Positions 1 through 64,000 of a stretch of 64,000 nucleotides of DNA are shown one piece after another. This stretch comes from a virus, in IMG/VR virus record IMGVR_UViG_3300047170_000049, positions 1 through 64,000 of that record. The stretch is one strand, 5' to 3'. The position numbers were made by a program, and so were the translations under genes. The first letter of the stretch is position 1, and every line of letters begins with the position of its first letter. The notes below the pieces were generated by a model, which was not told the origin of the DNA, ran no database searches, and was given only the letters and a program-made list of their open reading frames with translations.

Positions 1-2
1 AC

Positions 3-98
3 GATGAAGATAGATTAGGCGTTGCCGAGTTCACAACACAAGTTTTAGTTAAAATTCCAGATAAGTGTCAGCAATTGGCGAGGCTTTTATATGGATGA
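3..98 (+). CDS. LLY-tail family small protein, 5' partial
   Basis: Only the last 31 residues lie in the window; the reading frame is open from base 3 and ends in LARLLYG. This is the C-terminal signature of the family filling the next 4.7 kb: an acidic amphipathic helix, then Leu-Leu-Tyr and a small or acidic residue. The codons for A-R-L-L-Y carry a Shine-Dalgarno-like GCGAGG, and the Tyr-Gly codons (TAT GGA) contain the ATG of the next gene at 91. Function unknown. Confidence 0.75.
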   Translation, partial: DEDRLGVAEFTTQVLVKIPDKCQQLARLLYG

Positions 99-342
99 GC
101 CAGTAATTAATCAAGTGTACCACTGCATTCAAGATGGATGTCAAATACTCTTCAAGGTTCTTGCTGCGAATGTTAATGAAGGTAATTGGACCGTGTATGT
201 TTATCGCAATGAACTCATGTCGAAAGGCTTCATTGGTGGTGAGGTGTCAATGTATCCATATGAATGGCAACAATTGCAGGCTGGAATGAGACATATGCGA
301 CCAGAAGAAATGGTTATGATGGAGCTTCTATATGGCGAATGA
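91..342 (+). CDS. LLY-tail family small protein (83 aa)
   Basis: Unrecognised small protein. The start ATG sits inside the last Tyr-Gly codons of the preceding gene (8-nt overlap) with GAGG about 8 nt upstream, so translation should be coupled. The body is beta-rich (YHCIQDGCQILFKVLA, WTVYVYR). An acidic helix (PEEMVMMELLYGE) follows at the C-terminus. The gene runs one codon past LLYG, so its overlap with the next start at 332 is 11 nt. No transmembrane segment or catalytic motif is visible. Confidence 0.8.
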   Translation: MDEPVINQVYHCIQDGCQILFKVLAANVNEGNWTVYVYRNELMSKGFIGGEVSMYPYEWQQLQAGMRHMRPEEMVMMELLYGE

Positions 343-574
343 TTGGTCATGGGCTGTGACAATTAAGAACATAGTGTTTATTAGCGACCCTCGTGTGAAG
401 AGTCCAATAATTCCAAGATATCAAATGGTCAAGTATCACCACAATTTAATTGGCCAAGCTGAATATAAGGGCAAGACGTTCGCATTAGGTGCCCCAGATG
501 ATTCCTTCATTCTAATGGCGTCCAGGGCTGATGCTAGGGATTTAGTCAATTTAGGGAGATTACTGTTTGAATAA
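332..574 (+). CDS. LLY-tail family small protein (80 aa)
   Basis: Unrecognised. ATG lies within the TAT-GGC codons of the previous gene, preceded by GGAG. The protein has hydrophobic beta-strand-like stretches (NIVFISDP, YQMVKYHHN, TFALGAP) and a short helical end, LVNLGRLLFE. The penultimate aromatic is Phe (TTT) rather than Tyr (TAT), so the overlapping start of the next gene becomes TTG instead of ATG. It lacks the VGD motif seen in many relatives. Confidence 0.78.
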   Translation: MANDWSWAVTIKNIVFISDPRVKSPIIPRYQMVKYHHNLIGQAEYKGKTFALGAPDDSFILMASRADARDLVNLGRLLFE

Positions 575-803
575 GTTCATAAACGGTGATATAATAGTCC
601 AAATAGCGAATGAAGAGAATGATTATAGCTACTTCTTCCGAGTGTTGAACTTTGATGGCAAAGATTATTGGCTAAAAAGCTTCATTCACCATTATAATGG
701 TGATGAAATGAAGGCATTCCCTTCAGGGCAAAAGGGCACAGAGAACTATTGTCGTAAGGCTACGGATGAAGAAGTAGCCATGGTGGAGTTGCTTTATGAA
801 TGA
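567..803 (+). CDS. LLY-tail family small protein, TTG start (78 aa)
   Basis: The start is a TTG created by the Phe codon of the upstream LLFE end (TTT GAA read as TTG), with GGGAG at normal spacing; no better start exists in frame. The N-terminus has an INGDIIVQI segment resembling the VGD motif of its relatives, followed by alternating hydrophobic residues (YSYFFRVLNFDGKDYWL). It ends EEVAMVELLYE, whose Tyr codon supplies the ATG of the gene at 796. Function unknown. Confidence 0.75.
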   Translation: MNKFINGDIIVQIANEENDYSYFFRVLNFDGKDYWLKSFIHHYNGDEMKAFPSGQKGTENYCRKATDEEVAMVELLYE

Positions 804-1068
804 ATCCACTTGGACTTTAAAATATATTGGGAAGCGCATCTTGTTTAGAAAGATTAAAGAAAATATTGAAGTGTCACCTAAGAAGGTGGGTCAGAAACGC
901 ATTCTATTAGATATAGGCGATATCGTTCGTGTTATCTCTTTAACTGATTGGCGACTGGATTGCATTGTGCGTAAGAATGGTGAGTTGCATGACGTGACTC
1001 TAGATTATCATTGGACTCGTGGGCTTCGTGGTGAAGAGAAAGCCTTGGCAAAGGTGCTATATGGGTAA
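796..1068 (+). CDS. LLY-tail family small protein (90 aa)
   Basis: The start overlaps the preceding stop by 8 nt, with GGAG upstream. The first 35 residues are lysine-rich and basic. Then comes the family GD motif (ILLDIGDIVRVISL) and a strand-rich stretch (WRLDCIVRKNGELHDVTL). It ends EEKALAKVLYG. The basic N-terminal extension is unusual in the family and could contact nucleic acid, but that is only inference. Confidence 0.8.
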   Translation: MNESTWTLKYIGKRILFRKIKENIEVSPKKVGQKRILLDIGDIVRVISLTDWRLDCIVRKNGELHDVTLDYHWTRGLRGEEKALAKVLYG

Positions 1069-1291
1069 GTGGCATAAAGGCGATAAGGTTGTTTTAAGTG
1101 CTAAAGGACGAAAGTACGGTACGCTTTCTAAACACAAGGACACGATATTTGTTGTGCAAATTGAATGGTCCGATGACACCATAGATTTGACGTATGAAAA
1201 TGGAGCGCCAGCTTACGCTAACATCAAAAAAGGTTTATTCAAGCGACTTAATAAAGACATAGAACAACTGATGAGGCTCTTATATGCCTAA
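1061..1291 (+). CDS. LLY-tail family small protein (76 aa)
   Basis: The frame is open from 1019, but the family pattern places the start at the ATG at 1061, inside the TAT-GGG codons of the previous gene with AAGG upstream. The protein then begins MGKWHKGDKVVL, aligning the GD motif near residue 8 as in relatives. The body is strand-rich (TIFVVQIEW, TIDLTY). It ends LMRLLYA. Looks like a small SH3-like barrel with a C-terminal helix; function unknown. Confidence 0.78.
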   Translation: MGKWHKGDKVVLSAKGRKYGTLSKHKDTIFVVQIEWSDDTIDLTYENGAPAYANIKKGLFKRLNKDIEQLMRLLYA

Positions 1292-1490
1292 TATTGACCA
1301 CGTTCCTAAAGTTCACTATGGCATATGGGATTTCACTCAAAGCCGTTACCGTACTATATGCCGCCATGAGCTTTACGCTAATGAGAATCTTAGAATCCAA
1401 CGCGAGTCATGGAGGCACGTCACCTGCAAGAAGTGTTTAAAAACATTGGGAAAAGAAGAATATAAGCTTTATACGTTGCTTTACGAATAA
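1284..1490 (+). CDS. LLY-tail family protein with Cys cluster (68 aa)
   Basis: The start overlaps the previous gene by 8 nt with GAGG upstream. Unlike its neighbours it carries C and H residues in a zinc-ribbon-like layout (TICRHELY, then HVTCKKCLK), suggesting a bound metal. It still ends KLYTLLYE. Here Tyr is TAC and no ATG is formed, and the next gene starts only after a 20-nt gap. The motif therefore persists without an overlapping start. Function unknown. Confidence 0.75.
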   Translation: MPNIDHVPKVHYGIWDFTQSRYRTICRHELYANENLRIQRESWRHVTCKKCLKTLGKEEYKLYTLLYE

Positions 1491-1510
1491 GTGTGGTATT
1501 ATAAATACTT

Positions 1511-1738
1511 ATGAACGTTAAAGAGTTTCAAGATTTATTGCAAGCTAACTCGTTAGCTAGTGAGAATTGGCTAAAGCAGCAATATCAATTGATGGAAAAC
1601 GTTTCATTAATGCGCATGTTTGGTGAGACCGATGACGAGCTTCGTCGCCGTATTAATGTTGAAACACAGATGCGAACGTTAACTCCAGAACAGGCCGATA
1701 AGGTCATTGCCTTAAGGAAATTACTCTATGACTACTGA
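1511..1738 (+). CDS. LLY-tail family protein, all-helical variant (75 aa)
   Basis: Starts 20 nt after the previous stop; the leader GTATTATAAATACTT is AT-rich and has no clear Shine-Dalgarno sequence. The product is predicted almost wholly helical (FQDLLQANSLASENWLKQQY, ELRRRINVETQM, PEQADKVIALRKLLYDY), so only the C-terminal motif links it to the family. The end has two residues after LLY, giving an 11-nt overlap with the ATG at 1728. Function unknown. Confidence 0.72.
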   Translation: MNVKEFQDLLQANSLASENWLKQQYQLMENVSLMRMFGETDDELRRRINVETQMRTLTPEQADKVIALRKLLYDY

Positions 1739-1985
1739 CTTCTTTAACGGTACGATGTTCTTTGGCAGCATTCCAATGCCAAATATTAAGGGTATGGCAT
1801 CAACACTGCCTTATCCTCCTACAACCCCAGTGAAAGAGATTACATTCTTTAAAGTTGCCGAAAAGACTTTTATGTGCAGAGACAGTGCTGCACACATGAT
1901 GGCCATATTTGGCGATTACACCTATGAGGGAATTGTTCAATTAGTAGATGAAGAGCTTGAACTTTACAGGATGCTTTACGAATGA
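1728..1985 (+). CDS. LLY-tail family small protein (85 aa)
   Basis: The ATG is embedded in the Tyr-Asp codons of the upstream gene with GGA before it. The N-terminal third is proline- and glycine-rich (MPNIKGMASTLPYPPTTP), then short strands (EITFFKVAEKTFMC) and the helix VDEELELYRMLYE. The terminal Tyr is TAC, so no ATG forms there; the Glu-stop junction (GAATGA) provides the next ATG with a 4-nt overlap. Function unknown. Confidence 0.77.
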   Translation: MTTDFFNGTMFFGSIPMPNIKGMASTLPYPPTTPVKEITFFKVAEKTFMCRDSAAHMMAIFGDYTYEGIVQLVDEELELYRMLYE

Positions 1986-2278
1986 GTGGGCCACAAGCTT
2001 ACGACGATAAGTTTGCCGTAGGCGATTACTTCGTTTACTACTCCACAAAGACCACAGAGCCTCAGTTTGTATGTGGTAAAATCACTAAGTTTGACGGTGA
2101 GCAATGGTATTTTGATTTTATTGATGCCAACGACGAATGGAAGCTCCACAACTATTTCCCAATGACTCCTGAAGTACATCGCTGGCACATACAGAGTCCA
2201 TTCTATCAAGAAGCATTCGTAGTGACCAAAGATGAAATGGAAAGATTCTCAAACCTATACAAGGTGCTCTATGCGTGA
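1982..2278 (+). CDS. LLY-tail family protein with FxVGD motif (98 aa)
   Basis: Starts by an ATGA overlap with the previous stop, AGG upstream. The FAVGDYFVYY motif lies around residues 11-20, followed by strand-rich sequence typical of a small beta barrel (FVCGKITKFDGEQWYFDFID). It ends MERFSNLYKVLYA. The Tyr-Ala codons (TAT GCG) supply the ATG at 2271. Function unknown; no membrane segment or catalytic motif seen. Confidence 0.8.
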   Translation: MSGPQAYDDKFAVGDYFVYYSTKTTEPQFVCGKITKFDGEQWYFDFIDANDEWKLHNYFPMTPEVHRWHIQSPFYQEAFVVTKDEMERFSNLYKVLYA

Positions 2279-2492
2279 ATGGGAAGTAGGCGACTGCTTT
2301 AAATACTTTGATGTGTTTATTTTTGTTGACCACATTGATTACGAAACTAAAGAGGTTAGGTTGACCAATGCCTTTGGTGGTTCAAGTATAGGCAAGCTTC
2401 ACGATGTTGCAGCACTTGCAGGTTACGGTCCAGAAACGTATCAGCTTTTAAGTAAAGGCGAAGCTTACCTTGCGAGGCTGTTATATGGCTAA
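2271..2492 (+). CDS. LLY-tail family protein with VGD motif (73 aa)
   Basis: The frame is open from 2232, but the ATG at 2271 lies in the preceding LYA codons with AAGG upstream and places the motif WEVGDCFKYF at the very N-terminus, as in other members. Alternating hydrophobics (VFIFVDHIDYETKEVRL) suggest beta strands. It ends GEAYLARLLYG. Function unknown. Confidence 0.79.
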   Translation: MREWEVGDCFKYFDVFIFVDHIDYETKEVRLTNAFGGSSIGKLHDVAALAGYGPETYQLLSKGEAYLARLLYG

Positions 2493-2697
2493 GTACGCTA
2501 TAATCACTAAGCAAACGTGGGTTCACGCAGGTAGATGGATTATGCCTGGTGAAGTATTTAGAATGGTAAGATTGAAACGAGAAGGTAATAATATCCAGGG
2601 CTTAAAGATTGGCCACAACGTGTGCGCAGTTCGCAAAGAGTTTTATAAGACCTTGGATAAAAATGAGAATGAATTAGCGGAGTTACTCTATGACTGA
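2485..2697 (+). CDS. LLY-tail family small protein (70 aa)
   Basis: The start is the ATG at 2485 inside the upstream LLYG codons, with GCGAGG before it; the 2470 ATG in the same frame has no support. The central segment is basic and strand-rich (GEVFRMVRLKREGNNIQGLK), then ENELAELLYD. The PGEVF segment occupies the place of the VGD motif. One of the shortest members. Function unknown. Confidence 0.78.
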   Translation: MAKYAIITKQTWVHAGRWIMPGEVFRMVRLKREGNNIQGLKIGHNVCAVRKEFYKTLDKNENELAELLYD

Positions 2698-3004
2698 CTT
2701 CCAGGTAGGCCAATGGGTTGTTTCTAAGAGCTTTGACGAATGGTACAACTTAGCTGCCAATATGCAGAATTTTGACCCAATAAACGCCAAAGAATGGTAT
2801 GATTTGGAATGGCCTAAAAACGTATTGAAAATAACCAAAGTAAGAGAAGCTGACCAATACGACGATGAAGGTACTGCAGCGGTATCTCCGTTCTTATATT
2901 TTGAAGGCTACGATAAGGATTGGAAGCAAGTGGGCTATTCATACCGTTGCTTTCGCCATTTAACCACGGAAGAGCAAGATTTAATGGATGTGTTGTTTGG
3001 GTAA
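2690..3004 (+). CDS. LLY-tail family protein, long subtype (104 aa)
   Basis: ATG in the previous LLYD codons (8-nt overlap), GGAG upstream. It begins MTDFQVGQWVVSKSFDEW and continues with an inserted Trp/Tyr/Asp-rich loop, then VLKITKVREAD. The protein at 4169 has the same plan (VGDYV, S..EW..L, acidic Tyr loop, VKVLRL), so the two are probably recent duplicates. It ends LMDVLFG; the TTT of Phe supplies a TTG start for the next gene. Function unknown. Confidence 0.8.
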   Translation: MTDFQVGQWVVSKSFDEWYNLAANMQNFDPINAKEWYDLEWPKNVLKITKVREADQYDDEGTAAVSPFLYFEGYDKDWKQVGYSYRCFRHLTTEEQDLMDVLFG

Positions 3005-3257
3005 GAAAGCGGTCCAAATGGGATTCGTTAGAATTACACAAGACTCTGAATACATCAATTCTTATAAGAAGGGGCAAATTAGTAGGCTCTACACTTCTGA
3101 AGATGATGATGGTGACCGAACCTATCACGTCATTGGTAAGTTTATTAAAATTCAAGGAAGTGGGAAGCCTTTATACCAAGGACTCCCAATACGACGCCAA
3201 GACTTTGAAGAGCTTACGGGTGACGAGTTAAAGCTAGCGGAGTTGATTTATGGTTGA
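2997..3257 (+). CDS. LLY-tail family small protein, TTG start (86 aa)
   Basis: Start chosen at the TTG at 2997, formed by the Phe-Gly codons of the upstream LFG end, by analogy with other Phe-ending members. Alternatives are ATG 2988 (adds three residues) and ATG 3018 (removes seven). The body contains an acidic loop (YTSEDDDGDRTYHVIGKF) between strands and ends GDELKLAELIYG. Function unknown; the start is less certain than in ATG-initiated relatives. Confidence 0.72.
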   Translation: MGKKAVQMGFVRITQDSEYINSYKKGQISRLYTSEDDDGDRTYHVIGKFIKIQGSGKPLYQGLPIRRQDFEELTGDELKLAELIYG

Positions 3258-3498
3258 GCACGTTTCATTTGGTAAATTGCCAAGCCGATATTACAAGTGC
3301 CTATTAGGTACGCATGGCTTTAACATGCTTAAAGCTTACGACTTTGACACACAAACCAATCAATACATCTTCAAGGTAATAGGAACTGGAATACGCCAGT
3401 GGCGTGATGAGTATTACACATTAGAGTCCATCTCAAGGTCAGGTTTTGATAAGATATCCTCAGAAGAGTATCACTTAGCGGAGTTGCTCTATGGGTAG
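3250..3498 (+). CDS. LLY-tail family small protein (82 aa)
   Basis: ATG overlaps the previous stop by 8 nt with GGAG upstream. The N-terminus (VSFGKLPSRYYKCLLG) lacks the VGD motif; the middle is strand-rich and aromatic (LKAYDFDTQTNQYIFKVIG). The end is SSEEYHLAELLYG. Function unknown. Confidence 0.79.
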   Translation: MVEHVSFGKLPSRYYKCLLGTHGFNMLKAYDFDTQTNQYIFKVIGTGIRQWRDEYYTLESISRSGFDKISSEEYHLAELLYG

Positions 3499-3757
3499 GA
3501 AGTTTGATATAGGTGACATTGTGACCGATGACGGTAAGTACCGCTGGGTGGTGATTACCGATAATCCATTAAAAGAAGATTTGAGCGACATTTGGGTTCT
3601 TCCTTACTCATCTAGACTAGAAACTTACGGAATGATTGGAATTTCCAATGGTAATTTTGGTGCTAAGTGGATGCACATGGCTGAGAACTTAGAACACGCA
3701 CGTTCACACCCAGGAGATAAAGCCCTTAAAGAATTAGTAGTGTTATTGTATGGATAA
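3491..3757 (+). CDS. LLY-tail family protein with FDIGD motif (88 aa)
   Basis: ATG in the upstream LLYG codons, GGAG before it. The N-terminus MGRKFDIGDIVTDDGKYRWV is a clear example of the family's hxhGDhh opening, followed by VVITDN and a Gly/Ser-rich segment. The C-terminal helix is KALKELVVLLYG. The layout resembles an SH3-like barrel plus a terminal helix; function unknown. Confidence 0.8.
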   Translation: MGRKFDIGDIVTDDGKYRWVVITDNPLKEDLSDIWVLPYSSRLETYGMIGISNGNFGAKWMHMAENLEHARSHPGDKALKELVVLLYG

Positions 3758-3962
3758 GTACAAAGTGGGTGATATATTTAAAAGCAAGAATTCTGCCACT
3801 AAAGGGTTCTTTGTGTTGCGGTTTATTAATACACGGACGGCTAGCGTAGAGTGGGACCAGGATAGCAATGTGGGCGAAGTAATGCCTGTAAACAATTTGT
3901 TTGTTTGGTACAGGAAGCTAAATCCAGAAGAGATTATTGCCTATAACGTGCTTTATGGATGA
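3750..3962 (+). CDS. LLY-tail family protein with VGD motif (70 aa)
   Basis: The start overlaps the upstream LLYG codons by 8 nt; no strong purine run precedes it, so coupling from the upstream gene probably matters. The motif YKVGDIFKSK is followed by FFVLRFINTRTASVEW. The end, PEEIIAYNVLYG, is less leucine-rich than in relatives. Function unknown. Confidence 0.79.
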   Translation: MDKYKVGDIFKSKNSATKGFFVLRFINTRTASVEWDQDSNVGEVMPVNNLFVWYRKLNPEEIIAYNVLYG

Positions 3963-4176
3963 TTTTAAAGTGGGTGATTGGATTAAACTACCACGCGGTG
4001 CTGTTGCAAAAATTCATGCGATTGAAATGCCTTACTTTTATTACACATTGGCCATGACCACTTCTTTAAATCCAAACCTAAGAAGGTCAGGTTTCAAAGA
4101 TTTATCCCATTTTTATAGGCACACGATAAAGCTCGAAGGCATTGAATTAGAAATAGCGAAGCTTCTCTATGATTGA
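3955..4176 (+). CDS. LLY-tail family protein with VGD motif (73 aa)
   Basis: The frame is open from 3937, but the ATG at 3955 lies in the upstream LYG codons and gives MDDFKVGDWIKLPRG, aligning with other VGD members. Strands follow (AVAKIHAIEMPYFYYTLAM), then a basic stretch and ELEIAKLLYD. The KLPRGAVAKIHAI segment resembles a KOW/SH3-type turn. Function unknown. Confidence 0.79.
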   Translation: MDDFKVGDWIKLPRGAVAKIHAIEMPYFYYTLAMTTSLNPNLRRSGFKDLSHFYRHTIKLEGIELEIAKLLYD

Positions 4177-4525
4177 TTACACCGTTGGCGACTATGTTAT
4201 GCCCATTAGCTTACAAGAATGGAAAGACCTTTGCCATAAGGTTGAAGACCGCATATTTACCGATGCTGAAGAAGACAATTATTACTACGACGAATACCCT
4301 CAACACCCTGTCAAAGTTTTAAGACTTACGCCACCAAGACCCGACATAGTACCTGAAGACCCATGGCGTGAGTATTGGGAAGTTCACATTCAAATGACTA
4401 AAGAAGACGTTCATCAGGAAGATGTGTATGATGATGGCACTTACGGTTGGGACTTATTCATAGCCGATGCGTTTCGTAAGGCGACTGAAGAAGAGTTGAG
4501 ATTGTACAGGATTCTATTCCAATGA
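4169..4525 (+). CDS. LLY-tail family protein, long subtype (118 aa)
   Basis: The longest member of the first island. It begins MIDYTVGDYVMPISLQEWKD and resembles the protein at 2690 (conserved S..EW..L, acidic Tyr-rich loop, P.VK/NVL). It has an extra acidic, Pro/Tyr-rich insert before the end EEELRLYRILFQ. The terminal Phe is TTC, so no TTG forms; the CAATGA junction supplies the next ATG (4-nt overlap). Function unknown. Confidence 0.8.
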   Translation: MIDYTVGDYVMPISLQEWKDLCHKVEDRIFTDAEEDNYYYDEYPQHPVKVLRLTPPRPDIVPEDPWREYWEVHIQMTKEDVHQEDVYDDGTYGWDLFIADAFRKATEEELRLYRILFQ

Positions 4526-4761
4526 AATTTCAAGAAGGTCGTTATTACAAATACACCAACGGCGACAACTACACGGCATTCTTCCAAGTTGCTGGAGATA
4601 ATACGAGGCGCTTTCGTATTAAACGATTTATGGAAATAAATCCTATTGGCATAGAATCATCAATGACTGGTCAATTCATTGAATATAATAGTCCGCTGTG
4701 GATTCACTCCATAGAAGTGGACAAGGACGAAGTAAAGCTGGCAGAGCTTTTATTCTTATGA
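4522..4761 (+). CDS. LLY-tail family protein, last of first island (79 aa)
   Basis: Starts by ATGA overlap. The opening FQEGRYYKYTNGD takes the position of the VGD motif, and the middle is basic and strand-rich (RRFRIKRFMEI). The end, EVKLAELLFL, is followed only by a five-codon ATG frame (4758) before the convergent minus-strand gene. It is therefore terminal in the array yet keeps most of the C-terminal motif. Function unknown. Confidence 0.77.
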   Translation: MKFQEGRYYKYTNGDNYTAFFQVAGDNTRRFRIKRFMEINPIGIESSMTGQFIEYNSPLWIHSIEVDKDEVKLAELLFL

Positions 4762-4771
4762 AAGATACTTA

Positions 4772-5233
4772 TTAAATAAGATTGAGTGACGAGCCGTTCT
4801 TCTGGGTGGATAGCTCATTTTGCATGAAAATCCCAATGAAGTTGGCCGTGAATGAAATGATGTCTTTAGCGTTCATAGACCATGAATCAGCAATGAACAT
4901 CGCTTGATAGATGGTTACGATAGAAGCACCTGATAGACGGTCAATGATTTCAATAGAAACGTATTGTTGATTGAAGTAATCACTCACACTGGATGCGTTC
5001 ATGATGTGGGCTCCATCGAGCCCACCTGAACCACGCATACGAAAGCCTGACATTGTGCCCGTGCATTGGTATGGGCCAGCTAATGCAATCTCTGCCGCAA
5101 ATGGTGAGTCAATGCCAGTGATAACCTTGGCCCCAACTGTGCGTTGATATGTGATAGACGTAGCGAAACCCACGACATTGCCGTTGATTTTAACCACTAC
5201 ACCTGCGCCTGTTTGTCTTTGTTGTAAACTCAT
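4772..5233 (-). CDS. Tail-tube-like virion protein
   Basis: 153 aa. The layout resembles the tail tube protein encoded at 50405: short Gln-rich N-terminus, GAGVVVKINGNVVGFATS, a GAKVITGIDSPFAAEI strand pair, YQCTGTMSGFRM, and late strands SIEIIDRLSGASIVTIYQAM (compare TIQIVDRQTGQAIF in the tube). This suggests a tube paralogue, perhaps a tube initiator, a terminator ring or a baseplate tube ring. It is the last gene of the left minus-strand tail block and converges on the plus-strand array with a 10-nt gap. Confidence 0.6.
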   Translation of the reverse strand: MSLQQRQTGAGVVVKINGNVVGFATSITYQRTVGAKVITGIDSPFAAEIALAGPYQCTGTMSGFRMRGSGGLDGAHIMNASSVSDYFNQQYVSIEIIDRLSGASIVTIYQAMFIADSWSMNAKDIISFTANFIGIFMQNELSTQKNGSSLNLI

Positions 5234-5234
5234 C

Positions 5235-5492
5235 TTACTTACCTGTTAGCATGTCCAATAGATTGGACTCGTCTTCAGTTAATGCTCTAATACGACCGTC
5301 ATGTAGTCGCTTGATAAATCCCACTAGGTCTGTAGACATGGTGACCTTCACCGTCCAACTTCGCTTCATGTGGTAGAATGGGATTATCTCCACATGATTA
5401 TCTGAGTGTTGCCATACGTTTACGAGCATGTCGTATTCGGTAGACCACATGATACCAATGAACTCATTCACTGCAGTCCAGCGCTGATGCAC
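5235..5492 (-). CDS. LLY-tail-like small protein, GTG start (85 aa)
   Basis: Lies between two virion genes with 1- to 3-nt spacing. The GTG at 5492 gives MHQRWTAVNEF. A strand-rich body ends in RALTEDESNLLDMLTGK, which matches the acidic helix of the LLY-tail family but has LTG in place of LYG, so it looks like a diverged member. Its insertion in a tail operon parallels the two members at 7084-7567. Function unknown. Confidence 0.65.
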   Translation of the reverse strand: MHQRWTAVNEFIGIMWSTEYDMLVNVWQHSDNHVEIIPFYHMKRSWTVKVTMSTDLVGFIKRLHDGRIRALTEDESNLLDMLTGK

Positions 5493-5495
5493 GGG

Positions 5496-7091
5496 TTAAC
5501 TCAAATCAGGACCGTAGTCGCCCACGATGTTGTTCATTCCAGGTCCGTTGGGATAAACGACGATGATGTTAAGAAATATGCCCGATGCCGATAAGGAGTT
5601 GATTAAGTTGATGGCTTGTTGACGGCCTTCGACTGTGCCCGTGACGTAAAATCCATAATCATCGCCATTGGTGTCAGGGATGTAGGGTTGACGTTGGAAA
5701 ATTAGAGTCATGTCAGAGCTATGGGACTTCTGAAACTTATATGATGGGTCGAGTAATATCGTACCAGATGAGGGCCTAGAGAAGTAACGAACTGGACCTT
5801 CTTGGTTTGAAGTGCCGTAATCGAATACAACGTAGTTTTCACCATCAGGGAAGATATTAGCGTTTTGCACGTTAACGATGGTGTAGACCTGACCTGCTTC
5901 AATGTTTTGGTTTAGTTGTGTGTAGGTCTCAGTAATACTGAAACCATGCTTGGGGTCGAACAAGTATGGGCCATAGTAAGGCTCAGTTGGGTCTGGAGTC
6001 ATGCCATGCAAGTGCGCTGAACCAATTAAAGTTCGCTTAACAATTTGTGTGGTAGCAGGCAAGAAACAAACAACTTCATAAGGGTTAACTTCATAGACTG
6101 AAGCGTAACGAGGCTGTTGTTGTATTACGTTGCGAATGGGCTTAAAGAACGTAACGTCTTGTGGGCTAGCTAATGTCACAGGCCCTTGAAGACTAAACGC
6201 TGGGTTTTGGATTTCAAAGAATGAATTACCAATGCTACCTGAAGTTACATCAATAATCGTATAAGAACCCTGGTTATTAGGTAAGAAGCCTGAACCAAAT
6301 AAGTTAACATAATCTCCACTCGAAATGAATTGTAAGCTAGGGTCTGGGCCACCAGTCCAAGTGAATCGAACGTTAGAGCCCACGATGCTAGAAGTAAATG
6401 TCGTGCCCACTAATTGGGTTGTAGGTCTGAGTTCAGGGAAGTCGATGTAGTTCTGGGCATTCCCACCAGTGATAGTAATGGATGACTTAGGCCCACGCGT
6501 ACCGCTAATTATTTGCACATAAGTCTTATTGACGGTCGTATCGAGGTAAGTTGTGGCTGTTAACGAGTAATCGCTATTGAATGCAGTTTGGGAAATAACG
6601 TTAGCTATCTCTAAAGCCGTGGCATTAGTGATGTCATTGAAATTGCCAGCGTTGAATGTGACAATTAATGGGACGGGGTTATTGTCCTGAAGGATTTGTA
6701 GGGTCATGCCATCTTGTAAGTGGAATGGTTCAGCTAATACGGATGTGGTATTAGCTTTGATTGCAGTCTCACCGTAGAATAGCTCTAAGATTTCAAGGAA
6801 GATGTTTGAGATGAGCTTATTGTTCGTAACGTCAACGGCAAGTTGAGCAAAGGTTGGGTCATCAATACCAACACCTGCAGGACGAGTAACGCCCATGCCT
6901 GAAGCAATACGGTCTAAGAATTGGCCTGTAGCTGTAGCTAAGAAGAGATTATCTTTGACGGCAAGGATGTTCGACTGGTTGGCATCATCGCCAGCACTAA
7001 TGGCAGCAATCACAGCATCGACGAACTTACCCTTCAATGCGGGATTGAGGAACTGACGGACTTGTTTTTCTCTTGGTGTGATATTAGCCAT
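5496..7091 (-). CDS. Baseplate J-like / baseplate wedge protein
   Basis: 531 aa. The N-terminal part (ILAVKDNLFLATATGQFLDRI.. about residues 45-70) matches the region before the Baseplate_J core of the 1767-aa protein encoded upstream. Residues about 240-315 hold a module (FTWTGGPDPSL, GDYVNLFGSGF, NNQGSYTIIDV, FFEIQN) found three times in that larger protein. The C-terminus (QQAINLINSLSASGIFLNI) resembles the end of wedge proteins. Likely a baseplate wedge component. Its ATG lies in the ILYG codons of the small gene at 7084, so a family cassette provides the start of a structural gene. Confidence 0.7.
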   Translation of the reverse strand: MANITPREKQVRQFLNPALKGKFVDAVIAAISAGDDANQSNILAVKDNLFLATATGQFLDRIASGMGVTRPAGVGIDDPTFAQLAVDVTNNKLISNIFLEILELFYGETAIKANTTSVLAEPFHLQDGMTLQILQDNNPVPLIVTFNAGNFNDITNATALEIANVISQTAFNSDYSLTATTYLDTTVNKTYVQIISGTRGPKSSITITGGNAQNYIDFPELRPTTQLVGTTFTSSIVGSNVRFTWTGGPDPSLQFISSGDYVNLFGSGFLPNNQGSYTIIDVTSGSIGNSFFEIQNPAFSLQGPVTLASPQDVTFFKPIRNVIQQQPRYASVYEVNPYEVVCFLPATTQIVKRTLIGSAHLHGMTPDPTEPYYGPYLFDPKHGFSITETYTQLNQNIEAGQVYTIVNVQNANIFPDGENYVVFDYGTSNQEGPVRYFSRPSSGTILLDPSYKFQKSHSSDMTLIFQRQPYIPDTNGDDYGFYVTGTVEGRQQAINLINSLSASGIFLNIIVVYPNGPGMNNIVGDYGPDLS

Positions 7092-7344
7092 ATAAAATCT
7101 TGATTAACTCTGCTTCTTCGTTTTTAAGTCTGCGATAAAACAATTCAACTATGGAGTAAGCTTCTTCGGATGGTACTTCATCTTCCATGCCGACTATTGA
7201 ATAGACGTAAGCTTCACGCTGCACTTCTAGTATTTCAATAATCCACAACGGAATCATTACTTGGCGATAATCTTGAAACCCAAAGTCAAAAAAGCTTTCG
7301 TCCAGGGTTAAGTAATCGCCAACTTTGTAAAGCGGCCTACTCAT
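7084..7344 (-). CDS. LLY-tail family protein inside baseplate operon (86 aa)
   Basis: The opening LYKVGDYLTLDESFF is the classic family N-terminus and the end, EEAELIKILYG, the classic C-terminus. The Tyr-Gly codons contain the ATG of the downstream baseplate gene (8-nt overlap), just as in the tandem array. Its own ATG is embedded in the LLYE codons of the gene at 7337. It shows that family members have been inserted between structural genes on the minus strand. Function unknown. Confidence 0.8.
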   Translation of the reverse strand: MSRPLYKVGDYLTLDESFFDFGFQDYRQVMIPLWIIEILEVQREAYVYSIVGMEDEVPSEEAYSIVELFYRRLKNEEAELIKILYG

Positions 7345-7567
7345 ACAACAAAGCCACTAGCCTACGTTCATCTGAACTTAAGGGCTTGGCATTTGTTTCG
7401 AGTTCTTCTGTATCGTTAGCCGCTACTGGAGTCATATCGTAATCATCGGTTCCAACGTAGTGCCATGAATACCAAGGCGTTAGCCCACCTGAATGATATG
7501 CTTCAATGCGTATTAGTTTCTCACCGTTACGATTGAGCTTTAAGAATGTTCCAGGTGCGAATCTCAT
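7337..7567 (-). CDS. LLY-tail family protein inside baseplate operon (76 aa)
   Basis: Begins MRFAPGTFLKLNRNGEKLIR, with PGTFLKL in the place of the VGD motif, and ends SDERRLVALLYE. The start overlaps the stop of the tiny upstream ORF (ATGA). Together with 7084 it forms a two-gene family cassette between the two baseplate J-like genes. Function unknown. Confidence 0.78.
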   Translation of the reverse strand: MRFAPGTFLKLNRNGEKLIRIEAYHSGGLTPWYSWHYVGTDDYDMTPVAANDTEELETNAKPLSSDERRLVALLYE

Positions 7568-7653
7568 CTATGTCTCGTAATCATTTTGATTCTAATGACG
7601 GTGTAGCAAATAGCCACAACACTCCAGAATCCAGCCCATGCTAAATCGTGCAT
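7564..7653 (-). CDS. Tiny membrane peptide (29 aa)
   Basis: A 29-codon ORF that exactly bridges two genes. Its ATG forms a TAATG overlap with the stop of the 1767-aa baseplate gene, and its TGA overlaps the ATG of the 7337 gene. The peptide MHDLAWAGFWSVVAICYTVI.. is a single hydrophobic helix followed by a basic tail (RIKMITRHR), typical of a single-pass membrane peptide. Function unknown; stop-start coupling on both sides supports a real gene. Confidence 0.55.
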   Translation of the reverse strand: MHDLAWAGFWSVVAICYTVIRIKMITRHR

Positions 7654-10600
7654 TATGTAGCCGCCAATGAAACCACAACGTTAGTGATGGCATTTAGAAC
7701 AACTGGCTTCTCATTGGCCTTGGTAGAGATTTGTTCGTTATCAGCGTTGTATGTGGGTGAACTGATAGCCACGGCTTGAACACCGTCAACACTACCTGCA
7801 GCGGTAACCACATCACTGAACACAACTGGAGCGCCAACGCCTAGAGCATTAACATATGCTGCCACGGCTGATTGGACTCGTGATTGTAATAGGGTGAATG
7901 GCGTACCTGATTGGGTCTTAATAACAATATTCAATGTAACGAATAATGGGAGTGGAGAATCAATCTCAATGAATGAACCTGCCGCTGCCACACCAGGGAA
8001 TGATACGGTATCGGTTGGTTCGCCACGGATTACTTCGCCTACAGCATGGATTAGACCGCCGTAATACTTGTACGAGTCTTGGCCTGATTCAACTGCATTA
8101 CTGAAACCAAACTTACTAATGGCATTGATGTTTGAGCCTGCAGTTTGGTTAATCTTGGATGCTAGGTTAGCGCCATAAAGAATAACGTTTACCGTATTAG
8201 CATCGCTAGGGCTGATTGCGAGATTTTTAATCTTCTTGTATGCGTAGTATGGATTCTTTTCTAATACGAGAAATTGTTGGAAGTTAACACCTAAGTTAAC
8301 TGGGCCAACTGATACCGCTGACATTTCCACGACTACTTGGGTAGGTGAGGGGAATTGTGCGAATGTGTTGAGGTTACCTTGTACGGTGAAGCTACCTTCA
8401 TTGACTGCGCCTAGGATAGGACCAGTGATTTCAACGGTGTCACCAGGCATAACTGAATCATATGAATAAAAGCTTAGGTCTGAGTTGTTGGCTAAGGTAT
8501 AATTACCCTTAACGAAATTGGAGTTAAGGATATAGAAAGCGTTGTTACCAAATACCTTCTCGACCTTGAACACACCACGGTTTAAGCCCGTGAAGATGCC
8601 GTTCATGAGAACCCAGTCACCTTCTTGTAAGCCACCGCCTACGAAGTTAGGTTGAGTTCCAACACCAGTCCAGCTAACGCATACGAATTGGCCTTGAGCT
8701 TCAACCTTCATTTCAGTCGTGTTATTGCCTGAATGGGTGCGTTTGGTTTGGAATGAGCCTGCAGCACTAATGGTTATGGTAGCTAAATTGACTGAAGGCG
8801 TATTAGCTTGGATTTGGATGGTAGTCGATGATGTGGATTGAATGTTCTTATCTTGGGTAGCAGTGTTCTCAATCTCAATCCATTGGTTGGCATGTAAGCC
8901 ACCAACGTTATTCTTACTAATACCAAATACGGTATAGTTCGTATCGAGTTGCGCACCAGCTTGTGATACGGCAGACTCTACGGCATTAGCTGAACCACCA
9001 GATACTTCCACTGAACCACTAGAACCAAAGAGGTCTGAGTAAATCTGGATGCGGCCAGCTTTATCGCTAACGGTTATATTCCCTAAAGAACTTAGCCCAG
9101 TAACCGAGAATATGTTTAAGAACGCAGCTACTTGAGCCGCACGGGTTGGGATAAGGTAGTAGGTCTCACCAACTAGGCTATAGAGAGAAGAGCTTAATAG
9201 CGTAGGGCGTTTTAATACGAATTTATTCTGAGGGCTGATTTGCGTACCAATGTTACTAGAGCTAATCCAGTTCTCACCGTCCACTAGGTTTAAGTATGGG
9301 CTACCAGTATCGTCTTGCGTTGATGTGGTGATATTGCCCGTGCCTAACTCTAATTGGGTGGCAGTGACATAAGTGCTGAGGTTGTTGTTGATGTACGCAC
9401 CAATGAAGTTAGCCGTATTAAGTGATGGGCTAAGGGGATAGAACACGAAGTCGGTTTGGTTGTTTAACAGTACCGTACCTTCTGCCGAGCCTGCAACGTT
9501 AGTTATCTCGAAATACAAGTCCGATACTGCCGTAACAATATATGTCCCTTGGTTATTAGATACGAAGGATGATGTGGTGTTGATGTTTACGATGTCGCCC
9601 ACTTGAACGCCAGCGCCTGATACGAAGTTAGGTTGGTCACCAGCTACCCAAGAGTAACGATAAGTGTTGCCACTCGTATTAGTTACGTTCATTTGGGTAG
9701 TGTTATCCCAGTTACCACCAAGACGTTGAGGGTTGGAGGCTAAGAAGATTTGGATTTGGGTTACTTCTGATACCATTACATTGGATTGCAATGCTGATGC
9801 AGGAGTAGTTGGATAGAAGATACCTATTTGAGCATTATTGCCCGTGGGTCCATAAGAGCTATAGCTTAGGAGCATTCCATTGTTTGCACCTGCAGGGTCC
9901 ATGACTTGACGGGCCTTGAAGTAGATTTTGTAGTCTTGGAAGCTAAAGTTATTGCCGAATGAAGCAGGGTAATTAGCCGTAGGACCGTTCTCTGAGTCAT
10001 ACCCAGTGAATGTGGTCGTAGTGGGTAATGAGCTATTGGATACCGTACCATTGCGGCTTAGGGGGATGTTTAAAGACTTGTTAACTGAATCGCCATCAAG
10101 GATTACGACTAGGTTATCTTGTGAGTCGAAATCATATGGTACGCCATAAGCATATCTGTCGCCTGCAATAATGTCTCTGAGCTTTAGGTCTGGACGGATA
10201 GTTAATGCAGTTCCACTTTCTGCAGCCAATTGGGTATAGAGTTGGTTGTTTGAGCTAAATCCATCGGCAGGGTCTAAGAACTGAATGAGTTGGTTTGGAT
10301 TCTCATTAGCTGAATTATCCGTTGTTCCAGTAAAGTTGGTTGGGGGGATAGTTCCTGTACCTGTAGCCACCGTGTCGAATATAAAGTCAGGCATGGTGAA
10401 TTCAGATGTGAGTGATTCGTCATAAGCTATGTGCGATACGGTTGAAGCATCGTTATAACCTAATACGAAACCAATGATTTTACTTGAATCGTTAATACCA
10501 ACTACGGCGATACGACCTTCTGTAGGGCTAAACGTATTAGATACCAAGCGCAGAGTTGTTGCGTTGATTACTTCAGCAAACCCGCCTTGGAGTTGTGCAT

Positions 10601-12956
10601 TAATGTTTTGAGCTAATACGGATAAAGTCTGTAAGCCTGAAGGTAGGGTGATTTCTTGCAGTCCACCATCGGTTCTTACAATGATAAGTCCCGTAAGGGA
10701 TGCAATGTTAGGCGCTTGAACGGTTCCAGTGGTGCGGGTTACTTCAATCCAACTAAAGGTTGAGGTGTCCATAGCACTGATACGCCAGTACCCTTGGTTA
10801 TTGGCATCGAAGTTCACATCATCAAAGATTGCCCAGTCATCTATCTTAACGTTAGCGAACACACCAGGCACGGCAGAAGTATATCGCCATTGATTGCCTG
10901 AAGGGTTTGTTACGCTGATAGTGAGACCAGGGACCACGCCTGTCACAATATTGTCCGTAGGATAATCCACCACAACCCAGATTGTAGGTGTGGGTGTTGA
11001 GCCTAGGGTAATACTGCCAGAAGTAGCAACACTTGAGTCAGTGAAGCCTCTAGTATTTTGTGAACCTGCCGAAATAGAGTCATTGAGTTGGAGTGGGGTA
11101 GCAAGCTGCACTTGGCCTGTAGAACGGTTGAGGGCATAATCACTTGAACGACCCGTTGAAGCTAATCCATATGTGGGGGTGAACACGCCGTTAGCGGTTA
11201 ATGTCCCACCAGAGATAGTTATGGCAGCGTCATTATTAGGGCCGAGATTGGATGTTAGAACAATCTGGTTACCTGATACGACTGCCGTAATGCCTGGTAG
11301 TTTATTGGTGATGACGCCTGCCCATGATGCTAGTGAGTTTTGTTGGCTCAATAGGCTGTAACCAAAGGGCAAGAAGTCTGCATCAACAAACGTATATGTG
11401 GCAGCTTGGGTTGTGTCTACCGCGACGGTTAAGGTCTGAGGGGATGAGATGGGTGACCACGATGATTGAGGTGCTGAGGTAATCGTGGGTGTGGCACCGT
11501 CCTTAATTAATAACAAATCGTTCTTGTAGAGGCGAAGTGTGTAGGTCAGGGTATCAGCAAAGCCCATGAATTCATTAGCATCTACGCTACCATCGGTAGG
11601 TGCAGTTGCTTGCATGTCTTCATTTACGAAGCTATTTGCGAATAGGGTAACCGTTGTAGAGCTATCCGATGCGCGTGCTGAGAAAAGGAGTGTGGTGTCA
11701 TTATTAATCGAATTAACGACTTCAAATACAGTAGCTGCGTTTGGTGTAGCGAAATCGCTATCGTCAAACAAATGTTCAGATAAGATTCCACCTACCTTGA
11801 TTGAAAGCTTCATTCCACCTGTTATGGCGAATGGGCTTTGGAAGTTTGAAACTAGTAATGCCTTGGTGATGTCTTCATTTTGGAGTTGTAAGAAGATTTC
11901 ACCACCATTTGCGGCGTCGATTACTTGTTCAAAACCTTGTCCTGAGAAGATAGGTTGATACGCACTACCATCGTCAATATATAGGATTGACGGTTCGGTG
12001 CGGTTTGCAGGGGTAGTAATAGAGGCTGAACTGACTACTTTATTGTCATCGGTGGAGCTAACGCCAACAGCGGCGGCTTCGATAGCGAGTGCCGTGCCTT
12101 TGGTCCTGTTTTGCTCCGCGTTCTTAATGAGTTGGCGGTAGTCTCTATCAGTCATTACATCTTGACCTGTGACGTATGCGGTAGGGTTAGTTACCGTAGC
12201 GTCGATGAATGGGGCTGAAGAGAATTCAGTGATTGAAGCGGCTGGCACGTTGCCAATGCTTCCTAACTGAGTACATACGACTGGTATGTTGGATAGGGAT
12301 ACTTCGCCATCAGGGATGGTTGAAGTAATTAATACGCGAAATGTAATTGGGGCCGATGTCGTATTACGGGCTGTTTGAACGATAGCACCCGCATTAATAA
12401 TACGGTTACCACCTTGAGCTAATACGACGGCTTCAGATAAGTTGTGATTCTTTGTCGTATTAGTTACTAAGTTAATACGGTAGAATGAACCTATTTGGGT
12501 AATACTGGAATAATTGATTGGACCTTCGAGGTTGGGGGTTCCACGACCAATGTAGATTGCTCCACTGGATGGGAAGGCAGAGGCGTCCGAAACTAATACG
12601 GAAGCTGAACCTGCAGGGGGTGCAGCGGCACCAGCATAAACCTTGGTAGCGATTTTAACGAAATTATTAGAACTGATGGTAACTACACCCGTAGTGGCCG
12701 AAGCTTGTGTTCTTAAGACACCCTTACTGAAACCAATCTTATCCAAATCAGTCCCAGTAGCACGGTCAATGTCGATTGAGTTCAAAGCTGCGATAATATC
12801 GGCTTGGCTTCTAAAGTCTGACATGGCTGTAGCTTCTAGGAAGCTACGCACGGCGCTAGCGATGTTCAGGTCGTTAACGCCCGAACGGGACACGAATACA
12901 TTGATTAGGTCCTGTAGTATTGCCTGATATGCGCGTGGGTTTGGTGACGATGCCAT
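7653..12956 (-). CDS. Giant baseplate J-like protein (1767 aa)
   Basis: The N-terminal 330 residues have the Baseplate_J layout: helical lead-in, ATGTDLDKIGFSKGVLR, strand-rich core, VTGQDVMTDRDYRQLIKNAEQ, and TKGTALAIEAAAVGVSS. The last 120 residues (PLFVTLNIVIKTQSGTPF, LQSRVQSAVAAYVNALGVGA, VFSDVVTAAGSVDGVQ) match the usual J-protein end. Between them lies more than 1000 residues of beta-rich insert, including three copies of a 60-70-residue module (near 695, 1098 and 1422) with W-x-x-G-x-x-PNF, GDxV and NNQGxYxI signatures. J proteins are commonly 300-500 aa, so this is greatly expanded. The ATG is 61 nt downstream of a 31-bp late-promoter-like motif, with AGGAA as RBS. Confidence 0.82.
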   Translation of the reverse strand: MASSPNPRAYQAILQDLINVFVSRSGVNDLNIASAVRSFLEATAMSDFRSQADIIAALNSIDIDRATGTDLDKIGFSKGVLRTQASATTGVVTISSNNFVKIATKVYAGAAAPPAGSASVLVSDASAFPSSGAIYIGRGTPNLEGPINYSSITQIGSFYRINLVTNTTKNHNLSEAVVLAQGGNRIINAGAIVQTARNTTSAPITFRVLITSTIPDGEVSLSNIPVVCTQLGSIGNVPAASITEFSSAPFIDATVTNPTAYVTGQDVMTDRDYRQLIKNAEQNRTKGTALAIEAAAVGVSSTDDNKVVSSASITTPANRTEPSILYIDDGSAYQPIFSGQGFEQVIDAANGGEIFLQLQNEDITKALLVSNFQSPFAITGGMKLSIKVGGILSEHLFDDSDFATPNAATVFEVVNSINNDTTLLFSARASDSSTTVTLFANSFVNEDMQATAPTDGSVDANEFMGFADTLTYTLRLYKNDLLLIKDGATPTITSAPQSSWSPISSPQTLTVAVDTTQAATYTFVDADFLPFGYSLLSQQNSLASWAGVITNKLPGITAVVSGNQIVLTSNLGPNNDAAITISGGTLTANGVFTPTYGLASTGRSSDYALNRSTGQVQLATPLQLNDSISAGSQNTRGFTDSSVATSGSITLGSTPTPTIWVVVDYPTDNIVTGVVPGLTISVTNPSGNQWRYTSAVPGVFANVKIDDWAIFDDVNFDANNQGYWRISAMDTSTFSWIEVTRTTGTVQAPNIASLTGLIIVRTDGGLQEITLPSGLQTLSVLAQNINAQLQGGFAEVINATTLRLVSNTFSPTEGRIAVVGINDSSKIIGFVLGYNDASTVSHIAYDESLTSEFTMPDFIFDTVATGTGTIPPTNFTGTTDNSANENPNQLIQFLDPADGFSSNNQLYTQLAAESGTALTIRPDLKLRDIIAGDRYAYGVPYDFDSQDNLVVILDGDSVNKSLNIPLSRNGTVSNSSLPTTTTFTGYDSENGPTANYPASFGNNFSFQDYKIYFKARQVMDPAGANNGMLLSYSSYGPTGNNAQIGIFYPTTPASALQSNVMVSEVTQIQIFLASNPQRLGGNWDNTTQMNVTNTSGNTYRYSWVAGDQPNFVSGAGVQVGDIVNINTTSSFVSNNQGTYIVTAVSDLYFEITNVAGSAEGTVLLNNQTDFVFYPLSPSLNTANFIGAYINNNLSTYVTATQLELGTGNITTSTQDDTGSPYLNLVDGENWISSSNIGTQISPQNKFVLKRPTLLSSSLYSLVGETYYLIPTRAAQVAAFLNIFSVTGLSSLGNITVSDKAGRIQIYSDLFGSSGSVEVSGGSANAVESAVSQAGAQLDTNYTVFGISKNNVGGLHANQWIEIENTATQDKNIQSTSSTTIQIQANTPSVNLATITISAAGSFQTKRTHSGNNTTEMKVEAQGQFVCVSWTGVGTQPNFVGGGLQEGDWVLMNGIFTGLNRGVFKVEKVFGNNAFYILNSNFVKGNYTLANNSDLSFYSYDSVMPGDTVEITGPILGAVNEGSFTVQGNLNTFAQFPSPTQVVVEMSAVSVGPVNLGVNFQQFLVLEKNPYYAYKKIKNLAISPSDANTVNVILYGANLASKINQTAGSNINAISKFGFSNAVESGQDSYKYYGGLIHAVGEVIRGEPTDTVSFPGVAAAGSFIEIDSPLPLFVTLNIVIKTQSGTPFTLLQSRVQSAVAAYVNALGVGAPVVFSDVVTAAGSVDGVQAVAISSPTYNADNEQISTKANEKPVVLNAITNVVVSLAAT

Positions 12957-13017
12957 TAAAACAAATTCCTATTAAAGTAATCAAAGAAGGGTGGGGCTTG
13001 GAGATGGAACTAACTAT

Positions 13018-13048
13018 ATTAAGATTGTGTGATAAAGTATTGAAATTA
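13018..13048 (-). promoter_or_regulatory. 31-bp late-promoter-like motif, copy 1
   Basis: On the minus strand it reads TAATTTC, 6 nt, TTAT, then CAATCTTAAT. Spacing is identical to seven other copies. It lies 61 nt upstream of the giant baseplate gene and is the only candidate control site in the 144-nt divergent gap. The TTAG and AAA positions are the most degenerate of the eight copies. Confidence 0.7.
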
Positions 13049-13100
13049 CTCATGATTAATTTTAAGCTTAAGTTATTTCTAGACTAGCCGATAGACTGGT

Positions 13101-13346
13101 ATGGTAAAGACATTCCAAGTCGGTGACTTAGTGTCATTCAAAGGTAGTACGTCTTGGGGGATAATAGTCTCAATAGACGCCTACACTAGAAATACCCACA
13201 ATGTGTGGGTTAAGCCCATATGTGGAACGCCACGTTGGATGAACCCACCTCTAGGTGGCGAATGGTCTGTGACTATGGGTGATTTAATGGATATTCCAGA
13301 GGATTCGGAATATAAGGAGTTAGGTCAGTTACTTTATGGTGATTAA
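13101..13346 (+). CDS. LLY-tail family protein with VGD motif (81 aa)
   Basis: First gene of a four- to five-gene plus-strand island inside the minus-strand tail region. It opens MVKTFQVGDLVSFKGSTSWG, continues with strands (GIIVSIDAY, NVWVKPI) and ends KELGQLLYGD. The leader has no strong Shine-Dalgarno sequence (GATAGACTGGT before ATG). TAGACT could be a -10 element giving a nearly leaderless message, but this is weak. Function unknown. Confidence 0.78.
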   Translation: MVKTFQVGDLVSFKGSTSWGIIVSIDAYTRNTHNVWVKPICGTPRWMNPPLGGEWSVTMGDLMDIPEDSEYKELGQLLYGD

Positions 13347-13596
13347 ACCTGGAATGCTTTTTAAAACCGTACCTGACGATAATGGGAAAGTGTATTTCTA
13401 TATTGTGGATTGGGTTGATAAAAACGATGTTGGGTATCACAACATAGGGTTAAATGTTGGGACTGCAATAGACCAAGATGAGTTTGTTGATAATTTTGAA
13501 CCTGAATGGCATGGCCATCATTGGGAAGAAGTCTCTGATGAAGAGGCTTATGTTGTTAGACTTTTATATGGAGAAGGCGATGAAAAAGATGAATAA
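13336..13596 (+). CDS. LLY-tail family protein with C-terminal extension (86 aa)
   Basis: ATG inside the LLYGD codons of the previous gene (11-nt overlap). It begins MVIKPGMLFKTVPDDNGKVY and includes VVRLLYG, but seven further residues (EGDEKDE) follow, so the LLY motif is internal. The ATG formed by the Tyr-Gly codons (13568) is retained for the next gene, giving a 29-nt overlap. This separates the start-supplying role from the position of the C-terminus. Function unknown. Confidence 0.78.
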   Translation: MVIKPGMLFKTVPDDNGKVYFYIVDWVDKNDVGYHNIGLNVGTAIDQDEFVDNFEPEWHGHHWEEVSDEEAYVVRLLYGEGDEKDE

Positions 13597-13747
13597 AGAC
13601 TTTCAAGTGGTAGACTTGAACACCCCAGAAAATCTAGAGCAAATCGAGCGATTGGTGAAACAGATTAAAGATGCCACCAATAGGCATTACGCTGTTAACA
13701 CACCATGCGGGTTCTTAATTGTGCCAGAAGGTGAGACCGTACAATGA
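13568..13747 (+). CDS. Small hypothetical protein (59 aa)
   Basis: The frame is open from 13478. The start is taken as the ATG at 13568 formed by the upstream LLYG codons; ATGs at 13580 and 13589 are alternatives, with GGAGAAGG before the former. The product (DFQVVDLNTPENLEQIERLV.., CGFLIVPEGETVQ) is a mixed helix/strand protein without the LLY tail. Its stop overlaps the next start (ATGA). Function unknown. Confidence 0.6.
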   Translation: MEKAMKKMNKDFQVVDLNTPENLEQIERLVKQIKDATNRHYAVNTPCGFLIVPEGETVQ

Positions 13748-13974
13748 AGATTTATGCCAAGGTGAGATTCCCATTCAATGCTCAGTCCAAAGAGAATCTC
13801 AATGACATTGTGGACTGGAAAATCGAAGAAGGCTCAATAGTGGAGATACTGCCTGATGGCGATAGCATCTTCCGAGCCATTGAATTTAAGAAACGGACTT
13901 TCTACATACCGCTGGTCAATATGTATGTGATGAGCGATGCAGAGTCCAAACTAGCAGAGGTATTGTTTGGCTAG
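13744..13974 (+). CDS. LLY-tail family small protein (76 aa)
   Basis: Starts by ATGA overlap. Strand-rich (MKIYAKVRFPF, SIVEILPDGDSIFRAIEF, RTFYIPLVNMY), ending AESKLAEVLFG. The Phe codon TTT again creates a TTG start for the downstream gene at 13967. The EGSIVEI segment corresponds to the GD region of relatives. Function unknown. Confidence 0.77.
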   Translation: MKIYAKVRFPFNAQSKENLNDIVDWKIEEGSIVEILPDGDSIFRAIEFKKRTFYIPLVNMYVMSDAESKLAEVLFG

Positions 13975-14209
13975 AGGTGGTTGGCACGAGTTTAGGATGG
14001 GCATGTTCATTCAGGGTAATCACGGTGAGCAAGCTCATTACCGCATTCAACAATGGAAGAATGCGTACCACATCACTTTACTCAAAGTATCAGGTGAGCA
14101 CCTGGGCTATGAAGTTATGATTGACATTGATACGCTTCATGAGAACTTTGAGCCAAGGCCAGACTATGTGTCCGACTACTACCGACTTTACGAAAACCTT
14201 AAGCTGTAG
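13967..14209 (+). CDS. LLY-tail family-like protein, TTG start (80 aa)
   Basis: The start is the TTG created by the LFG codons of the previous gene, with GAGG upstream. It begins MARGGWHEFRMGMFIQGNHG and ends YYRLYENLKL, a degenerate tail with no following plus-strand gene. Its last 11 nt overlap the 3' end of the convergent 827-aa baseplate gene, leaving no room for a terminator. Function unknown. Confidence 0.68.
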   Translation: MARGGWHEFRMGMFIQGNHGEQAHYRIQQWKNAYHITLLKVSGEHLGYEVMIDIDTLHENFEPRPDYVSDYYRLYENLKL

Positions 14210-16682
14210 GCGAAAGATTAAAGCTGATTGGCAGCGTACCTTGTTGGTTTGCTAGTTGAGCCACAATGGTAAGCGCAACGTAAGTATCGCCTTGTTGTAG
14301 TGAGAAGTTTTCAATAGCTCTGAAGCGTGCGTCCGTTGAGAACGTATTGTTTAAGTTCTTCAATATGTCAGATGCGTTCACATCAGCTTCTGAACCACCC
14401 AATTCAACACCTAAGCCGAATCCAGGATGGCCGAGTAAAGAGTTAATATTTGTAGTCACCTTAAGTTTAGCCGCTTGGGTTAGGTTCGTAACTCCATAAG
14501 CTAAGTTAGCAAAACCATTAGGGTCAATAGCCAAGTCACCGTTTGAATCTAATAAGAAGTCAATCTTACTGAACGCAAGTTGCTCTGGGTCTGCAGTGAT
14601 GTAGCTAATGGGCTTAGTGGTGAGCCCGTCAATTTGTGCAGGGTCAGCACTTGGGATGTAAAGGGTTGATGTGGAGTTCACCGTATAGGGCAAGTAAGCA
14701 AGCATTTCAGCGTTGTCTGCAGCCCGATAGATTGAAAGGTCAACCCCAACACCTTGGACTGTAACAATAAAGTTTGTCGAATTAATTTCCGATATAGCTG
14801 CAATCTGGAATTGGGTACGAGGTTGGGTATCAGATGATAAGAATATCTTCTGGCCCACATAAAGATTAGTCGTATCGGCAATATTGAATTCAGCATTGCT
14901 ACCGTTATTAAGTAGTGGCACGGTGAATCCCGTTTGGTCAACATAAGGAGCTTGGAGTCCATTGACTGCAGCAATCTCAATCCAACGTGTTGCATCGCCT
15001 AAGTAGGTTTGAGCCACCCATTCAAGTGTTCCATTGTATGGGAATGGAACTTGAAACTTAGAATTAGGCACAGTAAATGGGATATTGTTTGCTTGTGAAG
15101 CTGTATCCCAGAACTGTAGTGGGTCAACAGCTTGTGATTCGTCGAGTGAATCTGTAACGGTCAATGAAGCTAATGCCACGATGGTTTGTTGTAACGCATA
15201 GAGAATATCGAACGTGTCATCATCAATCACGCCATTAGGTGCAGCATTAGCCAAAGCATCGGCGGTTGATTGAAGGTTATTAGCTAACTTATTGATGAAG
15301 TTCTGATTGGTATTATTTACGGCGTTTTGTTGCACAGCTTGAATCGCTTGGGTTTGCGCTGCCGTTAGTGGGATAGATGACAAAGGCAGTGCTGCAGAGA
15401 ATGTAGGGTCGTTAATAAGATTCTGCAATCCTACTTGGTTATTAACGAATGAACCACCCGTGTTGCTTGGGTCATTCAAAGTGTCAGATACGGCGGCATC
15501 AAATTGAGTCTTAAGCTCAGGCTGATTAGCGAATGCGGCAGAGATTTGTGAAGAGTTGGTAAGCAAGTTGTTCGATAAGCTCTTAGAGATGTTACCAGGC
15601 AAGTCTGCAACGGCAGTGGCTAATCCAGTTAAGTCTTTCGCAAATAGAATGACTTGGTTCAATGGACCAATAATGTTGTTTTGAATGTCTGAGTTAACAG
15701 CACTGACCGTATTAGTTGCGAGTTGAACCGTTTGACGGGCATTATTTAATGCGTTCAAAGCGTTAACTAAAATATTAGTATTGCCGATACCAGGAGTGAG
15801 AATAGTTTGAGCTTTGATATTGCTCAAGCCTACGGAGTTGGTTGTACCCCATGCAGTAGCATTGAATGAGAAAACGTATTCCATTGGGGCATTAGCTGAC
15901 CTATCCACGCTGAAGGACTGTGGAGTTATGAGATAGGTGATACCATCTTTAGGCATCTCTAGAGCTAAACGAAGAGCTTGGTTATTGGGTGACTTCTTAG
16001 CTTCAGCATATGCTTCTAAGAACATTCGCAATAAGTGGAATTGAAAGTATCCTGATTGGTAAATAGCTGATTGACTTAGTTGCCCAGCGGTTGATGTAGC
16101 AGTGCTAAAGCTTGAAATGACATTAGAAGCTGAAGCGATTACTTGTTGTGCAGCTTGGATGGTTCCACCGAACAGCGTACCCAATACACCAGGCTGTGCA
16201 GCAAGGTTGTAAGCAGGACGTTGTGGCAAGATACCAGTAGTAGCTTGGATGCTAATTTGTCTAATTGGTGTCCCGTTATGCTCTTCCAAGACTCCGTTAG
16301 AAGTGATGGTGAGCTTAGATGCGAATGGCGTGGTAATGCGTAACGATTGAGGGTTGATGGGCATGGTGTAAGACGCGACGATTGAGTAGTTATCCCCACC
16401 TTGGTTAGACTTCAATACTAATAGATTGTAAGGGAATGATTGGTCCCAGTTATTTACAAATGAGTTGAACGCACCAAACGAAAGACCACGTTGCATTAAG
16501 CTATTGGAGTAGTTACTTAGGTCGATGATTGAGTTCATTGCAGACTGGAACGTAGAGTAGTCGGAACCTTGGTTTGAATAGTTCAATGGGGCCGTTCCAC
16601 CTGCAGGAACGCCTACAGCATTTTGCACGAATGCCTTAGCTGATGATTGAATTTGGTCTGTTGAAGGAGGAAAATCTACCAT
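14199..16682 (-). CDS. Baseplate protein: LysM-like plus gp25-like domains (827 aa)
   Basis: Three parts are visible. Residues 1-480 are Ala/Asn/Gln-rich and helical (TPF..LTITSNGVLEEHNG, EYVFSFNATAWG), resembling tail or hub connector proteins. Near 545-590 is a LysM-like segment (GTLEWVAQTYLGDATRWIEI, AAVNGLQAPYV). The last 110 residues resemble the T4 gp25/GPW wedge fold (AAKLKVTTNINSLLGHPGFG, LKNLNNTFSTDARFRAIENF, VALTIVAQL). gp25 is normally a separate protein of about 130 aa, so this is a fusion. It probably links the tube or hub to the wedges. Confidence 0.7.
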   Translation of the reverse strand: MVDFPPSTDQIQSSAKAFVQNAVGVPAGGTAPLNYSNQGSDYSTFQSAMNSIIDLSNYSNSLMQRGLSFGAFNSFVNNWDQSFPYNLLVLKSNQGGDNYSIVASYTMPINPQSLRITTPFASKLTITSNGVLEEHNGTPIRQISIQATTGILPQRPAYNLAAQPGVLGTLFGGTIQAAQQVIASASNVISSFSTATSTAGQLSQSAIYQSGYFQFHLLRMFLEAYAEAKKSPNNQALRLALEMPKDGITYLITPQSFSVDRSANAPMEYVFSFNATAWGTTNSVGLSNIKAQTILTPGIGNTNILVNALNALNNARQTVQLATNTVSAVNSDIQNNIIGPLNQVILFAKDLTGLATAVADLPGNISKSLSNNLLTNSSQISAAFANQPELKTQFDAAVSDTLNDPSNTGGSFVNNQVGLQNLINDPTFSAALPLSSIPLTAAQTQAIQAVQQNAVNNTNQNFINKLANNLQSTADALANAAPNGVIDDDTFDILYALQQTIVALASLTVTDSLDESQAVDPLQFWDTASQANNIPFTVPNSKFQVPFPYNGTLEWVAQTYLGDATRWIEIAAVNGLQAPYVDQTGFTVPLLNNGSNAEFNIADTTNLYVGQKIFLSSDTQPRTQFQIAAISEINSTNFIVTVQGVGVDLSIYRAADNAEMLAYLPYTVNSTSTLYIPSADPAQIDGLTTKPISYITADPEQLAFSKIDFLLDSNGDLAIDPNGFANLAYGVTNLTQAAKLKVTTNINSLLGHPGFGLGVELGGSEADVNASDILKNLNNTFSTDARFRAIENFSLQQGDTYVALTIVAQLANQQGTLPISFNLSPTA

Positions 16683-16691
16683 AAATTACCT

Positions 16692-18218
16692 TTATTGTAA
16701 TGTCTTAAAGATACGAGTCGTATCTGAAACCAAGTAACTCAAGGGCAAAGCCGTATTGAGTTGAACCTGATTGGTTGAAATAATATTTGCAATGGTCCTA
16801 GTGATTTCTGGTTGTGTTTCTGACACCGCTGTAATAGTATCGCCGATAGACAAACCAGTAACATCTGTAATGAATATGATTGGCTTACCTTCTTGGTCGG
16901 TCACAGCCTTAGTGAGGAAGTATGCGTTGTAATCCGTTGCTAAATTTGTGTTGTTTGTGCTCAACGTGTTCAGAGCGCCTAATGAAGAACTTGAATCAAA
17001 GTACCGACGAGCACTACCTGAAGCTCGATTTAGTCGAACGTCCAACCATTTATATCGTTCGTAATATGAACTGCCCACAATGCCGCCATATGTACCATCG
17101 CCATTATCTACAACATTGCCTACCGCCGTTAGAATTTGAGAAGCTCGACTAGTAATATAAGCTTGACGTGTAGTGATGAGCGTTTGCACTGGAGTTAAGC
17201 TTGCGTTCACGAATCTTCCAGTGGCACCAGTGTTAGGTTTTGCACCCCATGTGGTGAGCGTAGCAATAGCGGCATTATTTGCCGTAGTTGCACTAGCATT
17301 TTGAGTCATCTGTAACGTTCTATTGTCATTCTGAATCATTAATTGAGTGAGTTGAGCATTGATATTAGCTAGCCAAATCATGCGATTAGCGTCAATAAGC
17401 CCAGTGAGATTGGTTAATAGTTCCTGTAGAGTTGATGAGGTTAATGTGTTTCTTTCCGTATTAGTGAAACCAACGTGGGTGTTGGTAACGCTATCACCTG
17501 GTGAGAACGTACCCATAGAGCCTATGATTGGGGTAACTGTTAAAATTGGGTCTACGAATGGAGGTGTGATTTCTTGTCCAGGAGTAATGCCATTGACTAA
17601 GTAAATGCCTGAATTAGAGCCGCCATATACATAAATCAAATCGCCTACAGAAAATCCAGTATCGTCATTTACGGATAGCTGACCACTGGTGAAGCCTTCC
17701 GTGGCTATGGTTGTACTGCCAGTGGTAGCACCCGTGATACCATTCAACAACCACCCTAAAAGGTTTGTCAACCCAAAAGGTGAAGTTGATTGCGTAAGGA
17801 TATTACCTTCATAGACAGAAGCCGTGCCTACAGAGTTGTTGAGTCCGTTTACTGCGCTAACGATTTGCGGTATAAATAAAGTATAAGCAGGGGTAGTACC
17901 TGGAAAAAATAAAGCACCTGCACTTCCAGGGCTTTGTGCTGATGTAGATAAGTCACCAGCGGTGAATGGGCTAATTGTTCCATCAGAGTATTCAGCGGGT
18001 TCGATGCCATTGAGTAGCGTGCTTTCTGTTTCGTATGCGTTTGTTTGCGTGCGAAAAAAGTTATAAAACACGGCATTGGCAGCGTCAACATTTAAGAGCG
18101 CCGTTTGTTGTGCTGATAGAGATGCAGTTGTTTGCGCATACGCAGCATTCTCTTTGGCAATATTGATTTGCCTTCGAGTAATATCTAATCTTTGCTGCGT
18201 GGTAAAACTAATTCCCAT
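16692..18218 (-). CDS. Baseplate or tail structural protein (508 aa)
   Basis: The frame is open from 18305, but the ATG at 18218 (MGISFTTQQRLDITRRQINI) forms a TAATG overlap with the upstream stop, as for neighbouring genes. The N-terminal 80 residues are helical. Two short beta modules contain GD turns (LSVNDDTGFSVGDLIYVYGG and ITDVTGLSIGDTITAV) like those in other virion proteins here. A helical Asn/Thr-rich middle separates them. Family not recognised; its place among hub and wedge genes suggests a baseplate role. Confidence 0.6.
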   Translation of the reverse strand: MGISFTTQQRLDITRRQINIAKENAAYAQTTASLSAQQTALLNVDAANAVFYNFFRTQTNAYETESTLLNGIEPAEYSDGTISPFTAGDLSTSAQSPGSAGALFFPGTTPAYTLFIPQIVSAVNGLNNSVGTASVYEGNILTQSTSPFGLTNLLGWLLNGITGATTGSTTIATEGFTSGQLSVNDDTGFSVGDLIYVYGGSNSGIYLVNGITPGQEITPPFVDPILTVTPIIGSMGTFSPGDSVTNTHVGFTNTERNTLTSSTLQELLTNLTGLIDANRMIWLANINAQLTQLMIQNDNRTLQMTQNASATTANNAAIATLTTWGAKPNTGATGRFVNASLTPVQTLITTRQAYITSRASQILTAVGNVVDNGDGTYGGIVGSSYYERYKWLDVRLNRASGSARRYFDSSSSLGALNTLSTNNTNLATDYNAYFLTKAVTDQEGKPIIFITDVTGLSIGDTITAVSETQPEITRTIANIISTNQVQLNTALPLSYLVSDTTRIFKTLQ

Positions 18219-18481
18219 TATGCACCTGGTGGATTTCTTGGCAACGTGGCCAAGTATTGTTCGTTTAAAAAGTGATTTAGATATGCCACTTTGTTTGTGG
18301 TCCAAACCGTAAAGCTATCCAAGTATTTCTTGTCACGTTCATTCCATGACCACTCAGCATAAACCACGTCTTCATTGAGCTGATTCAAAGCATCAATCAA
18401 ACGCATGGGTGTATCGTCATAACAAGGGTCAGGGTTTATCTTGTGATAAAGTACCTTTTTAGGTATGTTACCGTAGTTCAT
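18218..18481 (-). CDS. Small protein of the baseplate operon (87 aa)
   Basis: Unrecognised 87-aa protein (MNYGNIPKKVLYHKINPDPC.., VVYAEWSWNERDKKYLDSF). It overlaps the next gene by one nucleotide (TAATG) and sits between spike and structural genes. AAAGGA lies upstream of its ATG at slightly long spacing. Mixed helix/strand, no membrane segment. Probably a baseplate accessory or assembly factor by context only. Confidence 0.6.
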   Translation of the reverse strand: MNYGNIPKKVLYHKINPDPCYDDTPMRLIDALNQLNEDVVYAEWSWNERDKKYLDSFTVWTTNKVAYLNHFLNEQYLATLPRNPPGA

Positions 18482-18508
18482 AGGGGTTAACTGTCCTTTT
18501 TAGGCATG

Positions 18509-19609
18509 TTATGTGCCTACAAATACTGTGCTTGAGCCCGTGATAATGTTTGATATGACTGGGGCACCAAGATTACCAATACCGATACATTGCGAAATAC
18601 CCACGGCTGCAACTGGCACTGAGCCGTCACCAATCATATTGATTGTGCCTTTGAGTTGAGCAATGTTACCGCCTTGGAGCATTAAGTTTGCGCCAGCTTG
18701 GATATTAACGTTTGACCCTGCATTAATATTCCAATTAGAGCCTGATTTTTGATTCACATTAGATGAAACTTCTTGAGTGAAGTTATTGCCTGAGTTCACA
18801 GTCATGTCAGAGCCTGACTTGATAGTCATGGCGTCGCCTGATTCTATGTATTGCTTACCCGTAGCCTTGTCATTGATGTCGCCACCAGAAGTAATAGAGA
18901 TAGCTTTGTTGGCTTTATCTACCAGGATTGTTTCAGATTCATTGGTAATGGTGACATTTTTATTCACGCGGTCGAAGGTCATGGATTGGTTTTCATTATC
19001 GCTAACGATAACCTTGCCGTCTTTATCAATCTTAATCATCGTACCAGAAGCTGCAGCGTTGACTGGGTTACCAGATATGTCTGTGCCTGACTGGAATGAA
19101 ATAGTAAGAGCGCCGTCATTATCAATGAACTGCCTAATTCCATTGAATTGGAAGTCATGGAAGTGGCCGTCATCGGATGTACGAGCGATAGCGTTTTGGA
19201 GGTTCTTCATTCCACCTACGATAAACGCTGAACCTGCTTCCGTAACACCATTCAAGCATAGAACTAATACGAGCGAAGCATTGGTGGTGTTAGGCGTATT
19301 GGAATCAATAGGGTCGGGTCGTAGAGTGTACTCAGTGTAATCAGCTTGCCCACCAAACATATCCATTGTTCTACAACGGAAGTAGGTATGAAGGTTGACT
19401 GAACCATTCTCGTTAGATTCAAACACGTTAACGTCATACTCGATGGACTTACCTGAATAAGAATTGGGGTCATCTGGATAATAAATTTGTACAATCTGGC
19501 CCACAAGTAGCTTGAAGTTTGTCTTCGATAAGCTACGAGCCGATTGCATTGGTTTTGTTGAAAGGCCAGATGGTATTACTGAACCATCGCCTAATTCTTG
19601 CATTGACAT
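18509..19609 (-). CDS. Baseplate central spike (gp5/gpV-like)
   Basis: 366 aa. An OB-fold-like N-terminal half (NFKLLVGQIVQIYYPDDPNS.., EYDVNVFES, TYFRCRTMDMFGGQADY) is followed at about residues 190-320 by short repeats of beta-prism or beta-helix type (KDGKVIVSDNENQSMTFD, SGGDINDKATGKQYIESGDA, SGSDMTVNSGNNF). This matches membrane-piercing spikes of contractile tails. No lysozyme domain is inserted. Its gene follows the hub gene by a TAATG overlap. It sits at the tube tip and punctures the outer membrane on contraction. Confidence 0.78.
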   Translation of the reverse strand: MSMQELGDGSVIPSGLSTKPMQSARSLSKTNFKLLVGQIVQIYYPDDPNSYSGKSIEYDVNVFESNENGSVNLHTYFRCRTMDMFGGQADYTEYTLRPDPIDSNTPNTTNASLVLVLCLNGVTEAGSAFIVGGMKNLQNAIARTSDDGHFHDFQFNGIRQFIDNDGALTISFQSGTDISGNPVNAAASGTMIKIDKDGKVIVSDNENQSMTFDRVNKNVTITNESETILVDKANKAISITSGGDINDKATGKQYIESGDAMTIKSGSDMTVNSGNNFTQEVSSNVNQKSGSNWNINAGSNVNIQAGANLMLQGGNIAQLKGTINMIGDGSVPVAAVGISQCIGIGNLGAPVISNIITGSSTVFVGT

Positions 19610-21444
19610 TATCCGATACCTATATTCTTAAGCGCGTTAGTCGCGGAGTTGTTCGCTATCAAGTTACCCAAAGCAGGGTTATTAGCCTGGTTTTGCTGGC
19701 TTGGAACACTTGATGTGCTTTGGTTTGCATCAAGCTTAGGATTATTAACGTCACCACTAATACCAGGCAGTATCTTGTCATTAACAGAAGCCTGGAGTGG
19801 GGTAATGTTGTAATAGTAATTTCCGTCCACTACGATTCCATTGCTTAATAAGGCTGTGGTCATAAAAGACTTAGTTCCAGTAATTTCATCTACACTATAA
19901 CGGTGTTCAATTCCTTCAATGTGAAATAGAACGTTTTGGTACTGAAGGTTGTCACCAACGCATATAGGTTCATATATACCACTCATTGTGATAGAACCGT
20001 TCAATTTTAAATGTCCGTTGATGTACCAGTCGCTAATTAGGTCAGTCCACGAACGGATGTTTGAGTTTAAGTTATTGGATTTAGTGCCATTACCGTTAAC
20101 ATCGGCATTATTCGTAAAGGTCCCGAAACGTCCACCCGTTCTTAAAATATCTAAATCGTCTATGGCGTAGTTCTTAGCCACAAGTTGATTATAGGTGGTC
20201 GCATCTGGATTAGCGAAGCTTGGTGACTTACCATAAACTTGGATAAAGTTAAATCGCACGGCGTCCGATGTACCAATGTTATAGTTCTGGATTTGTCGTT
20301 CAGCGGCAATGCTCCATACGGGTAAGTCTAAGAAGTTGGTAACAGGTATAGCATTGGAGTTTTGGAAGAACTTAGACGTAAAGGGCTTTTGTCGTATTAC
20401 CAATGTGGGCGCTATGTCACCTGAACCATCGCAACGTAAGCATGTGAACATCTCATTGATAGTCCCGTTACAATGTTGCTCTAATAGTCCCCATACGGTG
20501 GAATTAGAGAAGTTACTGGCAGGTACGAAGACATACCCATTGAGTTGAGTTGAAATGTCAGGTTCAAAGATTTTAGCATTAGGGTCAGTGACTTGGCTAT
20601 TGGGATACTTTTGAATGCCGATAAGTACGTTAAGCAAGTCATCGTATGTGTAACCAATGGCCTTAGTACCTGATGTGTCGAAGTTTAAGAACTGTGCTAC
20701 CAATGCAGGAATTGATAAGGCTTGGTTGGGAGTCTTAACTGCACCTTTGATGACACGGTTCTTAGGAGAAGGTCCAACGCCAAGGAATGTTTCGATAATG
20801 AAATTAAGAACGTCTTCTACGTTTTGTGATGGCTTACCATCGAACAATGCACGCCACTTATCTGAAATCTTAGCTAGGTCAAGGATTTGTGCTGCAGCGG
20901 CAGATTGCAATAGTTCATTGAAGTAGATTTGTGATTCAAGCTCAGTGAAAGCCTTAAGAGTTACGTTGTAACGGATAGACTTAATGCCTGTACCGCCGTC
21001 GGTGCTACTCACTTCACGGATTGCATTGACCTTACCATAGAACTTGAGACCAGAATCAAATCCACCATTAGGTAAGTTGTCGCCGAAAGCATTCTTTGTT
21101 TGAGCATTGGCCATGACTTGTTGGAATAAGCCAGCGTCATTGTGCATTATAATGAATGCGTTATCACCTGGAGCTAGGTTACGCATATAATCGTAGTTCT
21201 GGCCCGTGAGCATTACATCGGCTGTTTGGGTAGCAGAACCTTTATTATTAGTGATACTTACCGATAAGAGGTCTGAGGTAGAAATGATTATGCCTGTAGA
21301 AATGGCATTCGATGGTACGTTCTTAACATCATCGGTCGCGTGAAAGGTGTCACGGATAGAATAGGGCAGGAACACAATAGCAGCATTTGGAACTGACTGT
21401 TGTGAATCGCCTGAATTATTTTTGATGTTATATACTTGTGCCAT
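19609..21444 (-). CDS. Baseplate hub protein (gp27/gpD-like)
   Basis: 611 aa. Placed directly between the tape measure and spike genes, the usual hub position. It has the mix of beta domains expected of hub proteins: GIIISTSDLLSVSITNNKG, a helical insert with FNELLQSAAAAQIL.., and a late tube-like domain (LKLNGSITMSGIYEPICVGD, NVLFHIEGIEHRYS). The C-terminal 80 residues are a Gln/Asn-rich tail. It should form the trimeric platform linking tube to spike. Identification rests on order and fold-like features, not a signature motif. Confidence 0.65.
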   Translation of the reverse strand: MAQVYNIKNNSGDSQQSVPNAAIVFLPYSIRDTFHATDDVKNVPSNAISTGIIISTSDLLSVSITNNKGSATQTADVMLTGQNYDYMRNLAPGDNAFIIMHNDAGLFQQVMANAQTKNAFGDNLPNGGFDSGLKFYGKVNAIREVSSTDGGTGIKSIRYNVTLKAFTELESQIYFNELLQSAAAAQILDLAKISDKWRALFDGKPSQNVEDVLNFIIETFLGVGPSPKNRVIKGAVKTPNQALSIPALVAQFLNFDTSGTKAIGYTYDDLLNVLIGIQKYPNSQVTDPNAKIFEPDISTQLNGYVFVPASNFSNSTVWGLLEQHCNGTINEMFTCLRCDGSGDIAPTLVIRQKPFTSKFFQNSNAIPVTNFLDLPVWSIAAERQIQNYNIGTSDAVRFNFIQVYGKSPSFANPDATTYNQLVAKNYAIDDLDILRTGGRFGTFTNNADVNGNGTKSNNLNSNIRSWTDLISDWYINGHLKLNGSITMSGIYEPICVGDNLQYQNVLFHIEGIEHRYSVDEITGTKSFMTTALLSNGIVVDGNYYYNITPLQASVNDKILPGISGDVNNPKLDANQSTSSVPSQQNQANNPALGNLIANNSATNALKNIGIG

Positions 21445-23642
21445 TATGAAGCGCCTGCGTTTCTACCAAACTTAGAATTGATACGTGATGCAGCTAAATC
21501 TAGTGCAGTAATAAAAGCTCCAAGACTCTTATTCAAAGCCTTACCATCTAATACGGTTGGGTCTTTATCCCCAGGATTGAGTGTTTCGTTTACGGTGTTT
21601 GCAATGTCCGTAGACTTCTTAATGTCGTTAGCACTTAGCTTAGTGTCGGTATCAATTTGTTGCTTTTGTTCACCTTCCAAGATTGCGTTGTTAGCTTGGA
21701 ACGCCTTTGAGTTATCTTGGTTACGTTGATTATCGACCACAGCTTGATTGACTGCTTTATTTTCAGCATCAGTGGATAGGATACTTCCACCTTTACCACG
21801 AGCCTTGAAGCCGTTTTGTTCTTGGTTAAGTTTAGCTTGCACCGTCTTTAGGTCTACGCGTTGGCCAGCAATAGCTGCACGTTTGATTTCTTTTTGAAGT
21901 GCAGTACCCTTGATTAACCCACCATTGACTTGTTCTTGTTGTTTAGTGAGTTCACCAGCCATTTTGATTTGTTGGTCATGACCGATACCTAAAGCTGCCA
22001 ACGTAGGGTTTTGTCCTTTAGTAATACCAGCTAGGTCGTTTTGTAATTCTTGTTTGATGGCTAATGATTTTGCCACGTCGCCACCAGCGTACTTACTGGA
22101 TATACGAGTCTGCATGTAATCACCGATACCACCAGCATTCGATTCAGCTTGGCGTAAGCTTACTGCACCCATAGAGGCTTGAACTTCACGCATAAGTTGA
22201 ATTGGGTCACGAGTGTTGGATAGACCTGAACCGATTAAGTCAGTGAAGGCTGCCGTATTGGATGTTCCACCAGTATTAGCTGCGAGTTGTGCGGCACCTG
22301 CATTGATTGCAGATTCAACTGCATTATCATTGAGGCCCATGGCTTTTGTTTTATTCATTGCAGCTTCAGCGCCACGAGCACCACTGGTATCGTAGTTTTG
22401 TAGATTACCTACGGTGCCTGCAATTTCACTAGCGTTATAGCCAAAGCGTTGTTGCATACGACCAGCTAAGTTAGTAGCCGATATTGCGCCTGCACCGCCA
22501 GTAGTACCTTTAAGTGATTGAGCTAACCCAATAGATTCGTCTTGTGATAAATCTCCAAATGTGTTGGCCATATTGGTAAAGCTAGAAAGTTGCTTCTCAT
22601 TGAGATTCAACCCACGCATTGCATTTACGTTACGACCTGAAGTGTTTAGAACGTGACTATAGAGGTGTGGTAAAATGGAATTATCTTTAATTGCTTCAAG
22701 GTTTTGTTGACCTAATTGAGTAATACGTTCGGCTCTTCCACCTTGGAAGTAGTCGCGATATGCCATGGGCACTACGCTACTTAAACCACGAATGAGTCCT
22801 GCACCGCCACCCCATAAGGCTCCAGTAGCAGCACCAGCGGCAGTTCCTGCGCCTGGAACAATACTACCACCCAATGCACCTAATGCGGCACCACCCAATG
22901 CACCTTCGATAGCTGGCCTGAATATGCCTGTAGTATAGTCACTGAATTGCTGTAAAGTAGCACCAGTTTTTGCACGCTTATAAGACTTAGACATTGCACC
23001 GTATTTGGCTTCCATTAAGAAGTCGGTGTTATTACCTTGGTAAGAACCAATCCTACGGCCAATTTGTGGTGAGCCTACATTACCAGCAATATTATAGGCA
23101 CCGTTATAGAGTTGAGGGGCCGATTGAATTGCTGATACGAGTGCAGCGCCTACGGCAGCGCCTAGCATCTTAGTTTTGAATCCCATCTTAGGAGCGGCAT
23201 CTTCTGGCGTGAGCATATCGGCTGTTTCTTGAGCCGTCGTAGCATCACGGGAAGACTGCATCATCTTTTGATTGAACTTACTCTTTTGTCTAATGGCACG
23301 GTCTAAAGCTTTTTGGTCATTAGCTTCTCTAGCACGAGCAATCTTTTCATCGGCCTGGATTGCGTGCTTCATGTATTTATCAGTAGCGGAGATTAACTTT
23401 TGAACATCTTGCGTTGCAGTTTCTTTGAGGGTTTTAGATAAGACCTTGCCTGCACTGGATAGGTTAAATCCAACTTTAGCAGCAAGCTTTTCAATGCCTA
23501 CTAGTTCTTTTGTTACGGCTTTGTAAGTGGCGACACTGGGACCTCGTTCAAGGTCCTTCATTATCTTCTTGGTCTCTTCGCCTTTTTTCTTAAGGTCTGA
23601 GTTGTCCCCTTTAATACTTACTTTAATTGAATGTTCTGACAC
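21444..23642 (-). CDS. Tail tape measure protein (732 aa)
   Basis: GTG start immediately after the chaperone-like ORFs. Residues 1-150 are charged helical coiled coil (KKKGEETKKIMKDLERGP, RAREANDQKALDRAIRQKSK). Glycine/alanine-rich membrane-like segments follow (MLGAAVGAALVSAIQSAP near 155; GALGGAALGALGGSIVPGAG near 245). The C-terminal half is helical (TKQQEQVNGGLIKGTALQKE). This is the organisation of tape measures, which fix tail length and are ejected with the DNA. It is short for a large myovirus. Confidence 0.75.
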   Translation of the reverse strand: MSEHSIKVSIKGDNSDLKKKGEETKKIMKDLERGPSVATYKAVTKELVGIEKLAAKVGFNLSSAGKVLSKTLKETATQDVQKLISATDKYMKHAIQADEKIARAREANDQKALDRAIRQKSKFNQKMMQSSRDATTAQETADMLTPEDAAPKMGFKTKMLGAAVGAALVSAIQSAPQLYNGAYNIAGNVGSPQIGRRIGSYQGNNTDFLMEAKYGAMSKSYKRAKTGATLQQFSDYTTGIFRPAIEGALGGAALGALGGSIVPGAGTAAGAATGALWGGGAGLIRGLSSVVPMAYRDYFQGGRAERITQLGQQNLEAIKDNSILPHLYSHVLNTSGRNVNAMRGLNLNEKQLSSFTNMANTFGDLSQDESIGLAQSLKGTTGGAGAISATNLAGRMQQRFGYNASEIAGTVGNLQNYDTSGARGAEAAMNKTKAMGLNDNAVESAINAGAAQLAANTGGTSNTAAFTDLIGSGLSNTRDPIQLMREVQASMGAVSLRQAESNAGGIGDYMQTRISSKYAGGDVAKSLAIKQELQNDLAGITKGQNPTLAALGIGHDQQIKMAGELTKQQEQVNGGLIKGTALQKEIKRAAIAGQRVDLKTVQAKLNQEQNGFKARGKGGSILSTDAENKAVNQAVVDNQRNQDNSKAFQANNAILEGEQKQQIDTDTKLSANDIKKSTDIANTVNETLNPGDKDPTVLDGKALNKSLGAFITALDLAASRINSKFGRNAGAS

Positions 23643-23646
23643 TTAT

Positions 23647-24099
23647 TTAATCCTTCAAAATCTTATTGACGCTTTTTGCAAGCTGGTTGATGGCGTCTTT
23701 AGCAGCGGCTTCAAGCTTTTCTGCGTCCTTGACCTTAGCTTTGGCTTTTTGAGCTTCTTCTTCACGAAGCTTACGGTTCATTTCAGCAATCCACGCATCG
23801 TCATCACTTAGTAATTCATTGCGCGGATTAGCGTACTTGGGAGGTTCGAGCATGATTGATGGTTTCTTATCGGTCAATTCAGCTAAACGCTCTTGCAAGT
23901 CTTCCTTGGTGTAATCTTCCATTTGGTCTTCCATGTAGATTAGAAGTGCATCAGGCACTGTCACTAGTTCATGAGCCAAATGAAGTGGGGTATTGTAAGT
24001 CTTTGAATAGTGACGATAAGCACGTTCGATATAAACGTCAATGTCATCACTGAGACAATTCTTAATCGCAATTTTTCTTAGATTAACTACCAAATTCAT
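23647..24099 (-). CDS. Putative tail assembly chaperone, downstream ORF (150 aa)
   Basis: Positioned just before the tape measure gene and overlapping the previous ORF by 17 nt in another frame, the classic place of the second tail chaperone ORF (lambda T-like). The first half looks like a helical adaptor (IYIERAYRHYSKTYNTPLHL), the second is highly charged coiled coil (RKLREEEAQKAKAKVKDAEK). The relative frame would need +1 or -2 slippage and no canonical slippery heptamer is seen, so independent initiation at its ATG is likely. Confidence 0.6.
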   Translation of the reverse strand: MNLVVNLRKIAIKNCLSDDIDVYIERAYRHYSKTYNTPLHLAHELVTVPDALLIYMEDQMEDYTKEDLQERLAELTDKKPSIMLEPPKYANPRNELLSDDDAWIAEMNRKLREEEAQKAKAKVKDAEKLEAAAKDAINQLAKSVNKILKD

Positions 24100-24565
24100 T
24101 TTTGTTTTCTTGTTCGGCTATTTCTTCTACTTTTTTAAGCCAAGTTTCATATTCTTTGGCAATTGCAAGCATTAAATCGTAAATAGGCTGGGCATCAACT
24201 AGGAGTTGCCCGTTGTTTGAGCCTTCCCACCAAGTAGGCGATTTTACTATCCTTACCGCTAATTCGGCTAACGAGGAAGCCTTGAACTTGGTATCTTCGT
24301 CTACTCCCTTATCATCGGGTAGAAGCTCACTGTAGAGCCTTTCAAACTTAAAGCGTTCTGCGTGGGTCATAAGCAATTTGACCTCGAACACACCAATCCA
24401 TGGGCGCTTGGTAATTTCACCAGTTGAATCTAAATTGATTTGAACGATGTGGTTTGGCAACTTCGTCATAAGCGTTTTAATTCCTAATGTATTGGATGTA
24501 GAAGGCAGGAGAGGGGTGATAGAATCATAATTAAGATTTCCGTCTAAACACCTGATTTTACTCAT
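24083..24565 (-). CDS. Putative tail assembly chaperone, upstream ORF (160 aa)
   Basis: A protein with chaperone-like sequence (WIGVFEVKLLMTHAERFKFE, SPTWWEGSNNGQLLVDAQPI) ending in helix LKKVEEIAEQENKNEF. The first 13 codons from ATG 24565 coincide with a copy of the 31-bp promoter-like motif, so the true start may be the internal ATG at 24469 (MTKLPNHIVQINLD), which has an AGGAA about 12 nt upstream. If so, the protein is 128 aa. It is expected to coat the tape measure protein during tail assembly. Confidence 0.6.
   Translation of the reverse strand: MSKIRCLDGNLNYDSITPLLPSTSNTLGIKTLMTKLPNHIVQINLDSTGEITKRPWIGVFEVKLLMTHAERFKFERLYSELLPDDKGVDEDTKFKASSLAELAVRIVKSPTWWEGSNNGQLLVDAQPIYDLMLAIAKEYETWLKKVEEIAEQENKNEFGS
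24530..24560 (-). promoter_or_regulatory. 31-bp late-promoter-like motif, copy 2
   Basis: Minus strand: TAAAATC, AGGTGT, TTTAGACGG, AAATCTTAAT. Geometry is identical to the other copies, but it lies just inside the annotated start of the chaperone-like ORF. This argues that the gene's real start is further downstream, or that the message is initiated inside the ORF. It heads the chaperone, tape measure, hub and spike operon. Confidence 0.72.
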
Positions 24566-24586
24566 GAATAAAATGTTAAAAATTAA

Positions 24587-24615
24587 TTGCGCTATGTTTC
24601 AAAGTTAGGTATTAT
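24587..24615 (+). promoter_or_regulatory. Candidate sigma70-type promoter
   Basis: TTGCGC and TATTAT separated by 17 nt, ending 18 nt before the ATG at 24634, with GGAGG in between. It lies in the divergent gap between the minus-strand tail operon and a run of small plus-strand genes. Confidence 0.45.
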
Positions 24616-24633
24616 TAAGTCATGGAGGGTTTT

Positions 24634-24798
24634 ATGAAATTACTATGGAAAGCCTACTACTTATTCAAAAAGGCCCACACTAAGGACGACTTGGTTCTTA
24701 AGGCTGACCGTTTAAGTGGCAAGAAGCCCGTTACGGTTGGGTACAGCATGGATTTATACGAGTTTACGCGCTTTGGCGACATGAGGAACACCAAATGA
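24634..24798 (+). CDS. Small basic protein (54 aa)
   Basis: A 54-codon ORF with a strong RBS (ATGGAGGGTTTT before ATG). The product MKLLWKAYYLFKKAHTKDDL.. is basic and amphipathic at the N-terminus, then GKKPVTVGYSMDLYEFTRFG. Its stop overlaps the next ATG by 4 nt. Function unknown. First of four very small genes in tandem. Confidence 0.6.
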   Translation: MKLLWKAYYLFKKAHTKDDLVLKADRLSGKKPVTVGYSMDLYEFTRFGDMRNTK

Positions 24799-24962
24799 CT
24801 TTAACCTTAGCTTTGTTCCTTTATGTGATTATTACGGGCCTAGCGACCTTTATAGGAATGCAGGAGTATGGTGGGCGAGCGACCGTAGTTGAGTTTGCCG
24901 TTGCCATGTTCACTGGATGGGCCGCCATACCAATAAGGCTCTTAGTTAAGCTTGTCCGATGA
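24795..24962 (+). CDS. Small membrane protein (55 aa)
   Basis: Starts by ATGA overlap. Two hydrophobic helices (LTLALFLYVIITGLATFIGM and VVEFAVAMFTGWAAIPIRLL) separated by a short polar loop, with a basic end (VKLVR), predict a two-pass inner-membrane protein. No known family recognised. Confidence 0.6.
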   Translation: MTLTLALFLYVIITGLATFIGMQEYGGRATVVEFAVAMFTGWAAIPIRLLVKLVR

Positions 24963-25027
24963 GAGATGAGTTGTGTTTGATTTTTTTATTAATCATGACC
25001 CTATTTTGGGTTTTAGGCGGTAAGTGA
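24959..25027 (+). CDS. Tiny hydrophobic peptide (22 aa)
   Basis: A 22-codon frame that starts by ATGA overlap with the preceding gene and consists of one short hydrophobic helix (LCLIFLLIMTLFWVLGG). It lies exactly between two small genes. Coupling and composition suggest a membrane peptide, but at this length chance cannot be excluded. Confidence 0.35.
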   Translation: MRDELCLIFLLIMTLFWVLGGK

Positions 25028-25028
25028 T

Positions 25029-25190
25029 ATGTCCTATAACGACGAGCTTTGTGAATACTGCGAGAAATCCCAAGGCAGTCGCCTGAGATATGTCTCGTGC
25101 TGTAAGATGCACCTATGCAATGAGTGTTTGCATGACCATGGATGCGCGAAAGGAGAACAACCCGCTACTGATGCCGATGATGACAACTAA
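25029..25190 (+). CDS. Small zinc-finger-like protein (53 aa)
   Basis: Cys and His residues are spaced as C8-x2-C11, C24/C25, C30-x2-C33, H35, H37, C39, compatible with one or two zinc sites (ELCEYCEKS, VSCCKMHLCNECLHDHGC). An acidic tail (DADDDN) follows. Proteins of this kind often bind nucleic acid or partner proteins. Last gene of the small plus-strand cluster. Confidence 0.6.
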   Translation: MSYNDELCEYCEKSQGSRLRYVSCCKMHLCNECLHDHGCAKGEQPATDADDDN

Positions 25191-25386
25191 ACTGTCAAAC
25201 TTTTTGACTGTCTAGTAAGTTACGAACGTTTTTGAGCACTTAGGAAAAGTGAACACAAGTTGACCGATAGGTAGGTCTTTCAACCTATCGAAACCACACG
25301 AAGTGGATGCTGGCACGACGCCTGCACTAAGGACTTGTATCGAACGAACGGTAGAATCAAACCAGTAGAACGTATGAGGGGGACCT
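25191..25386 (+). ncRNA. Structured untranslated leader
   Basis: A 196-nt stretch without a convincing gene. It contains GTCAAA-CTT-TTTGAC near its start, a perfect 8-bp hairpin (CGATAGGT at 25265-25272, ACCTATCG at 25283-25290, 10-nt loop), and CCAC-ACGAA-GTGG just after. These hairpins precede the RBS of the 25387 gene, so the stretch may be a regulatory leader or a small RNA. No known riboswitch class is recognised. Confidence 0.35.
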
Positions 25387-25593
25387 ATGTTAACGAATAC
25401 CAATCAAGTGCCTGCTAGAACTTATGCCGCTGTTGAGGCAATCCTAGAAGTGGATGTTGAGTTTATCGCAAATGATAAACGTTATTTCTTTGCCGCTGGC
25501 TCCACAATCACTGTAGACCTTAATGAGAACATTGGATTTGCTCAAGGCGTCCACTTCTCACTTGAGCGTGACGAGTTTTCCATTCCTAATTAA
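25387..25593 (+). CDS. Small hypothetical protein (68 aa)
   Basis: ATG preceded by GAGGGGGACCT. A 68-aa soluble beta-rich protein (AAVEAILEVDVEFIANDKRY, STITVDLNENI, GVHFSLERDEF). The structured leader before it and the hairpin after it suggest a single-gene transcript. Function unknown. Confidence 0.65.
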   Translation: MLTNTNQVPARTYAAVEAILEVDVEFIANDKRYFFAAGSTITVDLNENIGFAQGVHFSLERDEFSIPN

Positions 25594-25620
25594 TCTATAA
25601 GCTAAAGTTGTTGTGCTGGT

Positions 25621-25639
25621 CCCCTGCGATAAGCAGGGG
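25621..25639 (+). terminator. Hairpin, possible terminator or attenuator
   Basis: CCCCTGC-GATAA-GCAGGGG: seven base pairs with a 5-nt loop, 28 nt after the stop of the 25387 gene. No T-run follows, so it is not a canonical intrinsic terminator; it may stabilise the mRNA 3' end. Confidence 0.4.
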
Positions 25640-25716
25640 CATAGCCACATATGGCAACATACAATCTAAAAAATCGTCGAACTTTTGTGCATATATTTTC
25701 AAATAATTTCAAGCAT

Positions 25717-25746
25717 TTGCTTACCGATATGTAAATCAGGTATAGT
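25717..25746 (+). promoter_or_regulatory. Candidate sigma70-type promoter
   Basis: TTGCTT and TATAGT spaced by 18 nt within AT-rich DNA. It would give a leader of about 250 nt before the ATG at 26008. Confidence 0.4.
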
Positions 25747-25923
25747 TAAGTGAGCCCGTAGACTCAGCATTAACTCTTATTTTATTCGGTTTTAAAATAA
25801 ACTAATTTGTCCTCAAAGCTAATACCAAAAGTGTCTAAGAAGTTCCTAAGAGTTGGGGCCACTTAGGTATGAGTGTCTATACTCCTTACATTCTAAAAAT
25901 CCCTATCTGCACCAAAACTAGAC

Positions 25924-25952
25924 TTGACCCGTGGCACGCCTGTTGCTAATAC
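25924..25952 (+). promoter_or_regulatory. Candidate sigma70-type promoter (lambda PL-like)
   Basis: TTGACC, 17 nt, TAATAC (or 18 nt to AATACT, compare GATACT of lambda PL). It lies about 55 nt upstream of the regulator start at 26008 and has the best -35 box in the window. Confidence 0.5.
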
Positions 25953-26007
25953 TAACAATAACAACTTAATTAACTGCACCCTATGGTGCTTAACCAGGAG
26001 AATAAAG

Positions 26008-26601
26008 ATGTTCAATGAATCAACGGTAAAAGCAGTGTTCGAGTCTACCCCTACGGCTGGCACAATTCGAGATGTTCTAAGCGAACGTATTCGATTTCGC
26101 CACCAAACAAACCTCAACAAATTCAGGAACGACCTCTTAAGTGCTGGTCACAAGATTGTTGAAAAAGAATATATCGAGACCTTTCAGAAGCTAGACCAAC
26201 TTGGTGTAGGGTCACTGATTATTGGTCGCCGTGGCAAGCCTAACCGCTTCCTGTGGAACTATAACCTCAAGGACGTAGCAAAGTCTGCCAAAGGCACGGC
26301 TAAGGCTACCACACCCATCGTTAAAGTCGAAGCGAAAGCTGAAGCAGCACCCGTTAAAAAAGAAGTTAAAATGGGCTTGACAAAGCGCGGCAGACCCTTT
26401 AGAAAGGTGCTTGCTGCACCGAGTCAACCCGCGAAACTGGCTACCCAAGTGAGCGTCCCTGTGCCAAAGATTTCTGCAGCACCTGTAGTTAACAAAGATG
26501 TTGCGAAAGCTCCGTTGGCCGTTACGATTAACTTACCATCGAACGTAAGCAAGGATGACATTGCAGCACTCTTACAGCTTGTGAGTGAATTGGGAAAATG
26601 A
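26008..26601 (+). CDS. Putative DNA-binding regulator (197 aa)
   Basis: The frame is open from 25924, but AGGAG lies 8 nt before the ATG at 26008 (MFNESTVKAVFESTP). Residues 1-85 look like a winged-helix fold: TIRDVLSERIRFRHQTNLNK, a helix with EYIETFQKLDQLG, then a strand pair ending RRGKPNRFLWNYNL. The middle is Ala/Lys/Pro-rich with an AT-hook-like KRGRPFRK. A last helix (SKDDIAALLQLVSELG) could mediate oligomerisation. Its multi-promoter leader and overlap with a receiver gene suggest a transcriptional regulator. Confidence 0.55.
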   Translation: MFNESTVKAVFESTPTAGTIRDVLSERIRFRHQTNLNKFRNDLLSAGHKIVEKEYIETFQKLDQLGVGSLIIGRRGKPNRFLWNYNLKDVAKSAKGTAKATTPIVKVEAKAEAAPVKKEVKMGLTKRGRPFRKVLAAPSQPAKLATQVSVPVPKISAAPVVNKDVAKAPLAVTINLPSNVSKDDIAALLQLVSELGK

Positions 26602-26966
26602 AAGTATTGGTCATCGAACCAGAAGATGATATAGCAAACGTCATCGAAGACATTCTAAAAGAAGAACTCCCTAATTGTGAGGTAATAAAAGCTAAGACAA
26701 TACCTGCAGTTAGGGAACTTCTTAAGGATGGGAGTGTAGGATTTATTATTGCGGACCACTACTACTCTTATCATTCTAAACTTTTAGATTTATTTAAAGA
26801 CTTGACCCACACTGAGATTTTGATATTAAGTTCATACAAAGGGGTGGAAGAGCATTGTGCTCATATCAAAAATAAACACATAGTGAAAAAACCATTCAGC
26901 TTAGACGAACTATGTGGTGTTATCAGGAGGGTTAAGGGTGAAGGTAAGGACCAAGGACCAACTTAA
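26598..26966 (+). CDS. CheY-like receiver domain protein (122 aa)
   Basis: A stand-alone receiver domain. MKVLVIEPEDD has the acidic pair at D10/D11, the phosphoacceptor candidate is D53 in FIIADHYYS, the S/T position is in ILSS (78-79), and the conserved Lys-Pro is VKKPF (98-99). No output domain. It starts by ATGA overlap with the 26008 regulator, so the two may act together. Receiver domains are uncommon in phages. It may intercept host histidine-kinase signals or act without phosphorylation; this is inference. Confidence 0.7.
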   Translation: MKVLVIEPEDDIANVIEDILKEELPNCEVIKAKTIPAVRELLKDGSVGFIIADHYYSYHSKLLDLFKDLTHTEILILSSYKGVEEHCAHIKNKHIVKKPFSLDELCGVIRRVKGEGKDQGPT

Positions 26967-27102
26967 GCAGCTAAAGAAAAAAGAGCTTGTTGAGCTAATA
27001 CTAAAGATGCAAGACGTAGCAATGGACGCAAGGAGGCTAGTCGAGTCCACTGTTATCGCATTAGCGATAATTAAAGCTCACAAAGAAAGAAAATGCCATT
27101 AA
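26938..27102 (+). CDS. Small coiled-coil protein, GTG start (54 aa)
   Basis: Start chosen at the GTG at 26938, which has AGGAGG 8 nt upstream; the in-frame ATG at 26914 has no RBS. The product is one long amphipathic helix (KDQLKQLKKKELVELILKMQ) with a second helix (ARRLVESTVIALAIIKAHKE). It overlaps the receiver gene by 29 nt. Probably an oligomeric partner of the preceding regulators; function unknown. Confidence 0.55.
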   Translation: MKVRTKDQLKQLKKKELVELILKMQDVAMDARRLVESTVIALAIIKAHKERKCH

Positions 27103-27159
27103 ACATAGGCTGTTAAAACTTTATGAAATAAGTGCAAAAAGAGTGATATATAGTCTTAT

Positions 27160-27738
27160 GTGGCTAGAATTGTGTTCTTACTTCTATTATGTTGCATCTC
27201 CGCTAAGGCACTAGAATTAGTACCGCCTTATCCATGGGAAGTGACCGATGAAAATGCCCGTCGAATTCACGAATGGGACCGCATTGTTGCGTGCAAGCCA
27301 CCCGAAGATACCTTCATTAAAACCTACGTTAAGCCACCAGGCAATTTAGCCGCTGGTGACCAGGTTACAGCCATTCAAGGCAAGTTTCTGGCTAATGAAG
27401 AAAACATCGTATTAGACCAAGCCAAGAACGCGGCTTCCAAGGCCGTCATAGAATCTAACCCTAGCCTACAGAAGACCATGGATAAAGCCCAGGCCATGGC
27501 TCCTAAAGTCCAAGCCACCACATTTAGTATCAAGCACGACTTGAAATATGACCTTCCAAGTAATACGGCGCTATACACTGCACAAGCTGACTCAGTGAAC
27601 TTTACTTGGCGACATGAAACTTATAATTCCATGGACCATGCAAGTTTAGCCTATAAGGTTAACCCCGAATGCAGCTATGGCATTAGGATTGATTCCCCAT
27701 TCACATCACCGTTATTGTTTTTAGAAAGCAAGTGGTAA
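27160..27738 (+). CDS. Secreted protein with signal peptide (192 aa)
   Basis: GTG start (GTG GCT AGA). The N-terminus MARIVFLLLLCCISAKALEL is a textbook Sec signal peptide with likely cleavage after AKA. The mature part has a Pro-rich start (VPPYPWEV), a central Ala/Lys helix (DQAKNAASKAVIESNPSLQK) and a beta-rich end (YTAQADSVNFTWRHETYN, CSYGIRIDSPF) terminating in Trp. Export to the periplasm or outer membrane is likely, for example for superinfection exclusion, but no family is recognised. Confidence 0.6.
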   Translation: MARIVFLLLLCCISAKALELVPPYPWEVTDENARRIHEWDRIVACKPPEDTFIKTYVKPPGNLAAGDQVTAIQGKFLANEENIVLDQAKNAASKAVIESNPSLQKTMDKAQAMAPKVQATTFSIKHDLKYDLPSNTALYTAQADSVNFTWRHETYNSMDHASLAYKVNPECSYGIRIDSPFTSPLLFLESKW

Positions 27739-28044
27739 ATGACTGCCGATGAAGTTCTCACAGTAGAAAAAGGTAATTGGGTTGTCCCAATGGTGACTTT
27801 AAAATTTAACAACTTCAACATGCTTACCATGCACAAAGCATATTGCGTCGAAGGTGTTGAACGCAGTGAGTACCCACTTAACTCTAGAGACCCACAATCT
27901 GCGATTCTAACTGATACTTATATTTACATCAAAAACGACGAAGGTCACATTGCCCCATTCAATTTAGAAGGTGGCGTTCAATGGCTTCTTTTAAAAACAG
28001 AAGAAGAAGCGCATCTCTACGAAACACTGTTCTCTAAGGAATAA
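27739..28044 (+). CDS. LLY-tail family-like protein (101 aa)
   Basis: Begins directly after the stop of the secreted protein gene. A strand-rich body (NWVVPMVTLKFNNFNMLTMH, TYIYIKNDEGHIAPFNLEGG) ends in TEEEAHLYETLFSKE, a form of the family C-terminus with a three-residue extension. The next gene starts one base after its stop, so there is no embedded start here. Function unknown. Confidence 0.65.
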   Translation: MTADEVLTVEKGNWVVPMVTLKFNNFNMLTMHKAYCVEGVERSEYPLNSRDPQSAILTDTYIYIKNDEGHIAPFNLEGGVQWLLLKTEEEAHLYETLFSKE

Positions 28045-28045
28045 A

Positions 28046-28276
28046 ATGAAAATTGGTCGTATCAAAGAAGACCTGGTACACGGCAGATGGGCCGTTTTCA
28101 ACGCAGGTCAGATTGTTGTAATTAATGCTGGCGAAGGTGTGCCTAAAGACCAATACAGCGTGACCATTTTCAAACCCAAAGAAGGTTCATGGGGCCATAC
28201 TAGCAATGTAGAAAGAAAAAATGTTGAAGTGCTTAGTGGGGATGCGAAAAGATTATTCTATCTTCTCTTTCGCTGA
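28046..28276 (+). CDS. LLY-tail family-like protein (76 aa)
   Basis: Strand-rich (RWAVFNAGQIVVINAGEG, YSVTIFKPKEGSWG) with end GDAKRLFYLLFR. It closes the plus-strand block, and its last 24 nt overlap the 3' end of the convergent gene 28253-28642. Function unknown. Confidence 0.65.
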   Translation: MKIGRIKEDLVHGRWAVFNAGQIVVINAGEGVPKDQYSVTIFKPKEGSWGHTSNVERKNVEVLSGDAKRLFYLLFR

Positions 28277-28642
28277 GGCATTTACGTTAACTTTTACGTC
28301 CACGTTAGATTTTCCATGGTCATGGCCTTCTTCGTTATCTCCGCTAAAGTCTTTAGAAGCGATAATTGAGCCGTTCTTACCATTCTGAAACCCACGACCC
28401 CAGTATAAAGCAGCACAGGCATAGAACAAGCTTTGCGCTTGGTTTATGTCGATGCCATCTAGGGCTTTAGACCACTTACCAATAACTCCGACAACGCAGA
28501 GATTGAAGCTAATCCACATCATCGTGTAAGAAACGCTACCACGGCCACTCTTAGGGTCGGTCAGCAATGGCAAAGGAATACCTTTGCGATTCATCTTGGT
28601 AACAAATTCCTTATATTTTAAAGTTAAGTCATCTATGGTCAT
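28253..28642 (-). CDS. Small membrane protein, holin candidate (129 aa)
   Basis: Two hydrophobic stretches (SYTMMWISFNLCVVGVIGKW near 37-56 and SLFYACAALYWGRGF near 70-84) flanked by charged regions, then an acidic/His-rich hydrophilic tail (DNEEGHDHGKSNVDVKVNVN). Size and topology would suit a holin or virion membrane protein. It is a single gene driven by its own late-promoter-like motif 9 nt upstream of its ATG. That supports late expression but not a specific role. Confidence 0.5.
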   Translation of the reverse strand: MTIDDLTLKYKEFVTKMNRKGIPLPLLTDPKSGRGSVSYTMMWISFNLCVVGVIGKWSKALDGIDINQAQSLFYACAALYWGRGFQNGKNGSIIASKDFSGDNEEGHDHGKSNVDVKVNVNASAKEKIE

Positions 28643-28651
28643 ATATTCTTA

Positions 28652-28682
28652 ATTAAGATTTTCATGTAACATAATGGAATTA
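28652..28682 (-). promoter_or_regulatory. 31-bp late-promoter-like motif, copy 3
   Basis: Minus strand: TAATTCC, ATTATG, TTACATG, AAAATCTTAAT. It ends only 9 nt before the ATG of the 129-aa membrane protein, so if the motif works like a -10 element the transcript would be almost leaderless. Confidence 0.7.
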
Positions 28683-28718
28683 TTGAGATTTATAGCTACA
28701 GGTAAAATTATTGTGCAG

Positions 28719-28766
28719 CGTCCTAAAGTTTCTCAAATGAGACTCCGAATAGATGAATGTAGGACG
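28719..28766 (+). ncRNA. Nested inverted repeats, possible structured leader
   Basis: CGTCCTA (28719-28725) can pair with TAGGACG (28760-28766), enclosing TCTC-AAAT-GAGA (28731-28742). The element sits in the 219-nt divergent gap, upstream of the gene at 28862. It may be a leader RNA or an operator; no known RNA family is recognised. Confidence 0.3.
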
Positions 28767-28861
28767 TATTTGTTCGACTGTGGCTCATGCGTGTGCCAAT
28801 AGCCCTGCAAATATTTACCTGCGTGAAAATTTAATCGAATTAACCTATAAAGGAGATTTTT

Positions 28862-29146
28862 ATGGAAAGTCAATACTTTATCACGCCTCATGCTGCCCAA
28901 CAGTTTCTCAGTCGATTTAATGACGCAATTAAGCCATTTAAAAACGCAAAGCCATTAGACTTCTTTAAAGAAGCCGTTAAAATCACTGTAAAGGCCGAGA
29001 ACCGTAATTGGATTGATTACCACTACAATGTGCGTATTAACGCCGTATTCGTCTCAGACCGCATTACAAAGACTATAATCACTACCTTCATACCTAAAGA
29101 CGAAATTAAGTATGCTGAAGCAATTTTTTTGAAGAAAGCAGCGTGA
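28862..29146 (+). CDS. Hypothetical protein with HAxxxFxxRF motif (94 aa)
   Basis: A good RBS (AAAGGAG) precedes the ATG. The N-terminal FITPHAAQQFLSRFND and a late pair of strands (NAVFVSDRITKTIITTFIP) follow the plan of small phage proteins with a conserved HA..R motif and a V.d..IiTvl core, some of which resemble RelE/BrnT-type toxins. No catalytic set can be confirmed. First gene of a plus-strand accessory run. Confidence 0.6.
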   Translation: MESQYFITPHAAQQFLSRFNDAIKPFKNAKPLDFFKEAVKITVKAENRNWIDYHYNVRINAVFVSDRITKTIITTFIPKDEIKYAEAIFLKKAA

Positions 29147-29154
29147 GGTGTGAT

Positions 29155-29418
29155 ATGGTAGCAATAGTGGGAGTTCTTACGTTCTTAAGTTTCTTATTTC
29201 TTAAAAAGTCCCGTCGGGAAGTTGATATTCAAGCCCGATATACGCACTTAGCGCTTTTTAGGAGATACGGACATAAGCATTATAAAGAGCCTATGTTCTT
29301 AAATCCACTAACTAAGAACGTGAACGACGTTGACACTTATTATTTTCATACCAAGGACTTGGGGCCTGAAAATCATATCTGGGACTCAAACCTTAAAAGA
29401 GGCTGGTTAAAAAAGTGA
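29155..29418 (+). CDS. Small membrane-anchored protein (87 aa)
   Basis: A GTG at 29143 overlaps the previous stop, but the ATG at 29155 has GAGGTG just upstream and starts directly with a transmembrane helix (MVAIVGVLTFLSFLFLKKSR). The rest is a soluble basic and aromatic domain (HLALFRRYGHKHYKEPMFLN). Single-pass membrane protein of unknown function. Confidence 0.58.
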   Translation: MVAIVGVLTFLSFLFLKKSRREVDIQARYTHLALFRRYGHKHYKEPMFLNPLTKNVNDVDTYYFHTKDLGPENHIWDSNLKRGWLKK

Positions 29419-29642
29419 AGGCTATAAAATACTTCAACGTCTACAATGGCAATTTAAGTACGGCTCTTTGGGGTGAACTTTGCTTCGTGGAGAAAGATGC
29501 CACGCCAGTTTCTTCAGTCAATGACCGCACGGTAACTGGACCATTTGATAGTATTAAAGAAGCCCAGGAATCATTTTCCAAATATGAAAAGACTAAGAAA
29601 TACTTTCTTTTTACCGAACAGGTAGTGTTTAATTTAAAATGA
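29415..29642 (+). CDS. Small hypothetical protein, GTG start (75 aa)
   Basis: The GTG overlaps the previous TGA by 4 nt (AAGTGAAG). Strand-rich N-terminus (IKYFNVYNGNLSTALWGELC) and a C-terminal helix with FDSIKEAQESFSKYEKTKKY before FLFTEQVVFNLK. Function unknown. Confidence 0.6.
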   Translation: MKAIKYFNVYNGNLSTALWGELCFVEKDATPVSSVNDRTVTGPFDSIKEAQESFSKYEKTKKYFLFTEQVVFNLK

Positions 29643-29661
29643 TGCAACAAAGGAGCACTAC

Positions 29662-30141
29662 ATGAACATTATTTTCTTAGATTTTGACGGAGTTTTGAAT
29701 TCTGCCCAGTCCAGTGTGTTTTGGAGTAAACAAGGCCACCCATATGGTCTAGTTAATAACAAGGTCCGTGGCTATAACCGCTTTTGCCCTATAGCGATGT
29801 CCAACTTGAATTACATCTTGGAGGCGTCACCTGAGACCAACGTTGTGATTTCATCTTCATGGCGCTTAGGTAATACGTTTGAAGAGTTAAAAATCATACT
29901 CACAGAGAATGGCTTTGCTCACCCTGACAGGCTTATAGGGGTCACCCCACACTTGCCAGGTAAGATTCGTGGCAATGAGATTGACCAGTGGTTCACAGAT
30001 ACAGACCTAGACGTTAGTAAGTACGTCATCATTGATGATGATTCAGACATGGGCGATATGACCAAATACTTAGTGCAGACCCATTACGGGGTTGGACTAT
30101 CCTGGGTTGAAATTGAGAAAGTGTTGGAATTACTAAAATGA
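29662..30141 (+). CDS. HAD-like phosphatase (159 aa)
   Basis: Motif I is FLDFDGVLN (D7, D9), motif II the SSSWR segment (64-68), and motif III the acidic IIDDDSDM (124-130). Cap-less and about 160 aa, this matches the short HAD domain found in phage and Swiss-Army-knife RNA-repair proteins. Polynucleotide 3'-phosphatase or nucleotide phosphatase activity is plausible. AGGAG precedes the ATG, and the gene overlaps the next by 4 nt. Confidence 0.75.
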   Translation: MNIIFLDFDGVLNSAQSSVFWSKQGHPYGLVNNKVRGYNRFCPIAMSNLNYILEASPETNVVISSSWRLGNTFEELKIILTENGFAHPDRLIGVTPHLPGKIRGNEIDQWFTDTDLDVSKYVIIDDDSDMGDMTKYLVQTHYGVGLSWVEIEKVLELLK

Positions 30142-30356
30142 TTGAAGCATACACTGGGTACGAATTGTCACAATATGAAGACGGTAAACCCCGTGTGTGC
30201 AACTTCCAAGCTGGCATGTTTTGGTGCCAGCATAGGACATTATTTGAAGTATTCAGACCTGAGCATGGTGGCATGGGTTGGATATGCGAGAACTGTAAAC
30301 ATTTTCACCCCAGTAAAGAAGCTTATTTAAAGAATCTTTTATTTAATAAGGAGTAG
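30138..30356 (+). CDS. Small Cys-containing protein (72 aa)
   Basis: Starts by ATGA overlap with the HAD gene. Cys/His pairs (VCNFQ, FWCQH, WICENCKHFH) could form a zinc site, with aromatic-rich sequence between them. A short helix (SKEAYLKNLLFNKE) ends it, faintly like the LLY tail but not the same. Function unknown. Confidence 0.58.
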   Translation: MIEAYTGYELSQYEDGKPRVCNFQAGMFWCQHRTLFEVFRPEHGGMGWICENCKHFHPSKEAYLKNLLFNKE

Positions 30357-30360
30357 CCAC

Positions 30361-30591
30361 ATGGCCGCCAAAAAGAAAGCATTATCTAACGAAGAAAAGC
30401 TTGAGCTAAAAATTGAAGAACTTGAGTCTACCATTTCAGATTTACGAGATGAGCTAGCTGACATGGAAGAGCGTCTTTACGCCGAAGAAGACAAGGTTCA
30501 GGATTTGGAGATTGAGCTTGAAGAGACCCAATCAAAGTTGCAAGATAAAGAAGACGACGAAGAAGAGGAAGACTATGACGAAGGGTTCTGA
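30361..30591 (+). CDS. Acidic coiled-coil protein (76 aa)
   Basis: After a Lys-rich start (MAAKKKALSNEEK) nearly the whole protein is a heptad coiled coil (LKIEELESTISDLRDELADM, KVQDLEIELEETQSKLQDKE) ending in an acidic run. Strong RBS (AAGGAGTAGCCAC). The composition suggests an oligomeric scaffold or DNA mimic; function unknown. Confidence 0.65.
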   Translation: MAAKKKALSNEEKLELKIEELESTISDLRDELADMEERLYAEEDKVQDLEIELEETQSKLQDKEDDEEEEDYDEGF

Positions 30592-30772
30592 TTTCTTCCG
30601 AGTACCAATGATTATCATTGCTATTGCGGCAGGGTTCGTCTTGCCGCAAATTTGGCCCGAAGCTGATGTGATGTTTATTTTAGAAGTGGGTGGGATTGTT
30701 TCTTTGAGCTTTGCGGCTCTATTTGGAATCTTAAACGTCTACTTGAACAAACGATGCAAACGGTTAGATTAA
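30575..30772 (+). CDS. Two-pass membrane protein (65 aa)
   Basis: The frame is open from 30512, but the ATG at 30575 with GGAAG upstream overlaps the coiled-coil gene by 17 nt. Two hydrophobic helices (VPMIIIAIAAGFVLPQIWP and FILEVGGIVSLSFAALFGIL) with basic ends (NKRCKRLD). Its 3' end overlaps the convergent enzyme gene by 9 nt. Could be a holin or spanin partner; not identifiable. Confidence 0.58.
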   Translation: MTKGSDFFRVPMIIIAIAAGFVLPQIWPEADVMFILEVGGIVSLSFAALFGILNVYLNKRCKRLD

Positions 30773-31279
30773 ACGCTTAAATCCCTTAGATTCTAGAAAA
30801 TTGTAATCGTCTATTGGCATTGCTGTAGCTGGGTCGTAAACATCACCCAATTGGAAAATATCTTCCATTATATAATCAACTAGTTCAGAGCACACCATTG
30901 TCTTTTGGCCATCAGCAAATGGGTTAGTTATCTTCTTACCAAAGAATCGTGCCACCAATACGCAGCCAATTCCAACTATGTTCATAACTCCGTAAGGGGT
31001 GCCGAGTTTATTTTGAGCCCATTGAATGGTCTTAAGCTTGGTGTCATCTGATACTGGAATTTCAAATTCAGCTTTAATATCTTCCACCGTATCGAAGTTA
31101 TCGGCAGTAATCATGTTCACTAGGCGACCAGATGCTTGATAGATAATCCACTTATTGGTGTATGTGTCGTAATAGCGAATGTAGGCATGTGAAAATGAGC
31201 TTTTACCTACAGTGCGAATCAACAAAGAAAACAAGTTAAAGCTTTTAGGAGTTGAGAATCCTACTATGATTGTATCCAT
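30764..31279 (-). CDS. NlpC/P60-like (permuted papain-fold) hydrolase
   Basis: 171 aa. The order His (H31 in SFSHAYIRY), then GTPYG (93-97), then Cys (C130 in MVCSELV), is that of the circularly permuted NlpC/P60 (YiiX/YebB-type) papain-like fold, with C130 as nucleophile. Such enzymes cut peptide or amide bonds in peptidoglycan or lipids. It is the last gene of the fibre operon (TAATG coupling), so it may be virion-associated or late-acting at the cell wall. Confidence 0.68.
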   Translation of the reverse strand: MDTIIVGFSTPKSFNLFSLLIRTVGKSSFSHAYIRYYDTYTNKWIIYQASGRLVNMITADNFDTVEDIKAEFEIPVSDDTKLKTIQWAQNKLGTPYGVMNIVGIGCVLVARFFGKKITNPFADGQKTMVCSELVDYIMEDIFQLGDVYDPATAMPIDDYNFLESKGFKRLI

Positions 31280-31827
31280 TATGAACCTGGATTTGGGGTT
31301 AGAGGGATACCGAGATATGTTTGAATCTTGTTTAAATAGGTGTACATTATGTCATTTGTTAAGAATGGAGATAGGGCAGCTTTTGCATCAGAAGTATCCG
31401 CTATGAGATTATTAATTTCTTGAATTCCAGCGTACAAAGAACCTGCAGATAGGTAATTATAGAGATTTGCCAAATAATTGGATACTGGAATTGTCTGGCC
31501 AGCTTGAGTGATTCCAGCTAATACATTTTGTGCTGCATATTCCAGAAGTAGGCTATTGCCAAAATTTTGTGCATTACTAATTGAGCGTTGAATAATTGTT
31601 TCAATTGGTAGGGAATTTACATAAGCTGATAAAATTGAATTTAAAGTGGTTTGGTCTTCTGAGGATAGGGCGTCTTGAAACCAACACAAGACGGACATGG
31701 TTGGACCGCTACCATCTCTTTCTATGTAAACTAATGTAGTAGCAATATTGCTAGCTTGAATTGAAGCAAATAGAATTTCTGGATAATCAACCTGTTGTGT
31801 AAATGAATAGCTAGTCATTGTTGCCAT
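31279..31827 (-). CDS. Virion protein of the fibre operon (182 aa)
   Basis: Starts by TAATG overlap with the upstream jelly-roll-like gene. The N-terminal third is beta-rich (YPEILFASIQASNIATTLVY) and the remainder helical and Asn/Leu-rich (NYLANLYNYLSAGSLYAGIQ). Not recognised; position suggests a fibre-associated or fibre-assembly protein. Confidence 0.55.
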   Translation of the reverse strand: MATMTSYSFTQQVDYPEILFASIQASNIATTLVYIERDGSGPTMSVLCWFQDALSSEDQTTLNSILSAYVNSLPIETIIQRSISNAQNFGNSLLLEYAAQNVLAGITQAGQTIPVSNYLANLYNYLSAGSLYAGIQEINNLIADTSDAKAALSPFLTNDIMYTYLNKIQTYLGIPLTPNPGS

Positions 31828-32300
31828 TATGCTATCCTAACGACATCAAAGGTTAAACCAGTGACTGTCACGGTTCCTGCACTTGTTACTGAACTGATTG
31901 CAATTGCTTGACTTCCGTTTACCGTTACAATTTTATTTGTAGCTAAAGACATACTTTGAAACGTCGCCAGAGCAGCACTTGAAAATGGCGTTGCGCTTCT
32001 CTTGGTATCTGCTTGAGCAGTTCCACCAACAGTCATAGTAACGCTTAACGTGTTTCCACCAGCACTTGATGCAGTGATATTGCAGCTAAAAATAACTAAA
32101 TACGTGCCAGCCGCTGGCGTTACCGTTGCACCGCCTATTACGCCTGCAGTCGTGCTTACAGTCAAAGCAGAGGTGCTGTTAACTTCATTGTTGGTTAAGC
32201 CTTGAGCAACAGCATTTCCAGCGGAATTAACGGAAAGGGGTGCTCCAGCGGTAGCGCCAAAGATGTATTGACCTACAAATATTGTAGAGCCTTTAATCAT
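31827..32300 (-). CDS. Small jelly-roll-like fibre or head decoration protein
   Basis: 157 aa of Ser/Thr/Ala/Gly-rich beta sequence (AGTYLVIFSCNITASSAGGN, LSVTMTVGGTAQAD, AIAISSVTSAGTVTVTGLTF), as in C1q/TNF-type jelly rolls at phage fibre tips. Coupled to the upstream fibre gene by TAATG. Likely a host-binding or fibre tip subunit. Confidence 0.55.
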   Translation of the reverse strand: MIKGSTIFVGQYIFGATAGAPLSVNSAGNAVAQGLTNNEVNSTSALTVSTTAGVIGGATVTPAAGTYLVIFSCNITASSAGGNTLSVTMTVGGTAQADTKRSATPFSSAALATFQSMSLATNKIVTVNGSQAIAISSVTSAGTVTVTGLTFDVVRIA

Positions 32301-34609
32301 TAGGTTAACTCCTGAATGCCTATATATGCAGCCGTTCCAGAAGTGATGGCGTAAATAGCTCCAGTAGAAAAAGAATATTCATCCATCCAAAACTTTTCGC
32401 CAGGGAATAAAGTTATACCCAATTGGTATCCCGCTGCATTTCCATTAAAACCTAAAGATATTTGTTGTGCAGTTGTATTGCTTAGATACAAACCTTTTCG
32501 GTTTGCGTTTGCGCCTAAGATTAAAGTTGATGTGGTACCGACCGATGCCGTAGTTGGTGCTGAAAAAGTTCTTGGCACTTTTGTAGACATCAATTGTGCG
32601 CCATTGCCGTCTGAATTTAAAGCATTTCCAGAAGAATCAAGTATTTTGGTCGAAATATAACCGTTTGAATCAACCGTTAGTTTTCTCCAGGGATATGTGC
32701 CGTCAGCAATTTCTGAATTTGCACCACTGGTATCTCCCAAAAAAACACCGTTATTTGTCAGCAATCCACTACTAGAAGGCGCACTAGAACCAGCAATGGC
32801 AAGCATAGTAATAGGCAGATTATTTGCCGTTGGACCTGTAAGTCCTGTGCGCATTGTAGCCACAACGTTATTTAATTCGTCTATGGCCCAAAAAGCTAAA
32901 TCGCCCCTAAAAAATACATAATATTTGTGTGCAAGGTTATCGGTAGGCTGTGCATTATTGCCAGAAGTTGAAAGGTCTTGAATTACATTTCTAGTTCCTG
33001 TAGAGTAGGTTACAGCATACATCTTTCCAGTTGTAGAAATTTCATAACCAATTCCGTTGGTAATTGGAGATGCTGCGGTAGGAGTAGCTGGCAGGTTTGC
33101 CATACCCCAAAACCTATAAGCGTTATTAATAACTGGAAACTCTACATTGATATCTGTCATGCTGGCTAAAAAGCCAGGAGACGTTTGTTTAAAAACTGCT
33201 TGAGTCTGTAAATAAGAATAACCGTTGGCAGTTGTGCCTGTCCCAAGCTGAGTATATCCTAGAGTACCAGTTGTGGCTGCAGAGCCACCACCAGCGGCTA
33301 CGGGCGTATTCCATCTATTCGTAGTATCAAGACCAACGTCAAAAGAATCAAAAAACAATTGTTTAGCAATGGCACCCATCGGACTTGTTTCCATGAGGGC
33401 AACTGCCATGTTTCCATATTGAGTTAATGCGCGTGGGGTAGCAGTGCCTTGTGGAATAAGTCTCGTTTGTACTCTTAAAAAAGTAGTAGAAAGAATTCCA
33501 GTATTGGTTATTAAAACTCTGTAATAAGTAGCTGCAGTATCAAAAGTTCTAGCGTCGGCAACGTTTGAGAAAGTGTAATACGTGTCTTTTATGTCCCAGT
33601 TTGTACCGTCAGGAGATTGTTGAACCTGTACAGTACATGGCTGGTCCGCAGATACAAGCACATCAATTAAACCCTCTGTGGGTGTGGTCTCTATTGTGCC
33701 TGTAAACGATGCACCGGCGGCAAGGTTTGTAGTGGTACTATTATTAGTTGACGTAATTATGCTTTGAACTGAACTAACTCTTAGATATTGATTACCATTA
33801 GTTGCTGTGTCAGAACCAATTGCGTTACCAGAACCATCAGAAAGCCAAGCAGATGTAAGGTTATTTGCAGCTACTAAGGAAATAGGCTGAACGGCAAAAA
33901 CTGAAGTAGATGCACGAATATTTACGTTTGCAGTGCCAGAAGTATAAGATGTAAATTGAATGGTAATACTTGCACTTGTTGGGAATCCAACTAATCTGTA
34001 GTTGCCATTTGTCGTTATATTTTGTTGCAGAACAGAGTTCAATAAGGGCTGGATGTAAAGTTGTTTTGAATCAAAAGGATTCTGGGCCAAGGCTGTTATG
34101 GTGCCGACCCATGTACCACCAATGTCAATGTTTATCGTACTAGTGCCATTAAGATTTGGTAACGTGACTACAGATGATAAGCTAGTTAAGGTTCCAGTAA
34201 TGTTAACATCGCTTGGACCAACTGTTTGACCGATATTAATGGTATTACTACCAGCACTGGAATTCCATGCGATAGCCGCTGTACCTGAAGTGTAAGCTGT
34301 CATTGCCAATCGAACTGATTGATAACCACCACAAGGTATTGTTAAAACTGTATTTGCAGTTAAGGTGCTAGTGGCCTGACCAGTAGTAAGAGAGTATGCT
34401 GTTAATGAGTTCCAGTTACCGTCGGCACTTAAGCATTGGATTGATAAAGTCCCAACCCAAGTACCAGTAATACTAAATATTACGGTAGAACAGCCGTTTG
34501 TGACCGCTGCAACGTTACCGTTAAGGGCAGCTATTGTGCCCGAACCACTTACGTCATAGTCGGCAACTGCTTGTGCTGGTGCATTATATGCTGTAGCGTC
34601 ACCTGACAT
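32300..34609 (-). CDS. Tail fibre / receptor-binding protein (769 aa)
   Basis: Starts MSGDA, like the fibre protein encoded upstream. Beta-sandwich modules repeat near the N-terminus: TVIFSITGTWVGTLSIQCLS (about 42-61) and INIDIGGTWVGTITALAQNP (about 160-180), each followed by YTSGTA strands. A further QVQQSPDGTNWDIKDTYY domain lies near 335. The C-terminal half contains a lectin-like region (FDVGLDTTNRWNTP, YYVFFRGDLAFWAIDELNNV). Likely binds the host surface. SD GAGG precedes the ATG. Confidence 0.65.
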   Translation of the reverse strand: MSGDATAYNAPAQAVADYDVSGSGTIAALNGNVAAVTNGCSTVIFSITGTWVGTLSIQCLSADGNWNSLTAYSLTTGQATSTLTANTVLTIPCGGYQSVRLAMTAYTSGTAAIAWNSSAGSNTINIGQTVGPSDVNITGTLTSLSSVVTLPNLNGTSTINIDIGGTWVGTITALAQNPFDSKQLYIQPLLNSVLQQNITTNGNYRLVGFPTSASITIQFTSYTSGTANVNIRASTSVFAVQPISLVAANNLTSAWLSDGSGNAIGSDTATNGNQYLRVSSVQSIITSTNNSTTTNLAAGASFTGTIETTPTEGLIDVLVSADQPCTVQVQQSPDGTNWDIKDTYYTFSNVADARTFDTAATYYRVLITNTGILSTTFLRVQTRLIPQGTATPRALTQYGNMAVALMETSPMGAIAKQLFFDSFDVGLDTTNRWNTPVAAGGGSAATTGTLGYTQLGTGTTANGYSYLQTQAVFKQTSPGFLASMTDINVEFPVINNAYRFWGMANLPATPTAASPITNGIGYEISTTGKMYAVTYSTGTRNVIQDLSTSGNNAQPTDNLAHKYYVFFRGDLAFWAIDELNNVVATMRTGLTGPTANNLPITMLAIAGSSAPSSSGLLTNNGVFLGDTSGANSEIADGTYPWRKLTVDSNGYISTKILDSSGNALNSDGNGAQLMSTKVPRTFSAPTTASVGTTSTLILGANANRKGLYLSNTTAQQISLGFNGNAAGYQLGITLFPGEKFWMDEYSFSTGAIYAITSGTAAYIGIQELT

Positions 34610-34620
34610 TTAAACCTCAA

Positions 34621-35730
34621 TTAGGAAATTTGATTGCCTTCTACAGTTGCGTAGACGTTGAACACTTGAATTGGGTCTTCATTGGTGATGATGACGTTCA
34701 CTGTTCCAGCGGCTGCGATAGTAGGAGGTGCTGTGACCGTTAGGTCGATATTGGGATTAGAAGCTGAGTTGAATGCCACGAAAAGATTAGTAGAACCGTT
34801 TTGAACTACAGCTTTGATTGCTCCACGAGCACTTACGAAAACCCTTTCTAGAGAGAATGTGTGTCCAGTGGGCACGGTGTAAGTCAACGTTACGGAAGCT
34901 CCAACAGCTAAGTTAGCTGAAGTCAATGCGTTTTGAATTGGTGTGCCGACTGAGCCAGTGGTGATGGTAACTGGAACAGGATTTGAAACAGTGACGGCAG
35001 CATTCGCAACTTGTAAATTGGCAAGAACACTACCTAAAGCATTTGTGCCTGCAGGAAGTGGGCTGTTTGGTGATAGAGCCACAACTTCTGCAGCTTGAGT
35101 TGCGCCTGCAGCGGTGGAAGCTGGAGCAACTGCCACGGTATTTGTACCATCAGTTATTTTGACTGAACCGATGGTATTCGTACCAGCATTTAAGCCGACA
35201 GTACCGATTGAGTTTGTACCAGTAGGTACGGGTGAGTTAGGGCTTAATGCAACTACTTCGGCGGGTTGAGTTGCCGTTGCAGCGGTTGATGCTGGAGTCA
35301 CGCCAGCAACGTTAGTGCCGTCCGTGATTTCAACTTTACCGATAATATTTGTACCTGCAGGGAGTGCGGTAGCAATGTTTGTTTTTAAGTTACCTACGGC
35401 ATCTAATTGAAGAGCCGCTTGCTGAAGATTTGTAAGGGTGATACCTGCAGAGTTGTATTGGCCGCCAGAAAGCATCGACTTCGTGGCTGCAGTTCCAGGT
35501 TGAACTGAACCGTCGGATATGTCTTGTGTAACCCAAGGTGATGTGGATTGAATGACGGTAACGATGTCCGCTGCAGTTAATGCACGAATTTGACGTGGGT
35601 CAATTTGAACACCACCAACGTCAATACCAACGTCTAGTGCTCTTTGCGCTCCGTTTACCTGAGATGTGACGCCGTTGTCACTTGAATCATATAAACTTAT
35701 TGGCTGAAAGCCACCTGCATCACCACTCAT
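34621..35730 (-). CDS. Tail fibre protein with internal repeats (369 aa)
   Basis: Begins MSGDAGGFQPISLYD. A repeat unit of about 60 residues occurs in tandem (about 127-232): PAGTNxIGxVxITDGTN, then PASTAAxATQxAEVVALSPN, then SPxPxGTN. The end is a beta-sandwich domain (VTLTYTVPTGHTFSLERVFV, TVNVIITNEDPIQVFNVYAT). Such GTN..IG repeats are typical of fibre shafts. It probably trimerises and joins the 769-aa fibre, with which it shares the MSGDA N-terminus. Confidence 0.65.
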   Translation of the reverse strand: MSGDAGGFQPISLYDSSDNGVTSQVNGAQRALDVGIDVGGVQIDPRQIRALTAADIVTVIQSTSPWVTQDISDGSVQPGTAATKSMLSGGQYNSAGITLTNLQQAALQLDAVGNLKTNIATALPAGTNIIGKVEITDGTNVAGVTPASTAATATQPAEVVALSPNSPVPTGTNSIGTVGLNAGTNTIGSVKITDGTNTVAVAPASTAAGATQAAEVVALSPNSPLPAGTNALGSVLANLQVANAAVTVSNPVPVTITTGSVGTPIQNALTSANLAVGASVTLTYTVPTGHTFSLERVFVSARGAIKAVVQNGSTNLFVAFNSASNPNIDLTVTAPPTIAAAGTVNVIITNEDPIQVFNVYATVEGNQIS

Positions 35731-35742
35731 TACTAATACCCC

Positions 35743-35952
35743 TTATTTTCCTTGTAATTTCAAAGCTTTTTCAGCTTCTGCAATTTTAATTTCTAACTCA
35801 GCTTCCGTTGCAAGTTGAACGTCGATAGTCTTTTGAATTCGAGCAATTTCGTCTTTTCGTTCGTCTTGGGTTAATTCCATACCCATACGAGCCGCTGCAA
35901 CTTGAGCTTTTTGGACTTTTAATTTTTTTAGGTCTAATTCTGTAACTGCCAT
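35743..35952 (-). CDS. Coiled-coil protein of fibre operon (69 aa)
   Basis: A single charged helix (TELDLKKLKVQKAQVAAARM, ATEAELEIKIAEAEKALKLQ). It lies between two fibre genes, downstream of its own copy of the late-promoter-like motif, whose end is 20 nt from the ATG. A trimeric coiled-coil connector or fibre chaperone is plausible. Confidence 0.6.
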   Translation of the reverse strand: MAVTELDLKKLKVQKAQVAAARMGMELTQDERKDEIARIQKTIDVQLATEAELEIKIAEAEKALKLQGK

Positions 35953-35972
35953 ATATAGCCTCTGTGATTATA

Positions 35973-36003
35973 ATTAAGATTTTAACCTAACTATGTGAAA
36001 TAA
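35973..36003 (-). promoter_or_regulatory. 31-bp late-promoter-like motif, copy 4
   Basis: Minus strand: TTATTTC, ACATAG, TTAGGTT, AAAATCTTAAT. It lies between the 293-aa virion gene and the coiled-coil gene, 20 nt before the latter's start, and would drive the fibre operon 35952 to 30764. Confidence 0.75.
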
Positions 36004-36009
36004 CTGCTT

Positions 36010-36891
36010 TTATTCTGTCACTTCCACTGCTTGGATTCTTGCTTCAAAGTCTGCAGCACTTGGCCTATTGTGTATTACCCAAACCTGGACCACATCTTCT
36101 GGATTTAAACTCAAGCCACGGGTCGGTTCGTCCGATATGAATTCAGACACAGCATTGAAATCACCCCAATAGGTACGCTTTCTAGCTGAAACCACTGAGT
36201 TAATTTGAATATCGAAGGTAGCGACGTTTTCGCCGCTCATCTCTATTCTTTGCAAATAAGAATTTGTAACGGCCATTGGTACGGTATATGTAGCTACCAA
36301 TGTAGAGATGCCTGAAGGTACGGAGGTAATCTCATTAAACACTGACTTTATGACTTCAACGCCACCAGTGCCAGTTTGAGTAATAACGTTGATTGACCCA
36401 TCGGCATTGACTTTGACTTCATTACCCGACCCGTCACCTGAAGCAATTTTAACCACGTTAGGGAAAGATGATGTGAAGGCGACTGGAAGTGGGTTTGAGT
36501 TAGAATAGCCATTACCAAAGAAATCGACGTTGAATGTGCGAATGGCTACCGTAGGGTCGCGTTGATAGACGGCTTTGATGATTTCATCAGGTGGAGGGCC
36601 GCTAGGCTTGACTTGCATCGCAGCCGATAAGATGGCGTTATCACTGACTAAGTAGGCGCTAACATCAACGGGTGGGGCATTAATGCCTTTACCAATGGGG
36701 CCTACGACTAATTCTGTGGAGCTTAAAACGTATTTGACTTCGACTGAAAGGTTAGGTTGGGTGTTGGACGTAAGTAAGACTAGTGACTTATTGAAAAGAC
36801 CAGTAGTATCGGCTACTTCTATGATACCTTGTACTGTCCCGTTGGCAGTAAAAGGTTCTCTTACCGCTTCCCAGCTTTTCTCTAAAGCCAT
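36010..36891 (-). CDS. Virion protein, fibre-like (293 aa)
   Basis: Beta-rich throughout. Residues 15-80 form a small GIIEVADTTGLFNKSLVLLT module like the DxTGL modules of other virion proteins here. This is followed by NPLPVAFTSSFPNVVKI and a C-terminal sandwich (RIEMSGENVATFDIQINSVV, VVQVWVIHNRPSAADFEARI). Likely a fibre or baseplate attachment protein. The ATG lies 51 nt downstream of motif copy 5. Confidence 0.58.
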   Translation of the reverse strand: MALEKSWEAVREPFTANGTVQGIIEVADTTGLFNKSLVLLTSNTQPNLSVEVKYVLSSTELVVGPIGKGINAPPVDVSAYLVSDNAILSAAMQVKPSGPPPDEIIKAVYQRDPTVAIRTFNVDFFGNGYSNSNPLPVAFTSSFPNVVKIASGDGSGNEVKVNADGSINVITQTGTGGVEVIKSVFNEITSVPSGISTLVATYTVPMAVTNSYLQRIEMSGENVATFDIQINSVVSARKRTYWGDFNAVSEFISDEPTRGLSLNPEDVVQVWVIHNRPSAADFEARIQAVEVTE

Positions 36892-36942
36892 TTATTCACC
36901 ATGTCCCAAACACCACTACCCATGTAGAGGCTTACCTAATGT

Positions 36943-36973
36943 ATTAAGATTTTCGTCTAAGGACCTGATTTTA
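36943..36973 (-). promoter_or_regulatory. 31-bp late-promoter-like motif, copy 5
   Basis: Minus strand: TAAAATC, AGGTCC, TTAGACG, AAAATCTTAAT, the closest match to the consensus and nearly identical to copy 2 over its whole length. It lies in the divergent gap between minus-strand fibre genes and the plus-strand block from 37060. Confidence 0.78.
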
Positions 36974-37059
36974 TTAAAGAATTAACTGTATTAGTTTTAT
37001 ATTTTTATTTTCCTATTTTCCTTAACATTGGTGATATGTATATGGTGAGGGAGAAACAA

Positions 37060-37224
37060 ATGACGATTGATAATAAAACTAAGATTGAGCGTTTGAAAGT
37101 AACCTTGGCCCTTTGTGAGATAGCCCTGGAAGAGGGCTGGGATGTAATGAGCGAACAAATTAAACGTATGAAAGCGGAGATGAAAGTTCTTGTTGGCAAA
37201 AAGACTAAGCGTAAGAATTCTTAA
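37060..37224 (+). CDS. Small helical protein (54 aa)
   Basis: The ATG at 37036 is possible, but GAGGGAG lies just before the ATG at 37060 (MTIDNKTKIERLKVTLALCE). The product is one or two amphipathic helices with a basic end (KAEMKVLVGKKTKRKNS). It overlaps the TTG start of the PDZ protein by 35 nt. Function unknown. Confidence 0.55.
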   Translation: MTIDNKTKIERLKVTLALCEIALEEGWDVMSEQIKRMKAEMKVLVGKKTKRKNS

Positions 37225-37921
37225 GCTGACTTTAGTTTCAGCATTTATACTCAGCGTGATTTTTCACGGTGTGAGTATGTGTATTGTATTGAAGACGCCC
37301 TTGAAGAAAAAATCATCACCCATTGAAGTGACGATTCAAGAAGGCAAGCAAGCGCCTAAAGGTGAAGTGAAGCCTAAGCAAGGTGATGGCCCTAGAGAAT
37401 TAAGCGATAAAGAAAAAGCTGCATTAGCTGAAAAGGCTGCGAAAGCTCAAGCCGAAGCAATGTCTAAGGCCCGTGCTGAAGCTAGAAAGATGGCTCAACA
37501 ACAATTAGCTGCATTGGGGATGCTTCATAAGCAATTCCCTGAACTATTTGGTAACCACAATCACGTCTTAGAAAAAGTCCCTGGAATCATGGGTAAACCT
37601 AATACGCGAAGAACTGGTTATTACGGCATTGGGATTGAAGATGCTAAATGGCAAGACGTTATTTTTAACGGACAAATTATCCATGGTTCTGAGGTCACAC
37701 AAGTATTTGCAGGCTACCCTGCCGATGAAAACGGTATTTTAGTAGGCGATGTTATTGTGGAAGTTGACGGACACTTGGGACCAAGCGGCCAGGCAATTAT
37801 CATAGGTGAATCTGATGCGCCCATTCATTTAACCATATGGCGCAACGGAAGAATTATTGAATTTAGCTTTAAGAGAGGATGGGTTGTTACTGATGGAACG
37901 TCGGGCCGTCGTAATCCTTAA
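37190..37921 (+). CDS. Membrane-anchored TonB/TolA-like protein with PDZ domain
   Basis: 243 aa. N-terminal anchor LKLTLVSAFILSVIFHGVSM (about 11-30), a TonB-like strand SPIEVTIQEGKQAPKG, a Lys/Ala/Glu coiled coil (KEKAALAEKAAKAQAEAMSK..), and a C-terminal PDZ domain (YYGIGIEDAKW near 143, VFAGYPADENGILVGDVIVE near 176-195). PDZ domains bind C-termini; with a periplasmic orientation it might bind envelope proteins. The start is a TTG with GGAG upstream. No protease domain is attached, which is unusual. Confidence 0.65.
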   Translation: MLAKRLSVRILKLTLVSAFILSVIFHGVSMCIVLKTPLKKKSSPIEVTIQEGKQAPKGEVKPKQGDGPRELSDKEKAALAEKAAKAQAEAMSKARAEARKMAQQQLAALGMLHKQFPELFGNHNHVLEKVPGIMGKPNTRRTGYYGIGIEDAKWQDVIFNGQIIHGSEVTQVFAGYPADENGILVGDVIVEVDGHLGPSGQAIIIGESDAPIHLTIWRNGRIIEFSFKRGWVVTDGTSGRRNP

Positions 37922-38045
37922 ACATAGACGCGATAAGAAGATACGTCAAAGGCGAGTGCAAAATACACTGGCCAGTTTGTTTTTCTCTGCATTAGTTTTA
38001 GCCATTAGCTGTATGGGAGTGTGGATTGTCAAATCGGGTTTTTAA
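37893..38045 (+). CDS. Single-pass membrane protein (50 aa)
   Basis: ATG overlaps the end of the PDZ gene by 29 nt. A strongly basic N-terminus (ILKHRRDKKIRQRRVQ) precedes one hydrophobic helix (LASLFFSALVLAISCMGVWI), giving a type II inner-membrane topology. It may partner the PDZ protein in the membrane. Function unknown. Confidence 0.55.
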   Translation: MERRAVVILKHRRDKKIRQRRVQNTLASLFFSALVLAISCMGVWIVKSGF

Positions 38046-38373
38046 CTACGGAAAGGCGAATATTACTTTAAGTGGCGTGCCGTTGCCTTCAGGAAATAAC
38101 AATATTGGGTCTATATTAAATAGTCCCGCTATTACCAACACAGGTTTTTACGTTGCCACAGTTTGGCCATACTTAGGCCATAGAGGGCCTGCTTCCATAA
38201 CGGAAACCATAAGTGATTACGGTGTTGGCTATAAAACTTATTATTATTGGATAGATATGATTGATACTGGGATTAAGCAAGAGGTAGACAACATTCAAAA
38301 TCAACTTTTTAAGCCACACGAACGATTGTTGAGTTTGGATTGCTTACCTTTAGCCGAACTACTCTTTGGATAG
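38026..38373 (+). CDS. LLY-tail family-like protein, TTG start (115 aa)
   Basis: TTG start overlapping the previous gene by 20 nt. The N-terminal half looks like a virion beta module (ITLSGVPLPSGNNNIGSILN); the second half includes YGVGYKTYYYWIDM and the family end CLPLAELLFG. The following gene starts 8 nt after the stop with its own SD, so the tail is kept without start overlap. Function unknown. Confidence 0.6.
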   Translation: MSNRVFNYGKANITLSGVPLPSGNNNIGSILNSPAITNTGFYVATVWPYLGHRGPASITETISDYGVGYKTYYYWIDMIDTGIKQEVDNIQNQLFKPHERLLSLDCLPLAELLFG

Positions 38374-38381
38374 GATTTACT

Positions 38382-38966
38382 ATGAGTAATTTTGATATTG
38401 CCACCCACGAGTTTGAATTTAAGTACGATGCGACTGGCGTTAAGCTAGGTAAATTCAAAGCATTTGCTGAAAAGCACGACCCACTTCGTTTCATTGAAGT
38501 GGCAAGCTGGGATACCTACTACGCCAATAAAGACACTAAGAGCAATATTGAATTCATGCGCTTCAGGCAAGGTCCAAGTCCAGAATTGACCATTAAATCC
38601 AAGCTTAACGAAAATAACAACAATAAGCGTATTGAGATTGACCTTCCTTTGGATAACCACCGCTTGAACGAGAGTGTGGTTAAAGCTTATTGCGATAGCA
38701 TGGGCTTTGAAGAGAACTTTAGGCTTTACAAGGTGTGCTTCATCTATTTCTACGAGAAGGTCGATATTGTTTATTACATTTCCTACAATGAAGAAATGAA
38801 GGAAGTAGGCCGCTACGTTGAAGTTGAGGCCCGTAAGGACGTTGCGTTCGACACCTCAGAAGAGGCTTGGGATGCCGTCATTCAATTTGAACAAAAACTA
38901 GCATATTTAGGAATTACTCCACAGAACCGTATGAAGAAGTCCCAATGGGAAATAAATCGAAAGTAA
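38382..38966 (+). CDS. CYTH / triphosphate tunnel metalloenzyme-like protein
   Basis: 194 aa. It opens with the ExExK signature (E10-x-E12-x-K14 in HEFEFKY) of CYTH enzymes. Matching strands with basic and acidic residues follow: FMRFRQGPSPELTIKSKL, RIEIDLPLDN, VYYISYNEEM and YVEVEARKDV. These line the tunnel that binds metal-triphosphate. Possible reactions are triphosphate hydrolysis or adenylate cyclisation; the substrate cannot be predicted. The start is taken at ATG 38382 with GGA upstream. Confidence 0.7.
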   Translation: MSNFDIATHEFEFKYDATGVKLGKFKAFAEKHDPLRFIEVASWDTYYANKDTKSNIEFMRFRQGPSPELTIKSKLNENNNNKRIEIDLPLDNHRLNESVVKAYCDSMGFEENFRLYKVCFIYFYEKVDIVYYISYNEEMKEVGRYVEVEARKDVAFDTSEEAWDAVIQFEQKLAYLGITPQNRMKKSQWEINRK

Positions 38967-39187
38967 GCCGTCGCATCAAGCGCGGCGACATTTTTAAACT
39001 AGCTAATGGCTTATTTTTAAAAGTGACTAAGATTAACAAGACCATAGACGGTACTTGGTACTCAGTTAAGCCGCTCTTCATCGAAGATGAGCCTTATGGT
39101 GTGTATGGAGAATACTTCTCTTCAAAACATATGAAGAAAGTGAAACTAAACCGCTTGGAGAAGCTTTTGCTTAAGTTGTTATTATGA
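38945..39187 (+). CDS. LLY-tail family-like protein (80 aa)
   Basis: ATG overlaps the CYTH gene by 22 nt. A basic start, then the family motif IKRGDIFKLANGLFLKVTKI, strands and a Leu-rich end (LEKLLLKLLL) lacking the final aromatic. The final codons give an ATGA overlap with the gene at 39184. Function unknown. Confidence 0.68.
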   Translation: MGNKSKVSRRIKRGDIFKLANGLFLKVTKINKTIDGTWYSVKPLFIEDEPYGVYGEYFSSKHMKKVKLNRLEKLLLKLLL

Positions 39188-39528
39188 AAAAACCAATCGA
39201 CATAAAAATAGAGCGCGTTCTTCCCTACGATAATCACATATTAGATTCCGTACATTACTTATCCAAGACGTTGGACATAAAAGACCTGGAAGAGGCTGCG
39301 CAAGCCGCTATAGCAAACATGGGCACTCCAGACCGCTTCATCTTAGACCCTCTTACGGCCAAGGCTTACGCACAAGCGGCTGGTATTGACTGGGCTTGGC
39401 ATTCATTAAAGTGGGAAAAACTCAAAGCCAAACTCCCAGGCTTACCTGAAAACATATCCGATGAGCAAATAGATGAAATGGGCCGTGCAGAAAAGAAACT
39501 AGCGAAGATTCTGTATGGGAAGACCTAA
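39184..39528 (+). CDS. LLY-tail family-like helical protein (114 aa)
   Basis: Mostly helical (YLSKTLDIKDLEEAAQAAIA, LTAKAYAQAAGIDWAWHSLK), ending AEKKLAKILYGKT. The Tyr-Gly codons again create the next ATG, and the two extra residues stretch the overlap to 14 nt. A second example, with the gene at 1511, of a helical protein carrying the family tail. Function unknown. Confidence 0.68.
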   Translation: MKKPIDIKIERVLPYDNHILDSVHYLSKTLDIKDLEEAAQAAIANMGTPDRFILDPLTAKAYAQAAGIDWAWHSLKWEKLKAKLPGLPENISDEQIDEMGRAEKKLAKILYGKT

Positions 39529-39784
39529 GAAGCCGCTGCATTTTCACATAGGCCAAATGCTGGTTTGCTGGCCAAATGGCAAGCTTAAGAACTTTCATTT
39601 AGTTAAGGTTACAGACTACCATTCTAATACGCATTACGATGTTATGGTTTTAAAAGGTTACGGCCATAAACCAGGTAAAATAGTTGCTTGGACCCGTCAA
39701 TTCGTGGAAGAAAATTTCTTTACATGCGATAGTGAAGAACAGGCGGCATTAATCGAAGAAATGGCCAAGGTGTTGTTTGCATAG
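39515..39784 (+). CDS. LLY-tail family protein (89 aa)
   Basis: ATG embedded in the upstream ILYGK codons. The start MGRPKKPLHFHIGQMLVCW contains a basic RPKK stretch and the IGQ form of the family motif. Strands follow (FHLVKVTDYH, YDVMVLKGYG), then the helix IEEMAKVLFA. Its TTT codon gives a TTG start for 39777. Function unknown. Confidence 0.75.
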   Translation: MGRPKKPLHFHIGQMLVCWPNGKLKNFHLVKVTDYHSNTHYDVMVLKGYGHKPGKIVAWTRQFVEENFFTCDSEEQAALIEEMAKVLFA

Positions 39785-40025
39785 CCTATTTGACCCATCT
39801 CTTAGCATTGGTGATACTGTAATCGGCAGAGATGATTATTCAGTTTTTATAGGACAAATTGTTGACATACACGAACACGAATATGAGCTTCATTCACTAT
39901 ATGACTCCGACGGTAATTCTTGGCGTGAAGGAACTATAGAGCTTTCATTTAACTATCGTTTACATTTCCCACTACGCTTAGTCACGCCTGAAGAGCTAGA
40001 ATTATTTCGTCTATTGTTTAAATAA
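39777..40025 (+). CDS. LLY-tail family protein, TTG start (82 aa)
   Basis: The TTG start arises from the Phe codon of the preceding VLFA end. The N-terminus LSIGDTVIGRDDYSVFIGQI is a clear family opening, then YELHSLYDSDGNSW and the end PEELELFRLLFK. Last gene of this island; 62 nt separate it from the RNR gene. Function unknown. Confidence 0.75.
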   Translation: MHSLFDPSLSIGDTVIGRDDYSVFIGQIVDIHEHEYELHSLYDSDGNSWREGTIELSFNYRLHFPLRLVTPEELELFRLLFK

Positions 40026-40087
40026 ATTCCAACCGTCCACTGCATTTTGTAATATACTTAATGTAATCAATAAAACAAGGAGTCAAA

Positions 40088-41713
40088 ATGAAACAGCCTT
40101 ACGACGTGTTTACGTCAAAATTCGCGCAGGATATTTACCTTCAAAAATACTCTAAAGATGGTGTCGAGACATGGGCGGACACCGCCAAGCGAGTTACTGA
40201 TGCAGTATGCTCACAACTGCTTGACGCCAAATCCCGTGAAAAGATTTACCACATCATTCTAGAGAGAAAATTCATTCCAGGTGGAAGATACCTTTATTCT
40301 GCAGGTAGGGAATTCCATCAAGTAAATAATTGCTTCTTATTCCGTGCAGAAGACTCACGCGAATCATGGGCTGATACCATGCAAAAAATAACGGCAAGCT
40401 TAATGACTGGTGGAGGGATTGGGGTTGAATACTCTAAGCTCCGTGCTGAAGGCGAAATAATTCGTCGTACTGGTGGAACGTCCACTGGCCCTATTGCCTT
40501 GATGAACATGGTCAATGAAGCTGGACGATACATAATGCAAGGTGGTCAGCGTCGTAGTGCTATATGGGCTGGTCTTAATTGGTCACACAAAGACGTTTCA
40601 AAATTCATTCACTTAAAAGACTACTCCGAGGCACTAAAAGGTGCGAAACTTGCTGATTTCAACTTTCCACTTCCAATGGAGTTAACCAATATATCTGTAG
40701 TCTACGACACTGAATTTTTCATTGCCGTAGAAAATGAAAACCACCCCAAGCATCAAGAAGCCCTCAAAGTCTGGTTGGATAACTGCCGACAAGCATTTTC
40801 AAGTGCTGAACCTGGTATGAGCTTTAACTTCACTAAAGATAATGAAAACCTACGCAATGCCTGCACGGAAGTAGTCTCAGAAGAGGATAGCGATAAGTGT
40901 AATCTTGGCACCATATGGATGAACCGTATTAAAGACAAAAAAGAATTAGCTGAAGTAACCAAGTATGCTACTTTATTTCTTTTGTGCGGTGGGATTTACT
41001 CAGACATTCCCACCCAACGTATTAGAGAAATTGGCGTTAAGAATAACCGTATTGGTTTAGGGTTGGGTGGAATCCACGAATGGCTTATGTCTCGTGGGTT
41101 AGAGTATGAAGTGAACCCTGAACTACACAAATGGCTTTCTATTTACGAGCAAGAATCTGACTCAGCGGCTTTCGTAGGCTCTAAACAACTTGGAGTTGCC
41201 GTCCCTAAAGGCGTGCGTGCAATTGCACCCACTGGCACTATTGGAATCATTGCTGAGACCACAACGGGCATTGAGCCTTTATTTTGCAAAGCATACAAGC
41301 GTCGTTACTTTAAAGAAGGTAAATGGATGTTCCAGTATGTAGTGGACGGTGCCGTGAAGCGTCTTCTGGACCAAGGCGTGAAAATTGAGCACATAAAAGA
41401 CTCATATGACTTAACTTTTAAGCAAAGGGTGAAATTCCAAGCCGATGTTCAAAACTATGTGGACATGGCAATTTCTTCTACTTGCAACATGCCTAAGTGG
41501 GGCTCAGAAGAAAATAGTGAGTCTAATTATGAAAAGAACGCTAATACACTACTTAAGTACGCGAAACGACTTAGGGGTTTTACCGTTTACCCAGATGAAT
41601 CTCGTGGAGGCCAGCCTTTAACGCGAGTTGACCTACAGGAAGCTCTTAAGGACGAAGGTAGGGTATTTGAAGAGACTGTAAACGAATGTATTAATGGCGT
41701 GTGTGGAATTTAA
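40088..41713 (+). CDS. nrdJ: Adenosylcobalamin-dependent (class II) ribonucleotide reductase
   Basis: 541 aa. Active-site triad N257-x-C259-x-E261 (NACTEV), redox cysteines C82 (NNCFLF) and C271 (DKCNLGT), and a C-terminal thiol pair C534-x4-C539 (ECINGVCGI). It also has GGGIGVEYSKLR and the nucleotide-binding APTGTIGIIAETTTGIEP. The short single chain, absence of a radical-generating subunit gene nearby and CNLGT context favour class II over class I. It reduces ribonucleotides to deoxyribonucleotides for phage DNA synthesis. RBS AAGGAG. Class assignment is by motif reading only. Confidence 0.85.
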   Translation: MKQPYDVFTSKFAQDIYLQKYSKDGVETWADTAKRVTDAVCSQLLDAKSREKIYHIILERKFIPGGRYLYSAGREFHQVNNCFLFRAEDSRESWADTMQKITASLMTGGGIGVEYSKLRAEGEIIRRTGGTSTGPIALMNMVNEAGRYIMQGGQRRSAIWAGLNWSHKDVSKFIHLKDYSEALKGAKLADFNFPLPMELTNISVVYDTEFFIAVENENHPKHQEALKVWLDNCRQAFSSAEPGMSFNFTKDNENLRNACTEVVSEEDSDKCNLGTIWMNRIKDKKELAEVTKYATLFLLCGGIYSDIPTQRIREIGVKNNRIGLGLGGIHEWLMSRGLEYEVNPELHKWLSIYEQESDSAAFVGSKQLGVAVPKGVRAIAPTGTIGIIAETTTGIEPLFCKAYKRRYFKEGKWMFQYVVDGAVKRLLDQGVKIEHIKDSYDLTFKQRVKFQADVQNYVDMAISSTCNMPKWGSEENSESNYEKNANTLLKYAKRLRGFTVYPDESRGGQPLTRVDLQEALKDEGRVFEETVNECINGVCGI

Positions 41714-41721
41714 AAATTAGT

Positions 41722-41749
41722 TTGCTTATTTCTTAAAGTGTGTTAAATT
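41722..41749 (+). promoter_or_regulatory. Candidate sigma70-type promoter
   Basis: TTGCTT, 16 nt, TAAATT, just after the RNR stop. A transcript from here would begin near 41757 and include the hairpin at 41787-41819. Confidence 0.4.
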
Positions 41750-41786
41750 AAAGACTGATTGACCTCCCCTAACCCTGACATGCCTG

Positions 41787-41819
41787 CCCGTGGGCGGCTT
41801 TCCCCAAAGCCAACACGGG
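41787..41819 (+). ncRNA. Nested-hairpin leader element
   Basis: CCCGTG (41787-41792) pairs with CACGGG (41814-41819), enclosing GGCTTT-CCCC-AAAGCC (41796-41811); GC-rich in otherwise AT-rich DNA. It ends 6 nt before the ATG at 41826, where no clear Shine-Dalgarno sequence is seen. It may be an RNA switch or a processing or stability hairpin after the RNR gene. There is no T-run, so it is unlikely to be an intrinsic terminator. Confidence 0.5.
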
Positions 41820-41825
41820 TATCGA

Positions 41826-42077
41826 ATGATTTTATTAAAGTGCATATCCGAATGCAACATCGGAAAAGAAGCTAAGAATGGGGACTGGAAGGTAGAGATG
41901 ACCTTTCACCCTGGTCAATACTATAATGCAGTTGGCCAAGGTAATACAAGTTTTAATGGCCGTTATTACGCCTTTAAAATCAAAGGTAAGGTGGTTAGGA
42001 TAATGTCAGATAACTTTGAGCCCTTAGAGGATAAGGAAGTAGCCCATTTAGCACAATTATTATTCACTGAGGATTGA
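41826..42077 (+). CDS. LLY-tail family protein (83 aa)
   Basis: A GTG-initiated frame from 41790 would run through the hairpin; the ATG at 41826 is preferred (MILLKCISECNIGKEAKNGD). Strand-rich middle (YYAFKIKGKVVRIMSDNF) and end EVAHLAQLLFTED, the family tail with a three-residue extension. It is a single gene, with a promoter and leader before it and a new promoter straddling its stop. Function unknown. Confidence 0.65.
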   Translation: MILLKCISECNIGKEAKNGDWKVEMTFHPGQYYNAVGQGNTSFNGRYYAFKIKGKVVRIMSDNFEPLEDKEVAHLAQLLFTED

Positions 42078-42101
42078 CTTTCCCGTATTAGTTTGTTATC
42101 C
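42073..42101 (+). promoter_or_regulatory. Candidate sigma70-type promoter
   Basis: TTGACT, 17 nt, TATCCT, spanning the stop of the preceding gene; 27 nt before the ATG at 42129, which has AAGGGGG as RBS. Confidence 0.45.
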
Positions 42102-42128
42102 TGTAAGAGTAATAACTAAGGGGGTTTT

Positions 42129-42395
42129 ATGAAAACAATCGAGATGGCTCAAAAAAACGGTGTGTACGTCCCAAATGGTACGGTAGCCAATGAAAGCCGT
42201 AACTATGGCCCCTACACCCAGTTCGCCACTCCCAAACAAACCCCTAAAAACACGAAATTAGGGATTAGTTGGTATTTAAAAGAATTTTTCAAAGGTATGC
42301 TGTTTGGCTCTTTCTTCTCCTTCCTTTTTGGTGGGATTTTTGCTGGTGGCCTAATGGTGATTCCAGTGGTTATTAACAACAAGGATAAGAAATGA
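42129..42395 (+). CDS. Membrane protein (88 aa)
   Basis: A soluble, Asn/Pro/Thr-rich N-terminal 45 residues, then one or two hydrophobic helices (GMLFGSFFSFLFGGIFAGGL, MVIPVVI) and a charged end (NNKDKK). Strong RBS. It overlaps the next gene by 4 nt. Function unknown. Confidence 0.62.
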   Translation: MKTIEMAQKNGVYVPNGTVANESRNYGPYTQFATPKQTPKNTKLGISWYLKEFFKGMLFGSFFSFLFGGIFAGGLMVIPVVINNKDKK

Positions 42396-42634
42396 ACATT
42401 CTTGATGAACTTAAAGACAAGATTACTGAAGTGCAGACCATCACGGTGGGGACGGATGAAATTCTTGTAATAAAACTCAGACATGACGAGGTATCTCAAG
42501 AGGAAATAAATAAAGTTCATAAAGTTTTTGAAGCCAAACTTCCTAAAACAAAGGTGTTGATTTGCGATGATTTATTTCAGTTCATTAAAATCTCTAATGA
42601 CGAGTTAAAACTCATTGACCTATTGAAGGGGTGA
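42392..42634 (+). CDS. Small protein with LLY-like tail (80 aa)
   Basis: Starts by ATGA overlap. An alpha/beta protein (ILDELKDKITEVQTITVGTD, EILVIKLRHDEVSQEEI, KVLICDDLFQFIKI) ending NDELKLIDLLKG, which resembles the family C-terminal helix without the aromatic. The EILVIKL..VLICDD pattern is common in small phage proteins of unknown role. Confidence 0.62.
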   Translation: MNILDELKDKITEVQTITVGTDEILVIKLRHDEVSQEEINKVHKVFEAKLPKTKVLICDDLFQFIKISNDELKLIDLLKG

Positions 42635-42636
42635 AC

Positions 42637-42924
42637 ATGGTTAAGTTCTTCAAAAATCTTTTCAAACGTAAGCCTAAATTCCAAATCTCTGACCGCTTTG
42701 CAGCCTTAATTTTTGAAGTAGCTACAGGCAACAAGGCAATGATTGCACCTGCCATTTTGGTTCACCGTGCCTATCTTAAAGAATATGGCGATAAGTACAA
42801 AAAGACCAATGAATACTTCTACATGAGCGAAGTTGATAATGTCATTCCCGACTACATCTTCAAAGCTGATGTGCGCCGTAAACTTCTTCAAAAATATGGT
42901 TCAAACGCACAAAGAAATTTTTAA
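42637..42924 (+). CDS. Small hypothetical protein (95 aa)
   Basis: The ATG at 42637 is chosen (GGGGTGAAC upstream); a GTG at 42631 would add two residues and overlap the previous stop. Basic N-terminus (MVKFFKNLFKRKPKFQISDR), helical middle (ALIFEVATGNKAMIAPAILV), basic C-terminus. Function unknown. Confidence 0.6.
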   Translation: MVKFFKNLFKRKPKFQISDRFAALIFEVATGNKAMIAPAILVHRAYLKEYGDKYKKTNEYFYMSEVDNVIPDYIFKADVRRKLLQKYGSNAQRNF

Positions 42925-42936
42925 AAAATAGCCACT

Positions 42937-42971
42937 TTTGTGATATTAACTGAATGAGAAACAATCACAAA
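42937..42971 (+). promoter_or_regulatory. Inverted repeat before dTMP kinase gene
   Basis: TTTGTGAT (42937-42944) and ATCACAAA (42964-42971) form a perfect 8-bp inverted repeat with a 19-nt spacer that touches the AGGAG RBS of the kinase gene. As RNA it would place the RBS against the stem; as DNA it would suit a dimeric repressor. Confidence 0.45.
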
Positions 42972-42981
42972 GGAGCTATGA

Positions 42982-43647
42982 ATGATTCCCAGTAAATTCC
43001 CTAAAGCATTAGTTGTAGAGATTGAAGGGCTTGATGGCTCTGGCAAGACCACGGGTTTAAAATACCTAGTGGAGCAACTGACCGCTAAAGGCTTTAAAGT
43101 CTTATCTACCCGCGAAGTTGGCAGTACCCATATTCCAGTGTGCGCTGACCTAAGAAAAATTGTCTTAAACCCTGAACTGACCTTGGATGGGACGACCATG
43201 GAATTCATCTTCGCAGCAATGCGTATTGAAAACCAAAAGTTCTATAAGTCAGTTGAAGAAGAGTATGATTTCATCATCTCTGACCGTGGATGGCTCAGTC
43301 ACCTTGCTTATACAGACCAAAACGTGAGTAATGAATTCACCCAAGCCTTCTACAAAGGCATTGTAGCTCCGCTAACCAAATTACCTGACAAGATTCTTTA
43401 TTTTGACATTGCACCTGCTACAGCTTTTGAGCGTATGCAAAAACGCGGTGAACTGCCTGATTCCATTGAGAAAAAAGGCGCTGTGTTTATGGAACGCGTG
43501 GCTAAGAGCTTTAAATCTCACATGATGAGCTACGGAGTATTTAGCCGTATTAGCCATGTTGATGCCAATAAGACTTTAGCAGAAGTTCAAACAGAACTGG
43601 ACGGGCACATTGAAGCTCTAGTTAAAGCCCGTGACGAAAAAGAGTAA
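42982..43647 (+). CDS. tmk: Thymidylate (dTMP) kinase
   Basis: 221 aa. P-loop GLDGSGKTT at residues 16-24, the DR motif of the dTMP-binding site in FIISDRGWLSH, and a LID-region-like segment (FERMQKRGELPDSIEKK). Length and order match bacterial Tmk, which phosphorylates dTMP to dTDP using ATP. Together with the RNR gene it increases dTTP supply. The ATG at 42982 is used; an ATG at 42978 gives a five-codon dead end. AGGAG is correctly spaced. Confidence 0.83.
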   Translation: MIPSKFPKALVVEIEGLDGSGKTTGLKYLVEQLTAKGFKVLSTREVGSTHIPVCADLRKIVLNPELTLDGTTMEFIFAAMRIENQKFYKSVEEEYDFIISDRGWLSHLAYTDQNVSNEFTQAFYKGIVAPLTKLPDKILYFDIAPATAFERMQKRGELPDSIEKKGAVFMERVAKSFKSHMMSYGVFSRISHVDANKTLAEVQTELDGHIEALVKARDEKE

Positions 43648-43882
43648 GGTAATATTTTACATTGGTTTATTTCTAGTGGGCCTATCCATTGAAAGAGCGT
43701 GGGATGCCCACTTAGAGTATTGTTTAAAACTGAATTGGGTTACGGCACGAAATGCTTATCTCACTAGCTGCATTCAAGCGGTTAAAGACTTGCCTCTTAA
43801 AGGCCAGAACAAGAATTTAATCATTCGTGGCTATTGTAATAAAATGACCGATTCATACTTGGAATGGATTTATGGGAAATAA
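43631..43882 (+). CDS. Small membrane-anchored protein, GTG start (83 aa)
   Basis: The GTG overlaps the kinase gene by 17 nt. The N-terminus has a transmembrane or signal-like helix (VIFYIGLFLVGLSIERAW), then a soluble region with cysteines (EYCLKL, LTSCIQA, GYCNKM) that could form disulfides outside the membrane. It ends LEWIYGK, and the Tyr-Gly codons contain the ATG of the next gene, the same device as in the LLY-tail genes. Function unknown. Confidence 0.58.
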   Translation: MTKKSKVIFYIGLFLVGLSIERAWDAHLEYCLKLNWVTARNAYLTSCIQAVKDLPLKGQNKNLIIRGYCNKMTDSYLEWIYGK

Positions 43883-44645
43883 GAACTGGGCAGATTACTT
43901 TGATGTCAATAGTTTATTAACCCAAAAAGGTGGTGATGGTGGAGATACCCCCTCACATGAAGGGTTAGCTTGGTTGGCCGCTCACTTTGGTGGTAACTTT
44001 CCATCTCCATTAGGTTATGGTAATTTCATTTACGAAGTATCGCCAAATGAAAAGTTAATTCGTAACCCAATTACATACAACAACCCTAACGATACTTCTA
44101 GAGACCAATACCGTGCCGTTGTTGTGGCAGACTTCTTTCAAAACCCACACGGCTTGTTTTCGCAGGATTTTTATAAAAATCTACCCAAAAACTTCCTAGG
44201 ATGGGCTCATTACCCCAATGGTGATGTGTTTAATCCACAAGATTACGTCTTGTTTCACCCAAATGCAAATTATGCTTGGAAGCTCCTCAGTGATGTAATG
44301 GCGCTCTTTGGCGTACTCACTTTGGTGTGCTGGACAACTCGTAAGCCTGGGTTTATCACTAAAGCCCTTGGTAAGCTATGGTGGCCCTTCATTGCAATGA
44401 ATCCACCTAATAATCAAGGTGTTCAAGGGTCTTTGCGTGGCCCCGATTACACATCAGATGATTTAGGTACGATTGAAACGCTGTTGTATTCAAAATACAA
44501 CGGTACATTCTTAAATAAACTTAACAGATGGATTTATAGAACCTTTCGACCTAATGGTGTTCAATGGGCTTTAGATTCTTACTTTGCAGAAGACATTGCA
44601 CCACCAATTAACGAAATCTCTCAAGGCATGGTGAAAGAATTATGA
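43872..44645 (+). CDS. Hypothetical protein (257 aa)
   Basis: ATG in the upstream IYGK codons (11-nt overlap). The protein is rich in aromatics, Asn and Pro (ADFFQNPHGLFSQDFYKNLP, HPNANYAWKLLSDVMALFGV) with a possible membrane-contacting helix (LLSDVMALFGVLTLVCW). Not recognised. It is coupled to the downstream exonuclease gene by ATGA overlap, so a role in DNA metabolism is possible by context only. Confidence 0.6.
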   Translation: MGNKNWADYFDVNSLLTQKGGDGGDTPSHEGLAWLAAHFGGNFPSPLGYGNFIYEVSPNEKLIRNPITYNNPNDTSRDQYRAVVVADFFQNPHGLFSQDFYKNLPKNFLGWAHYPNGDVFNPQDYVLFHPNANYAWKLLSDVMALFGVLTLVCWTTRKPGFITKALGKLWWPFIAMNPPNNQGVQGSLRGPDYTSDDLGTIETLLYSKYNGTFLNKLNRWIYRTFRPNGVQWALDSYFAEDIAPPINEISQGMVKEL

Positions 44646-45202
44646 TTAAATTTATTGGACTGGATTGCGAAACAGGTGGTTTTGCTGGGACGAGCTTACT
44701 TAGCTTCTTCTTTGGTATTTACGACGAAAACTATCAGCTATTGGACGGCCTGGAACTATTCGTCAAGCCTAAAGATGGTATCTATCACGTTACCGCTGAA
44801 GCTTTGGGTATTAACGGCATTAACCTCATTAATCACGATAAGGTCGCCGTAACCTACGAAGCTGGTGGTAAGCTTTTATGGGACTTTCTTGTCAAACACT
44901 CAGACAATGGAAAGAATAAGTTACTACCCTTAGGGCACAATGTTTATTTTGATATTCAGCGTCTTACCCCTGACTTGATGACCAAGAAGACATGGAATAT
45001 GTTCGTAAGTTACCGATTGGTAGACTTAGGCGGGATAGTAACCGCATTGAAGTTAGCAGGTAAGTTGCCTCATTCCATATCTGGAAGCTTAGGTTCAATT
45101 TGTAAGCACTTTGGGGTTCAATTAACCAATGCCCACGATGCCAAGGCCGATGTTACGGCTACCGTAGAATGTGTCAAACATTGTGTGGAGTTGATGAAGT
45201 GA
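44642..45202 (+). CDS. DEDDh 3'-5' exonuclease
   Basis: 186 aa. The DEDDh set is visible: D8 and E10 in GLDCETGG, D104 in GHNVYFDI, and H165-x4-D170 in NAHDAKAD. Length and layout match RNase T/DnaQ-like proofreading or oligoribonuclease-type exonucleases. It could degrade host DNA or RNA to feed nucleotide synthesis, consistent with neighbouring nucleotide genes. Domain only, no polymerase attached. Confidence 0.8.
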   Translation: MIKFIGLDCETGGFAGTSLLSFFFGIYDENYQLLDGLELFVKPKDGIYHVTAEALGINGINLINHDKVAVTYEAGGKLLWDFLVKHSDNGKNKLLPLGHNVYFDIQRLTPDLMTKKTWNMFVSYRLVDLGGIVTALKLAGKLPHSISGSLGSICKHFGVQLTNAHDAKADVTATVECVKHCVELMK

Positions 45203-45360
45203 GTGAAATTGCTGAATGGGTGCTAGCCCAGATGCACGAACCATGCGAATTTTGCGGGTTACATCATATTACCCCAGAAGATGAGCGCCAATGTGAAGAA
45301 CTCATGGAAGAAATGTTCAATAAGAAATTGGCTAAAGTAATTGAAGAACTAAACCGATAG
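45199..45360 (+). CDS. Small zinc-binding-like protein, GTG start (53 aa)
   Basis: The frame is open from 45169; the GTG at 45199 has GGAG 9 nt upstream and overlaps the exonuclease stop. It contains PCEFCGLHH (C-x2-C-x2-HH), a possible zinc site, then a helix (EDERQCEELMEEMFNKKLAK). Function unknown. Confidence 0.55.
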   Translation: MSEIAEWVLAQMHEPCEFCGLHHITPEDERQCEELMEEMFNKKLAKVIEELNR

Positions 45361-45367
45361 AGGTCGT

Positions 45368-45748
45368 ATGAGCTATCCCACGGAATGCAAACATTGCAAA
45401 AAGTATCAATGGCCCGATAAATATTGCTGCAAAGCAAACTTTCGTGACCGCACGGATAACTCAGTTTTGATTGACGTTAAACCCATTCGTTACAACCACG
45501 AATCTGTCTACTTCGTGCCCGTGTTCCAAAAAAACTTTAAAGACGATGGTACGCCCGAGTACAGCCCTACATTTACTTATTCTTTTGAACTTTGCACCAG
45601 TGATGAACAAATGGCCTGGAGCTTTGAACCTGATTATGTGCTGGTACTTAAGGGCACGTTTGATGCGACCACTCAACCATTTATAATCAAAGGGGACGAA
45701 GATGATAAGTCTGTTGTTCAAACTCCTGGCGGGACATGCGTTAGCTGA
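45368..45748 (+). CDS. Small protein with N-terminal Cys motif (126 aa)
   Basis: ATG preceded by AGAGG. The N-terminus TECKHCKKYQWPDKYCCKA holds C-x2-C and CC, a probable metal or disulfide site. The rest is beta-rich (VLIDVKPIRYNHESVYFVPV, FTYSFELC, YVLVLKGTF). Overlaps the next gene by 47 nt. Function unknown. Confidence 0.6.
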   Translation: MSYPTECKHCKKYQWPDKYCCKANFRDRTDNSVLIDVKPIRYNHESVYFVPVFQKNFKDDGTPEYSPTFTYSFELCTSDEQMAWSFEPDYVLVLKGTFDATTQPFIIKGDEDDKSVVQTPGGTCVS

Positions 45749-46055
45749 TTTCGCCCTACAAAGCGACTTTATCGCTAATAATAAGAATCGCCATTCTATA
45801 CCCAAGGGTTACAACCCAGACCTTCATGGTCCAATGCAAACCATCTGGCCATACGTTCTGACCTCCCATGCCTTAATTCACGGCCTAATGGTGTTCCTGG
45901 CCACGGGAAGCACTACCCTGGGATTAATCGAGACTGGTGCTCATTGGGTGATTGATTTTGGGAAATGTGAAAAATGGTATGGAATTCACACGGACCAGTG
46001 GTTACACATTGGTTTTAAAGTCGCTTATGTGTTATTCTTAGGACTACATGGATAA
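45702..46055 (+). CDS. DUF3307-like membrane protein (117 aa)
   Basis: The first 25 residues have the H-x-L-x-DF-x-LQ-x-D pattern (AGHALADFALQSDFIANNKN), followed by LTSHALIHGLMVFL, HWVIDFGKCEKW and DQWLHIGFKVAYVLFLGLHG. This spacing of membrane-embedded His and Asp is typical of the DUF3307 family, whose function is unknown. Three to four transmembrane helices. Its last codons (CAT GGA) hold the next ATG. Confidence 0.65.
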   Translation: MISLLFKLLAGHALADFALQSDFIANNKNRHSIPKGYNPDLHGPMQTIWPYVLTSHALIHGLMVFLATGSTTLGLIETGAHWVIDFGKCEKWYGIHTDQWLHIGFKVAYVLFLGLHG

Positions 46056-46347
46056 TTACGACCAGCGTATTGAAGAATTTAAGGCTAGAATCGCCGTAGA
46101 GCCTGAGTGGTGCGAGGAACTGTTCCGTTACGCTACCATAAGGCTATTAGCGGCAAAATATGCGTATTATGTATTGAATGACCCCTATCAATCTGACATA
46201 GCCTACGACCTAGATGAAAAAGGCTGGTATGTTATGGGTAGAGCGTTGGGGCACTTGAAAGAAGACGATACCTCACCTTGTGTCGATTGGAATGAAAATC
46301 ACCCATTAGCCGCTGAAGCTATTGCTTTGGCAAAGGAATTAGTATGA
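46048..46347 (+). CDS. Small helical protein (99 aa)
   Basis: ATG embedded in the upstream His-Gly codons (8-nt overlap). Helical and acidic (QRIEEFKARIAVEPEWCEEL, YATIRLLAAKYAYYVLND, AAEAIALAKELV). Stop overlaps the next start by 4 nt. Function unknown. Confidence 0.6.
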   Translation: MDNYDQRIEEFKARIAVEPEWCEELFRYATIRLLAAKYAYYVLNDPYQSDIAYDLDEKGWYVMGRALGHLKEDDTSPCVDWNENHPLAAEAIALAKELV

Positions 46348-46565
46348 CCGATTTATTTTGGATTGTGTGGGCTGGAATTTCACTTTTTAACGTAATGTTG
46401 GTGGGGCACGAATATGCTTCACAGATTAGACGTGATGGTGAGGTTGTTGGGTTTAAGTGTGTTGCAGGGGTTTTATTTGCCCCGTTCTTTTTGGCTTTCA
46501 CGATAGGCTACCGCATCAAAAAATTCCCTAAATTCAAAGTTTCTATTCAAAAGGACAACACATGA
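46344..46565 (+). CDS. Two-pass membrane protein (73 aa)
   Basis: ATGA overlap at both ends. Two hydrophobic helices (LFWIVWAGISLFNVMLVGHE and CVAGVLFAPFFLAFTIGYRI) separated by a charged loop, with a basic end (KKFPKFKVSIQKDN). Function unknown. Confidence 0.6.
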   Translation: MTDLFWIVWAGISLFNVMLVGHEYASQIRRDGEVVGFKCVAGVLFAPFFLAFTIGYRIKKFPKFKVSIQKDNT

Positions 46566-47134
46566 AAACTTGGTTCACTAGCGATACCCACTTTGGCCAC
46601 TTGAACGTCATTAATTATTGCAAACGCCCATTCACTGGCATTGAGCATATGAATGCAGAGATGGTGCGTCTTTGGAATGAGACTGTGGCTCCTGAAGATA
46701 CCGTTTACTTTCTGGGTGATTTTTCACTGGGCAAACAAGCGGTGGTAGAGATTTTACCTAAGCTCAATGGCATAAAACACTTGATTGCGGGTAACCACGA
46801 CCGTTGTCACCCAGCACACGCCAAGAAAGAAGCTAAGATTGCAGCTATGACCCAGTGGTACTTGGAAATGGGCTTTGCGACCGTTCAATTGGAACTTAAG
46901 ATTAATATTGCAGGCCACTCAGTGAAACTTCACCACATGCCCTATAGCGGTGACCATACGGAGATGGAACGCTATGGTAAGTACCGTCCTAAGAATGAAG
47001 GCGACTGGCTTCTTTGCGGTCACGTCCACGACCTTTTCAAGATTAAGGGTAAGCAAATTAACGTAGGCGTTGATGTTTGGGACTTTAAACCCGTAAGCTC
47101 AGAACAAATTGCAGAGATTATTAATGGAGCATAA
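46562..47134 (+). CDS. Calcineurin-like metallophosphoesterase
   Basis: 190 aa with the full metal-binding set: D8-x-H10 (SDTHFGH), GD53 (FLGDFSLG), GNHD (77-80), a later His (LHHMPYSGD) and GHVH near the end. Small phage and bacterial enzymes of this type hydrolyse phosphodiesters; the substrate is unknown. It starts by ATGA overlap and provides the start for the next gene in its last codons. Confidence 0.8.
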   Translation: MKTWFTSDTHFGHLNVINYCKRPFTGIEHMNAEMVRLWNETVAPEDTVYFLGDFSLGKQAVVEILPKLNGIKHLIAGNHDRCHPAHAKKEAKIAAMTQWYLEMGFATVQLELKINIAGHSVKLHHMPYSGDHTEMERYGKYRPKNEGDWLLCGHVHDLFKIKGKQINVGVDVWDFKPVSSEQIAEIINGA

Positions 47135-47477
47135 AAAAGGCGATGTCTTTTGGATGCGAAGGAAATCTGCCATTGGTGGCGCGCCTAAGAATTTCATGCG
47201 CATTATCCAGCTAGACGGCAATCCAAGACTGACAAATTTAGCTCAATACGACAGTGAGTATCTTTACAACATAGTGCATTTACGGCATTACTCAAATAAT
47301 CCACATAGAGTCAAAAAGGTAGCTTCAGAACATGATTTGGATTCTTTTTGGATTAAAATGAGCGATGACGAAGCATATTTGGCAAAATTATTATTTCAAG
47401 TTTTAGACTTTAAAGAGTATGAAGAGACTTCAAGAATTAGGGCTGGTCAATTTTTAAAAAAGATAGGGGTAATATGA
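47124..47477 (+). CDS. LLY-tail family-like protein with C-terminal extension (117 aa)
   Basis: Start taken at ATG 47124, which overlaps the phosphoesterase gene by 11 nt; a TTG at 47109 would add five residues. It begins MEHKKGDVFWMRRKSAIGG with the KGDVF form of the family motif. The acidic helix DDEAYLAKLLFQ matches the family tail but is followed by about 30 more basic residues. Function unknown. Confidence 0.65.
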   Translation: MEHKKGDVFWMRRKSAIGGAPKNFMRIIQLDGNPRLTNLAQYDSEYLYNIVHLRHYSNNPHRVKKVASEHDLDSFWIKMSDDEAYLAKLLFQVLDFKEYEETSRIRAGQFLKKIGVI

Positions 47478-47710
47478 ACATTTATTTCAAATACTGGCTT
47501 CCTAAAGACGTTGATGTAGAAGTAATGGAATGGTACGGTATTCGTTTTGGTAGGCATTCAAAAAGTCACAATTATAATGCCTGGGACCTGAATATTGTCA
47601 TTCCAGGTAAAGGTGTATACGAATTAACGATAACAGATAACCATGCGAAATTTCTCAAGGAATGGGGGAAAGACTTTAAAATTGTGGTTGATTGGCAATT
47701 ATTCCCTTAA
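47474..47710 (+). CDS. Small hypothetical protein (78 aa)
   Basis: ATGA overlap with the previous gene. Alpha/beta composition with many aromatics (MNIYFKYWLPKDVDVEVMEW, WDLNIVIPGKGVYELTITDN, FKIVVDWQLFP). No recognisable family. Confidence 0.6.
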   Translation: MNIYFKYWLPKDVDVEVMEWYGIRFGRHSKSHNYNAWDLNIVIPGKGVYELTITDNHAKFLKEWGKDFKIVVDWQLFP

Positions 47711-47755
47711 GTTTTAAACATAAAAACCGATAGAATATATAGAAAGAAGGTGATT

Positions 47756-47953
47756 ATGTTAGAGTTTATAGTTAATTATCTTACAGTTGATGCGGTGGCC
47801 TCTTTGTTTGTAGGCGTTATTATCTACGCAAAAAGAAACCAAATCAAATACGCCTTACGCGCTTGGTTGGCCGTTCCTGCAGGTTGTTCACACCCTGAAG
47901 AGATTGAAGCTGATGATGAATTTATTAATGACTATGACAGTGAGGAAGAGTAA
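47756..47953 (+). CDS. Single-pass membrane protein (65 aa)
   Basis: The ATG at 47756 with GAAGGTG upstream is preferred to a GTG at 47750. An N-terminal hydrophobic segment (LEFIVNYLTVDAVASLFVGVI) is followed by a basic stretch and a very acidic tail (EEIEADDEFINDYDSEEE). A weak promoter (TTTAAA, 17 nt, TATATA) lies just upstream. Function unknown. Confidence 0.55.
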   Translation: MLEFIVNYLTVDAVASLFVGVIIYAKRNQIKYALRAWLAVPAGCSHPEEIEADDEFINDYDSEEE

Positions 47954-48114
47954 TGTGCAATTGTTCTGGACCCTGCCGATGCAGTGAAAAGAATGAAAAA
48001 TTAAAGGCAGAACTTGAAGCCTTTAAGCTAAATAACACCATTGACGAGCTTATTAAAGAATTGCAAAGCCTCAAGCTAGAGGTCAAGGAGTTGAAACGTG
48101 AGCCATCAAACTAA
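47953..48114 (+). CDS. Small Cys-rich coiled-coil protein (53 aa)
   Basis: Starts by TAATG overlap. The N-terminus MCNCSGPCRCSEKNEK has a C-x-C-x3-C-x-C cluster suited to zinc binding, followed by a coiled coil (LKAELEAFKLNNTIDELIKE). Overlaps the next gene's GTG start by 17 nt. Function unknown. Confidence 0.55.
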   Translation: MCNCSGPCRCSEKNEKLKAELEAFKLNNTIDELIKELQSLKLEVKELKREPSN

Positions 48115-48391
48115 AGGTCCATGGTTTGTAAATGCTGAAGACGGTGCGGATTTCACCGCCATATCCACTAATCCAAATGGCGATGGCAGTATAGAATTTG
48201 AAAAGGAAGTATTAGGCGCTTCCGAATGGTTGAGAGTCAAGCCTGAAGATTTGCGATTGATGGCAGCGGGGCCTGAACTTTTGGAAGCCGCGAAATTAGC
48301 ATTAGACATTGCCGTTGCTGGACAATTCCGTGTTCTTGAAAAAACTCTAAGGGCAGCTATTAAAAAGGCAGAAGGTGATGAAGGTAGGTAA
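48098..48391 (+). CDS. Small phage protein with AAGPELLEA motif (97 aa)
   Basis: GTG start with AAGGAG upstream. Tryptophan-rich strand region (GPWFVNAEDGADFTAISTNP), then MAAGPELLEAAKLALDIAVA and a helical end. The AAxPELLEALK-type segment recurs in many phage small proteins of unknown function. Its 3' end overlaps the next ORF. Confidence 0.6.
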   Translation: MSHQTKGPWFVNAEDGADFTAISTNPNGDGSIEFEKEVLGASEWLRVKPEDLRLMAAGPELLEAAKLALDIAVAGQFRVLEKTLRAAIKKAEGDEGR

Positions 48392-48521
48392 AATCATCAC
48401 CTTTACAATTTATGATGGTAGCCGAGTCCATGCCGTCATAACGAAAATACATGACAATGGCAACGTAGAGATTGCCAATGGCACTATATTGATTCTGACA
48501 GGTTCTGAAGAATTTACTTAA
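48378..48521 (+). CDS. Small beta-rich protein (47 aa)
   Basis: The ATG at 48378 follows GAAGGTG and overlaps the previous gene by 14 nt. The peptide MKVGKIITFTIYDGSRVHAV.. followed by ITKIHDNGNVEIANGTILIL has the strand-turn-strand pattern of a very small SH3-like barrel, recalling the body of the LLY-tail proteins without the tail. Function unknown. Confidence 0.5.
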   Translation: MKVGKIITFTIYDGSRVHAVITKIHDNGNVEIANGTILILTGSEEFT

Positions 48522-48578
48522 AAATACTAAAGTTTTAAAAACAGATGCCGAATAGTAGTATGTAACAAGGAGAAACAT

Positions 48579-49142
48579 ATGAAATTCAGTATCAAAGACC
48601 CAAATCGCCTGAACTACTTCCGCTGCATGGACTGTCTGTCCACGATGACTTCTTACGAAACCCCAGTAATGTGCGCTTGTGATGGTTTACTTGTACCGAT
48701 GGGTCAGGTTTACGACAAGCATTACGGTGAAGAAGTTGTGCGCCCTGCTTGTGACGGACGTTGCACCCACTCCGCTGGCCCGATTTGCACATGCAAATGT
48801 GGTGGTGCCAATCATGGTACTGGCAAATTAGTCAAAACCGTGGTAATTAATGGTGTGGTTAAAGTAACTGAAGTTGACGCAGATGCTCATAAACGTGCTC
48901 AAGAATGGCGTGAAGCTTTTAACGCTGCCCGTGACCGTTTTGAAAAACACCTGGCCGCTCCTTTCAATGAGATGGTAGCAAACCAAGGCAAGGTTAACAA
49001 TGTTCAATTTTGGACCATTCGCCGCGCCTATAGCAGTGGCAAGTTCCACTTAAGCAAAATATCTCAAATGAAAGTACACAAGGCACGCATGGAGGCAGCA
49101 AAAACTGCCTTCCCCGTTCCTTTGGAGGTTGTCAATGAGTAA
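48579..49142 (+). CDS. Cys-rich hypothetical protein (187 aa)
   Basis: Good RBS (AAGGAG). The N-terminal 80 residues hold cysteines in pairs (FRCMDC, PVMCAC, PACDGRCTH, ICTCKCGGANHG), consistent with two zinc sites; the CTCxCGGxNHG segment is common to a family of phage proteins of unknown role. The C-terminal half is helical and basic (AQEWREAFNAARDRFEKHLA). Possibly nucleic-acid binding. Confidence 0.62.
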   Translation: MKFSIKDPNRLNYFRCMDCLSTMTSYETPVMCACDGLLVPMGQVYDKHYGEEVVRPACDGRCTHSAGPICTCKCGGANHGTGKLVKTVVINGVVKVTEVDADAHKRAQEWREAFNAARDRFEKHLAAPFNEMVANQGKVNNVQFWTIRRAYSSGKFHLSKISQMKVHKARMEAAKTAFPVPLEVVNE

Positions 49143-49368
49143 TGTAGCGTTTAGAAGGTCAAGAATTAATAGGGTAATTGAAAAGAAAGCTATTAGCGAA
49201 GATGTGTCAGTTAACAAGGGGGATTTGGTTCAAGTTATTAATGTAGGTAAAGGCACCATAAGATGTAAGCCTGTTAAAACCCCTGATTATGTAGTCGATT
49301 TTGAAGTTGCTGATTTAGAGCACTTAACTAAGGAAGAGAACGAATTAGCAAATTTATTGTTTGGATAA
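49135..49368 (+). CDS. LLY-tail family protein (77 aa)
   Basis: The ATG at 49135 has GGAGG 6 nt upstream (a TTG at 49129 is also open). A basic N-terminus (NVAFRRSRINRVIEKKA) precedes VNKGDLVQVINVGKGTIRCK, the family core, and the end is EENELANLLFG. It is the last plus-strand gene here; the TTG formed by LFG opens only a 28-codon frame, yet the tail is intact. Function unknown. Confidence 0.74.
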   Translation: MSNVAFRRSRINRVIEKKAISEDVSVNKGDLVQVINVGKGTIRCKPVKTPDYVVDFEVADLEHLTKEENELANLLFG

Positions 49369-49374
49369 AACTAA

Positions 49375-49394
49375 AGGGCACCTTTCGATGCCCT
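49375..49394 (-). terminator. Putative terminator downstream of tRNA
   Basis: Minus-strand hairpin AGGGCA-TCGAAAGG-TGCCCT followed by TTAGTTTT. It lies about 50 nt past the tRNA CCA end and just beyond the plus-strand family gene, so it may end the minus-strand transcript. The T-run is interrupted. Confidence 0.45.
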
Positions 49395-49441
49395 CTAGTG
49401 GGATACTGCCGCCCGATAGCTTGATTTACCGTTCGGCAATT

Positions 49442-49516
49442 TGGTAGCGGGTCTAGGAGTCTAACCTAGCGTGATACGGTTATGAGCCGCACCAGTCCAC
49501 ACGTTCTCTACCCGCG
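49442..49516 (-). tRNA. tRNA-Met (CAT), initiator-like
   Basis: 75 nt with encoded CCA. The acceptor stem pairs GCGGGT with ACCCGC (positions 2-7 and 66-71), leaving a mismatched C1.T72 as in bacterial initiator tRNAs (C1.A72). The anticodon arm TGCGG-CTCATAA-CCGTA gives CAT (49482-49484) with T33 and A37. The T arm CTAGG-TTAGACT-CCTAG is a perfect 5-bp stem, but loop base 56 is A, not C. The D arm is poor: only a 2-bp AG/CT pairing is visible. It lies downstream of the protease gene. A CAT tRNA-Ile2 (lysidine type) is an alternative. Confidence 0.65.
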
Positions 49517-49522
49517 AAATAA

Positions 49523-50308
49523 TTAACGTCTAACAGTCCAAAAGTCTGAAGCAAGGTCATCGCTTGAGATGTAAGCGTATGGCATAAAAAAGTATCCACG
49601 AACACCCCAGTCAGGTCCCCAACTATTACGAATCTTCATCATTTGAGTTTTATCATCGTAACCTACGCACATAACTGCATGACCACCTTCTGGTGCGTCA
49701 TCGCCTGAAGGCATTGCAAGAATACCGTCTTTAGCCATTTGCTCAGATTCCATTTGTGAATAAACGGTGAATCCAAATACGAATGGGAATCCAGCGGCCA
49801 AACAATGCTTCATATCGTCCAAAGATTCTAAACGAAGGTATTGGCTAATCTTATGCGTAGCAGCTTGAGTGAAAGATTCTTGCGTTGGTTTATGATAAAG
49901 GTTGTTTGGATTGTAGGGCCAAACTAATTCGGTGCAAGCTCCAATAGAAGCTAAAGTTTTAATACCGTCACGAAGTTGAGCGCCACCGTCTTGATGTGGG
50001 TCACCTTCTAAAACTCGTTCATTCCAGTAAATGAATAAACGGCTTACATGCTCAAACTTAGCATCGAACTCTTCAGGAGCGTTAGTTTGACTAGCTTTCA
50101 TTTCAGCTAATTCCAAGAATTCAAGATTACCAGCTAAAGAGTTGGCGGTACATGAACCGATTTGGCCTTGGTCGAAAACAGGTGAGCATAGTGGCTCTAA
50201 ATCGACTGAAGCAGGTAACGCTGCAGGTGCTACATCAGCAAGTCTTAAAGTTTTATATTTCTTATCTCTATGGTCAGGTAGGTCTGGGTTCCAATTATAT
50301 TTTTTCAT
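49523..50308 (-). CDS. Papain-like (C1 family) cysteine protease
   Basis: 261 aa. Catalytic Cys53 in DQGQIGSCTANS, His in PEGGHAVMCVGYDD and Asn in RNSWGPDWGVRGYFFMP, with the oxyanion Gln in DQGQ. The sequence from LPASVDLEPLCSPVFDQGQ onward matches mature C1 proteases; there is only a short N-terminal lead and no signal peptide. Start at ATG 50308 (AAAGGAAAG upstream) rather than TTG 50323. It follows the tail tube gene after a hairpin. It may process virion proteins or host targets. Confidence 0.8.
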   Translation of the reverse strand: MKKYNWNPDLPDHRDKKYKTLRLADVAPAALPASVDLEPLCSPVFDQGQIGSCTANSLAGNLEFLELAEMKASQTNAPEEFDAKFEHVSRLFIYWNERVLEGDPHQDGGAQLRDGIKTLASIGACTELVWPYNPNNLYHKPTQESFTQAATHKISQYLRLESLDDMKHCLAAGFPFVFGFTVYSQMESEQMAKDGILAMPSGDDAPEGGHAVMCVGYDDKTQMMKIRNSWGPDWGVRGYFFMPYAYISSDDLASDFWTVRR

Positions 50309-50323
50309 GGTCTTTCCTTTCAA

Positions 50324-50349
50324 GTAAAAGGCCAGTATCTCTACTGGCC
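50324..50349 (-). terminator. Intrinsic terminator after tail tube gene
   Basis: Minus-strand GGCCAGTA-GAGA-TACTGGCC, an 8-bp perfect stem, followed by TTTTACTT. It would end or attenuate the sheath-tube transcript about 55 nt after the tube stop, reducing expression of the protease gene. Confidence 0.65.
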
Positions 50350-50404
50350 TTCGGACCCCTCAGTTATTTCACATTCGGGGGATTCATCATCGGGTGTTTA
50401 GAGA

Positions 50405-50890
50405 TTAGAATTCTGGAGTTGCTGGGATAACTCCACCGCCGTCATTAACGTCCGTATCGCTACTTTCGTCATGAGCGCGTAAGCCTTGGAAGGTAATGCT
50501 AATGTCACTAACCGCTCTAGCAGTAACACCAGAGTTATATCCAGTGGGACGGCAATGAAGGGCTGTGAAAATAGCTTGTCCAGTTTGACGGTCAACAATT
50601 TGAATTGTTAAATCATCAGCGGACATAAGTTGGTTAAGTTGGGGAAGTCCAGCGGCTTCATAAGCACCTTGACCAACAACACGATAACCAGTAGCAGTGA
50701 TATTGATTGCTTCTTGTCCCGTGTAGGTGATTTCTGCAGGTGAGTATCTGCCTAAGATATAAGCTGGGTTCGTATCGTAGTTGACACCCCAAGTACAACT
50801 GGTGAAAATACCGATTGTTTGAGCTTGTCCGCTAGCAGAGGCAATTTGTACAATTGCTCTGGACCCATGTAATACATTTTGGTCTGCCAT
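50405..50890 (-). CDS. Tail tube protein
   Basis: 161 aa, directly downstream of the sheath gene, the standard order in contractile tails. Beta-rich with the tube-fold pattern (RAIVQIASASGQAQTIGIFT, YSPAEITYTGQEAINITATG, LTIQIVDRQTGQAIFTALHC, VSDISITFQGLRAHD). The acidic/Gly C-terminal tail (ESSDTDVNDGGG) is probably exposed. Strong RBS (AAGGAG). It forms the hexameric rings of the inner tube. Confidence 0.78.
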   Translation of the reverse strand: MADQNVLHGSRAIVQIASASGQAQTIGIFTSCTWGVNYDTNPAYILGRYSPAEITYTGQEAINITATGYRVVGQGAYEAAGLPQLNQLMSADDLTIQIVDRQTGQAIFTALHCRPTGYNSGVTARAVSDISITFQGLRAHDESSDTDVNDGGGVIPATPEF

Positions 50891-50910
50891 TTTAAATTCT
50901 CCTTAATTTC

Positions 50911-53709
50911 TTAAGCTGAAGCCGAGGTACTGATACCTTCGATTGTTAAATCAATTGGGATAAAGTAGATTGCGCCAGCTTCAATGAGGTCAATCTTAAC
51001 TGACATAACGCCAGCGTTGATTTGAACGTCGATGCTGTTGTATCCACCTGGTGCTTTAGCTGTAGCGACTGTGTACTTATTGTGTAAGAACTCAGCCATT
51101 TTAGCTTTACAGAATCCCACCGCAAGGGCTGCAGAAACATCGGCAACACTTTGACCGACGAACGCAGTCTTGAGACTTTGTGCGAGGCTAAGTGCCATAA
51201 TGTCACTAACATAAACAGCTTGTAGGCTGTTGTAGACGAAGTTTTTGTCCACACCGTATGTGGTTTGGTCTGAAGGGTACGCGAATCCACCGTTTGGTTG
51301 AGCTTGGATTGGTAACAACCCAGCTAACAGTGCATCTTCAACATCGGACACATCTCCATCATCGAAATCGTTAGCGGCTTGAATGACGCCAGAGATATTG
51401 ATTGATTTATTGAAGATAGCCTTGTAACCACCAGCGGCTTGCATACCTGCAGCAACTGCAGCACCCATCCAAGGTTGGAATTGAGTGGTGTTACCAGTTG
51501 ATTGCGATACGTTGAAAACGTCTTGGAAAGAACAAGTTACGCGGAAGCTTGCAAGGTTCTGAGCTTCTGCTTGAGCATTTGCGAACGTGTCGCGAATGGA
51601 GCAAAGTGCAGAACGATGTTTCTTAACTTTAGGAGTAGACATCGCGATAACGTGTGATTTCACTAAAGAGTTAACCGCTCTAACGGTGTAAGTTGAGCTT
51701 GGGTCAGTTAAACCTGAAGCAATGTCGAGGGTCGCATCTTGTGAAACAAGAGGAACTACGAAGTTACAGGTAACACCAGCAAGTGCGTCGATAGCGTTTG
51801 ACCAGTCAAGGCCAGTTGAACCACCCTTAGCTCCGTTAGCTAAGAAGGTAGCAGCTTGTGCGCTAGGAAGACCAGCTTTTGCGATTGCTCCGTAACCAGC
51901 TAATTGTGAACTAGCGAGACTTCTAGTACCTAAAGTTAGGTCATAAAGGTCAGACTTGATTTCACCAGGTTGGAAGCCTTCGTCACTAGCAATTCCGATG
52001 CTTTGAACTTGGTCGAGAACGCTGATTGGACGTTGACCTTGTAAAGATGAGAAGAGACTAGCTGAGTAACCAGTGTTTGAATTGATTAAGTTAACTAAGT
52101 CGTTAATGGTTGATAATTGACTTAAGTTAATGCTGAGGTTTGCACCTTGGCCACCAGTAACGGTAGTTGTGAAGATGTTTTGCCCAGAAACTTGATTGAT
52201 GCTTGCACTAGCAGTTGTACCGTTGTAACCTAAGCTAAATACGATATTTCCACCGACAGTGTAATTTTCTTGCTTGGTGCTTGACACGAGATTGATGGTC
52301 TTTTGGAGTTGAGCATCAGACTCAAGTAAAGTTCCTAAGAAAGAAGCGGCAGAGGTCGTACCTTGGTTAAGGAACATATTGCCAACGTTGGTAGCTCCAC
52401 CATTGTCATAAAGTTCCATGGTCTTTCCAGCACCCTTGATTTGTTGGTCAAGGTCTTGAACATCGCTAATAGCTGCGATTGGGGTAGAAGCTACTGAAAC
52501 TGGAGAACCGTTGCTCAAGCGAGACATCGTAATGAATGCGCTTGAAGAGTTATTAGCGGTAGAGGTAATTTGATACCAACCGATATTAGCATTACCAGCG
52601 CCTGCGAAAGCAGAACCTGAAGGAATGCTAACCCAGTCACCAACGCGAGGGCTTGAGGCCCATAATTGGCCTGCAGCTAATGTCATGGTGAGGTTAGAAC
52701 CAACTGCAACTGAAGTGATAGTTTGGCCAGTCAACCCAGTGAGGATTTGACGGTCAGTACCAGAAAGGTTATTGATTTGGAGGTAGCTCCAGTCAATAAG
52801 GTCATTACTAGGCGTACCAGTGATGGTAGCACTAGAAACCGCTACAGGGGCTCCTGCAGTAATCTTAGTTGCGCTTAATTGAGCTAATGAGGTTGTGTTT
52901 GAAATTGCAGTAACTACATACCAACCAACATTTGCATTTCCTGAGCCAGCTAATACTGAGCCAGAAGGGATTTGCATGGTATCGCCAACTTGAGGCGCTA
53001 CGCTGAATAAGGTAGGAGCGGTCAATGTTACGTTAACATTTTGACCTGAAACTGATAATGAAGCAACTTGCCCACCAGAACCTAGAGCAAGACGATTAGT
53101 TCCACCGACTGCATTAATGCCTGAAAGTGAAGTTAATGCACTTGCAAGGGCAGCGGGTGTTTCGTTAGCTGAAATGGCTAAGGTTTGTTTAGCTCCACCG
53201 TTAACTCGTGCGGCCAATGAAGCGCCAGAAGAGTTAGGGACATAGGAGAACTGTCCAGAAGTAGGAGCGGCTTCAAGGGTTGTGTCTTGAATTTGGAAAT
53301 AAATGAGGTTACCAGGTTGTCCAGCTAATTTAGCTACGAACATACCGTGGTTATCTTGGGTAGCCTTGGAAGCTCTAACACCTTCGTTAACTTTGACGAT
53401 AACGATGGATTGTGGAGCACCTTGGATTGCTTGGCTAGCTGAAGGCGTAACGGCAGCACGGAAAGCGTCAATTAAACGACCTGTTCCGTATTTAGCGACA
53501 AGTTTAGAAATATCACCAGGGCCGAAAACGTTATTAGCAAGTTTACCTTCTGAAGGGTCATCCCAGGCTGGACCTTGGTCTGCTTCACCAACTAGAGCAA
53601 CTACGCCCGTGGTAGCAATACCCGTGGGATTGCTAGCTACGTTAACAGTGACGGCAGAATCTGGTACGATTAACGTATATCCTGAAGGGTCTGTGTATGT
53701 GAAAGCCAT
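50911..53709 (-). CDS. Tail sheath protein with inserted repeat modules
   Basis: 932 aa. The N-terminal region (TGVVALVGEADQGPAWDDPS, VFGPGDISKLVAKYGTGRLI, APQSIVIVKVNEG) and the C-terminal third (RDTFANAQAEAQNLASFRVT, AAVAAGMQAAGGYKAIFNKS, FVYNSLQAVYVSDIMALSLA, KIDLIEAGAIYFIPIDLTIE) match contractile sheath subunits. Two homologous modules of about 85 aa are inserted at about 214-298 and 328-412 (VGDxxxIPSGS, AGxGNANxGWY). The ATG has AGGAG and lies 35 nt after promoter-like motif copy 6. It polymerises around the tube and contracts on infection. Confidence 0.85.
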   Translation of the reverse strand: MAFTYTDPSGYTLIVPDSAVTVNVASNPTGIATTGVVALVGEADQGPAWDDPSEGKLANNVFGPGDISKLVAKYGTGRLIDAFRAAVTPSASQAIQGAPQSIVIVKVNEGVRASKATQDNHGMFVAKLAGQPGNLIYFQIQDTTLEAAPTSGQFSYVPNSSGASLAARVNGGAKQTLAISANETPAALASALTSLSGINAVGGTNRLALGSGGQVASLSVSGQNVNVTLTAPTLFSVAPQVGDTMQIPSGSVLAGSGNANVGWYVVTAISNTTSLAQLSATKITAGAPVAVSSATITGTPSNDLIDWSYLQINNLSGTDRQILTGLTGQTITSVAVGSNLTMTLAAGQLWASSPRVGDWVSIPSGSAFAGAGNANIGWYQITSTANNSSSAFITMSRLSNGSPVSVASTPIAAISDVQDLDQQIKGAGKTMELYDNGGATNVGNMFLNQGTTSAASFLGTLLESDAQLQKTINLVSSTKQENYTVGGNIVFSLGYNGTTASASINQVSGQNIFTTTVTGGQGANLSINLSQLSTINDLVNLINSNTGYSASLFSSLQGQRPISVLDQVQSIGIASDEGFQPGEIKSDLYDLTLGTRSLASSQLAGYGAIAKAGLPSAQAATFLANGAKGGSTGLDWSNAIDALAGVTCNFVVPLVSQDATLDIASGLTDPSSTYTVRAVNSLVKSHVIAMSTPKVKKHRSALCSIRDTFANAQAEAQNLASFRVTCSFQDVFNVSQSTGNTTQFQPWMGAAVAAGMQAAGGYKAIFNKSINISGVIQAANDFDDGDVSDVEDALLAGLLPIQAQPNGGFAYPSDQTTYGVDKNFVYNSLQAVYVSDIMALSLAQSLKTAFVGQSVADVSAALAVGFCKAKMAEFLHNKYTVATAKAPGGYNSIDVQINAGVMSVKIDLIEAGAIYFIPIDLTIEGISTSASA

Positions 53710-53744
53710 TATTTATCTCCTATTAATTCGTAACTGTTAACTAC

Positions 53745-53775
53745 ATTAAGATTTGTAGTTAAACTGTTGAAATCA
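53745..53775 (-). promoter_or_regulatory. 31-bp late-promoter-like motif, copy 6
   Basis: Minus strand: TGATTTC, AACAGT, TTAACTA, CAAATCTTAAT. It occupies the 73-nt gap before the sheath gene, 35 nt from its ATG, and presumably drives the highly expressed sheath and tube genes. Confidence 0.75.
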
Positions 53776-53782
53776 TTCAATT

Positions 53783-54058
53783 TTATTTTTCTACTTCAAT
53801 ACCAAAGTTCTTCACGCCTTCAATCCACTTTGAGGGCTTATCTAGCCAACCAAGCGATTGTAGGTGGATTTTGCAGGCCACCATATGACGTTCGTCACCG
53901 TTTTTAATGCAGGCATTCCAGAATTGCTCAAAGGATTTCCACATAACAGGTGGGGTATTTTGAACAGTTCCTTTAGTGTCACGCACTGCAGGTCTAACGG
54001 CAGACTCTTTGTGTTCTGGTGCTTTTACGTTACTTGGCATACTAGTTGGACGTGGCAT
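53783..54058 (-). CDS. Small virion-operon protein (91 aa)
   Basis: Pro- and Lys-rich N-terminus (MPRPTSMPSNVKAPEHKESA) and a helical, Trp-containing C-terminal domain (WKSFEQFWNACIKNGDERHM, LQSLGWLDKPSKWIEGVKNF). Last gene before motif copy 6. Not recognised; its place next to the Lys/Pro-rich 511-aa protein suggests an internal or assembly protein. Confidence 0.55.
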   Translation of the reverse strand: MPRPTSMPSNVKAPEHKESAVRPAVRDTKGTVQNTPPVMWKSFEQFWNACIKNGDERHMVACKIHLQSLGWLDKPSKWIEGVKNFGIEVEK

Positions 54059-54066
54059 AAATCACC

Positions 54067-55602
54067 TTATTTCTTACGTTCGATAATATCGAGCATATCT
54101 TTGATAGTGTCTTTGGGTTTAGGCTGTTCTTCTTTGGGTACCTCTTCCGACTTAGGAAGGTTAGGCTTTGGCATATTTTTAAGTTCAGCTAAAACTCTCT
54201 TAGCTTCTGGCTTTGCTTGTTCTTCAGGTAGTTTGCCCATTTTTGAAGTACCGCGACGTTTAGGTGTTTCACCCCTTGGGGCATGGACACCTTTTTCATC
54301 AGCCTTTTGCATATTCTCAGAATTCATTCGATTTTCTTTGGGTTCATCTTGAGTGGGGCCACCAGCGGCAGAATCGTGCGCTGGCATAAGTGGCTTACCC
54401 ATTTCACTCATTTGCATATCGCACTTATCGAGGCAACGTTTTAGAGCCTTGAGGTTATGCTGTATGGCGTTCTTTTGGAAAATCTTATGGCCTTCTTTTT
54501 GTTCAGCGGGTTTGTTGGCAATCATATGGTCTTCAACCAAGTGCTCAACATTTTCGCCTAATTTAGCATCTTGTTTTTCATCAGGATTAGCTTCACTCAT
54601 AAGAACCTGTGGTTTATTCAAACCGTCTTCTAATGACTCAGCTTTACCAAAGTGGAAAGCATCACGCATGGATTGCTGTGCAGCTTGAGCGCCTGATGGA
54701 GGTGGAGGTGGTGGTTGATTAGAACCGTCTTTTTGTAACTCCGACTTAGGAAGATTAGGTTTAGGCATTTGCTTCAATTGATTGAGCTTTGATTTGTGTG
54801 AAGCGATTGAAGGTACGCCGCTAGCTTGTTGCGCAGCACCAGCATGGCTTTGGCCAGAATTTGGTTGAACAGGAGTGTGAACCCCTTGTTGCATATCGGC
54901 TGGATTACCTTTTAATAGTTTATGCAATCCCTTTAGATGACGGTCGATAGGTTGTGCCATAATGTCTGCCTTTTGTAAGGTTTCTTCAATTGCTTGCAAC
55001 TTTTCTAATACGCTAGCCACGGTTGGCTTATCTTCTGCTTTTTCAAATAATGTTCCAGGGAGTCTGGTTTGAGGGTCAACTTTTTTAACTGGTTTTGGTT
55101 GTGGTTTTGGTTGTTCGGGCATTTTCTGTCCTGCAGCGGCAGCGCCTGCTTGTGCAAAACCATCAATAATGGCTTTAACTGGTTTTTTAACCATATCACC
55201 TAAAGATTTGTGCATTCCCATACCCATTCCCATATTAACTGAAATGTGAGGTGCGGTATTAGCTGGTTTGGCAGGAGCGCCAGTGGAAGTTCCACCAACT
55301 ACTGCGCCTTCGGATTTAGGAAGGTTAGGCTTAGGCATATGAATTAATTGATGCAATTGTTTCAAATGACTTTGTTTAGCTGAGTGATTCATAACCCTGG
55401 AAGCTGCAGCAACATCTCGTTTGGCAGAAACGGGTGTAGTCATCTTGTCAGAAAGTTGTTGGAGCTTGTTAGAGCTTCTGACTTCCATGCCAGCGGTCGA
55501 TTGACCTTTTACATCTGGTCTAGCTGGGTGGACACCTGCCTTATCCAAATCGTAGGATGGTTGAAACTTGTCTTCTTTTTTGAGGTCTTTTTTGTCTGCC
55601 AT
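54067..55602 (-). CDS. Low-complexity virion-associated protein with repeated anchor peptide
   Basis: 511 aa; the ATG at 55602 with AAGG upstream is preferred to in-frame 55653. Lys/Gln/Pro/Ala-rich and probably disordered, with polyproline (QPPPPPPSG) and GMGMGM tracts. The decapeptide MPKPNLPKSE occurs three times (about residues 89, 285 and 478), each after a short Leu-rich helix. Helical islands (ASVLEKLQAIEETLQKADIM, HNLKALKRCLDKCDMQMSEM) lie between. It may be a scaffold or internal protein whose peptides dock on a partner; function unknown. Confidence 0.6.
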   Translation of the reverse strand: MADKKDLKKEDKFQPSYDLDKAGVHPARPDVKGQSTAGMEVRSSNKLQQLSDKMTTPVSAKRDVAAASRVMNHSAKQSHLKQLHQLIHMPKPNLPKSEGAVVGGTSTGAPAKPANTAPHISVNMGMGMGMHKSLGDMVKKPVKAIIDGFAQAGAAAAGQKMPEQPKPQPKPVKKVDPQTRLPGTLFEKAEDKPTVASVLEKLQAIEETLQKADIMAQPIDRHLKGLHKLLKGNPADMQQGVHTPVQPNSGQSHAGAAQQASGVPSIASHKSKLNQLKQMPKPNLPKSELQKDGSNQPPPPPPSGAQAAQQSMRDAFHFGKAESLEDGLNKPQVLMSEANPDEKQDAKLGENVEHLVEDHMIANKPAEQKEGHKIFQKNAIQHNLKALKRCLDKCDMQMSEMGKPLMPAHDSAAGGPTQDEPKENRMNSENMQKADEKGVHAPRGETPKRRGTSKMGKLPEEQAKPEAKRVLAELKNMPKPNLPKSEEVPKEEQPKPKDTIKDMLDIIERKK

Positions 55603-55609
55603 ATAAACC

Positions 55610-56059
55610 TTATTTTTTATCTTTCGCTTCAATGACAACTGGAGAATTAACAAATTCAGGTTGTGTGGTCGTTAATGGAGCATTTTGAATCATAGGTTGA
55701 TTACCAATCCTAGGAGCAATGTCTTTGGCTTCCGATTTGGGTAAATTGGGTTTCGCCATATTCTTAAGGTGATTTAACAAACCACGGTGAATACTTTTAG
55801 CTTTTGCAGCATGTCTCTCAGGGTCACTGACTCGACCGTAGCCGTGTGCAATAACACCTGGAACTTTTGCATCGGCTCTGCGAACTTCAATACCGACATC
55901 GCTTACGCCTGGAGTAACAGTCTTTTGATTCTCTAGGGCATCACGGCCTTCGCTATCAAATTGTTTAAATGCTCCGCGAATCATTCTCTTCTCGGAATCA
56001 CTTACGGTCTTTTTTAGCTCCGCTAGTTTCACTAGACGTTCCAGTATTGCTTTCATCAT
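55610..56059 (-). CDS. Virion-operon protein with one anchor peptide (149 aa)
   Basis: ATG 56059 (TAATG overlap) is preferred to GTG 56071. A helical N-terminus (ILERLVKLAELKKTVSDSEK) is followed by a Lys-rich linker, then LNHLKNMAKPNLPKSE, a close variant of the decapeptide found three times in the next gene. The C-terminal 45 residues are disordered. Probably acts with the 511-aa protein. Confidence 0.55.
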   Translation of the reverse strand: MMKAILERLVKLAELKKTVSDSEKRMIRGAFKQFDSEGRDALENQKTVTPGVSDVGIEVRRADAKVPGVIAHGYGRVSDPERHAAKAKSIHRGLLNHLKNMAKPNLPKSEAKDIAPRIGNQPMIQNAPLTTTQPEFVNSPVVIEAKDKK

Positions 56060-56556
56060 TAGACTTTCCACTGACCAGATTTAAAATGATGAACAATATC
56101 GGGAATAGCATCCTTCTCAGAAGAATGAGCATTTGGCGACCTACCAATGACTGAACCATCGGACGATTGAACGTGTTGAACGCTCCATGGATTTTTGGGT
56201 GCAGTCATATCAAATTCCATGCGATAATGATTTTTTCCACCAGGCTGGCCAATATTGTATCTCAATATGTGACCATGCTTTTCTGGTTTAGAAGTTAGCA
56301 TTTTTAAGCCCATAGGTTGTTGACCTGCCATTTGTGGTTTTGGGTCTACAACTGCGAAAGGCTTGGGTTGATTTGGAATAACTGGTGCAGCGGGGCCTTT
56401 GGGTTGTAACATTCCATGAGGCTGTTGAGTCCAGTGTTCGTCACCAACGGCTTTTTCCATTAGCTCACTATTCTTAAGCGTCAACTGAATAGCGGCTTTT
56501 AAGTCCTTCAATTCAGAGAGTTTTTTGATGTGTTCAGCTAATGCTTTCTTATCCAT
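56059..56556 (-). CDS. Virion-operon protein (165 aa)
   Basis: N-terminal helix (LAEHIKKLSELKDLKAAIQL), a Pro/Gln-rich linker (HGMLQPKGPAAPVIPNQPKP) and a C-terminal beta domain (HILRYNIGQPGGKNHYRMEF). The helix resembles that at the start of the 149-aa protein, suggesting the two adjacent genes share an N-terminal unit. Its ATG lies 11 nt after motif copy 7. Function unknown. Confidence 0.55.
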   Translation of the reverse strand: MDKKALAEHIKKLSELKDLKAAIQLTLKNSELMEKAVGDEHWTQQPHGMLQPKGPAAPVIPNQPKPFAVVDPKPQMAGQQPMGLKMLTSKPEKHGHILRYNIGQPGGKNHYRMEFDMTAPKNPWSVQHVQSSDGSVIGRSPNAHSSEKDAIPDIVHHFKSGQWKV

Positions 56557-56567
56557 ATCCAGTATTA

Positions 56568-56598
56568 ATTAAGATTTGTACCTAACATATTGATTTTA
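56568..56598 (-). promoter_or_regulatory. 31-bp late-promoter-like motif, copy 7
   Basis: Minus strand: TAAAATC, AATATG, TTAGGTA, CAAATCTTAAT. Its first bases overlap the stop codon of the 339-aa gene, and it ends 11 nt before the next ATG, which lacks a clear Shine-Dalgarno sequence. Confidence 0.75.
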
Positions 56599-57615
56599 TT
56601 CATCATCTACGGGGTCAATAGGGTCCAAGGACCCACGCCAGCCTTGCATGTCAACTTCAGGCAATAAAGACGCTGGTGATTGCATACCATCAATGGTGAT
56701 GGTAGGTGCAATTCCTTGAATGCCTTTATCCGTGGTATCAGGCCAAGACATGCCAACTCTGCCACGAAGAGTGATTTGGCGATGCCACAATACGTTAGGG
56801 TCCTCAGGGGCACTGCGAGTTAAGCCATCATATGCAATGGTTCCAACTTCAAACCCACGAGCTTCAAAAAGAGTTTGCTTGTATTTTAAAAGAATGAACA
56901 TGAGGATTTGGAATAAGTACATTGTGTCAACCGCATCTGTGGTATGAACACCTAGGGTGTAGTTATTCCAGAAGTACAGGAACTTGCGAGTTTGAATAAA
57001 ATTATTCGTATTAGGTCGAATGGTACAACCATTCAGATTGGGTACTTTCCCTTGGGGAATTGTGATAATTAAGTTTTCTTCATCGAGAACAGTTTCAATG
57101 ACGTAAGCCACATCATTTACTTCATCGTAAACGAATTGACCTTCAAAAACATTAGTCAAGTCAACGTCGGGGCCGAAAGTAACTTGTCCAGTTTGAGGTA
57201 TTACTGCTAGAGGGGTTACTGGGCCTAATATTTTTTGAGGTTGTTGGTATGAGCCTAAAAACTCTTCTGGGGTAACATTGCGGGTCTCAAAACCATCGCC
57301 TAGGCCAGCTTTAGCTTGGTCTTCACTACCACCGTTTAATTCAATGGTAATGCAAGGGAATTTCACATGGTCATCAACACGATGAGCCATTACCACGAAG
57401 ATTTCTTTCTTCATGAATGCTAGAAACTTTTGAACTTCAGCTTTACCGTAGGACTTGTCGGTGTAGGGGTCAGTTAAGATTTGATTAGCAATATCATATA
57501 TATAGTTGGGATTGGCACGAATATCTGACAAGGCTGTTTTGATAGCCGTGAACAAGATTAAATCGTCCTGGAAAATCCCAGGAGTAGATGTGGGGGGATT
57601 AGTAAAATCAACCAT
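56596..57615 (-). CDS. Putative neck/tail-completion protein (339 aa)
   Basis: Helical N-terminus (ILFTAIKTALSDIRANPNYI), then FPCITIELNGGSEDQ, and an inserted beta module at about 135-200 (VTFGPDVDLTNVFEGQFVYD, VIETVLDEENLIITIPQG) like other virion modules here. A C-terminal region follows (FLYFWNNYTLGVHTTDAVDT, WHRQITLRGRVGMSW). The layout resembles tail terminator or completion proteins. Located between head-side genes and the sheath. Driven by motif copy 8, 8 nt from its ATG. Confidence 0.5.
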   Translation of the reverse strand: MVDFTNPPTSTPGIFQDDLILFTAIKTALSDIRANPNYIYDIANQILTDPYTDKSYGKAEVQKFLAFMKKEIFVVMAHRVDDHVKFPCITIELNGGSEDQAKAGLGDGFETRNVTPEEFLGSYQQPQKILGPVTPLAVIPQTGQVTFGPDVDLTNVFEGQFVYDEVNDVAYVIETVLDEENLIITIPQGKVPNLNGCTIRPNTNNFIQTRKFLYFWNNYTLGVHTTDAVDTMYLFQILMFILLKYKQTLFEARGFEVGTIAYDGLTRSAPEDPNVLWHRQITLRGRVGMSWPDTTDKGIQGIAPTITIDGMQSPASLLPEVDMQGWRGSLDPIDPVDDE

Positions 57616-57623
57616 ACTTCTAT

Positions 57624-57654
57624 ATTAAGATTTTGGCCTAAGTTGCAGATATTG
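57624..57654 (-). promoter_or_regulatory. 31-bp late-promoter-like motif, copy 8
   Basis: Minus strand: CAATATC, TGCAAC, TTAGGCC, AAAATCTTAAT. It fills the 39-nt gap between two genes and ends 8 nt before the ATG of the 339-aa gene, the shortest spacing of all copies. Confidence 0.73.
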
Positions 57655-58422
57655 TTAGGTTTTTGACTGCATCTCTTGGATGAAAGCAGACCATAGAGCG
57701 TCTATCTTTGCTTCAGCTTCTTTAAAGGCACCAAGTGGCTTAGTTCCAGGGTGCCACCATTTACCAGTACCTTTTTGTTTTTCTGAAACAACACGGAAGG
57801 TAAAGATGTCGCGCATGACTTTAGTCTTGCCGTTTTTCATCTGCACTTCGCGTTGATAGATATTGACGCCTGCTAAGAGTGGAATCTTAGAACGTATGGA
57901 GTTGGCGAATTCCATATCGACGGTGGCAGCGGCGACTTTGCCTAATTTAGGCTTTCCGTCATCATCGAGTATGGTTTTATTTAGCTTAAGTTTTTTAAGT
58001 TCACTCTTAACGTGTTCAGCTAATTGCATTTCAGCACGAGACATATCTTGTGGTCGTTTATTGTGCTTGAAAGGAATGATTGCGTACCGCTTACCGTCTT
58101 TACCCACTTTAGACTTAGGGCCGTGAGTTAAGGCTTCAATCATGTCATGGGCAGGTTGACCGTCTTCAATCCAGTTGGCTTCAGGTTGAAGATAAACAAC
58201 CCAAACGCTATCATTTTCGCTACTAATTTTTAGAGCGTCCATGTAAGTGCTTAAAGATGAATGCAATGTGTGGGTGGCCTTGTCAGTGATAAACGCATGG
58301 GTTTCTAAAGCAATGCGTTTCAAACCCATCTTTGATTGCTCAATAAGGGATTCGGACATATTGTCGATAGTCTTGCCTAGAGCTTCTAGCTCCGCTTCTA
58401 TGCTTAAATCTTTTTTTGCCAT
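57655..58422 (-). CDS. Putative virion morphogenesis / neck protein (255 aa)
   Basis: Starts by TAATG overlap. N-terminal helices (LIEQSKMGLKRIALETHAFI), a beta region (ENDSVWVVYLQPEANWIEDG), a basic core (GKRYAIIPFKHNKRPQDMS) and a C-terminal FRVVSEKQKGTGKWWHPGTK. This pattern, with an aromatic W-W/K-P-G turn before a last helix, recalls HK97 gp10-type and Mu virion-morphogenesis proteins at the head-tail joint. Assignment tentative. Confidence 0.5.
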   Translation of the reverse strand: MAKKDLSIEAELEALGKTIDNMSESLIEQSKMGLKRIALETHAFITDKATHTLHSSLSTYMDALKISSENDSVWVVYLQPEANWIEDGQPAHDMIEALTHGPKSKVGKDGKRYAIIPFKHNKRPQDMSRAEMQLAEHVKSELKKLKLNKTILDDDGKPKLGKVAAATVDMEFANSIRSKIPLLAGVNIYQREVQMKNGKTKVMRDIFTFRVVSEKQKGTGKWWHPGTKPLGAFKEAEAKIDALWSAFIQEMQSKT

Positions 58423-61400
58423 TATTTTTTCTTCTTATTATCAGGATGGTTGGCAATTTGAAATTTTAAAGCCTGCAAGTCGTGATGGTCTTCTTCTCTG
58501 TTACCAGTATGAGACATTTTTTCTTCAAGTTCATCGTGGTCTTGCTGAAGTTCCTTAAGAGGTCTGATTTTTTCAGATTGTTGCAAGGGTTGACCTTGAG
58601 AACCTTCGTCGGGGTCATTCATGGTTGATAGAGATTGCCATGAACCATCAGGCTTTTTAATCTTTTCATTACCTGGACCATAAGTTCTCTCTGAACCTGG
58701 AGCGTAAACCTTCTTACCGTGAGTAATGGGTTTATCTTTTGGAGCGCTAATTTGTGGAGCTTGACCTTGCTGTTGCTGCGCTGGCGCTTGTTGTTCTTGG
58801 CCTGGTTGAGCATTGGGGTCTTGTTCTGGAGCTTGCAATTCATCGGGATTAATTTGCGCTTCTTTCATCGTAGTCATTAGAGACTGGATGATTTCTGAAA
58901 TTGCATTATACACATCAGGAGCTTGTGAACGTAGTTGTTCAATCAACATCTTGTTTTGGTCAAGATTTTGTAGCGTTTGCGCTAATTGAGCCTTAGTAGC
59001 ATCACTGATGGGTGATGGCGCAGGTTCGGCTTTACGAATAATATCTTTGTAAGTGGGCTTACCCTTAAACTCAGGATTATCTTGCGTGGGGAGTTCACCA
59101 TAATGGCCTTCTTGATATTTCATCGCCTTGGGAATCTTACCGTAACCTTCTTGCATATGTACTGGTAATGGAACTTCCAAATCAGGATGTTCGCCACCAT
59201 GTGATGCAGCATAGTCATTATGAAACTTAGTATAGGCTTCTTTTAATTGGTCCAAATGCCCAGGAGTAACTTCTTTGTTATTAGAAGGTACGATTTTGTT
59301 CTTTTGACCCCAACGTAGGATAGCTTTGCCGCCCTGTCCACCTTGACCTTCTTTTAACGCATCAATTTCTTCGATAACTCTATTAGGATGAACCTTAATT
59401 GATTGTTGTTGACCAGAAATTGGTGCCTTAGATTCAGGCTGCCAAATATGAATTGGAGTATCGCCTAAACCCTTGTTACGCATATGCTCTTTGAACGCTT
59501 CGTGAATAACTTCACTTGGATGACGCCCATTGAATGCAATTTCTTGAATTTTATTAAGATGGTCTTCTGGAAAATTATCTTTTGCACGTTCCATTGCATC
59601 GGCAGCTTGCTCAGGAGTGATTGCTCCAGTGCGAACGGCTTCCTTAGCTTGCTGTGCCGCTTTCTTAATAAGTGACTGACCTAAATCAGTTTGAACTTCA
59701 TCAACGTGGAAGCCTTCACCAGGATTACCAGTGAAACGCACCCAGCCTAATGTATTCTTTTTAACAGGGTGGCCAGAAGAGAATGTATGCTCTTGCAACT
59801 TACGGAATGTACCTAGAACACCAGCTTTTTGCATTTGTTGAAGTTGGTCTTCAGTGTAGTTCATTTGGAAAACATTTTGTTTCTTGTCGCTATGTCTTTG
59901 AGCGCCTTCCCAATCTGCAATTGAGGAATTGTAGGTGGTGGCAGGCATAGCATCAATGTGATTTTGAATGTCTTGTGAAGTAATCGTTCCTTTAGGACCG
60001 AAAAGCTTGTCAATTGCATTGGTGTTAACACCAGCGGCCTTGAAGTCTTGCTTCTTCATTTGTCCACCATTAGCAGCAACGTAATCTCTTAGTTGTCGTA
60101 ATGGGTGGGTTCCAAGCTTAACATTTACTTGGTTTTCATTCTTAGGGAAGCGATTAGCATAAACACTTTGAACGGCTTCACGAACATCTTCATTTGGATG
60201 ATTCGCTAAACTATCTACTTGTGGACGTGTAGCAGCATGATGACTAATAGCTTCAGCTTTTAATTTATCATTATCCCCACTTAAAGCATTTTGAATATCA
60301 TCTGGAGTAAGCTTAAATTTGTTATCAAAAATCTTCTTAGCAGTGTAACGGTCAGTATCGTTACTGTCTTTGGTAGCAGCTAAAGCCTTACGAGCATGTT
60401 CTTCATTTGCATTAGGATGGTCAAGTATAGTTTCAATATCTGAGTCATTGTCTTTAGCTATGGCTTGGTCCAACGCTCCATGAAGGTGTTCTGCATTGGC
60501 ATTAGGATTTTTAATAGCTAATTCTTTTAAAGTTTTACTGGCATTAGGATTAGCAATAACTTGAGAGATATGCTCTGGGCGCACATTATTATGGCGCATT
60601 ACATCTTCTTGAGCCTCTTCAGAATAATTGTCATTGTTGTTATCGGCCAAAACTTTGGAGATTAGTTCAGGAGGTAGGTTGGGGTGTTTGGCCGCTTCTT
60701 TACGAACCATACCAAGTGGATGCTTTAATCCTTGGTCTAATTGCTCAGGAGTTACATCGGTGGAGTTCTTACTCCATGGCTGCTTTATAGCCTTAACGAC
60801 ATGATTAGGTAGCCAATCTTCTTGTGAAGTGGCGTTCTCTAAATCATTTTCAAAAAGGTCATGAGTTCTTTGACTAACGTCATCGTTTATGGACTCATCG
60901 TAGTTTTCATACAACTGGTCAGGGGTTTGTTCATTATCAATCGCTTCTTGCCAAGCCTTGTCAGCTTCTGCATCGCGTTTGGCATATTCAGGATGGTCTT
61001 CAATACCAATACTATTGCTGTGATTTGCATAGTCAATAGTAGGAGGCTCTTGCTCTTCATTAGGGTCTAGATTTTGCTGACCATCTTTATATTCTGGGTT
61101 TGGACCATTCCAATCATATTTGTCAGCTAGATGTTCTTTCTTCCAGTCTTCTTTAGACTTATCGAAGTACGCATTAGAAAGTTCATCGTCATTGTAGTTG
61201 TCACTTATAAACGATTTCCAAGGATAGTTCTCGGCAGCATCTTCACGAGCTTCTTCGCTATAACGTTCCCACTTATCGTCTTCGTTCTCGTCACGAACAC
61301 GGTCTCTAAAGTCATCTAAAGCATACCCCTTACCATCATCATCGTTATCCCAATGTGATAGCATTTCAGTAGCGTGCTTGGGGTCAACTTCGGAGTTTTG

Positions 61401-62348
61401 AAAAAGATTATACTTGGAATCAAAATCACCATGATGTTTAATATGTTCAATAGCTTCAGGTGTTAGATGCCTACTTGCAGCTAATGATTGCATCATCTTT
61501 TTATCATAATGCTTACCATTAGTCCAATTATTCCATTTAGCAGCTTCCTCTGAATCCATATCACCAGGATTATAAATATCCTCTGGTGATTTTTCAGGTT
61601 GACCGCCAAGCATACCTAATTTGGCTTCAACATACGCCTTGCGACGTTCGGGTGGTAATTTATCTAACAAGCCGTTGAGGTCTGAGGAACTGAGACTGTG
61701 TGAGCGTGCTAAGAGTTTAGCCGCTGCATTTTCGTCAAGGTGCTGTGAGTTAGTAATAGACCCAGGTAATTTTTCCGATTCATAATTTTTTGATTGTAAA
61801 AGCTTATCGAAAAGATTCTTGGTCATTGCAGGATGATTGACCATTTGATTAGATATGGTGGCTTGTGGATTATCTAGAATTTGGTCTAAGTGTTGGCTGT
61901 TAAATAAAGGCTGCTTTGTTATATGGCTCAGGTCAACTTTGTTGTCAACATCTGCGCGTTTTGATTTTGCGCCATGCTCTTTAATAATTTTGCTGATTTT
62001 TTCTGGGGAAAGCTTCAAATATTCTATGGCGTTTTCTGCGTTACGCTTATCCCAATAATCATCGTCTTTATTTGTATTTTTAAGCTTCTCAGCTAGAGCG
62101 TCATAAATTTTATCATTATTTGCTGGAGTATCGTGTTGGTGACCCTTTAGCGCACTATAAAATTTAGTAATAGCAGATTCATGGTTATCTTCTGAAGAAT
62201 TAAAAGCGTTAGACAATAGGTCACGATATTCTTGAGGTGTGAAGTGCTCAGAATTAATGTATTTTTGTACTTGTGCTTCCTTTTCAGGATTACTGAGGTC
62301 AGCGCCAGTAAAAACACCATGTATTCTTTTTGTCTTAGCTTTTGGCAT
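58422..62348 (-). CDS. Large helical-repeat virion protein (1308 aa)
   Basis: Residues 1-540 are charged helical sequence with repeated short units (LSPEKISKIIKEHG, LTPEAIEHIKHHGD). Residues about 545-760 form clear LRV/HEAT-like repeats (HPLGMVRKEAAKHPNLPPEL, NPNASKTLKELAIKNPNANA, HPNEDVREAVQSVY). Residues about 850-1110 resemble a domain of large ejected phage polyvalent proteins (LGWVRFTGNPGEGFHVDEVQ, HMQEGYGKIPKAMKYQEG). The C-terminal 200 are Gln/Pro-rich and contain a module shared with the next-upstream gene. It is probably packaged in the capsid and ejected, or a large assembly scaffold. Confidence 0.6.
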   Translation of the reverse strand: MPKAKTKRIHGVFTGADLSNPEKEAQVQKYINSEHFTPQEYRDLLSNAFNSSEDNHESAITKFYSALKGHQHDTPANNDKIYDALAEKLKNTNKDDDYWDKRNAENAIEYLKLSPEKISKIIKEHGAKSKRADVDNKVDLSHITKQPLFNSQHLDQILDNPQATISNQMVNHPAMTKNLFDKLLQSKNYESEKLPGSITNSQHLDENAAAKLLARSHSLSSSDLNGLLDKLPPERRKAYVEAKLGMLGGQPEKSPEDIYNPGDMDSEEAAKWNNWTNGKHYDKKMMQSLAASRHLTPEAIEHIKHHGDFDSKYNLFQNSEVDPKHATEMLSHWDNDDDGKGYALDDFRDRVRDENEDDKWERYSEEAREDAAENYPWKSFISDNYNDDELSNAYFDKSKEDWKKEHLADKYDWNGPNPEYKDGQQNLDPNEEQEPPTIDYANHSNSIGIEDHPEYAKRDAEADKAWQEAIDNEQTPDQLYENYDESINDDVSQRTHDLFENDLENATSQEDWLPNHVVKAIKQPWSKNSTDVTPEQLDQGLKHPLGMVRKEAAKHPNLPPELISKVLADNNNDNYSEEAQEDVMRHNNVRPEHISQVIANPNASKTLKELAIKNPNANAEHLHGALDQAIAKDNDSDIETILDHPNANEEHARKALAATKDSNDTDRYTAKKIFDNKFKLTPDDIQNALSGDNDKLKAEAISHHAATRPQVDSLANHPNEDVREAVQSVYANRFPKNENQVNVKLGTHPLRQLRDYVAANGGQMKKQDFKAAGVNTNAIDKLFGPKGTITSQDIQNHIDAMPATTYNSSIADWEGAQRHSDKKQNVFQMNYTEDQLQQMQKAGVLGTFRKLQEHTFSSGHPVKKNTLGWVRFTGNPGEGFHVDEVQTDLGQSLIKKAAQQAKEAVRTGAITPEQAADAMERAKDNFPEDHLNKIQEIAFNGRHPSEVIHEAFKEHMRNKGLGDTPIHIWQPESKAPISGQQQSIKVHPNRVIEEIDALKEGQGGQGGKAILRWGQKNKIVPSNNKEVTPGHLDQLKEAYTKFHNDYAASHGGEHPDLEVPLPVHMQEGYGKIPKAMKYQEGHYGELPTQDNPEFKGKPTYKDIIRKAEPAPSPISDATKAQLAQTLQNLDQNKMLIEQLRSQAPDVYNAISEIIQSLMTTMKEAQINPDELQAPEQDPNAQPGQEQQAPAQQQQGQAPQISAPKDKPITHGKKVYAPGSERTYGPGNEKIKKPDGSWQSLSTMNDPDEGSQGQPLQQSEKIRPLKELQQDHDELEEKMSHTGNREEDHHDLQALKFQIANHPDNKKKK

Positions 62349-62351
62349 ACA

Positions 62352-63350
62352 TTAGTCTTTCTTCAACAAGGTCATCAAAAGGTTATACTCAGGATTACTT
62401 TGGAGTAACTTCCTTTTAGCTTTGTGACGGGCCATGTGAGCTTTCATACCCTCATCGGCCTTATTCGCTTTTTCTTTAGCGTCATCTTCTGCACTAGACA
62501 TAAGTGCATTGTTTATGTCTTCACTATGGTCTGGGGTCTGGATAGTAGGCTGGACCTGTCCTTGCTTAATATCCGTAGCAATACCCACTAATGAAGATAC
62601 CACATTTACGACCGATTCGTAGATTTCTGGTGCTTCCGTTTTAACTTTATCTAACATTGGCTTATTTTGCTGCACACTTTGTAAAGTCTGCATTAACTGT
62701 TGTTTTAATTCAGGTGGCAAAGCATTCCCAGGTGAAGCGGGTTGACCAGAATCTGGTTGTTGTTGACCAGATTGTGGTTGTATTGACTGGGAAGGGTCTT
62801 GAGCCACGGCAGCGGGTGCTTGTGGCTGTGCAGGTTGTACGGACGCACCTGAAGGGTTTAATTGTGCAGGTTGAGGGTCGGTTGAATTAGTTTCGCGTAT
62901 TAGTTCTGGATTAGGTGTGCTTAGGTCTGAGGCTTCTAGACCTTGTTCAGGGTAAAGCTCATCAGTCTCATCTTCCATGGGCTCTTCATTTTCAAATTCC
63001 ATGTCAGGTTGATAAACTTTAATACCATGGGCATCGTTAGCTTCTAAGTTAGCTAATGCTTTTTCAGCATCTTCTAGTGAGTCGCCTACCCCAATTAAAA
63101 GGTCTTTATCTAATACAATTTTGAATTGTTTTTCAATGTCGTTAAGGGCATCAATATTGTCGATGTCTAATTGTACGACAGTATTGCCTTCGAGCATTGC
63201 TACAACTTCGCCTTGCTTCTGTGCAATGACAGAACGTATTAGGCGATGCAGCATTTCCTTGTGGCGCATAAGCCACTTAGCGTCGGTTATGTTACGAGCT
63301 TCTTCTAGGAAAGGTGCTGATATGATGGCGACAATTTTATTTTCTTCCAT
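62352..63350 (-). CDS. Virion-operon protein with GGDEF/cyclohydrolase-III-like N-terminus (332 aa)
   Basis: ATG 63350 is used; GTG 63356 adds two residues. Residues 1-110 (IVAIISAPFLEEARNITDAK, IDNIDALNDIEKQFKIVLDK, LIGVGDSLEDAEKALANLEA, GIKVYQ) follow the end of a palm-like nucleotidyl cyclase fold (SxGxG..s..eA..Al..ak..G...y), but no GGDEF catalytic motif is present. A Gln/Pro-rich linker follows, then PELKQQLMQTLQSVQQNKPM, a module shared with the 1308-aa protein. It overlaps the upstream gene. Function unknown. Confidence 0.5.
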   Translation of the reverse strand: MEENKIVAIISAPFLEEARNITDAKWLMRHKEMLHRLIRSVIAQKQGEVVAMLEGNTVVQLDIDNIDALNDIEKQFKIVLDKDLLIGVGDSLEDAEKALANLEANDAHGIKVYQPDMEFENEEPMEDETDELYPEQGLEASDLSTPNPELIRETNSTDPQPAQLNPSGASVQPAQPQAPAAVAQDPSQSIQPQSGQQQPDSGQPASPGNALPPELKQQLMQTLQSVQQNKPMLDKVKTEAPEIYESVVNVVSSLVGIATDIKQGQVQPTIQTPDHSEDINNALMSSAEDDAKEKANKADEGMKAHMARHKAKRKLLQSNPEYNLLMTLLKKD

Positions 63351-63993
63351 TGGCACGACTCATCAATGATTTATAAAGCATCTCTATAGAATCCGTGTCC
63401 CAATCTTCCTTGAATGACATTGAAATGGCTGCGCCTTCAGCTTTAATGACAGGTTCTGATAGTGCTTTGAAGCAAGCGCATCTTACTGGTGTGCCGCTTT
63501 TAATTTCTGACTCACCACAATCTGGGCATGTGCTATTTTGTGACTTGTTAAGGCTCATCTTAAGAGACTTTACGAACGGATTTGGCACTTTAGGCCCCGT
63601 TTGTGGAGCTTTAGCGGCAGTTCCAGGAGCTTTAAGGTTTGGCAGCTTCATCTTAGAAGGCTTAAGGTTGGCATCTGTAGCTGGGGTCTTATCACCCATG
63701 ATGCCAGTCTTAGGTTCTTTTACGCCACCAGCACTACCAGCTTTTGGAGGTGCAGGCATTGCAGGCATCAATCCTGCTTTATCAAGTTCGTCGGTCTTAA
63801 TTGTTAGTTCAGGAGCTTTAGATTCTTTGGAGTGAGCCACAACACGCATAAGGTCATCAACCTTATCGTTAAGCATCTGCATCTGGGTATCATTAAGCTT
63901 TTGCTCTAACTCGTCAATTCGTTCATGTACTGAAGAATCTTCTTTGGCTGATTTTTCTTCTGGTTTCGATTTTTCGCTTTGGTCTGGTCCCAT
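63337..63993 (-). CDS. Virion-operon protein with zinc ribbon, possibly partial at window edge
   Basis: 218 aa from the ATG at 63993. No RBS is visible in the 7 nt left, and the frame stays open to the window end, so the true start may be further upstream. N-terminal coiled coil (VHERIDELEQKLNDTQMQML), an Ala/Pro/Lys-rich linker, then CPDCG plus CACF (C-x2-C..C-x-C zinc ribbon) and a helical end (TDSIEMLYKSLMSRANGRK). The zinc ribbon suggests nucleic-acid or protein binding. Could be the tail of a larger head protein. Confidence 0.5.
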   Translation of the reverse strand: MGPDQSEKSKPEEKSAKEDSSVHERIDELEQKLNDTQMQMLNDKVDDLMRVVAHSKESKAPELTIKTDELDKAGLMPAMPAPPKAGSAGGVKEPKTGIMGDKTPATDANLKPSKMKLPNLKAPGTAAKAPQTGPKVPNPFVKSLKMSLNKSQNSTCPDCGESEIKSGTPVRCACFKALSEPVIKAEGAAISMSFKEDWDTDSIEMLYKSLMSRANGRK

Positions 63994-64000
63994 TTGAGAA

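Follow-up and report, generated by a model that had tools for sequence, protein, structure and literature searches.

How phages gain accessory genes in tightly packed operons without breaking the genes downstream is an open question, and it is raised by an array of small genes in a 159,288-base viral record (IMGVR_UViG_3300047170_000049), the first 64,000 bases of which are referred to here as the window. An earlier note on this DNA described about twenty consecutive genes at 1-4761 sharing a C-terminal tail, the codons of which in most cases also act as the ribosome-binding site (RBS) and start of the following gene. We confirmed this observation, finding 20 plus-strand ORFs with the common tail and ends from 98 to 4761 (Table 1). 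The limits given for the array were too small, as it starts near 156.5 kb of the record and runs in frame through the record's ends.

The tail-gene family and its protein motif

We identified about 54 tail genes among the roughly 240 genes of this phage, all ending in the tail [DE]E..L..LL[YF], and in 30 of them the tail DNA also contains the RBS and the next gene's start codon. Gene starts throughout are predictions from sequence, and tails were assigned by hand to the overlap or terminal class according to the presence of an open frame after the tail. Beyond the main array, copies were found at 7084-7567 (minus strand), 13101-13974, 39184-40025, 78.7-81.6 kb and 126-132.7 kb. The window has 10 copies of the word YTNYTNTATGNNTRR, where shuffles give an expectation of 1.06 and a maximum of 4. 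Of 249 proteins, 13 have the top-scoring triplet of C-terminal residues (E, L, Y), the expected number being 0.6. Applied to five further phages from this broad group, one of which was covered only in part, the triplet test gave no comparable motif. In addition, a tail HMM found about 50 C-terminal matches in the phage genome and none of comparable score in the relatives G040, G042, G041 and G043. Strict tail patterns gave only chance matches in viral and genome contig collections, tblastn of four members against phages gave no matches, and the family was found in none of the other records examined.

The bodies that precede the tail are of several types, including a 'GD'-motif body (presumed to be a beta-barrel), DnaJ-type zinc ribbons and others, and many share the start M-x-x-[FYW]-x-x-G-D. 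In a leave-one-out test, 19 of 49 bodies matched the rest at a level reached by at most 3 of 300 shuffles, and 31 of 49 at a level reached by at most 15 of 300, with poor alignments; all 49 tails were matched in this test, partly owing to how the set was selected. Part of the tail pattern is therefore simple paralogy. Searches of Pfam, NCBIfam, PADLOC and PDB sequences placed no tail protein above a curated or accepted threshold, and the only match to a known family was that of one member (4169..4525) to phrog_5337 (4.4e-6). Similarity to DnaJ_CXXCXGXG zinc domains (PF00684) was seen in four small tail proteins encoded at 131.3-132.7 kb (best 3.8e-5, all below the curated cut-off), which differ from DnaJ in having the phage tail and in being much shorter. 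In two AlphaFold models of low confidence (pLDDT 56 and 65), a helix at the C-terminus accompanies two or three strands; a PDB fold search gave no match below E 0.6 (the best being CsrA) and was not used.

Table 1. Tail genes of the window, with the virion gene that one of them overlaps (a slash marks the end of the aromatic codon; SD, Shine-Dalgarno)
Feature	Position	Strand	Tail and junction
Tail gene, 3' end	1..98	+	begins at 159150 of record (MGERVKRGDW...); ARLLYG; TAT/G = next ATG, 8 nt
Tail gene	91..342	+	...MMELLYGE; 11-nt overlap with next
Tail gene	332..574	+	...GRLLFE; TTT/G gives TTG start, 8 nt
Tail gene	567..803	+	...VELLYE; GGAG codons; 8-nt overlap
Tail gene	796..1068	+	...AKVLYG; AAGGTG; 8-nt overlap
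Tail gene	1061..1291	+	...MRLLYA; GAGG; 8-nt overlap
Tail gene, terminal copy	1284..1490	+	cysteine/histidine-containing body; TAC GAA TAA; no overlapping start
Tail gene	1511..1738	+	...RKLLYDY; 11-nt overlap; body with no detected relation to others
Tail gene	1728..1985	+	...YRMLYE; ATGA overlap
Tail gene	1982..2278	+	...YKVLYA; 8-nt overlap
Tail gene	2271..2492	+	...ARLLYG; 8-nt overlap
Tail gene	2485..2697	+	...AELLYD; GCGGAG; 8-nt overlap
Tail gene	2690..3004	+	...MDVLFG; TTT/G gives TTG start
Tail gene	2997..3257	+	...AELIYG; GCGGAG; 8-nt overlap
Tail gene	3250..3498	+	...AELLYG; GCGGAG; 8-nt overlap
Tail gene	3491..3757	+	...VVLLYG; 8-nt overlap; weak SD
Tail gene	3750..3962	+	...YNVLYG; 8-nt overlap; weak SD
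Tail gene	3955..4176	+	...AKLLYD; 8-nt overlap
Tail gene	4169..4525	+	...YRILFQ; ATGA overlap; partial match to phrog_5337
Tail gene, last of main array	4522..4761	+	...AELLFL
Diverged tail gene	5235..5492	-	...LLDMLTGK; no overlap
Core virion gene	5496..7091	-	start codon inside tail codons of 7084..7344
Tail gene	7084..7344	-	TAT/GGC TAA includes start (ATGGCTAA) of virion gene 5496..7091
Tail gene between virion genes	7337..7567	-	...VALLYE; 8-nt overlap with next
Tail gene	13101..13346	+	...GQLLYGD; 11-nt overlap
Tail gene	13336..13596	+	tail extended to GEGDEKDE; 29-nt overlap from same TAT/G
Tail gene	13744..13974	+	...AEVLFG; TTT/G gives possible TTG start
Terminal tail gene	28046..28276	+	...YLLFR
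Terminal tail gene	38026..38373	+	...AELLFG; GAA codon; no SD
Tail gene	39184..39528	+	...AKILYGKT; 14-nt overlap; body unrelated to others
Tail gene	39515..39784	+	...AKVLFA; TTT/G gives TTG start
Terminal tail gene	39777..40025	+	...FRLLFK; CGT codon; no SD
Terminal tail gene	41790..42077	+	...AQLLFTED
Diverged terminal tail gene	42392..42634	+	...IDLLKG
Terminal tail gene	49129..49368	+	...ANLLFG; no SD

Shine-Dalgarno signal and start codons within the tail

The 19 junctions of the main array comprise fourteen overlaps of 8 nt, two of 11 nt (342, 1738), two 4-nt ATGA overlaps (1985, 4525) and one gap (1490), and the earlier description of uniform 8- or 11-nt overlaps thus holds for 16 junctions and fails at the other three. 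At 16 of the 19, the aromatic codon and the following G make the next start (TAT/G giving ATG, TTT/G giving TTG). Stop/start overlaps of the form NTGNNTRR prevail genome-wide, with 24 of the 30 overlap junctions being of 8 nt, three of 11, two of 14 and one of 29. By comparison, most overlaps between non-tail genes are of 4 or 1 nt, with 8 or 11 nt in 5 of 141 cases. Among the short gene spacings of prokaryotes, an overlap of 8 nt ranks third in frequency (PMC10666635, PMC12548453).

The aromatic residue differs by class, as overlap tails have Tyr and Phe in a ratio of 23:4, compared with 6:14 for the other tails (p=0.0002). Phe tails give the next gene a TTG start at 574, 3004, 39784 and possibly 13974, a detail absent from the earlier note. 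Tails with Asn (AAT/G) or Arg (CGT/G) have lost the aromatic residue but keep the overlapping ATG or GTG (158910, 132003, 131677), and the nucleotide requirement therefore outlasts the protein one. The final [GEDA], which had been read as part of the protein motif, does not belong to it: in overlapping copies the residue is dictated by the G of the following start, and in copies without an overlap it is arbitrary.

Shine-Dalgarno (SD) duplex energies were compared with those of synonymous shuffles, and the test was repeated with the codon usage of the array genes. Overlap tails (n=30) gave z=-9.4 (-7.6 with array codon usage) and a mean energy of -3.85 against -1.26 in the synonymous null, placing the SD inside the upstream coding sequence. 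Tails with ATGA/TAATG or a displaced start (n=7) gave z=-4.6 (-3.4), whereas terminal tails (n=15) gave z=+0.1 (+0.9). A single 'free' class pooling terminal copies with ATGA neighbours (z=-2.9) was discarded, the terminal copies having no signal after splitting. In overlap tails, Glu before LL is GAG in 8 of 8 cases (25% genome-wide), Ala is GCG in 7 of 10 (8% genome-wide) and Val is GTG in 6 of 7; Lys, Glu or Arg precedes LL in 24 of 30 overlap tails and 5 of 15 terminal tails (p=0.003). SD matches are weak at several overlap starts (3757, 3962, 4176, 7084). Non-tail overlapping ATGA pairs in the same genome are also constrained (z=-4.1), and the SD layer is therefore not special to the tail.

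These values bear out the claim that tail, SD and start codon come from the same nucleotides, and the proposed comparison of overlapping with terminal copies revealed a sharp difference in synonymous constraint, so that the equal variation named in the earlier note as a refuting outcome was not seen. Over the 20 residues before LL[YF], with LL[YF] removed, the match to the family was 5.6 bits in overlap copies and 5.2 bits in terminal copies. The motif is kept equally well where no gene overlaps, which supports the protein-level selection suggested earlier. Selection acts at both levels, given the class difference in synonymous constraint and the survival of the protein motif in terminal copies.

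Downstream genes and relatives

The nearest relatives with long records, G040 and G042, were chosen by DnaE and TerL profiles and have no tail genes. The neighbour gap at the virion gene is 5 nt in G042 and 561 nt here, where two tail genes lie between. Gaps of 21 and 72 nt in G040 correspond to 234 and 2825 nt in this phage, and other conserved neighbours are 91 and 555 nt apart in a relative and 1242 and 6667 nt apart here. The second intervening tail gene ends inside the virion gene's ATGGCTAA, and G042 has the same ATGGCTAA start with no tail gene, so that one start is common to both phages. As the tail frame runs into the downstream gene, that gene most likely supplies the final residue and the stop of the tail. 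We also found that genes after tail genes can be unrelated, including the virion protein, a subtilase (PF00082, 1.5e-16) and a probable HNH gene (183-aa product, assigned by motif only), and the SD core is thus tied to starts of unrelated genes. The tail genes were presumably inserted in this phage rather than lost from its relatives, and appear to have spread modularly, not by duplication alone.

Synteny and the unrelated downstream genes support the plug-in expansion that the earlier note proposed, but not exchange through the tail DNA. The tails share residues and not a DNA word, their Leu codons are mixed, and long repeats are absent. The largest array-wide repeat family, of 28 nt, has 7 copies and ends at TATG, the other copies being 68-86% identical to the reference. 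No recent duplicates were found at the DNA level in the window array.

Competing explanations and known systems

We consider it likely that an accessory set expanded in one lineage with its tail codons doubling as the next start. Small accessory proteins would have expanded to about 54 of roughly 240 genes, with a common and presumably amphipathic C-terminal helix, [DE]-E-x-x-L-x-x-L-L-[YF], kept by selection as a protein element and probably having a role in the protein. In 30 genes the last helix codons would serve an additional function, the codon ahead of Leu-Leu and its neighbours reading GGAG, GAGG or AAGGTG, and the aromatic codon TAT (or TTT) with the following G supplying the next ATG (or TTG). 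The tail frame would enter the next gene's first codons and end at the first stop met, usually in ATGNNTRR with its 8-nt overlap; as the downstream gene would provide the last residue and stop, a tail gene could directly precede another gene without a new intergenic region. Downstream translation would be kept by SD-assisted initiation or coupled re-initiation, and the sequence predicts translational coupling in the cell. That the tail codons form a portable start, by which any body could be placed before any ATGNNTRR gene lending the last residue and stop, with translation coupled at each insertion, is a tentative possibility.

Three rival accounts were weighed against this. It is somewhat unlikely that the tail is a protein docking or stability helix, the overlap having arisen later under tight gene packing with no part in gene gain: protein constraint is equal with and without an overlap and SDs in upstream coding sequence are general for overlapping genes of this phage, but 8- or 11-nt overlaps are concentrated at tail genes, which interrupt otherwise conserved neighbours. 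Plain tandem duplication of one ancestral gene with an 8-nt overlap, the tail and overlap being inherited with no plug-in property, is unlikely as the whole explanation. Since no fewer than 19 of the 49 bodies show a relationship, duplication with inherited overlap explains part of the pattern, in keeping with the shared body start and the common -8 spacing of prokaryotes (PMC10666635). However, the same tail and overlap occur on zinc-ribbon bodies and others with no detected relation, genes outside the family are started identically, such overlaps are rare among non-tail genes, and the window array has no recent DNA-level duplicates. A purely nucleotide cassette of RBS and start, with the protein motif as a by-product, would fit the strong SD constraint in overlap copies and the Asn and Arg variants. 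It is highly improbable, being contradicted by the 15 terminal copies, which keep E..L..LL[YF] (mostly with Phe) and have no SD signal, unless all are very recent relics; the Leu codons are also free.

T4-type mobile regulatory cassettes, with an early promoter and a stem-loop between genes, are short gene-border elements tied to the shuffling of accessory genes, but they are non-coding and transcriptional, whereas the tail element is coding and translational. T4-late-like TATAAATA was at chance level in the window; in 1-5300, a scan for promoter-like and terminator-like sites in general found 6 of the former against 15.2 in shuffles, and the latter at chance. The Start-Associated Sequences (SAS/ESAS) of Cluster K mycobacteriophages are repeated elements that place an SD core shortly before many gene starts (PMC3203893), and resemble the tail as SD-bearing repeats that accompany unrelated genes within a single phage lineage. 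They differ in having a 13-base DNA consensus, GGGATAGGAGCCC, at the usual RBS position, and are not described as a conserved protein tail (PMC3203893); in the phage tail the amino acids are conserved over variable DNA, and the upstream gene contains the start codon. The 28-nt array repeat is variable and of a different sequence from GGGATAGGAGCCC.

Gene overlaps and translational coupling are already known. Short-overlap pairs, including the -8 NTGNNTGA class, are coupled by termination-reinitiation, with the SD among the influencing factors (PMC6728339, PMC10666635, PMC12548453). They have a similar stop/start overlap, but such pairs are independent and have no common tail, whereas the phage tail repeats in about 54 genes, the overlaps being set by it. 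No description of a coding-tail version was found in the literature.

In conclusion, this single genome provides dozens of parallel examples of a protein tail whose nucleotides double as the next gene's start. With the terminal copies as a natural control, coding selection can be told apart from regulatory selection, and the idea is open to experimental test. Overall, the tail arrangement looks like a compact route for slotting extra genes into an operon while leaving the downstream gene unbroken.

Organization of the tail genes

The virus record is 159,288 bases long, and the window covers its first 64 kb. The phage is myophage-like; its genes include those for a baseplate, a terminase, a DnaE-type polymerase and GroEL. 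The closest named relative found was Myxococcus phage Mx1 (TerL 29%, DnaE 33%), and most core genes are common to this phage and two relatives known as G040 (a 108-kb fragment; DnaE 57%) and G042 (147 kb). GroEL is encoded at L004:2464-4278, on another stretch of the same phage; it is annotated in Mx1 too and has homologues in G040 and G042.

We found 20 consecutive plus-strand ORFs in the window that carry the shared C-terminal motif (the tail), with 8- or 11-nt overlaps at 16 of their 19 junctions. One array gene runs in frame across the joined ends of the record, and the main array is therefore one block of about 26 genes. It is interrupted by a GDSL-type hydrolase with an N-terminal signal-like stretch (PF13472, 1.9e-9; L007:2636-3409, a further stretch of this phage). 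Across the whole genome, about 54 tail genes were identified among roughly 240 predicted genes. In 30 of these, the next open frame takes its start codon (ATG in 25, TTG in 4 and GTG in 1) from the aromatic codon, or the codon replacing it, plus the G that follows. These overlaps span 8 nt (24), 11 nt (3), 14 nt (2) or 29 nt (1), and those of the non-tail genes are mostly 4 or 1 nt.

Locations of tail genes (tail HMM plus inspection; examples, as further places exist in the genome) and of genes outside the family that start from tails
Feature	Position	Strand	Note
Main tail array	156.5 kb through 4761
Tail genes	7084-7567	-
Tail genes	13101-13974
Tail genes	39184-40025
Tail genes	78.7-81.6 kb
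Tail genes	126-128.7 kb
Tail genes	131.3-132.7 kb
Virion gene	5496-7091
Subtilase	126424-127251
Probable HNH gene	131996-132547		motif only

The probable HNH gene, for which a Pfam search gave no match, takes its start from the Asn codon of a tail (AAT G). It lies within another, small array (L005:14339-15705, genome 131339-132705), whose genes encode zinc-ribbon proteins of the DnaJ-type CxxCxGxG kind and show the same tail and overlaps. In addition, a 29-residue hydrophobic ORF (7564-7653, minus strand) lies between the baseplate gene and two tail genes, linked to its neighbours by TAATG and ATGA overlaps.

Probable insertion and diversity of tail genes

No tail genes were recognisable in G040 or G042. 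Gaps between conserved neighbours measure 5, 91 and 555 nt in G042 versus 561, 1242 and 6667 nt here, and 21 and 72 nt in G040 versus 234 and 2825 nt here. The virion gene starts with ATGGCTAAC (MAN) in G042 and with ATGGCTAAT (MAN) in the window phage, where the same eight bases also end tail gene 7084-7344 (..TAT GGC TAA). The simplest reading is that this start predates the tail gene, whose end would have borrowed it. Loss of tail genes from G040 and G042, rather than insertion here, would also account for their absence from both relatives, and is a less simple reading.

The earlier proposal that members recombine through their tail DNA gained no direct support, as there is no long shared DNA word, the Leu codons are free and no recent copies exist. 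Gene overlaps and translational coupling are already known (PMC6728339, PMC10666635, PMC12548453), as are repeated start-linked DNA elements in Cluster K mycobacteriophages (PMC3203893). We found no description of a protein tail carrying the next gene's start across dozens of genes, in a literature search that reached a minority of subscription papers and is hence not proof of novelty.

Among 49 members compared, 19 to 31 have detectably related bodies, in which a G-D motif lies close to the N-terminus. No relation was detected for the others, among them 1284-1490, 1511-1738, 39184-39528 and the zinc-ribbon bodies. For such short, fast proteins this does not prove unrelatedness, except for the zinc ribbons, which resemble a different known domain. 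A match to phrog_5337 (4.4e-6) was obtained for the tail protein 4169-4525; it takes in the stretch FRKATEEEL and offers a lead toward more distant tail relatives.

Protein and nucleotide signals

The overlap-independent part of the tail, [DE]E..L..LL[YF], is as strong in terminal copies as in overlap ones, and the helix is therefore a protein signal. Anti-SD pairing energy 5' of the start was compared with synonymous shuffles of the same codons. Pairing was far above expectation in overlap tails (z=-9.4), intermediate in tails whose start is displaced or of the ATGA/TAATG kind (z=-4.6) and as expected in terminal tails (z=0.1); a null from array-body codon usage changed little (z=-7.6, -3.4 and 0.9, respectively). 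The codons behind the effect in overlap tails are GAG (8/8), GCG (7/10) and GTG (6/7), and Lys, Glu or Arg preceding Leu-Leu (24/30 overlap tails vs 5/15 terminal copies) also contributes. The aromatic of overlap tails is mostly Tyr (23 of 27), the residue required for ATG; outside these tails Phe accounts for 14 of 20. In overlap copies, which are defined by it, the codon following the aromatic always opens with G; in other copies its first base can be any. Tyr, the following G and the SD codons thus constitute the nucleotide signal.

The tail at 157162 (L007:2134-2162, genome 157134-157162) has TAC TCT in place of TAT G.., so that the expected start is ACT, and the next gene seems to start at an ATG 21 bases upstream, within the tail gene; start loss and replacement is likely here. 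A 49-nt repeat (73%; 1445-1493 vs 1940-1988) extends beyond the stop codon (GAATAAGTG / GAATGAGTG), and the copy at 1490, now terminal, may once have been of the ATGA type and have lost its downstream start. The Asn and Arg tails at 158910, 132003 and 131677 retain the overlapping start and show that the nucleotide signal outlives the protein signal.

Follow-up and report, generated by a model that had tools for sequence, protein, structure and literature searches.

The question raised by this locus is whether a lone and oddly built tRNA-Met gene in a phage genome encodes a working initiator. The stretch analysed (the window) covers positions 1-64,000 of IMG/VR virus record IMGVR_UViG_3300047170_000049, whose 159,288 bp belong to a phage related to Myxococcus phage Mx1. 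ARAGORN called a minus-strand tRNA-Met(cat) spanning exactly 49442-49516, and separate scans identified it as the sole tRNA of both the window and the rest of the record. The program returned 0 matches in 40 Markov sequences of 64 kb each, modelled on the window; BLASTN of the tRNA region against phage records gave no match. The gene reads CGCGGGT A GAGA ACGTGTGG ACTG G TGCGG CTCATAA CCGTA TCACG CTAGG TTAGACT CCTAG ACCCGCT ACCA. Its acceptor stem forms six of six pairs plus a C1.U72 mismatch; the anticodon stem (one G.U) and the T stem form five of five each. The CAU anticodon lies within a CUCAUAA loop, ACCA is encoded and base 56 is an A. The sequence-only reading had placed a tRNA with CAT and an encoded CCA at the same coordinates, to which ARAGORN added the strand, and the C1.T72 mismatch, the D arm of at most two pairs and the A56 that it listed are all present in the sequence.

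Table 1. Features of the tRNA-Met locus and of the genes preceding it (window coordinates).
Feature	Position	Strand	Basis
Tail sheath protein, 40% identical to that of Myxococcus phage Mx1	50911..53709	-	
Homologue (45%) of the Mx1 gene after the tail sheath	50405..50890	-	
Papain-family (C1) peptidase gene	49523..50323	-	Pfam PF00112, 8.4e-14
Initiator-like tRNA-Met gene	49442..49516	-	ARAGORN; phage-initiator covariance model, 59.4 bits
Base C1	49516	-	
D arm, two pairs (A11:U24, G12:C23); proposed C15 = 49503, G18 = 49500, U19 = 49499	49492..49509	-	Model alignment, parse, D-stem survey
Anticodon CAT	49482-49484	-	
Variable loop TCACG; G48 = 49470, proposed partner of C15	49470..49474	-	Sequence; C15:G48 in 8 other phage initiator-like tRNAs
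T loop TTAGACT; A56 = 49462, proposed partner of U19	49458..49464	-	Sequence; class covariation
Base U72	49446	-	
Encoded ACCA	49442-49445	-	
Strong two-part hairpin directly 3' of the tRNA, between tRNA and terminator	49404..49440	-	RNA fold z = -5.1; not a tRNA
13-bp GAAA-loop hairpin, then a short T run; likely operon terminator	49369..49400	-	RNA fold z = -8.2

The D arm is where the molecule departs most visibly from the rule. Only A11:U24 and G12:C23 form in the stem, and the region spanning positions 7-10 is short by one base; two pairs or fewer were found in just 7 of 200 other viral initiator-like tRNAs. Alignment to a covariance model of phage initiators (see below) assigned the D loop as A14 C15 G16 U17 G18 U19 and the T loop as U54 U55 A56. 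With this assignment, A56 faces a Watson-Crick partner at position 19; the register has one alternative, with G19 facing A56 if base 20 is missing. Most likely, therefore, U19:A56 replaces the near-universal G19:C56, and C15:G48 probably stands in for G15:C48. The term degenerate, applied to this tRNA by the sequence-only reading, thus suits the D stem, which is truly reduced, but most likely not A56, which U19 would compensate. The closest member of the class, L203, has a T loop identical to that of the window tRNA and a D loop reading GCGTGTGT.

Since U19 and A56 could be matched after the fact, viral contigs were scanned for initiator-like tRNAs with any base except C at position 56. In this search, whose patterns fix part of the acceptor stem and the anticodon loop and whose contigs are predicted to be viral, all 11 cases with A56 had G18-U19, all 8 distinct cases with G56 had G18-C19, and 14 of 16 with U56 had G18-A19, the remaining two having G-G. 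The matching D-loop dinucleotide was present in 34 of the 35 distinct phage initiator-like tRNAs without C56, against a permutation mean of 22.3 (0 of 20,000 permutations as high, p <= 5e-5). When kinship was handled by thinning at 80%, 22 of 22 were matched. Because D loops of unequal length fall out of register, registering positions 18 and 19 by covariance-model alignment was abandoned and the subset with 7-nt D loops was taken instead. Here, with the register fixed, 81 of 83 tRNAs were Watson-Crick at 19:56, with four pair types represented, and the 18:55 contact was G:U in 53, A:G in 30 and mixed in none. The latter distribution reflects a second swap, in which T loops with G55 C56 accompany A18 G19: in an unbiased sample, UC T loops went with GG in 47 of 47 cases and GC T loops with AG in 14 of 14. 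Phage tRNAs thus carry U19:A56, C19:G56 and A19:U56, as well as A18:G55 in place of G18:U55. The same variants occur in phage elongator tRNAs, so that the swaps are not special to initiators. As a rough estimate, made from the overlap of two pattern scans, 1-2% of viral initiators lack C56; with the G55 type included, bases 55-56 are non-canonical in 18 of 65 (28%). No earlier report of swapped 19:56 or 18:55 pairs in phage tRNAs was found in the open-access literature. At five other loci (L076, L114, L136, L125 and L132) U54...A58 of the T loop is exchanged for A54...U58, which looks like a third matched swap at the elbow.

The non-C56 pattern was also searched in the genomes of 84,980 bacterial and archaeal species, where it gave 12 matches. 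One (L224) is not a tRNA. Four tRNAs with A56 (L220, L222, L228, L229) all keep GG and, together with one U56 case (L230), look like point changes or errors. The compensated matches were L221, L223, L225, L226, L227 and L231, three of which lie in dense tRNA arrays typical of phages. As for the G55 type, it occurred in 0 of 299 genomes of one phylum; the canonical form was present in 47 of 60. Among phage tRNAs, matched elbow swaps proved common; on bacterial chromosomes they were very rare.

The surroundings of the gene bear on its origin. Between the stop codon of the peptidase gene and the 5' end of the tRNA downstream of it there are 6 nt, a gap suggesting that the two are probably co-transcribed; the hairpin listed as the likely terminator was not called by a consensus terminator scan. 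In Mx1 and in L233, an Mx1-like phage, the slot after the sheath gene and the gene next to it is occupied by a tRNA array with a tmRNA. The window tRNA has the same genome position, and may therefore be the sole survivor, or the sole member, of such an array. Among the tRNAs of the Mx1 array is an initiator with U1 whose elbow is unusual (A18/G55); the array amounts to about 35-36 tRNAs plus the tmRNA in the stretch scanned, as against a single tRNA in the window phage. Searches with the sheath found no close relatives; those with the peptidase found two, with no tRNA adjoining the gene and no copy of the window tRNA, and the one relative found with the tube protein also lacks a copy.

Several other elements were seen in these and related genomes. 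The Mx1 tmRNA (L057:27328-27704, by ARAGORN) is unannotated in its record, with two short genes annotated over or beside it. In L233, positions 9683-10240 hold a tmRNA and a match to the Pistol ribozyme (39.6 bits) within the tRNA array. A GOLLD RNA (222.8 bits) lies in another phage tRNA array (L195:2601-3063), adjoining an initiator with the U19:A56 swap. Relatives of the papain-like peptidase occur at L055 and L056, and near tRNAs in L216 and L176. A 39-bp stretch (G000:C1:71827-71865) is 85% identical to window positions 48527-48565 and is possibly a repeated regulatory site.

A lone tRNA in a slot that holds arrays in Mx1 and L233 could be what is left of an ancestral array, its last tRNA now in decay and losing its D-arm structure. 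The two-pair D stem and the base missing near position 10 would fit such a history, as would the behaviour of the gene towards the general tRNA model: Rfam RF00005 did not match it at the gathering threshold (29 bits), nor up to E = 5-10. Swapped-elbow tRNAs L195 and L133, both with full D stems, scored 59.0 and 64.3 bits with this model, which indicates that the failure of the window tRNA comes mostly from its D arm; this cause is the best argument for decay. Initiator L203, with its identical T loop, was not listed by RF00005 either, and L015 scored barely 29.0 bits. Against decay, however, the acceptor, anticodon and T stems are complete at 16 pairs, the CCA and the 1:72 mismatch have been retained, and compensation seems to have occurred at two tertiary pairs. 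Such a combination is not what random decay would produce, and we regard a remnant as unlikely.

To distinguish an initiator from an elongator, one covariance model was built from 30 other viral initiator-like tRNAs and a second from 24 CAT elongators (Met/Ile2), the window sequence being excluded from both. With the initiator model the window tRNA scored 59.4 bits (E 1.5e-11 over 160 kb); its score with the elongator model was 17 bits lower, at 42.0 bits, a gap widened in the initiator's favour by a training set picked for its GCGGG/CCCGC acceptor stem. The second-best site of the whole record reached 13.7 bits with the initiator model. In the same test, initiators at other loci scored 54-90 bits and most elongators and other tRNAs less than 49. 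The C1.U72 mismatch is inside the phage range, CU being among the common states of 1:72 in a complete pattern scan of 65 distinct viral initiators (UU 17, CA 15, UA 11, AA 9, CU 6). Initiators of relatives are odd at this position too: it is U.U in G001 (whose peptidase is 56% identical) and in L233, and U.G in Mx1 as read here. Within the model alignment the tRNA has A11:U24, an assignment that depends on the one-base gap at position 10; the elongator mark, pyrimidine11:purine24 with a paired 1:72, is absent.

Compared with bacterial tRNA-fMet (CAU), the window tRNA shares the CGCGGG acceptor start, the open 1:72, the CUCAUAA loop, A11:U24, the encoded ACCA and three consecutive G/C pairs at 29-31:39-41. 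It differs in having U72 rather than A72, a two-pair D stem, and the proposed U19:A56 and C15:G48 instead of G19:C56 and G15:C48. Also, one pair of the anticodon-stem block is reversed, so that G29G30G31:C39C40C41 becomes C29:G41, G30:C40, G31:C39. The strict block occurs in just 14 of 108 viral initiator-like tRNAs and so does not define the phage members. Those in IMG/VR (for example L203, L195, L191 and L133) resemble the window tRNA in the acceptor stem, in the swapped but matching 19:56 and, in many, in U72; unlike it, most have a D stem of 3-4 pairs. A 15-base anticodon-arm pattern was rejected as an initiator diagnostic, most of its 47 viral matches not being initiators.

These data leave little room for an origin from an elongator tRNA, Met or Ile2, by a mutation of base 1 that turned A1:U72 into C1.U72. 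Phage CAT elongators of the form AGCGGG...CCCGCU do exist, some with U19:A56 (L209, L212), and C29:G41 departs from the strict initiator block; the poorer elongator score, A11:U24 and the mismatched 1:72 all argue the other way and make this origin quite improbable. The initiator-like character noted in the sequence-only reading was thus borne out by the model scores, by pyrimidine1.U72, as in many phage initiators, and by A11:U24. The fMet versus elongator Met/Ile2 comparison it called for favoured the initiator, with the score under the general Rfam model staying below threshold. Two of its suggestions did not survive. That phages rarely carry an initiator tRNA is contradicted by at least 120 viral contigs matching the U72-subtype pattern alone. 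Altered start-codon use was rejected, as it receives no support from the CAU anticodon in its ordinary CUCAUAA loop or from a rough survey of window starts with the best Shine-Dalgarno match, which were mostly ATG (13 ATG, 2 TTG, 1 GTG). That the gene specifies a tRNA-like RNA serving something other than translation, for instance as an attachment site or as a structure at the 3' end of the operon transcript, is most improbable: its place between the operon and two strong hairpins would suit such a role, but the full tRNA anatomy, with anticodon and encoded CCA, and the failure to find a tyrosine-type phage integrase in the record speak against it.

We thus favour, with a probability of about 0.65, a working though divergent phage-encoded initiator tRNA, read through from the tail operon and compensated at its elbow. 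We infer a sequence of events in which the late tail operon, running from sheath and tube through peptidase and tRNA to the terminator, would be transcribed by read-through and the tRNA freed by host RNase P and 3' trimming. The host would then charge it with methionine, and formylation would follow, the open 1:72 pair allowing it. Such a tRNA may sustain initiator levels in infection when the host's own pool is being degraded or damaged, the A56-U19 and G48-C15 pairs presumably preserving the L shape despite the two-pair D stem. Counting against this working-initiator reading are the miss by the general Rfam model, largely via the D arm, the lack of the strict GGG:CCC block, the alternative 19:56 register, the failure of the sheath, peptidase and tube searches to find a close relative with this tRNA, and a training set whose choice by acceptor stem favours the initiator model over the elongator model. 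No phage RNA ligase or formyltransferase was found in the record. Replacement of tRNAs cut by host nucleases has been proposed as a role of phage tRNAs, and one study notes a tendency among phages to avoid tRNA-fMet in cases where it is the VapC target (PMC10264068); having kept an ordinary anticodon loop, the window tRNA shows none of the anticodon-loop changes described in that work.

The broader interest of the locus lies in the elbow. Both G19:C56 and G18:Psi55 count as near-invariant in tRNA, and the ribosome as well as many tRNA enzymes read the exposed 19:56 pair (PMC4810234). In phage tRNAs, matched changes of these contacts are far more frequent than on bacterial chromosomes, which makes the swapped molecules natural double mutants of the elbow and explains how some phage tRNAs can escape general tRNA models. 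The elbows could have drifted through intermediates that were tolerated, or selection could have acted against enzymes that read the elbow. More tentatively, and with the odds against it, one may imagine a large set of phage tRNAs, the window tRNA among them, in which selection has re-keyed the 18:55 and 19:56 contacts by matched changes; these tRNAs would stay competent on the ribosome yet evade or disregard the elbow-reading enzymes of the host, be they defences that cut tRNA or modification enzymes such as TruB and TrmA. Such a selective reason, evasion of elbow-reading nucleases or modification enzymes, would be directly testable.
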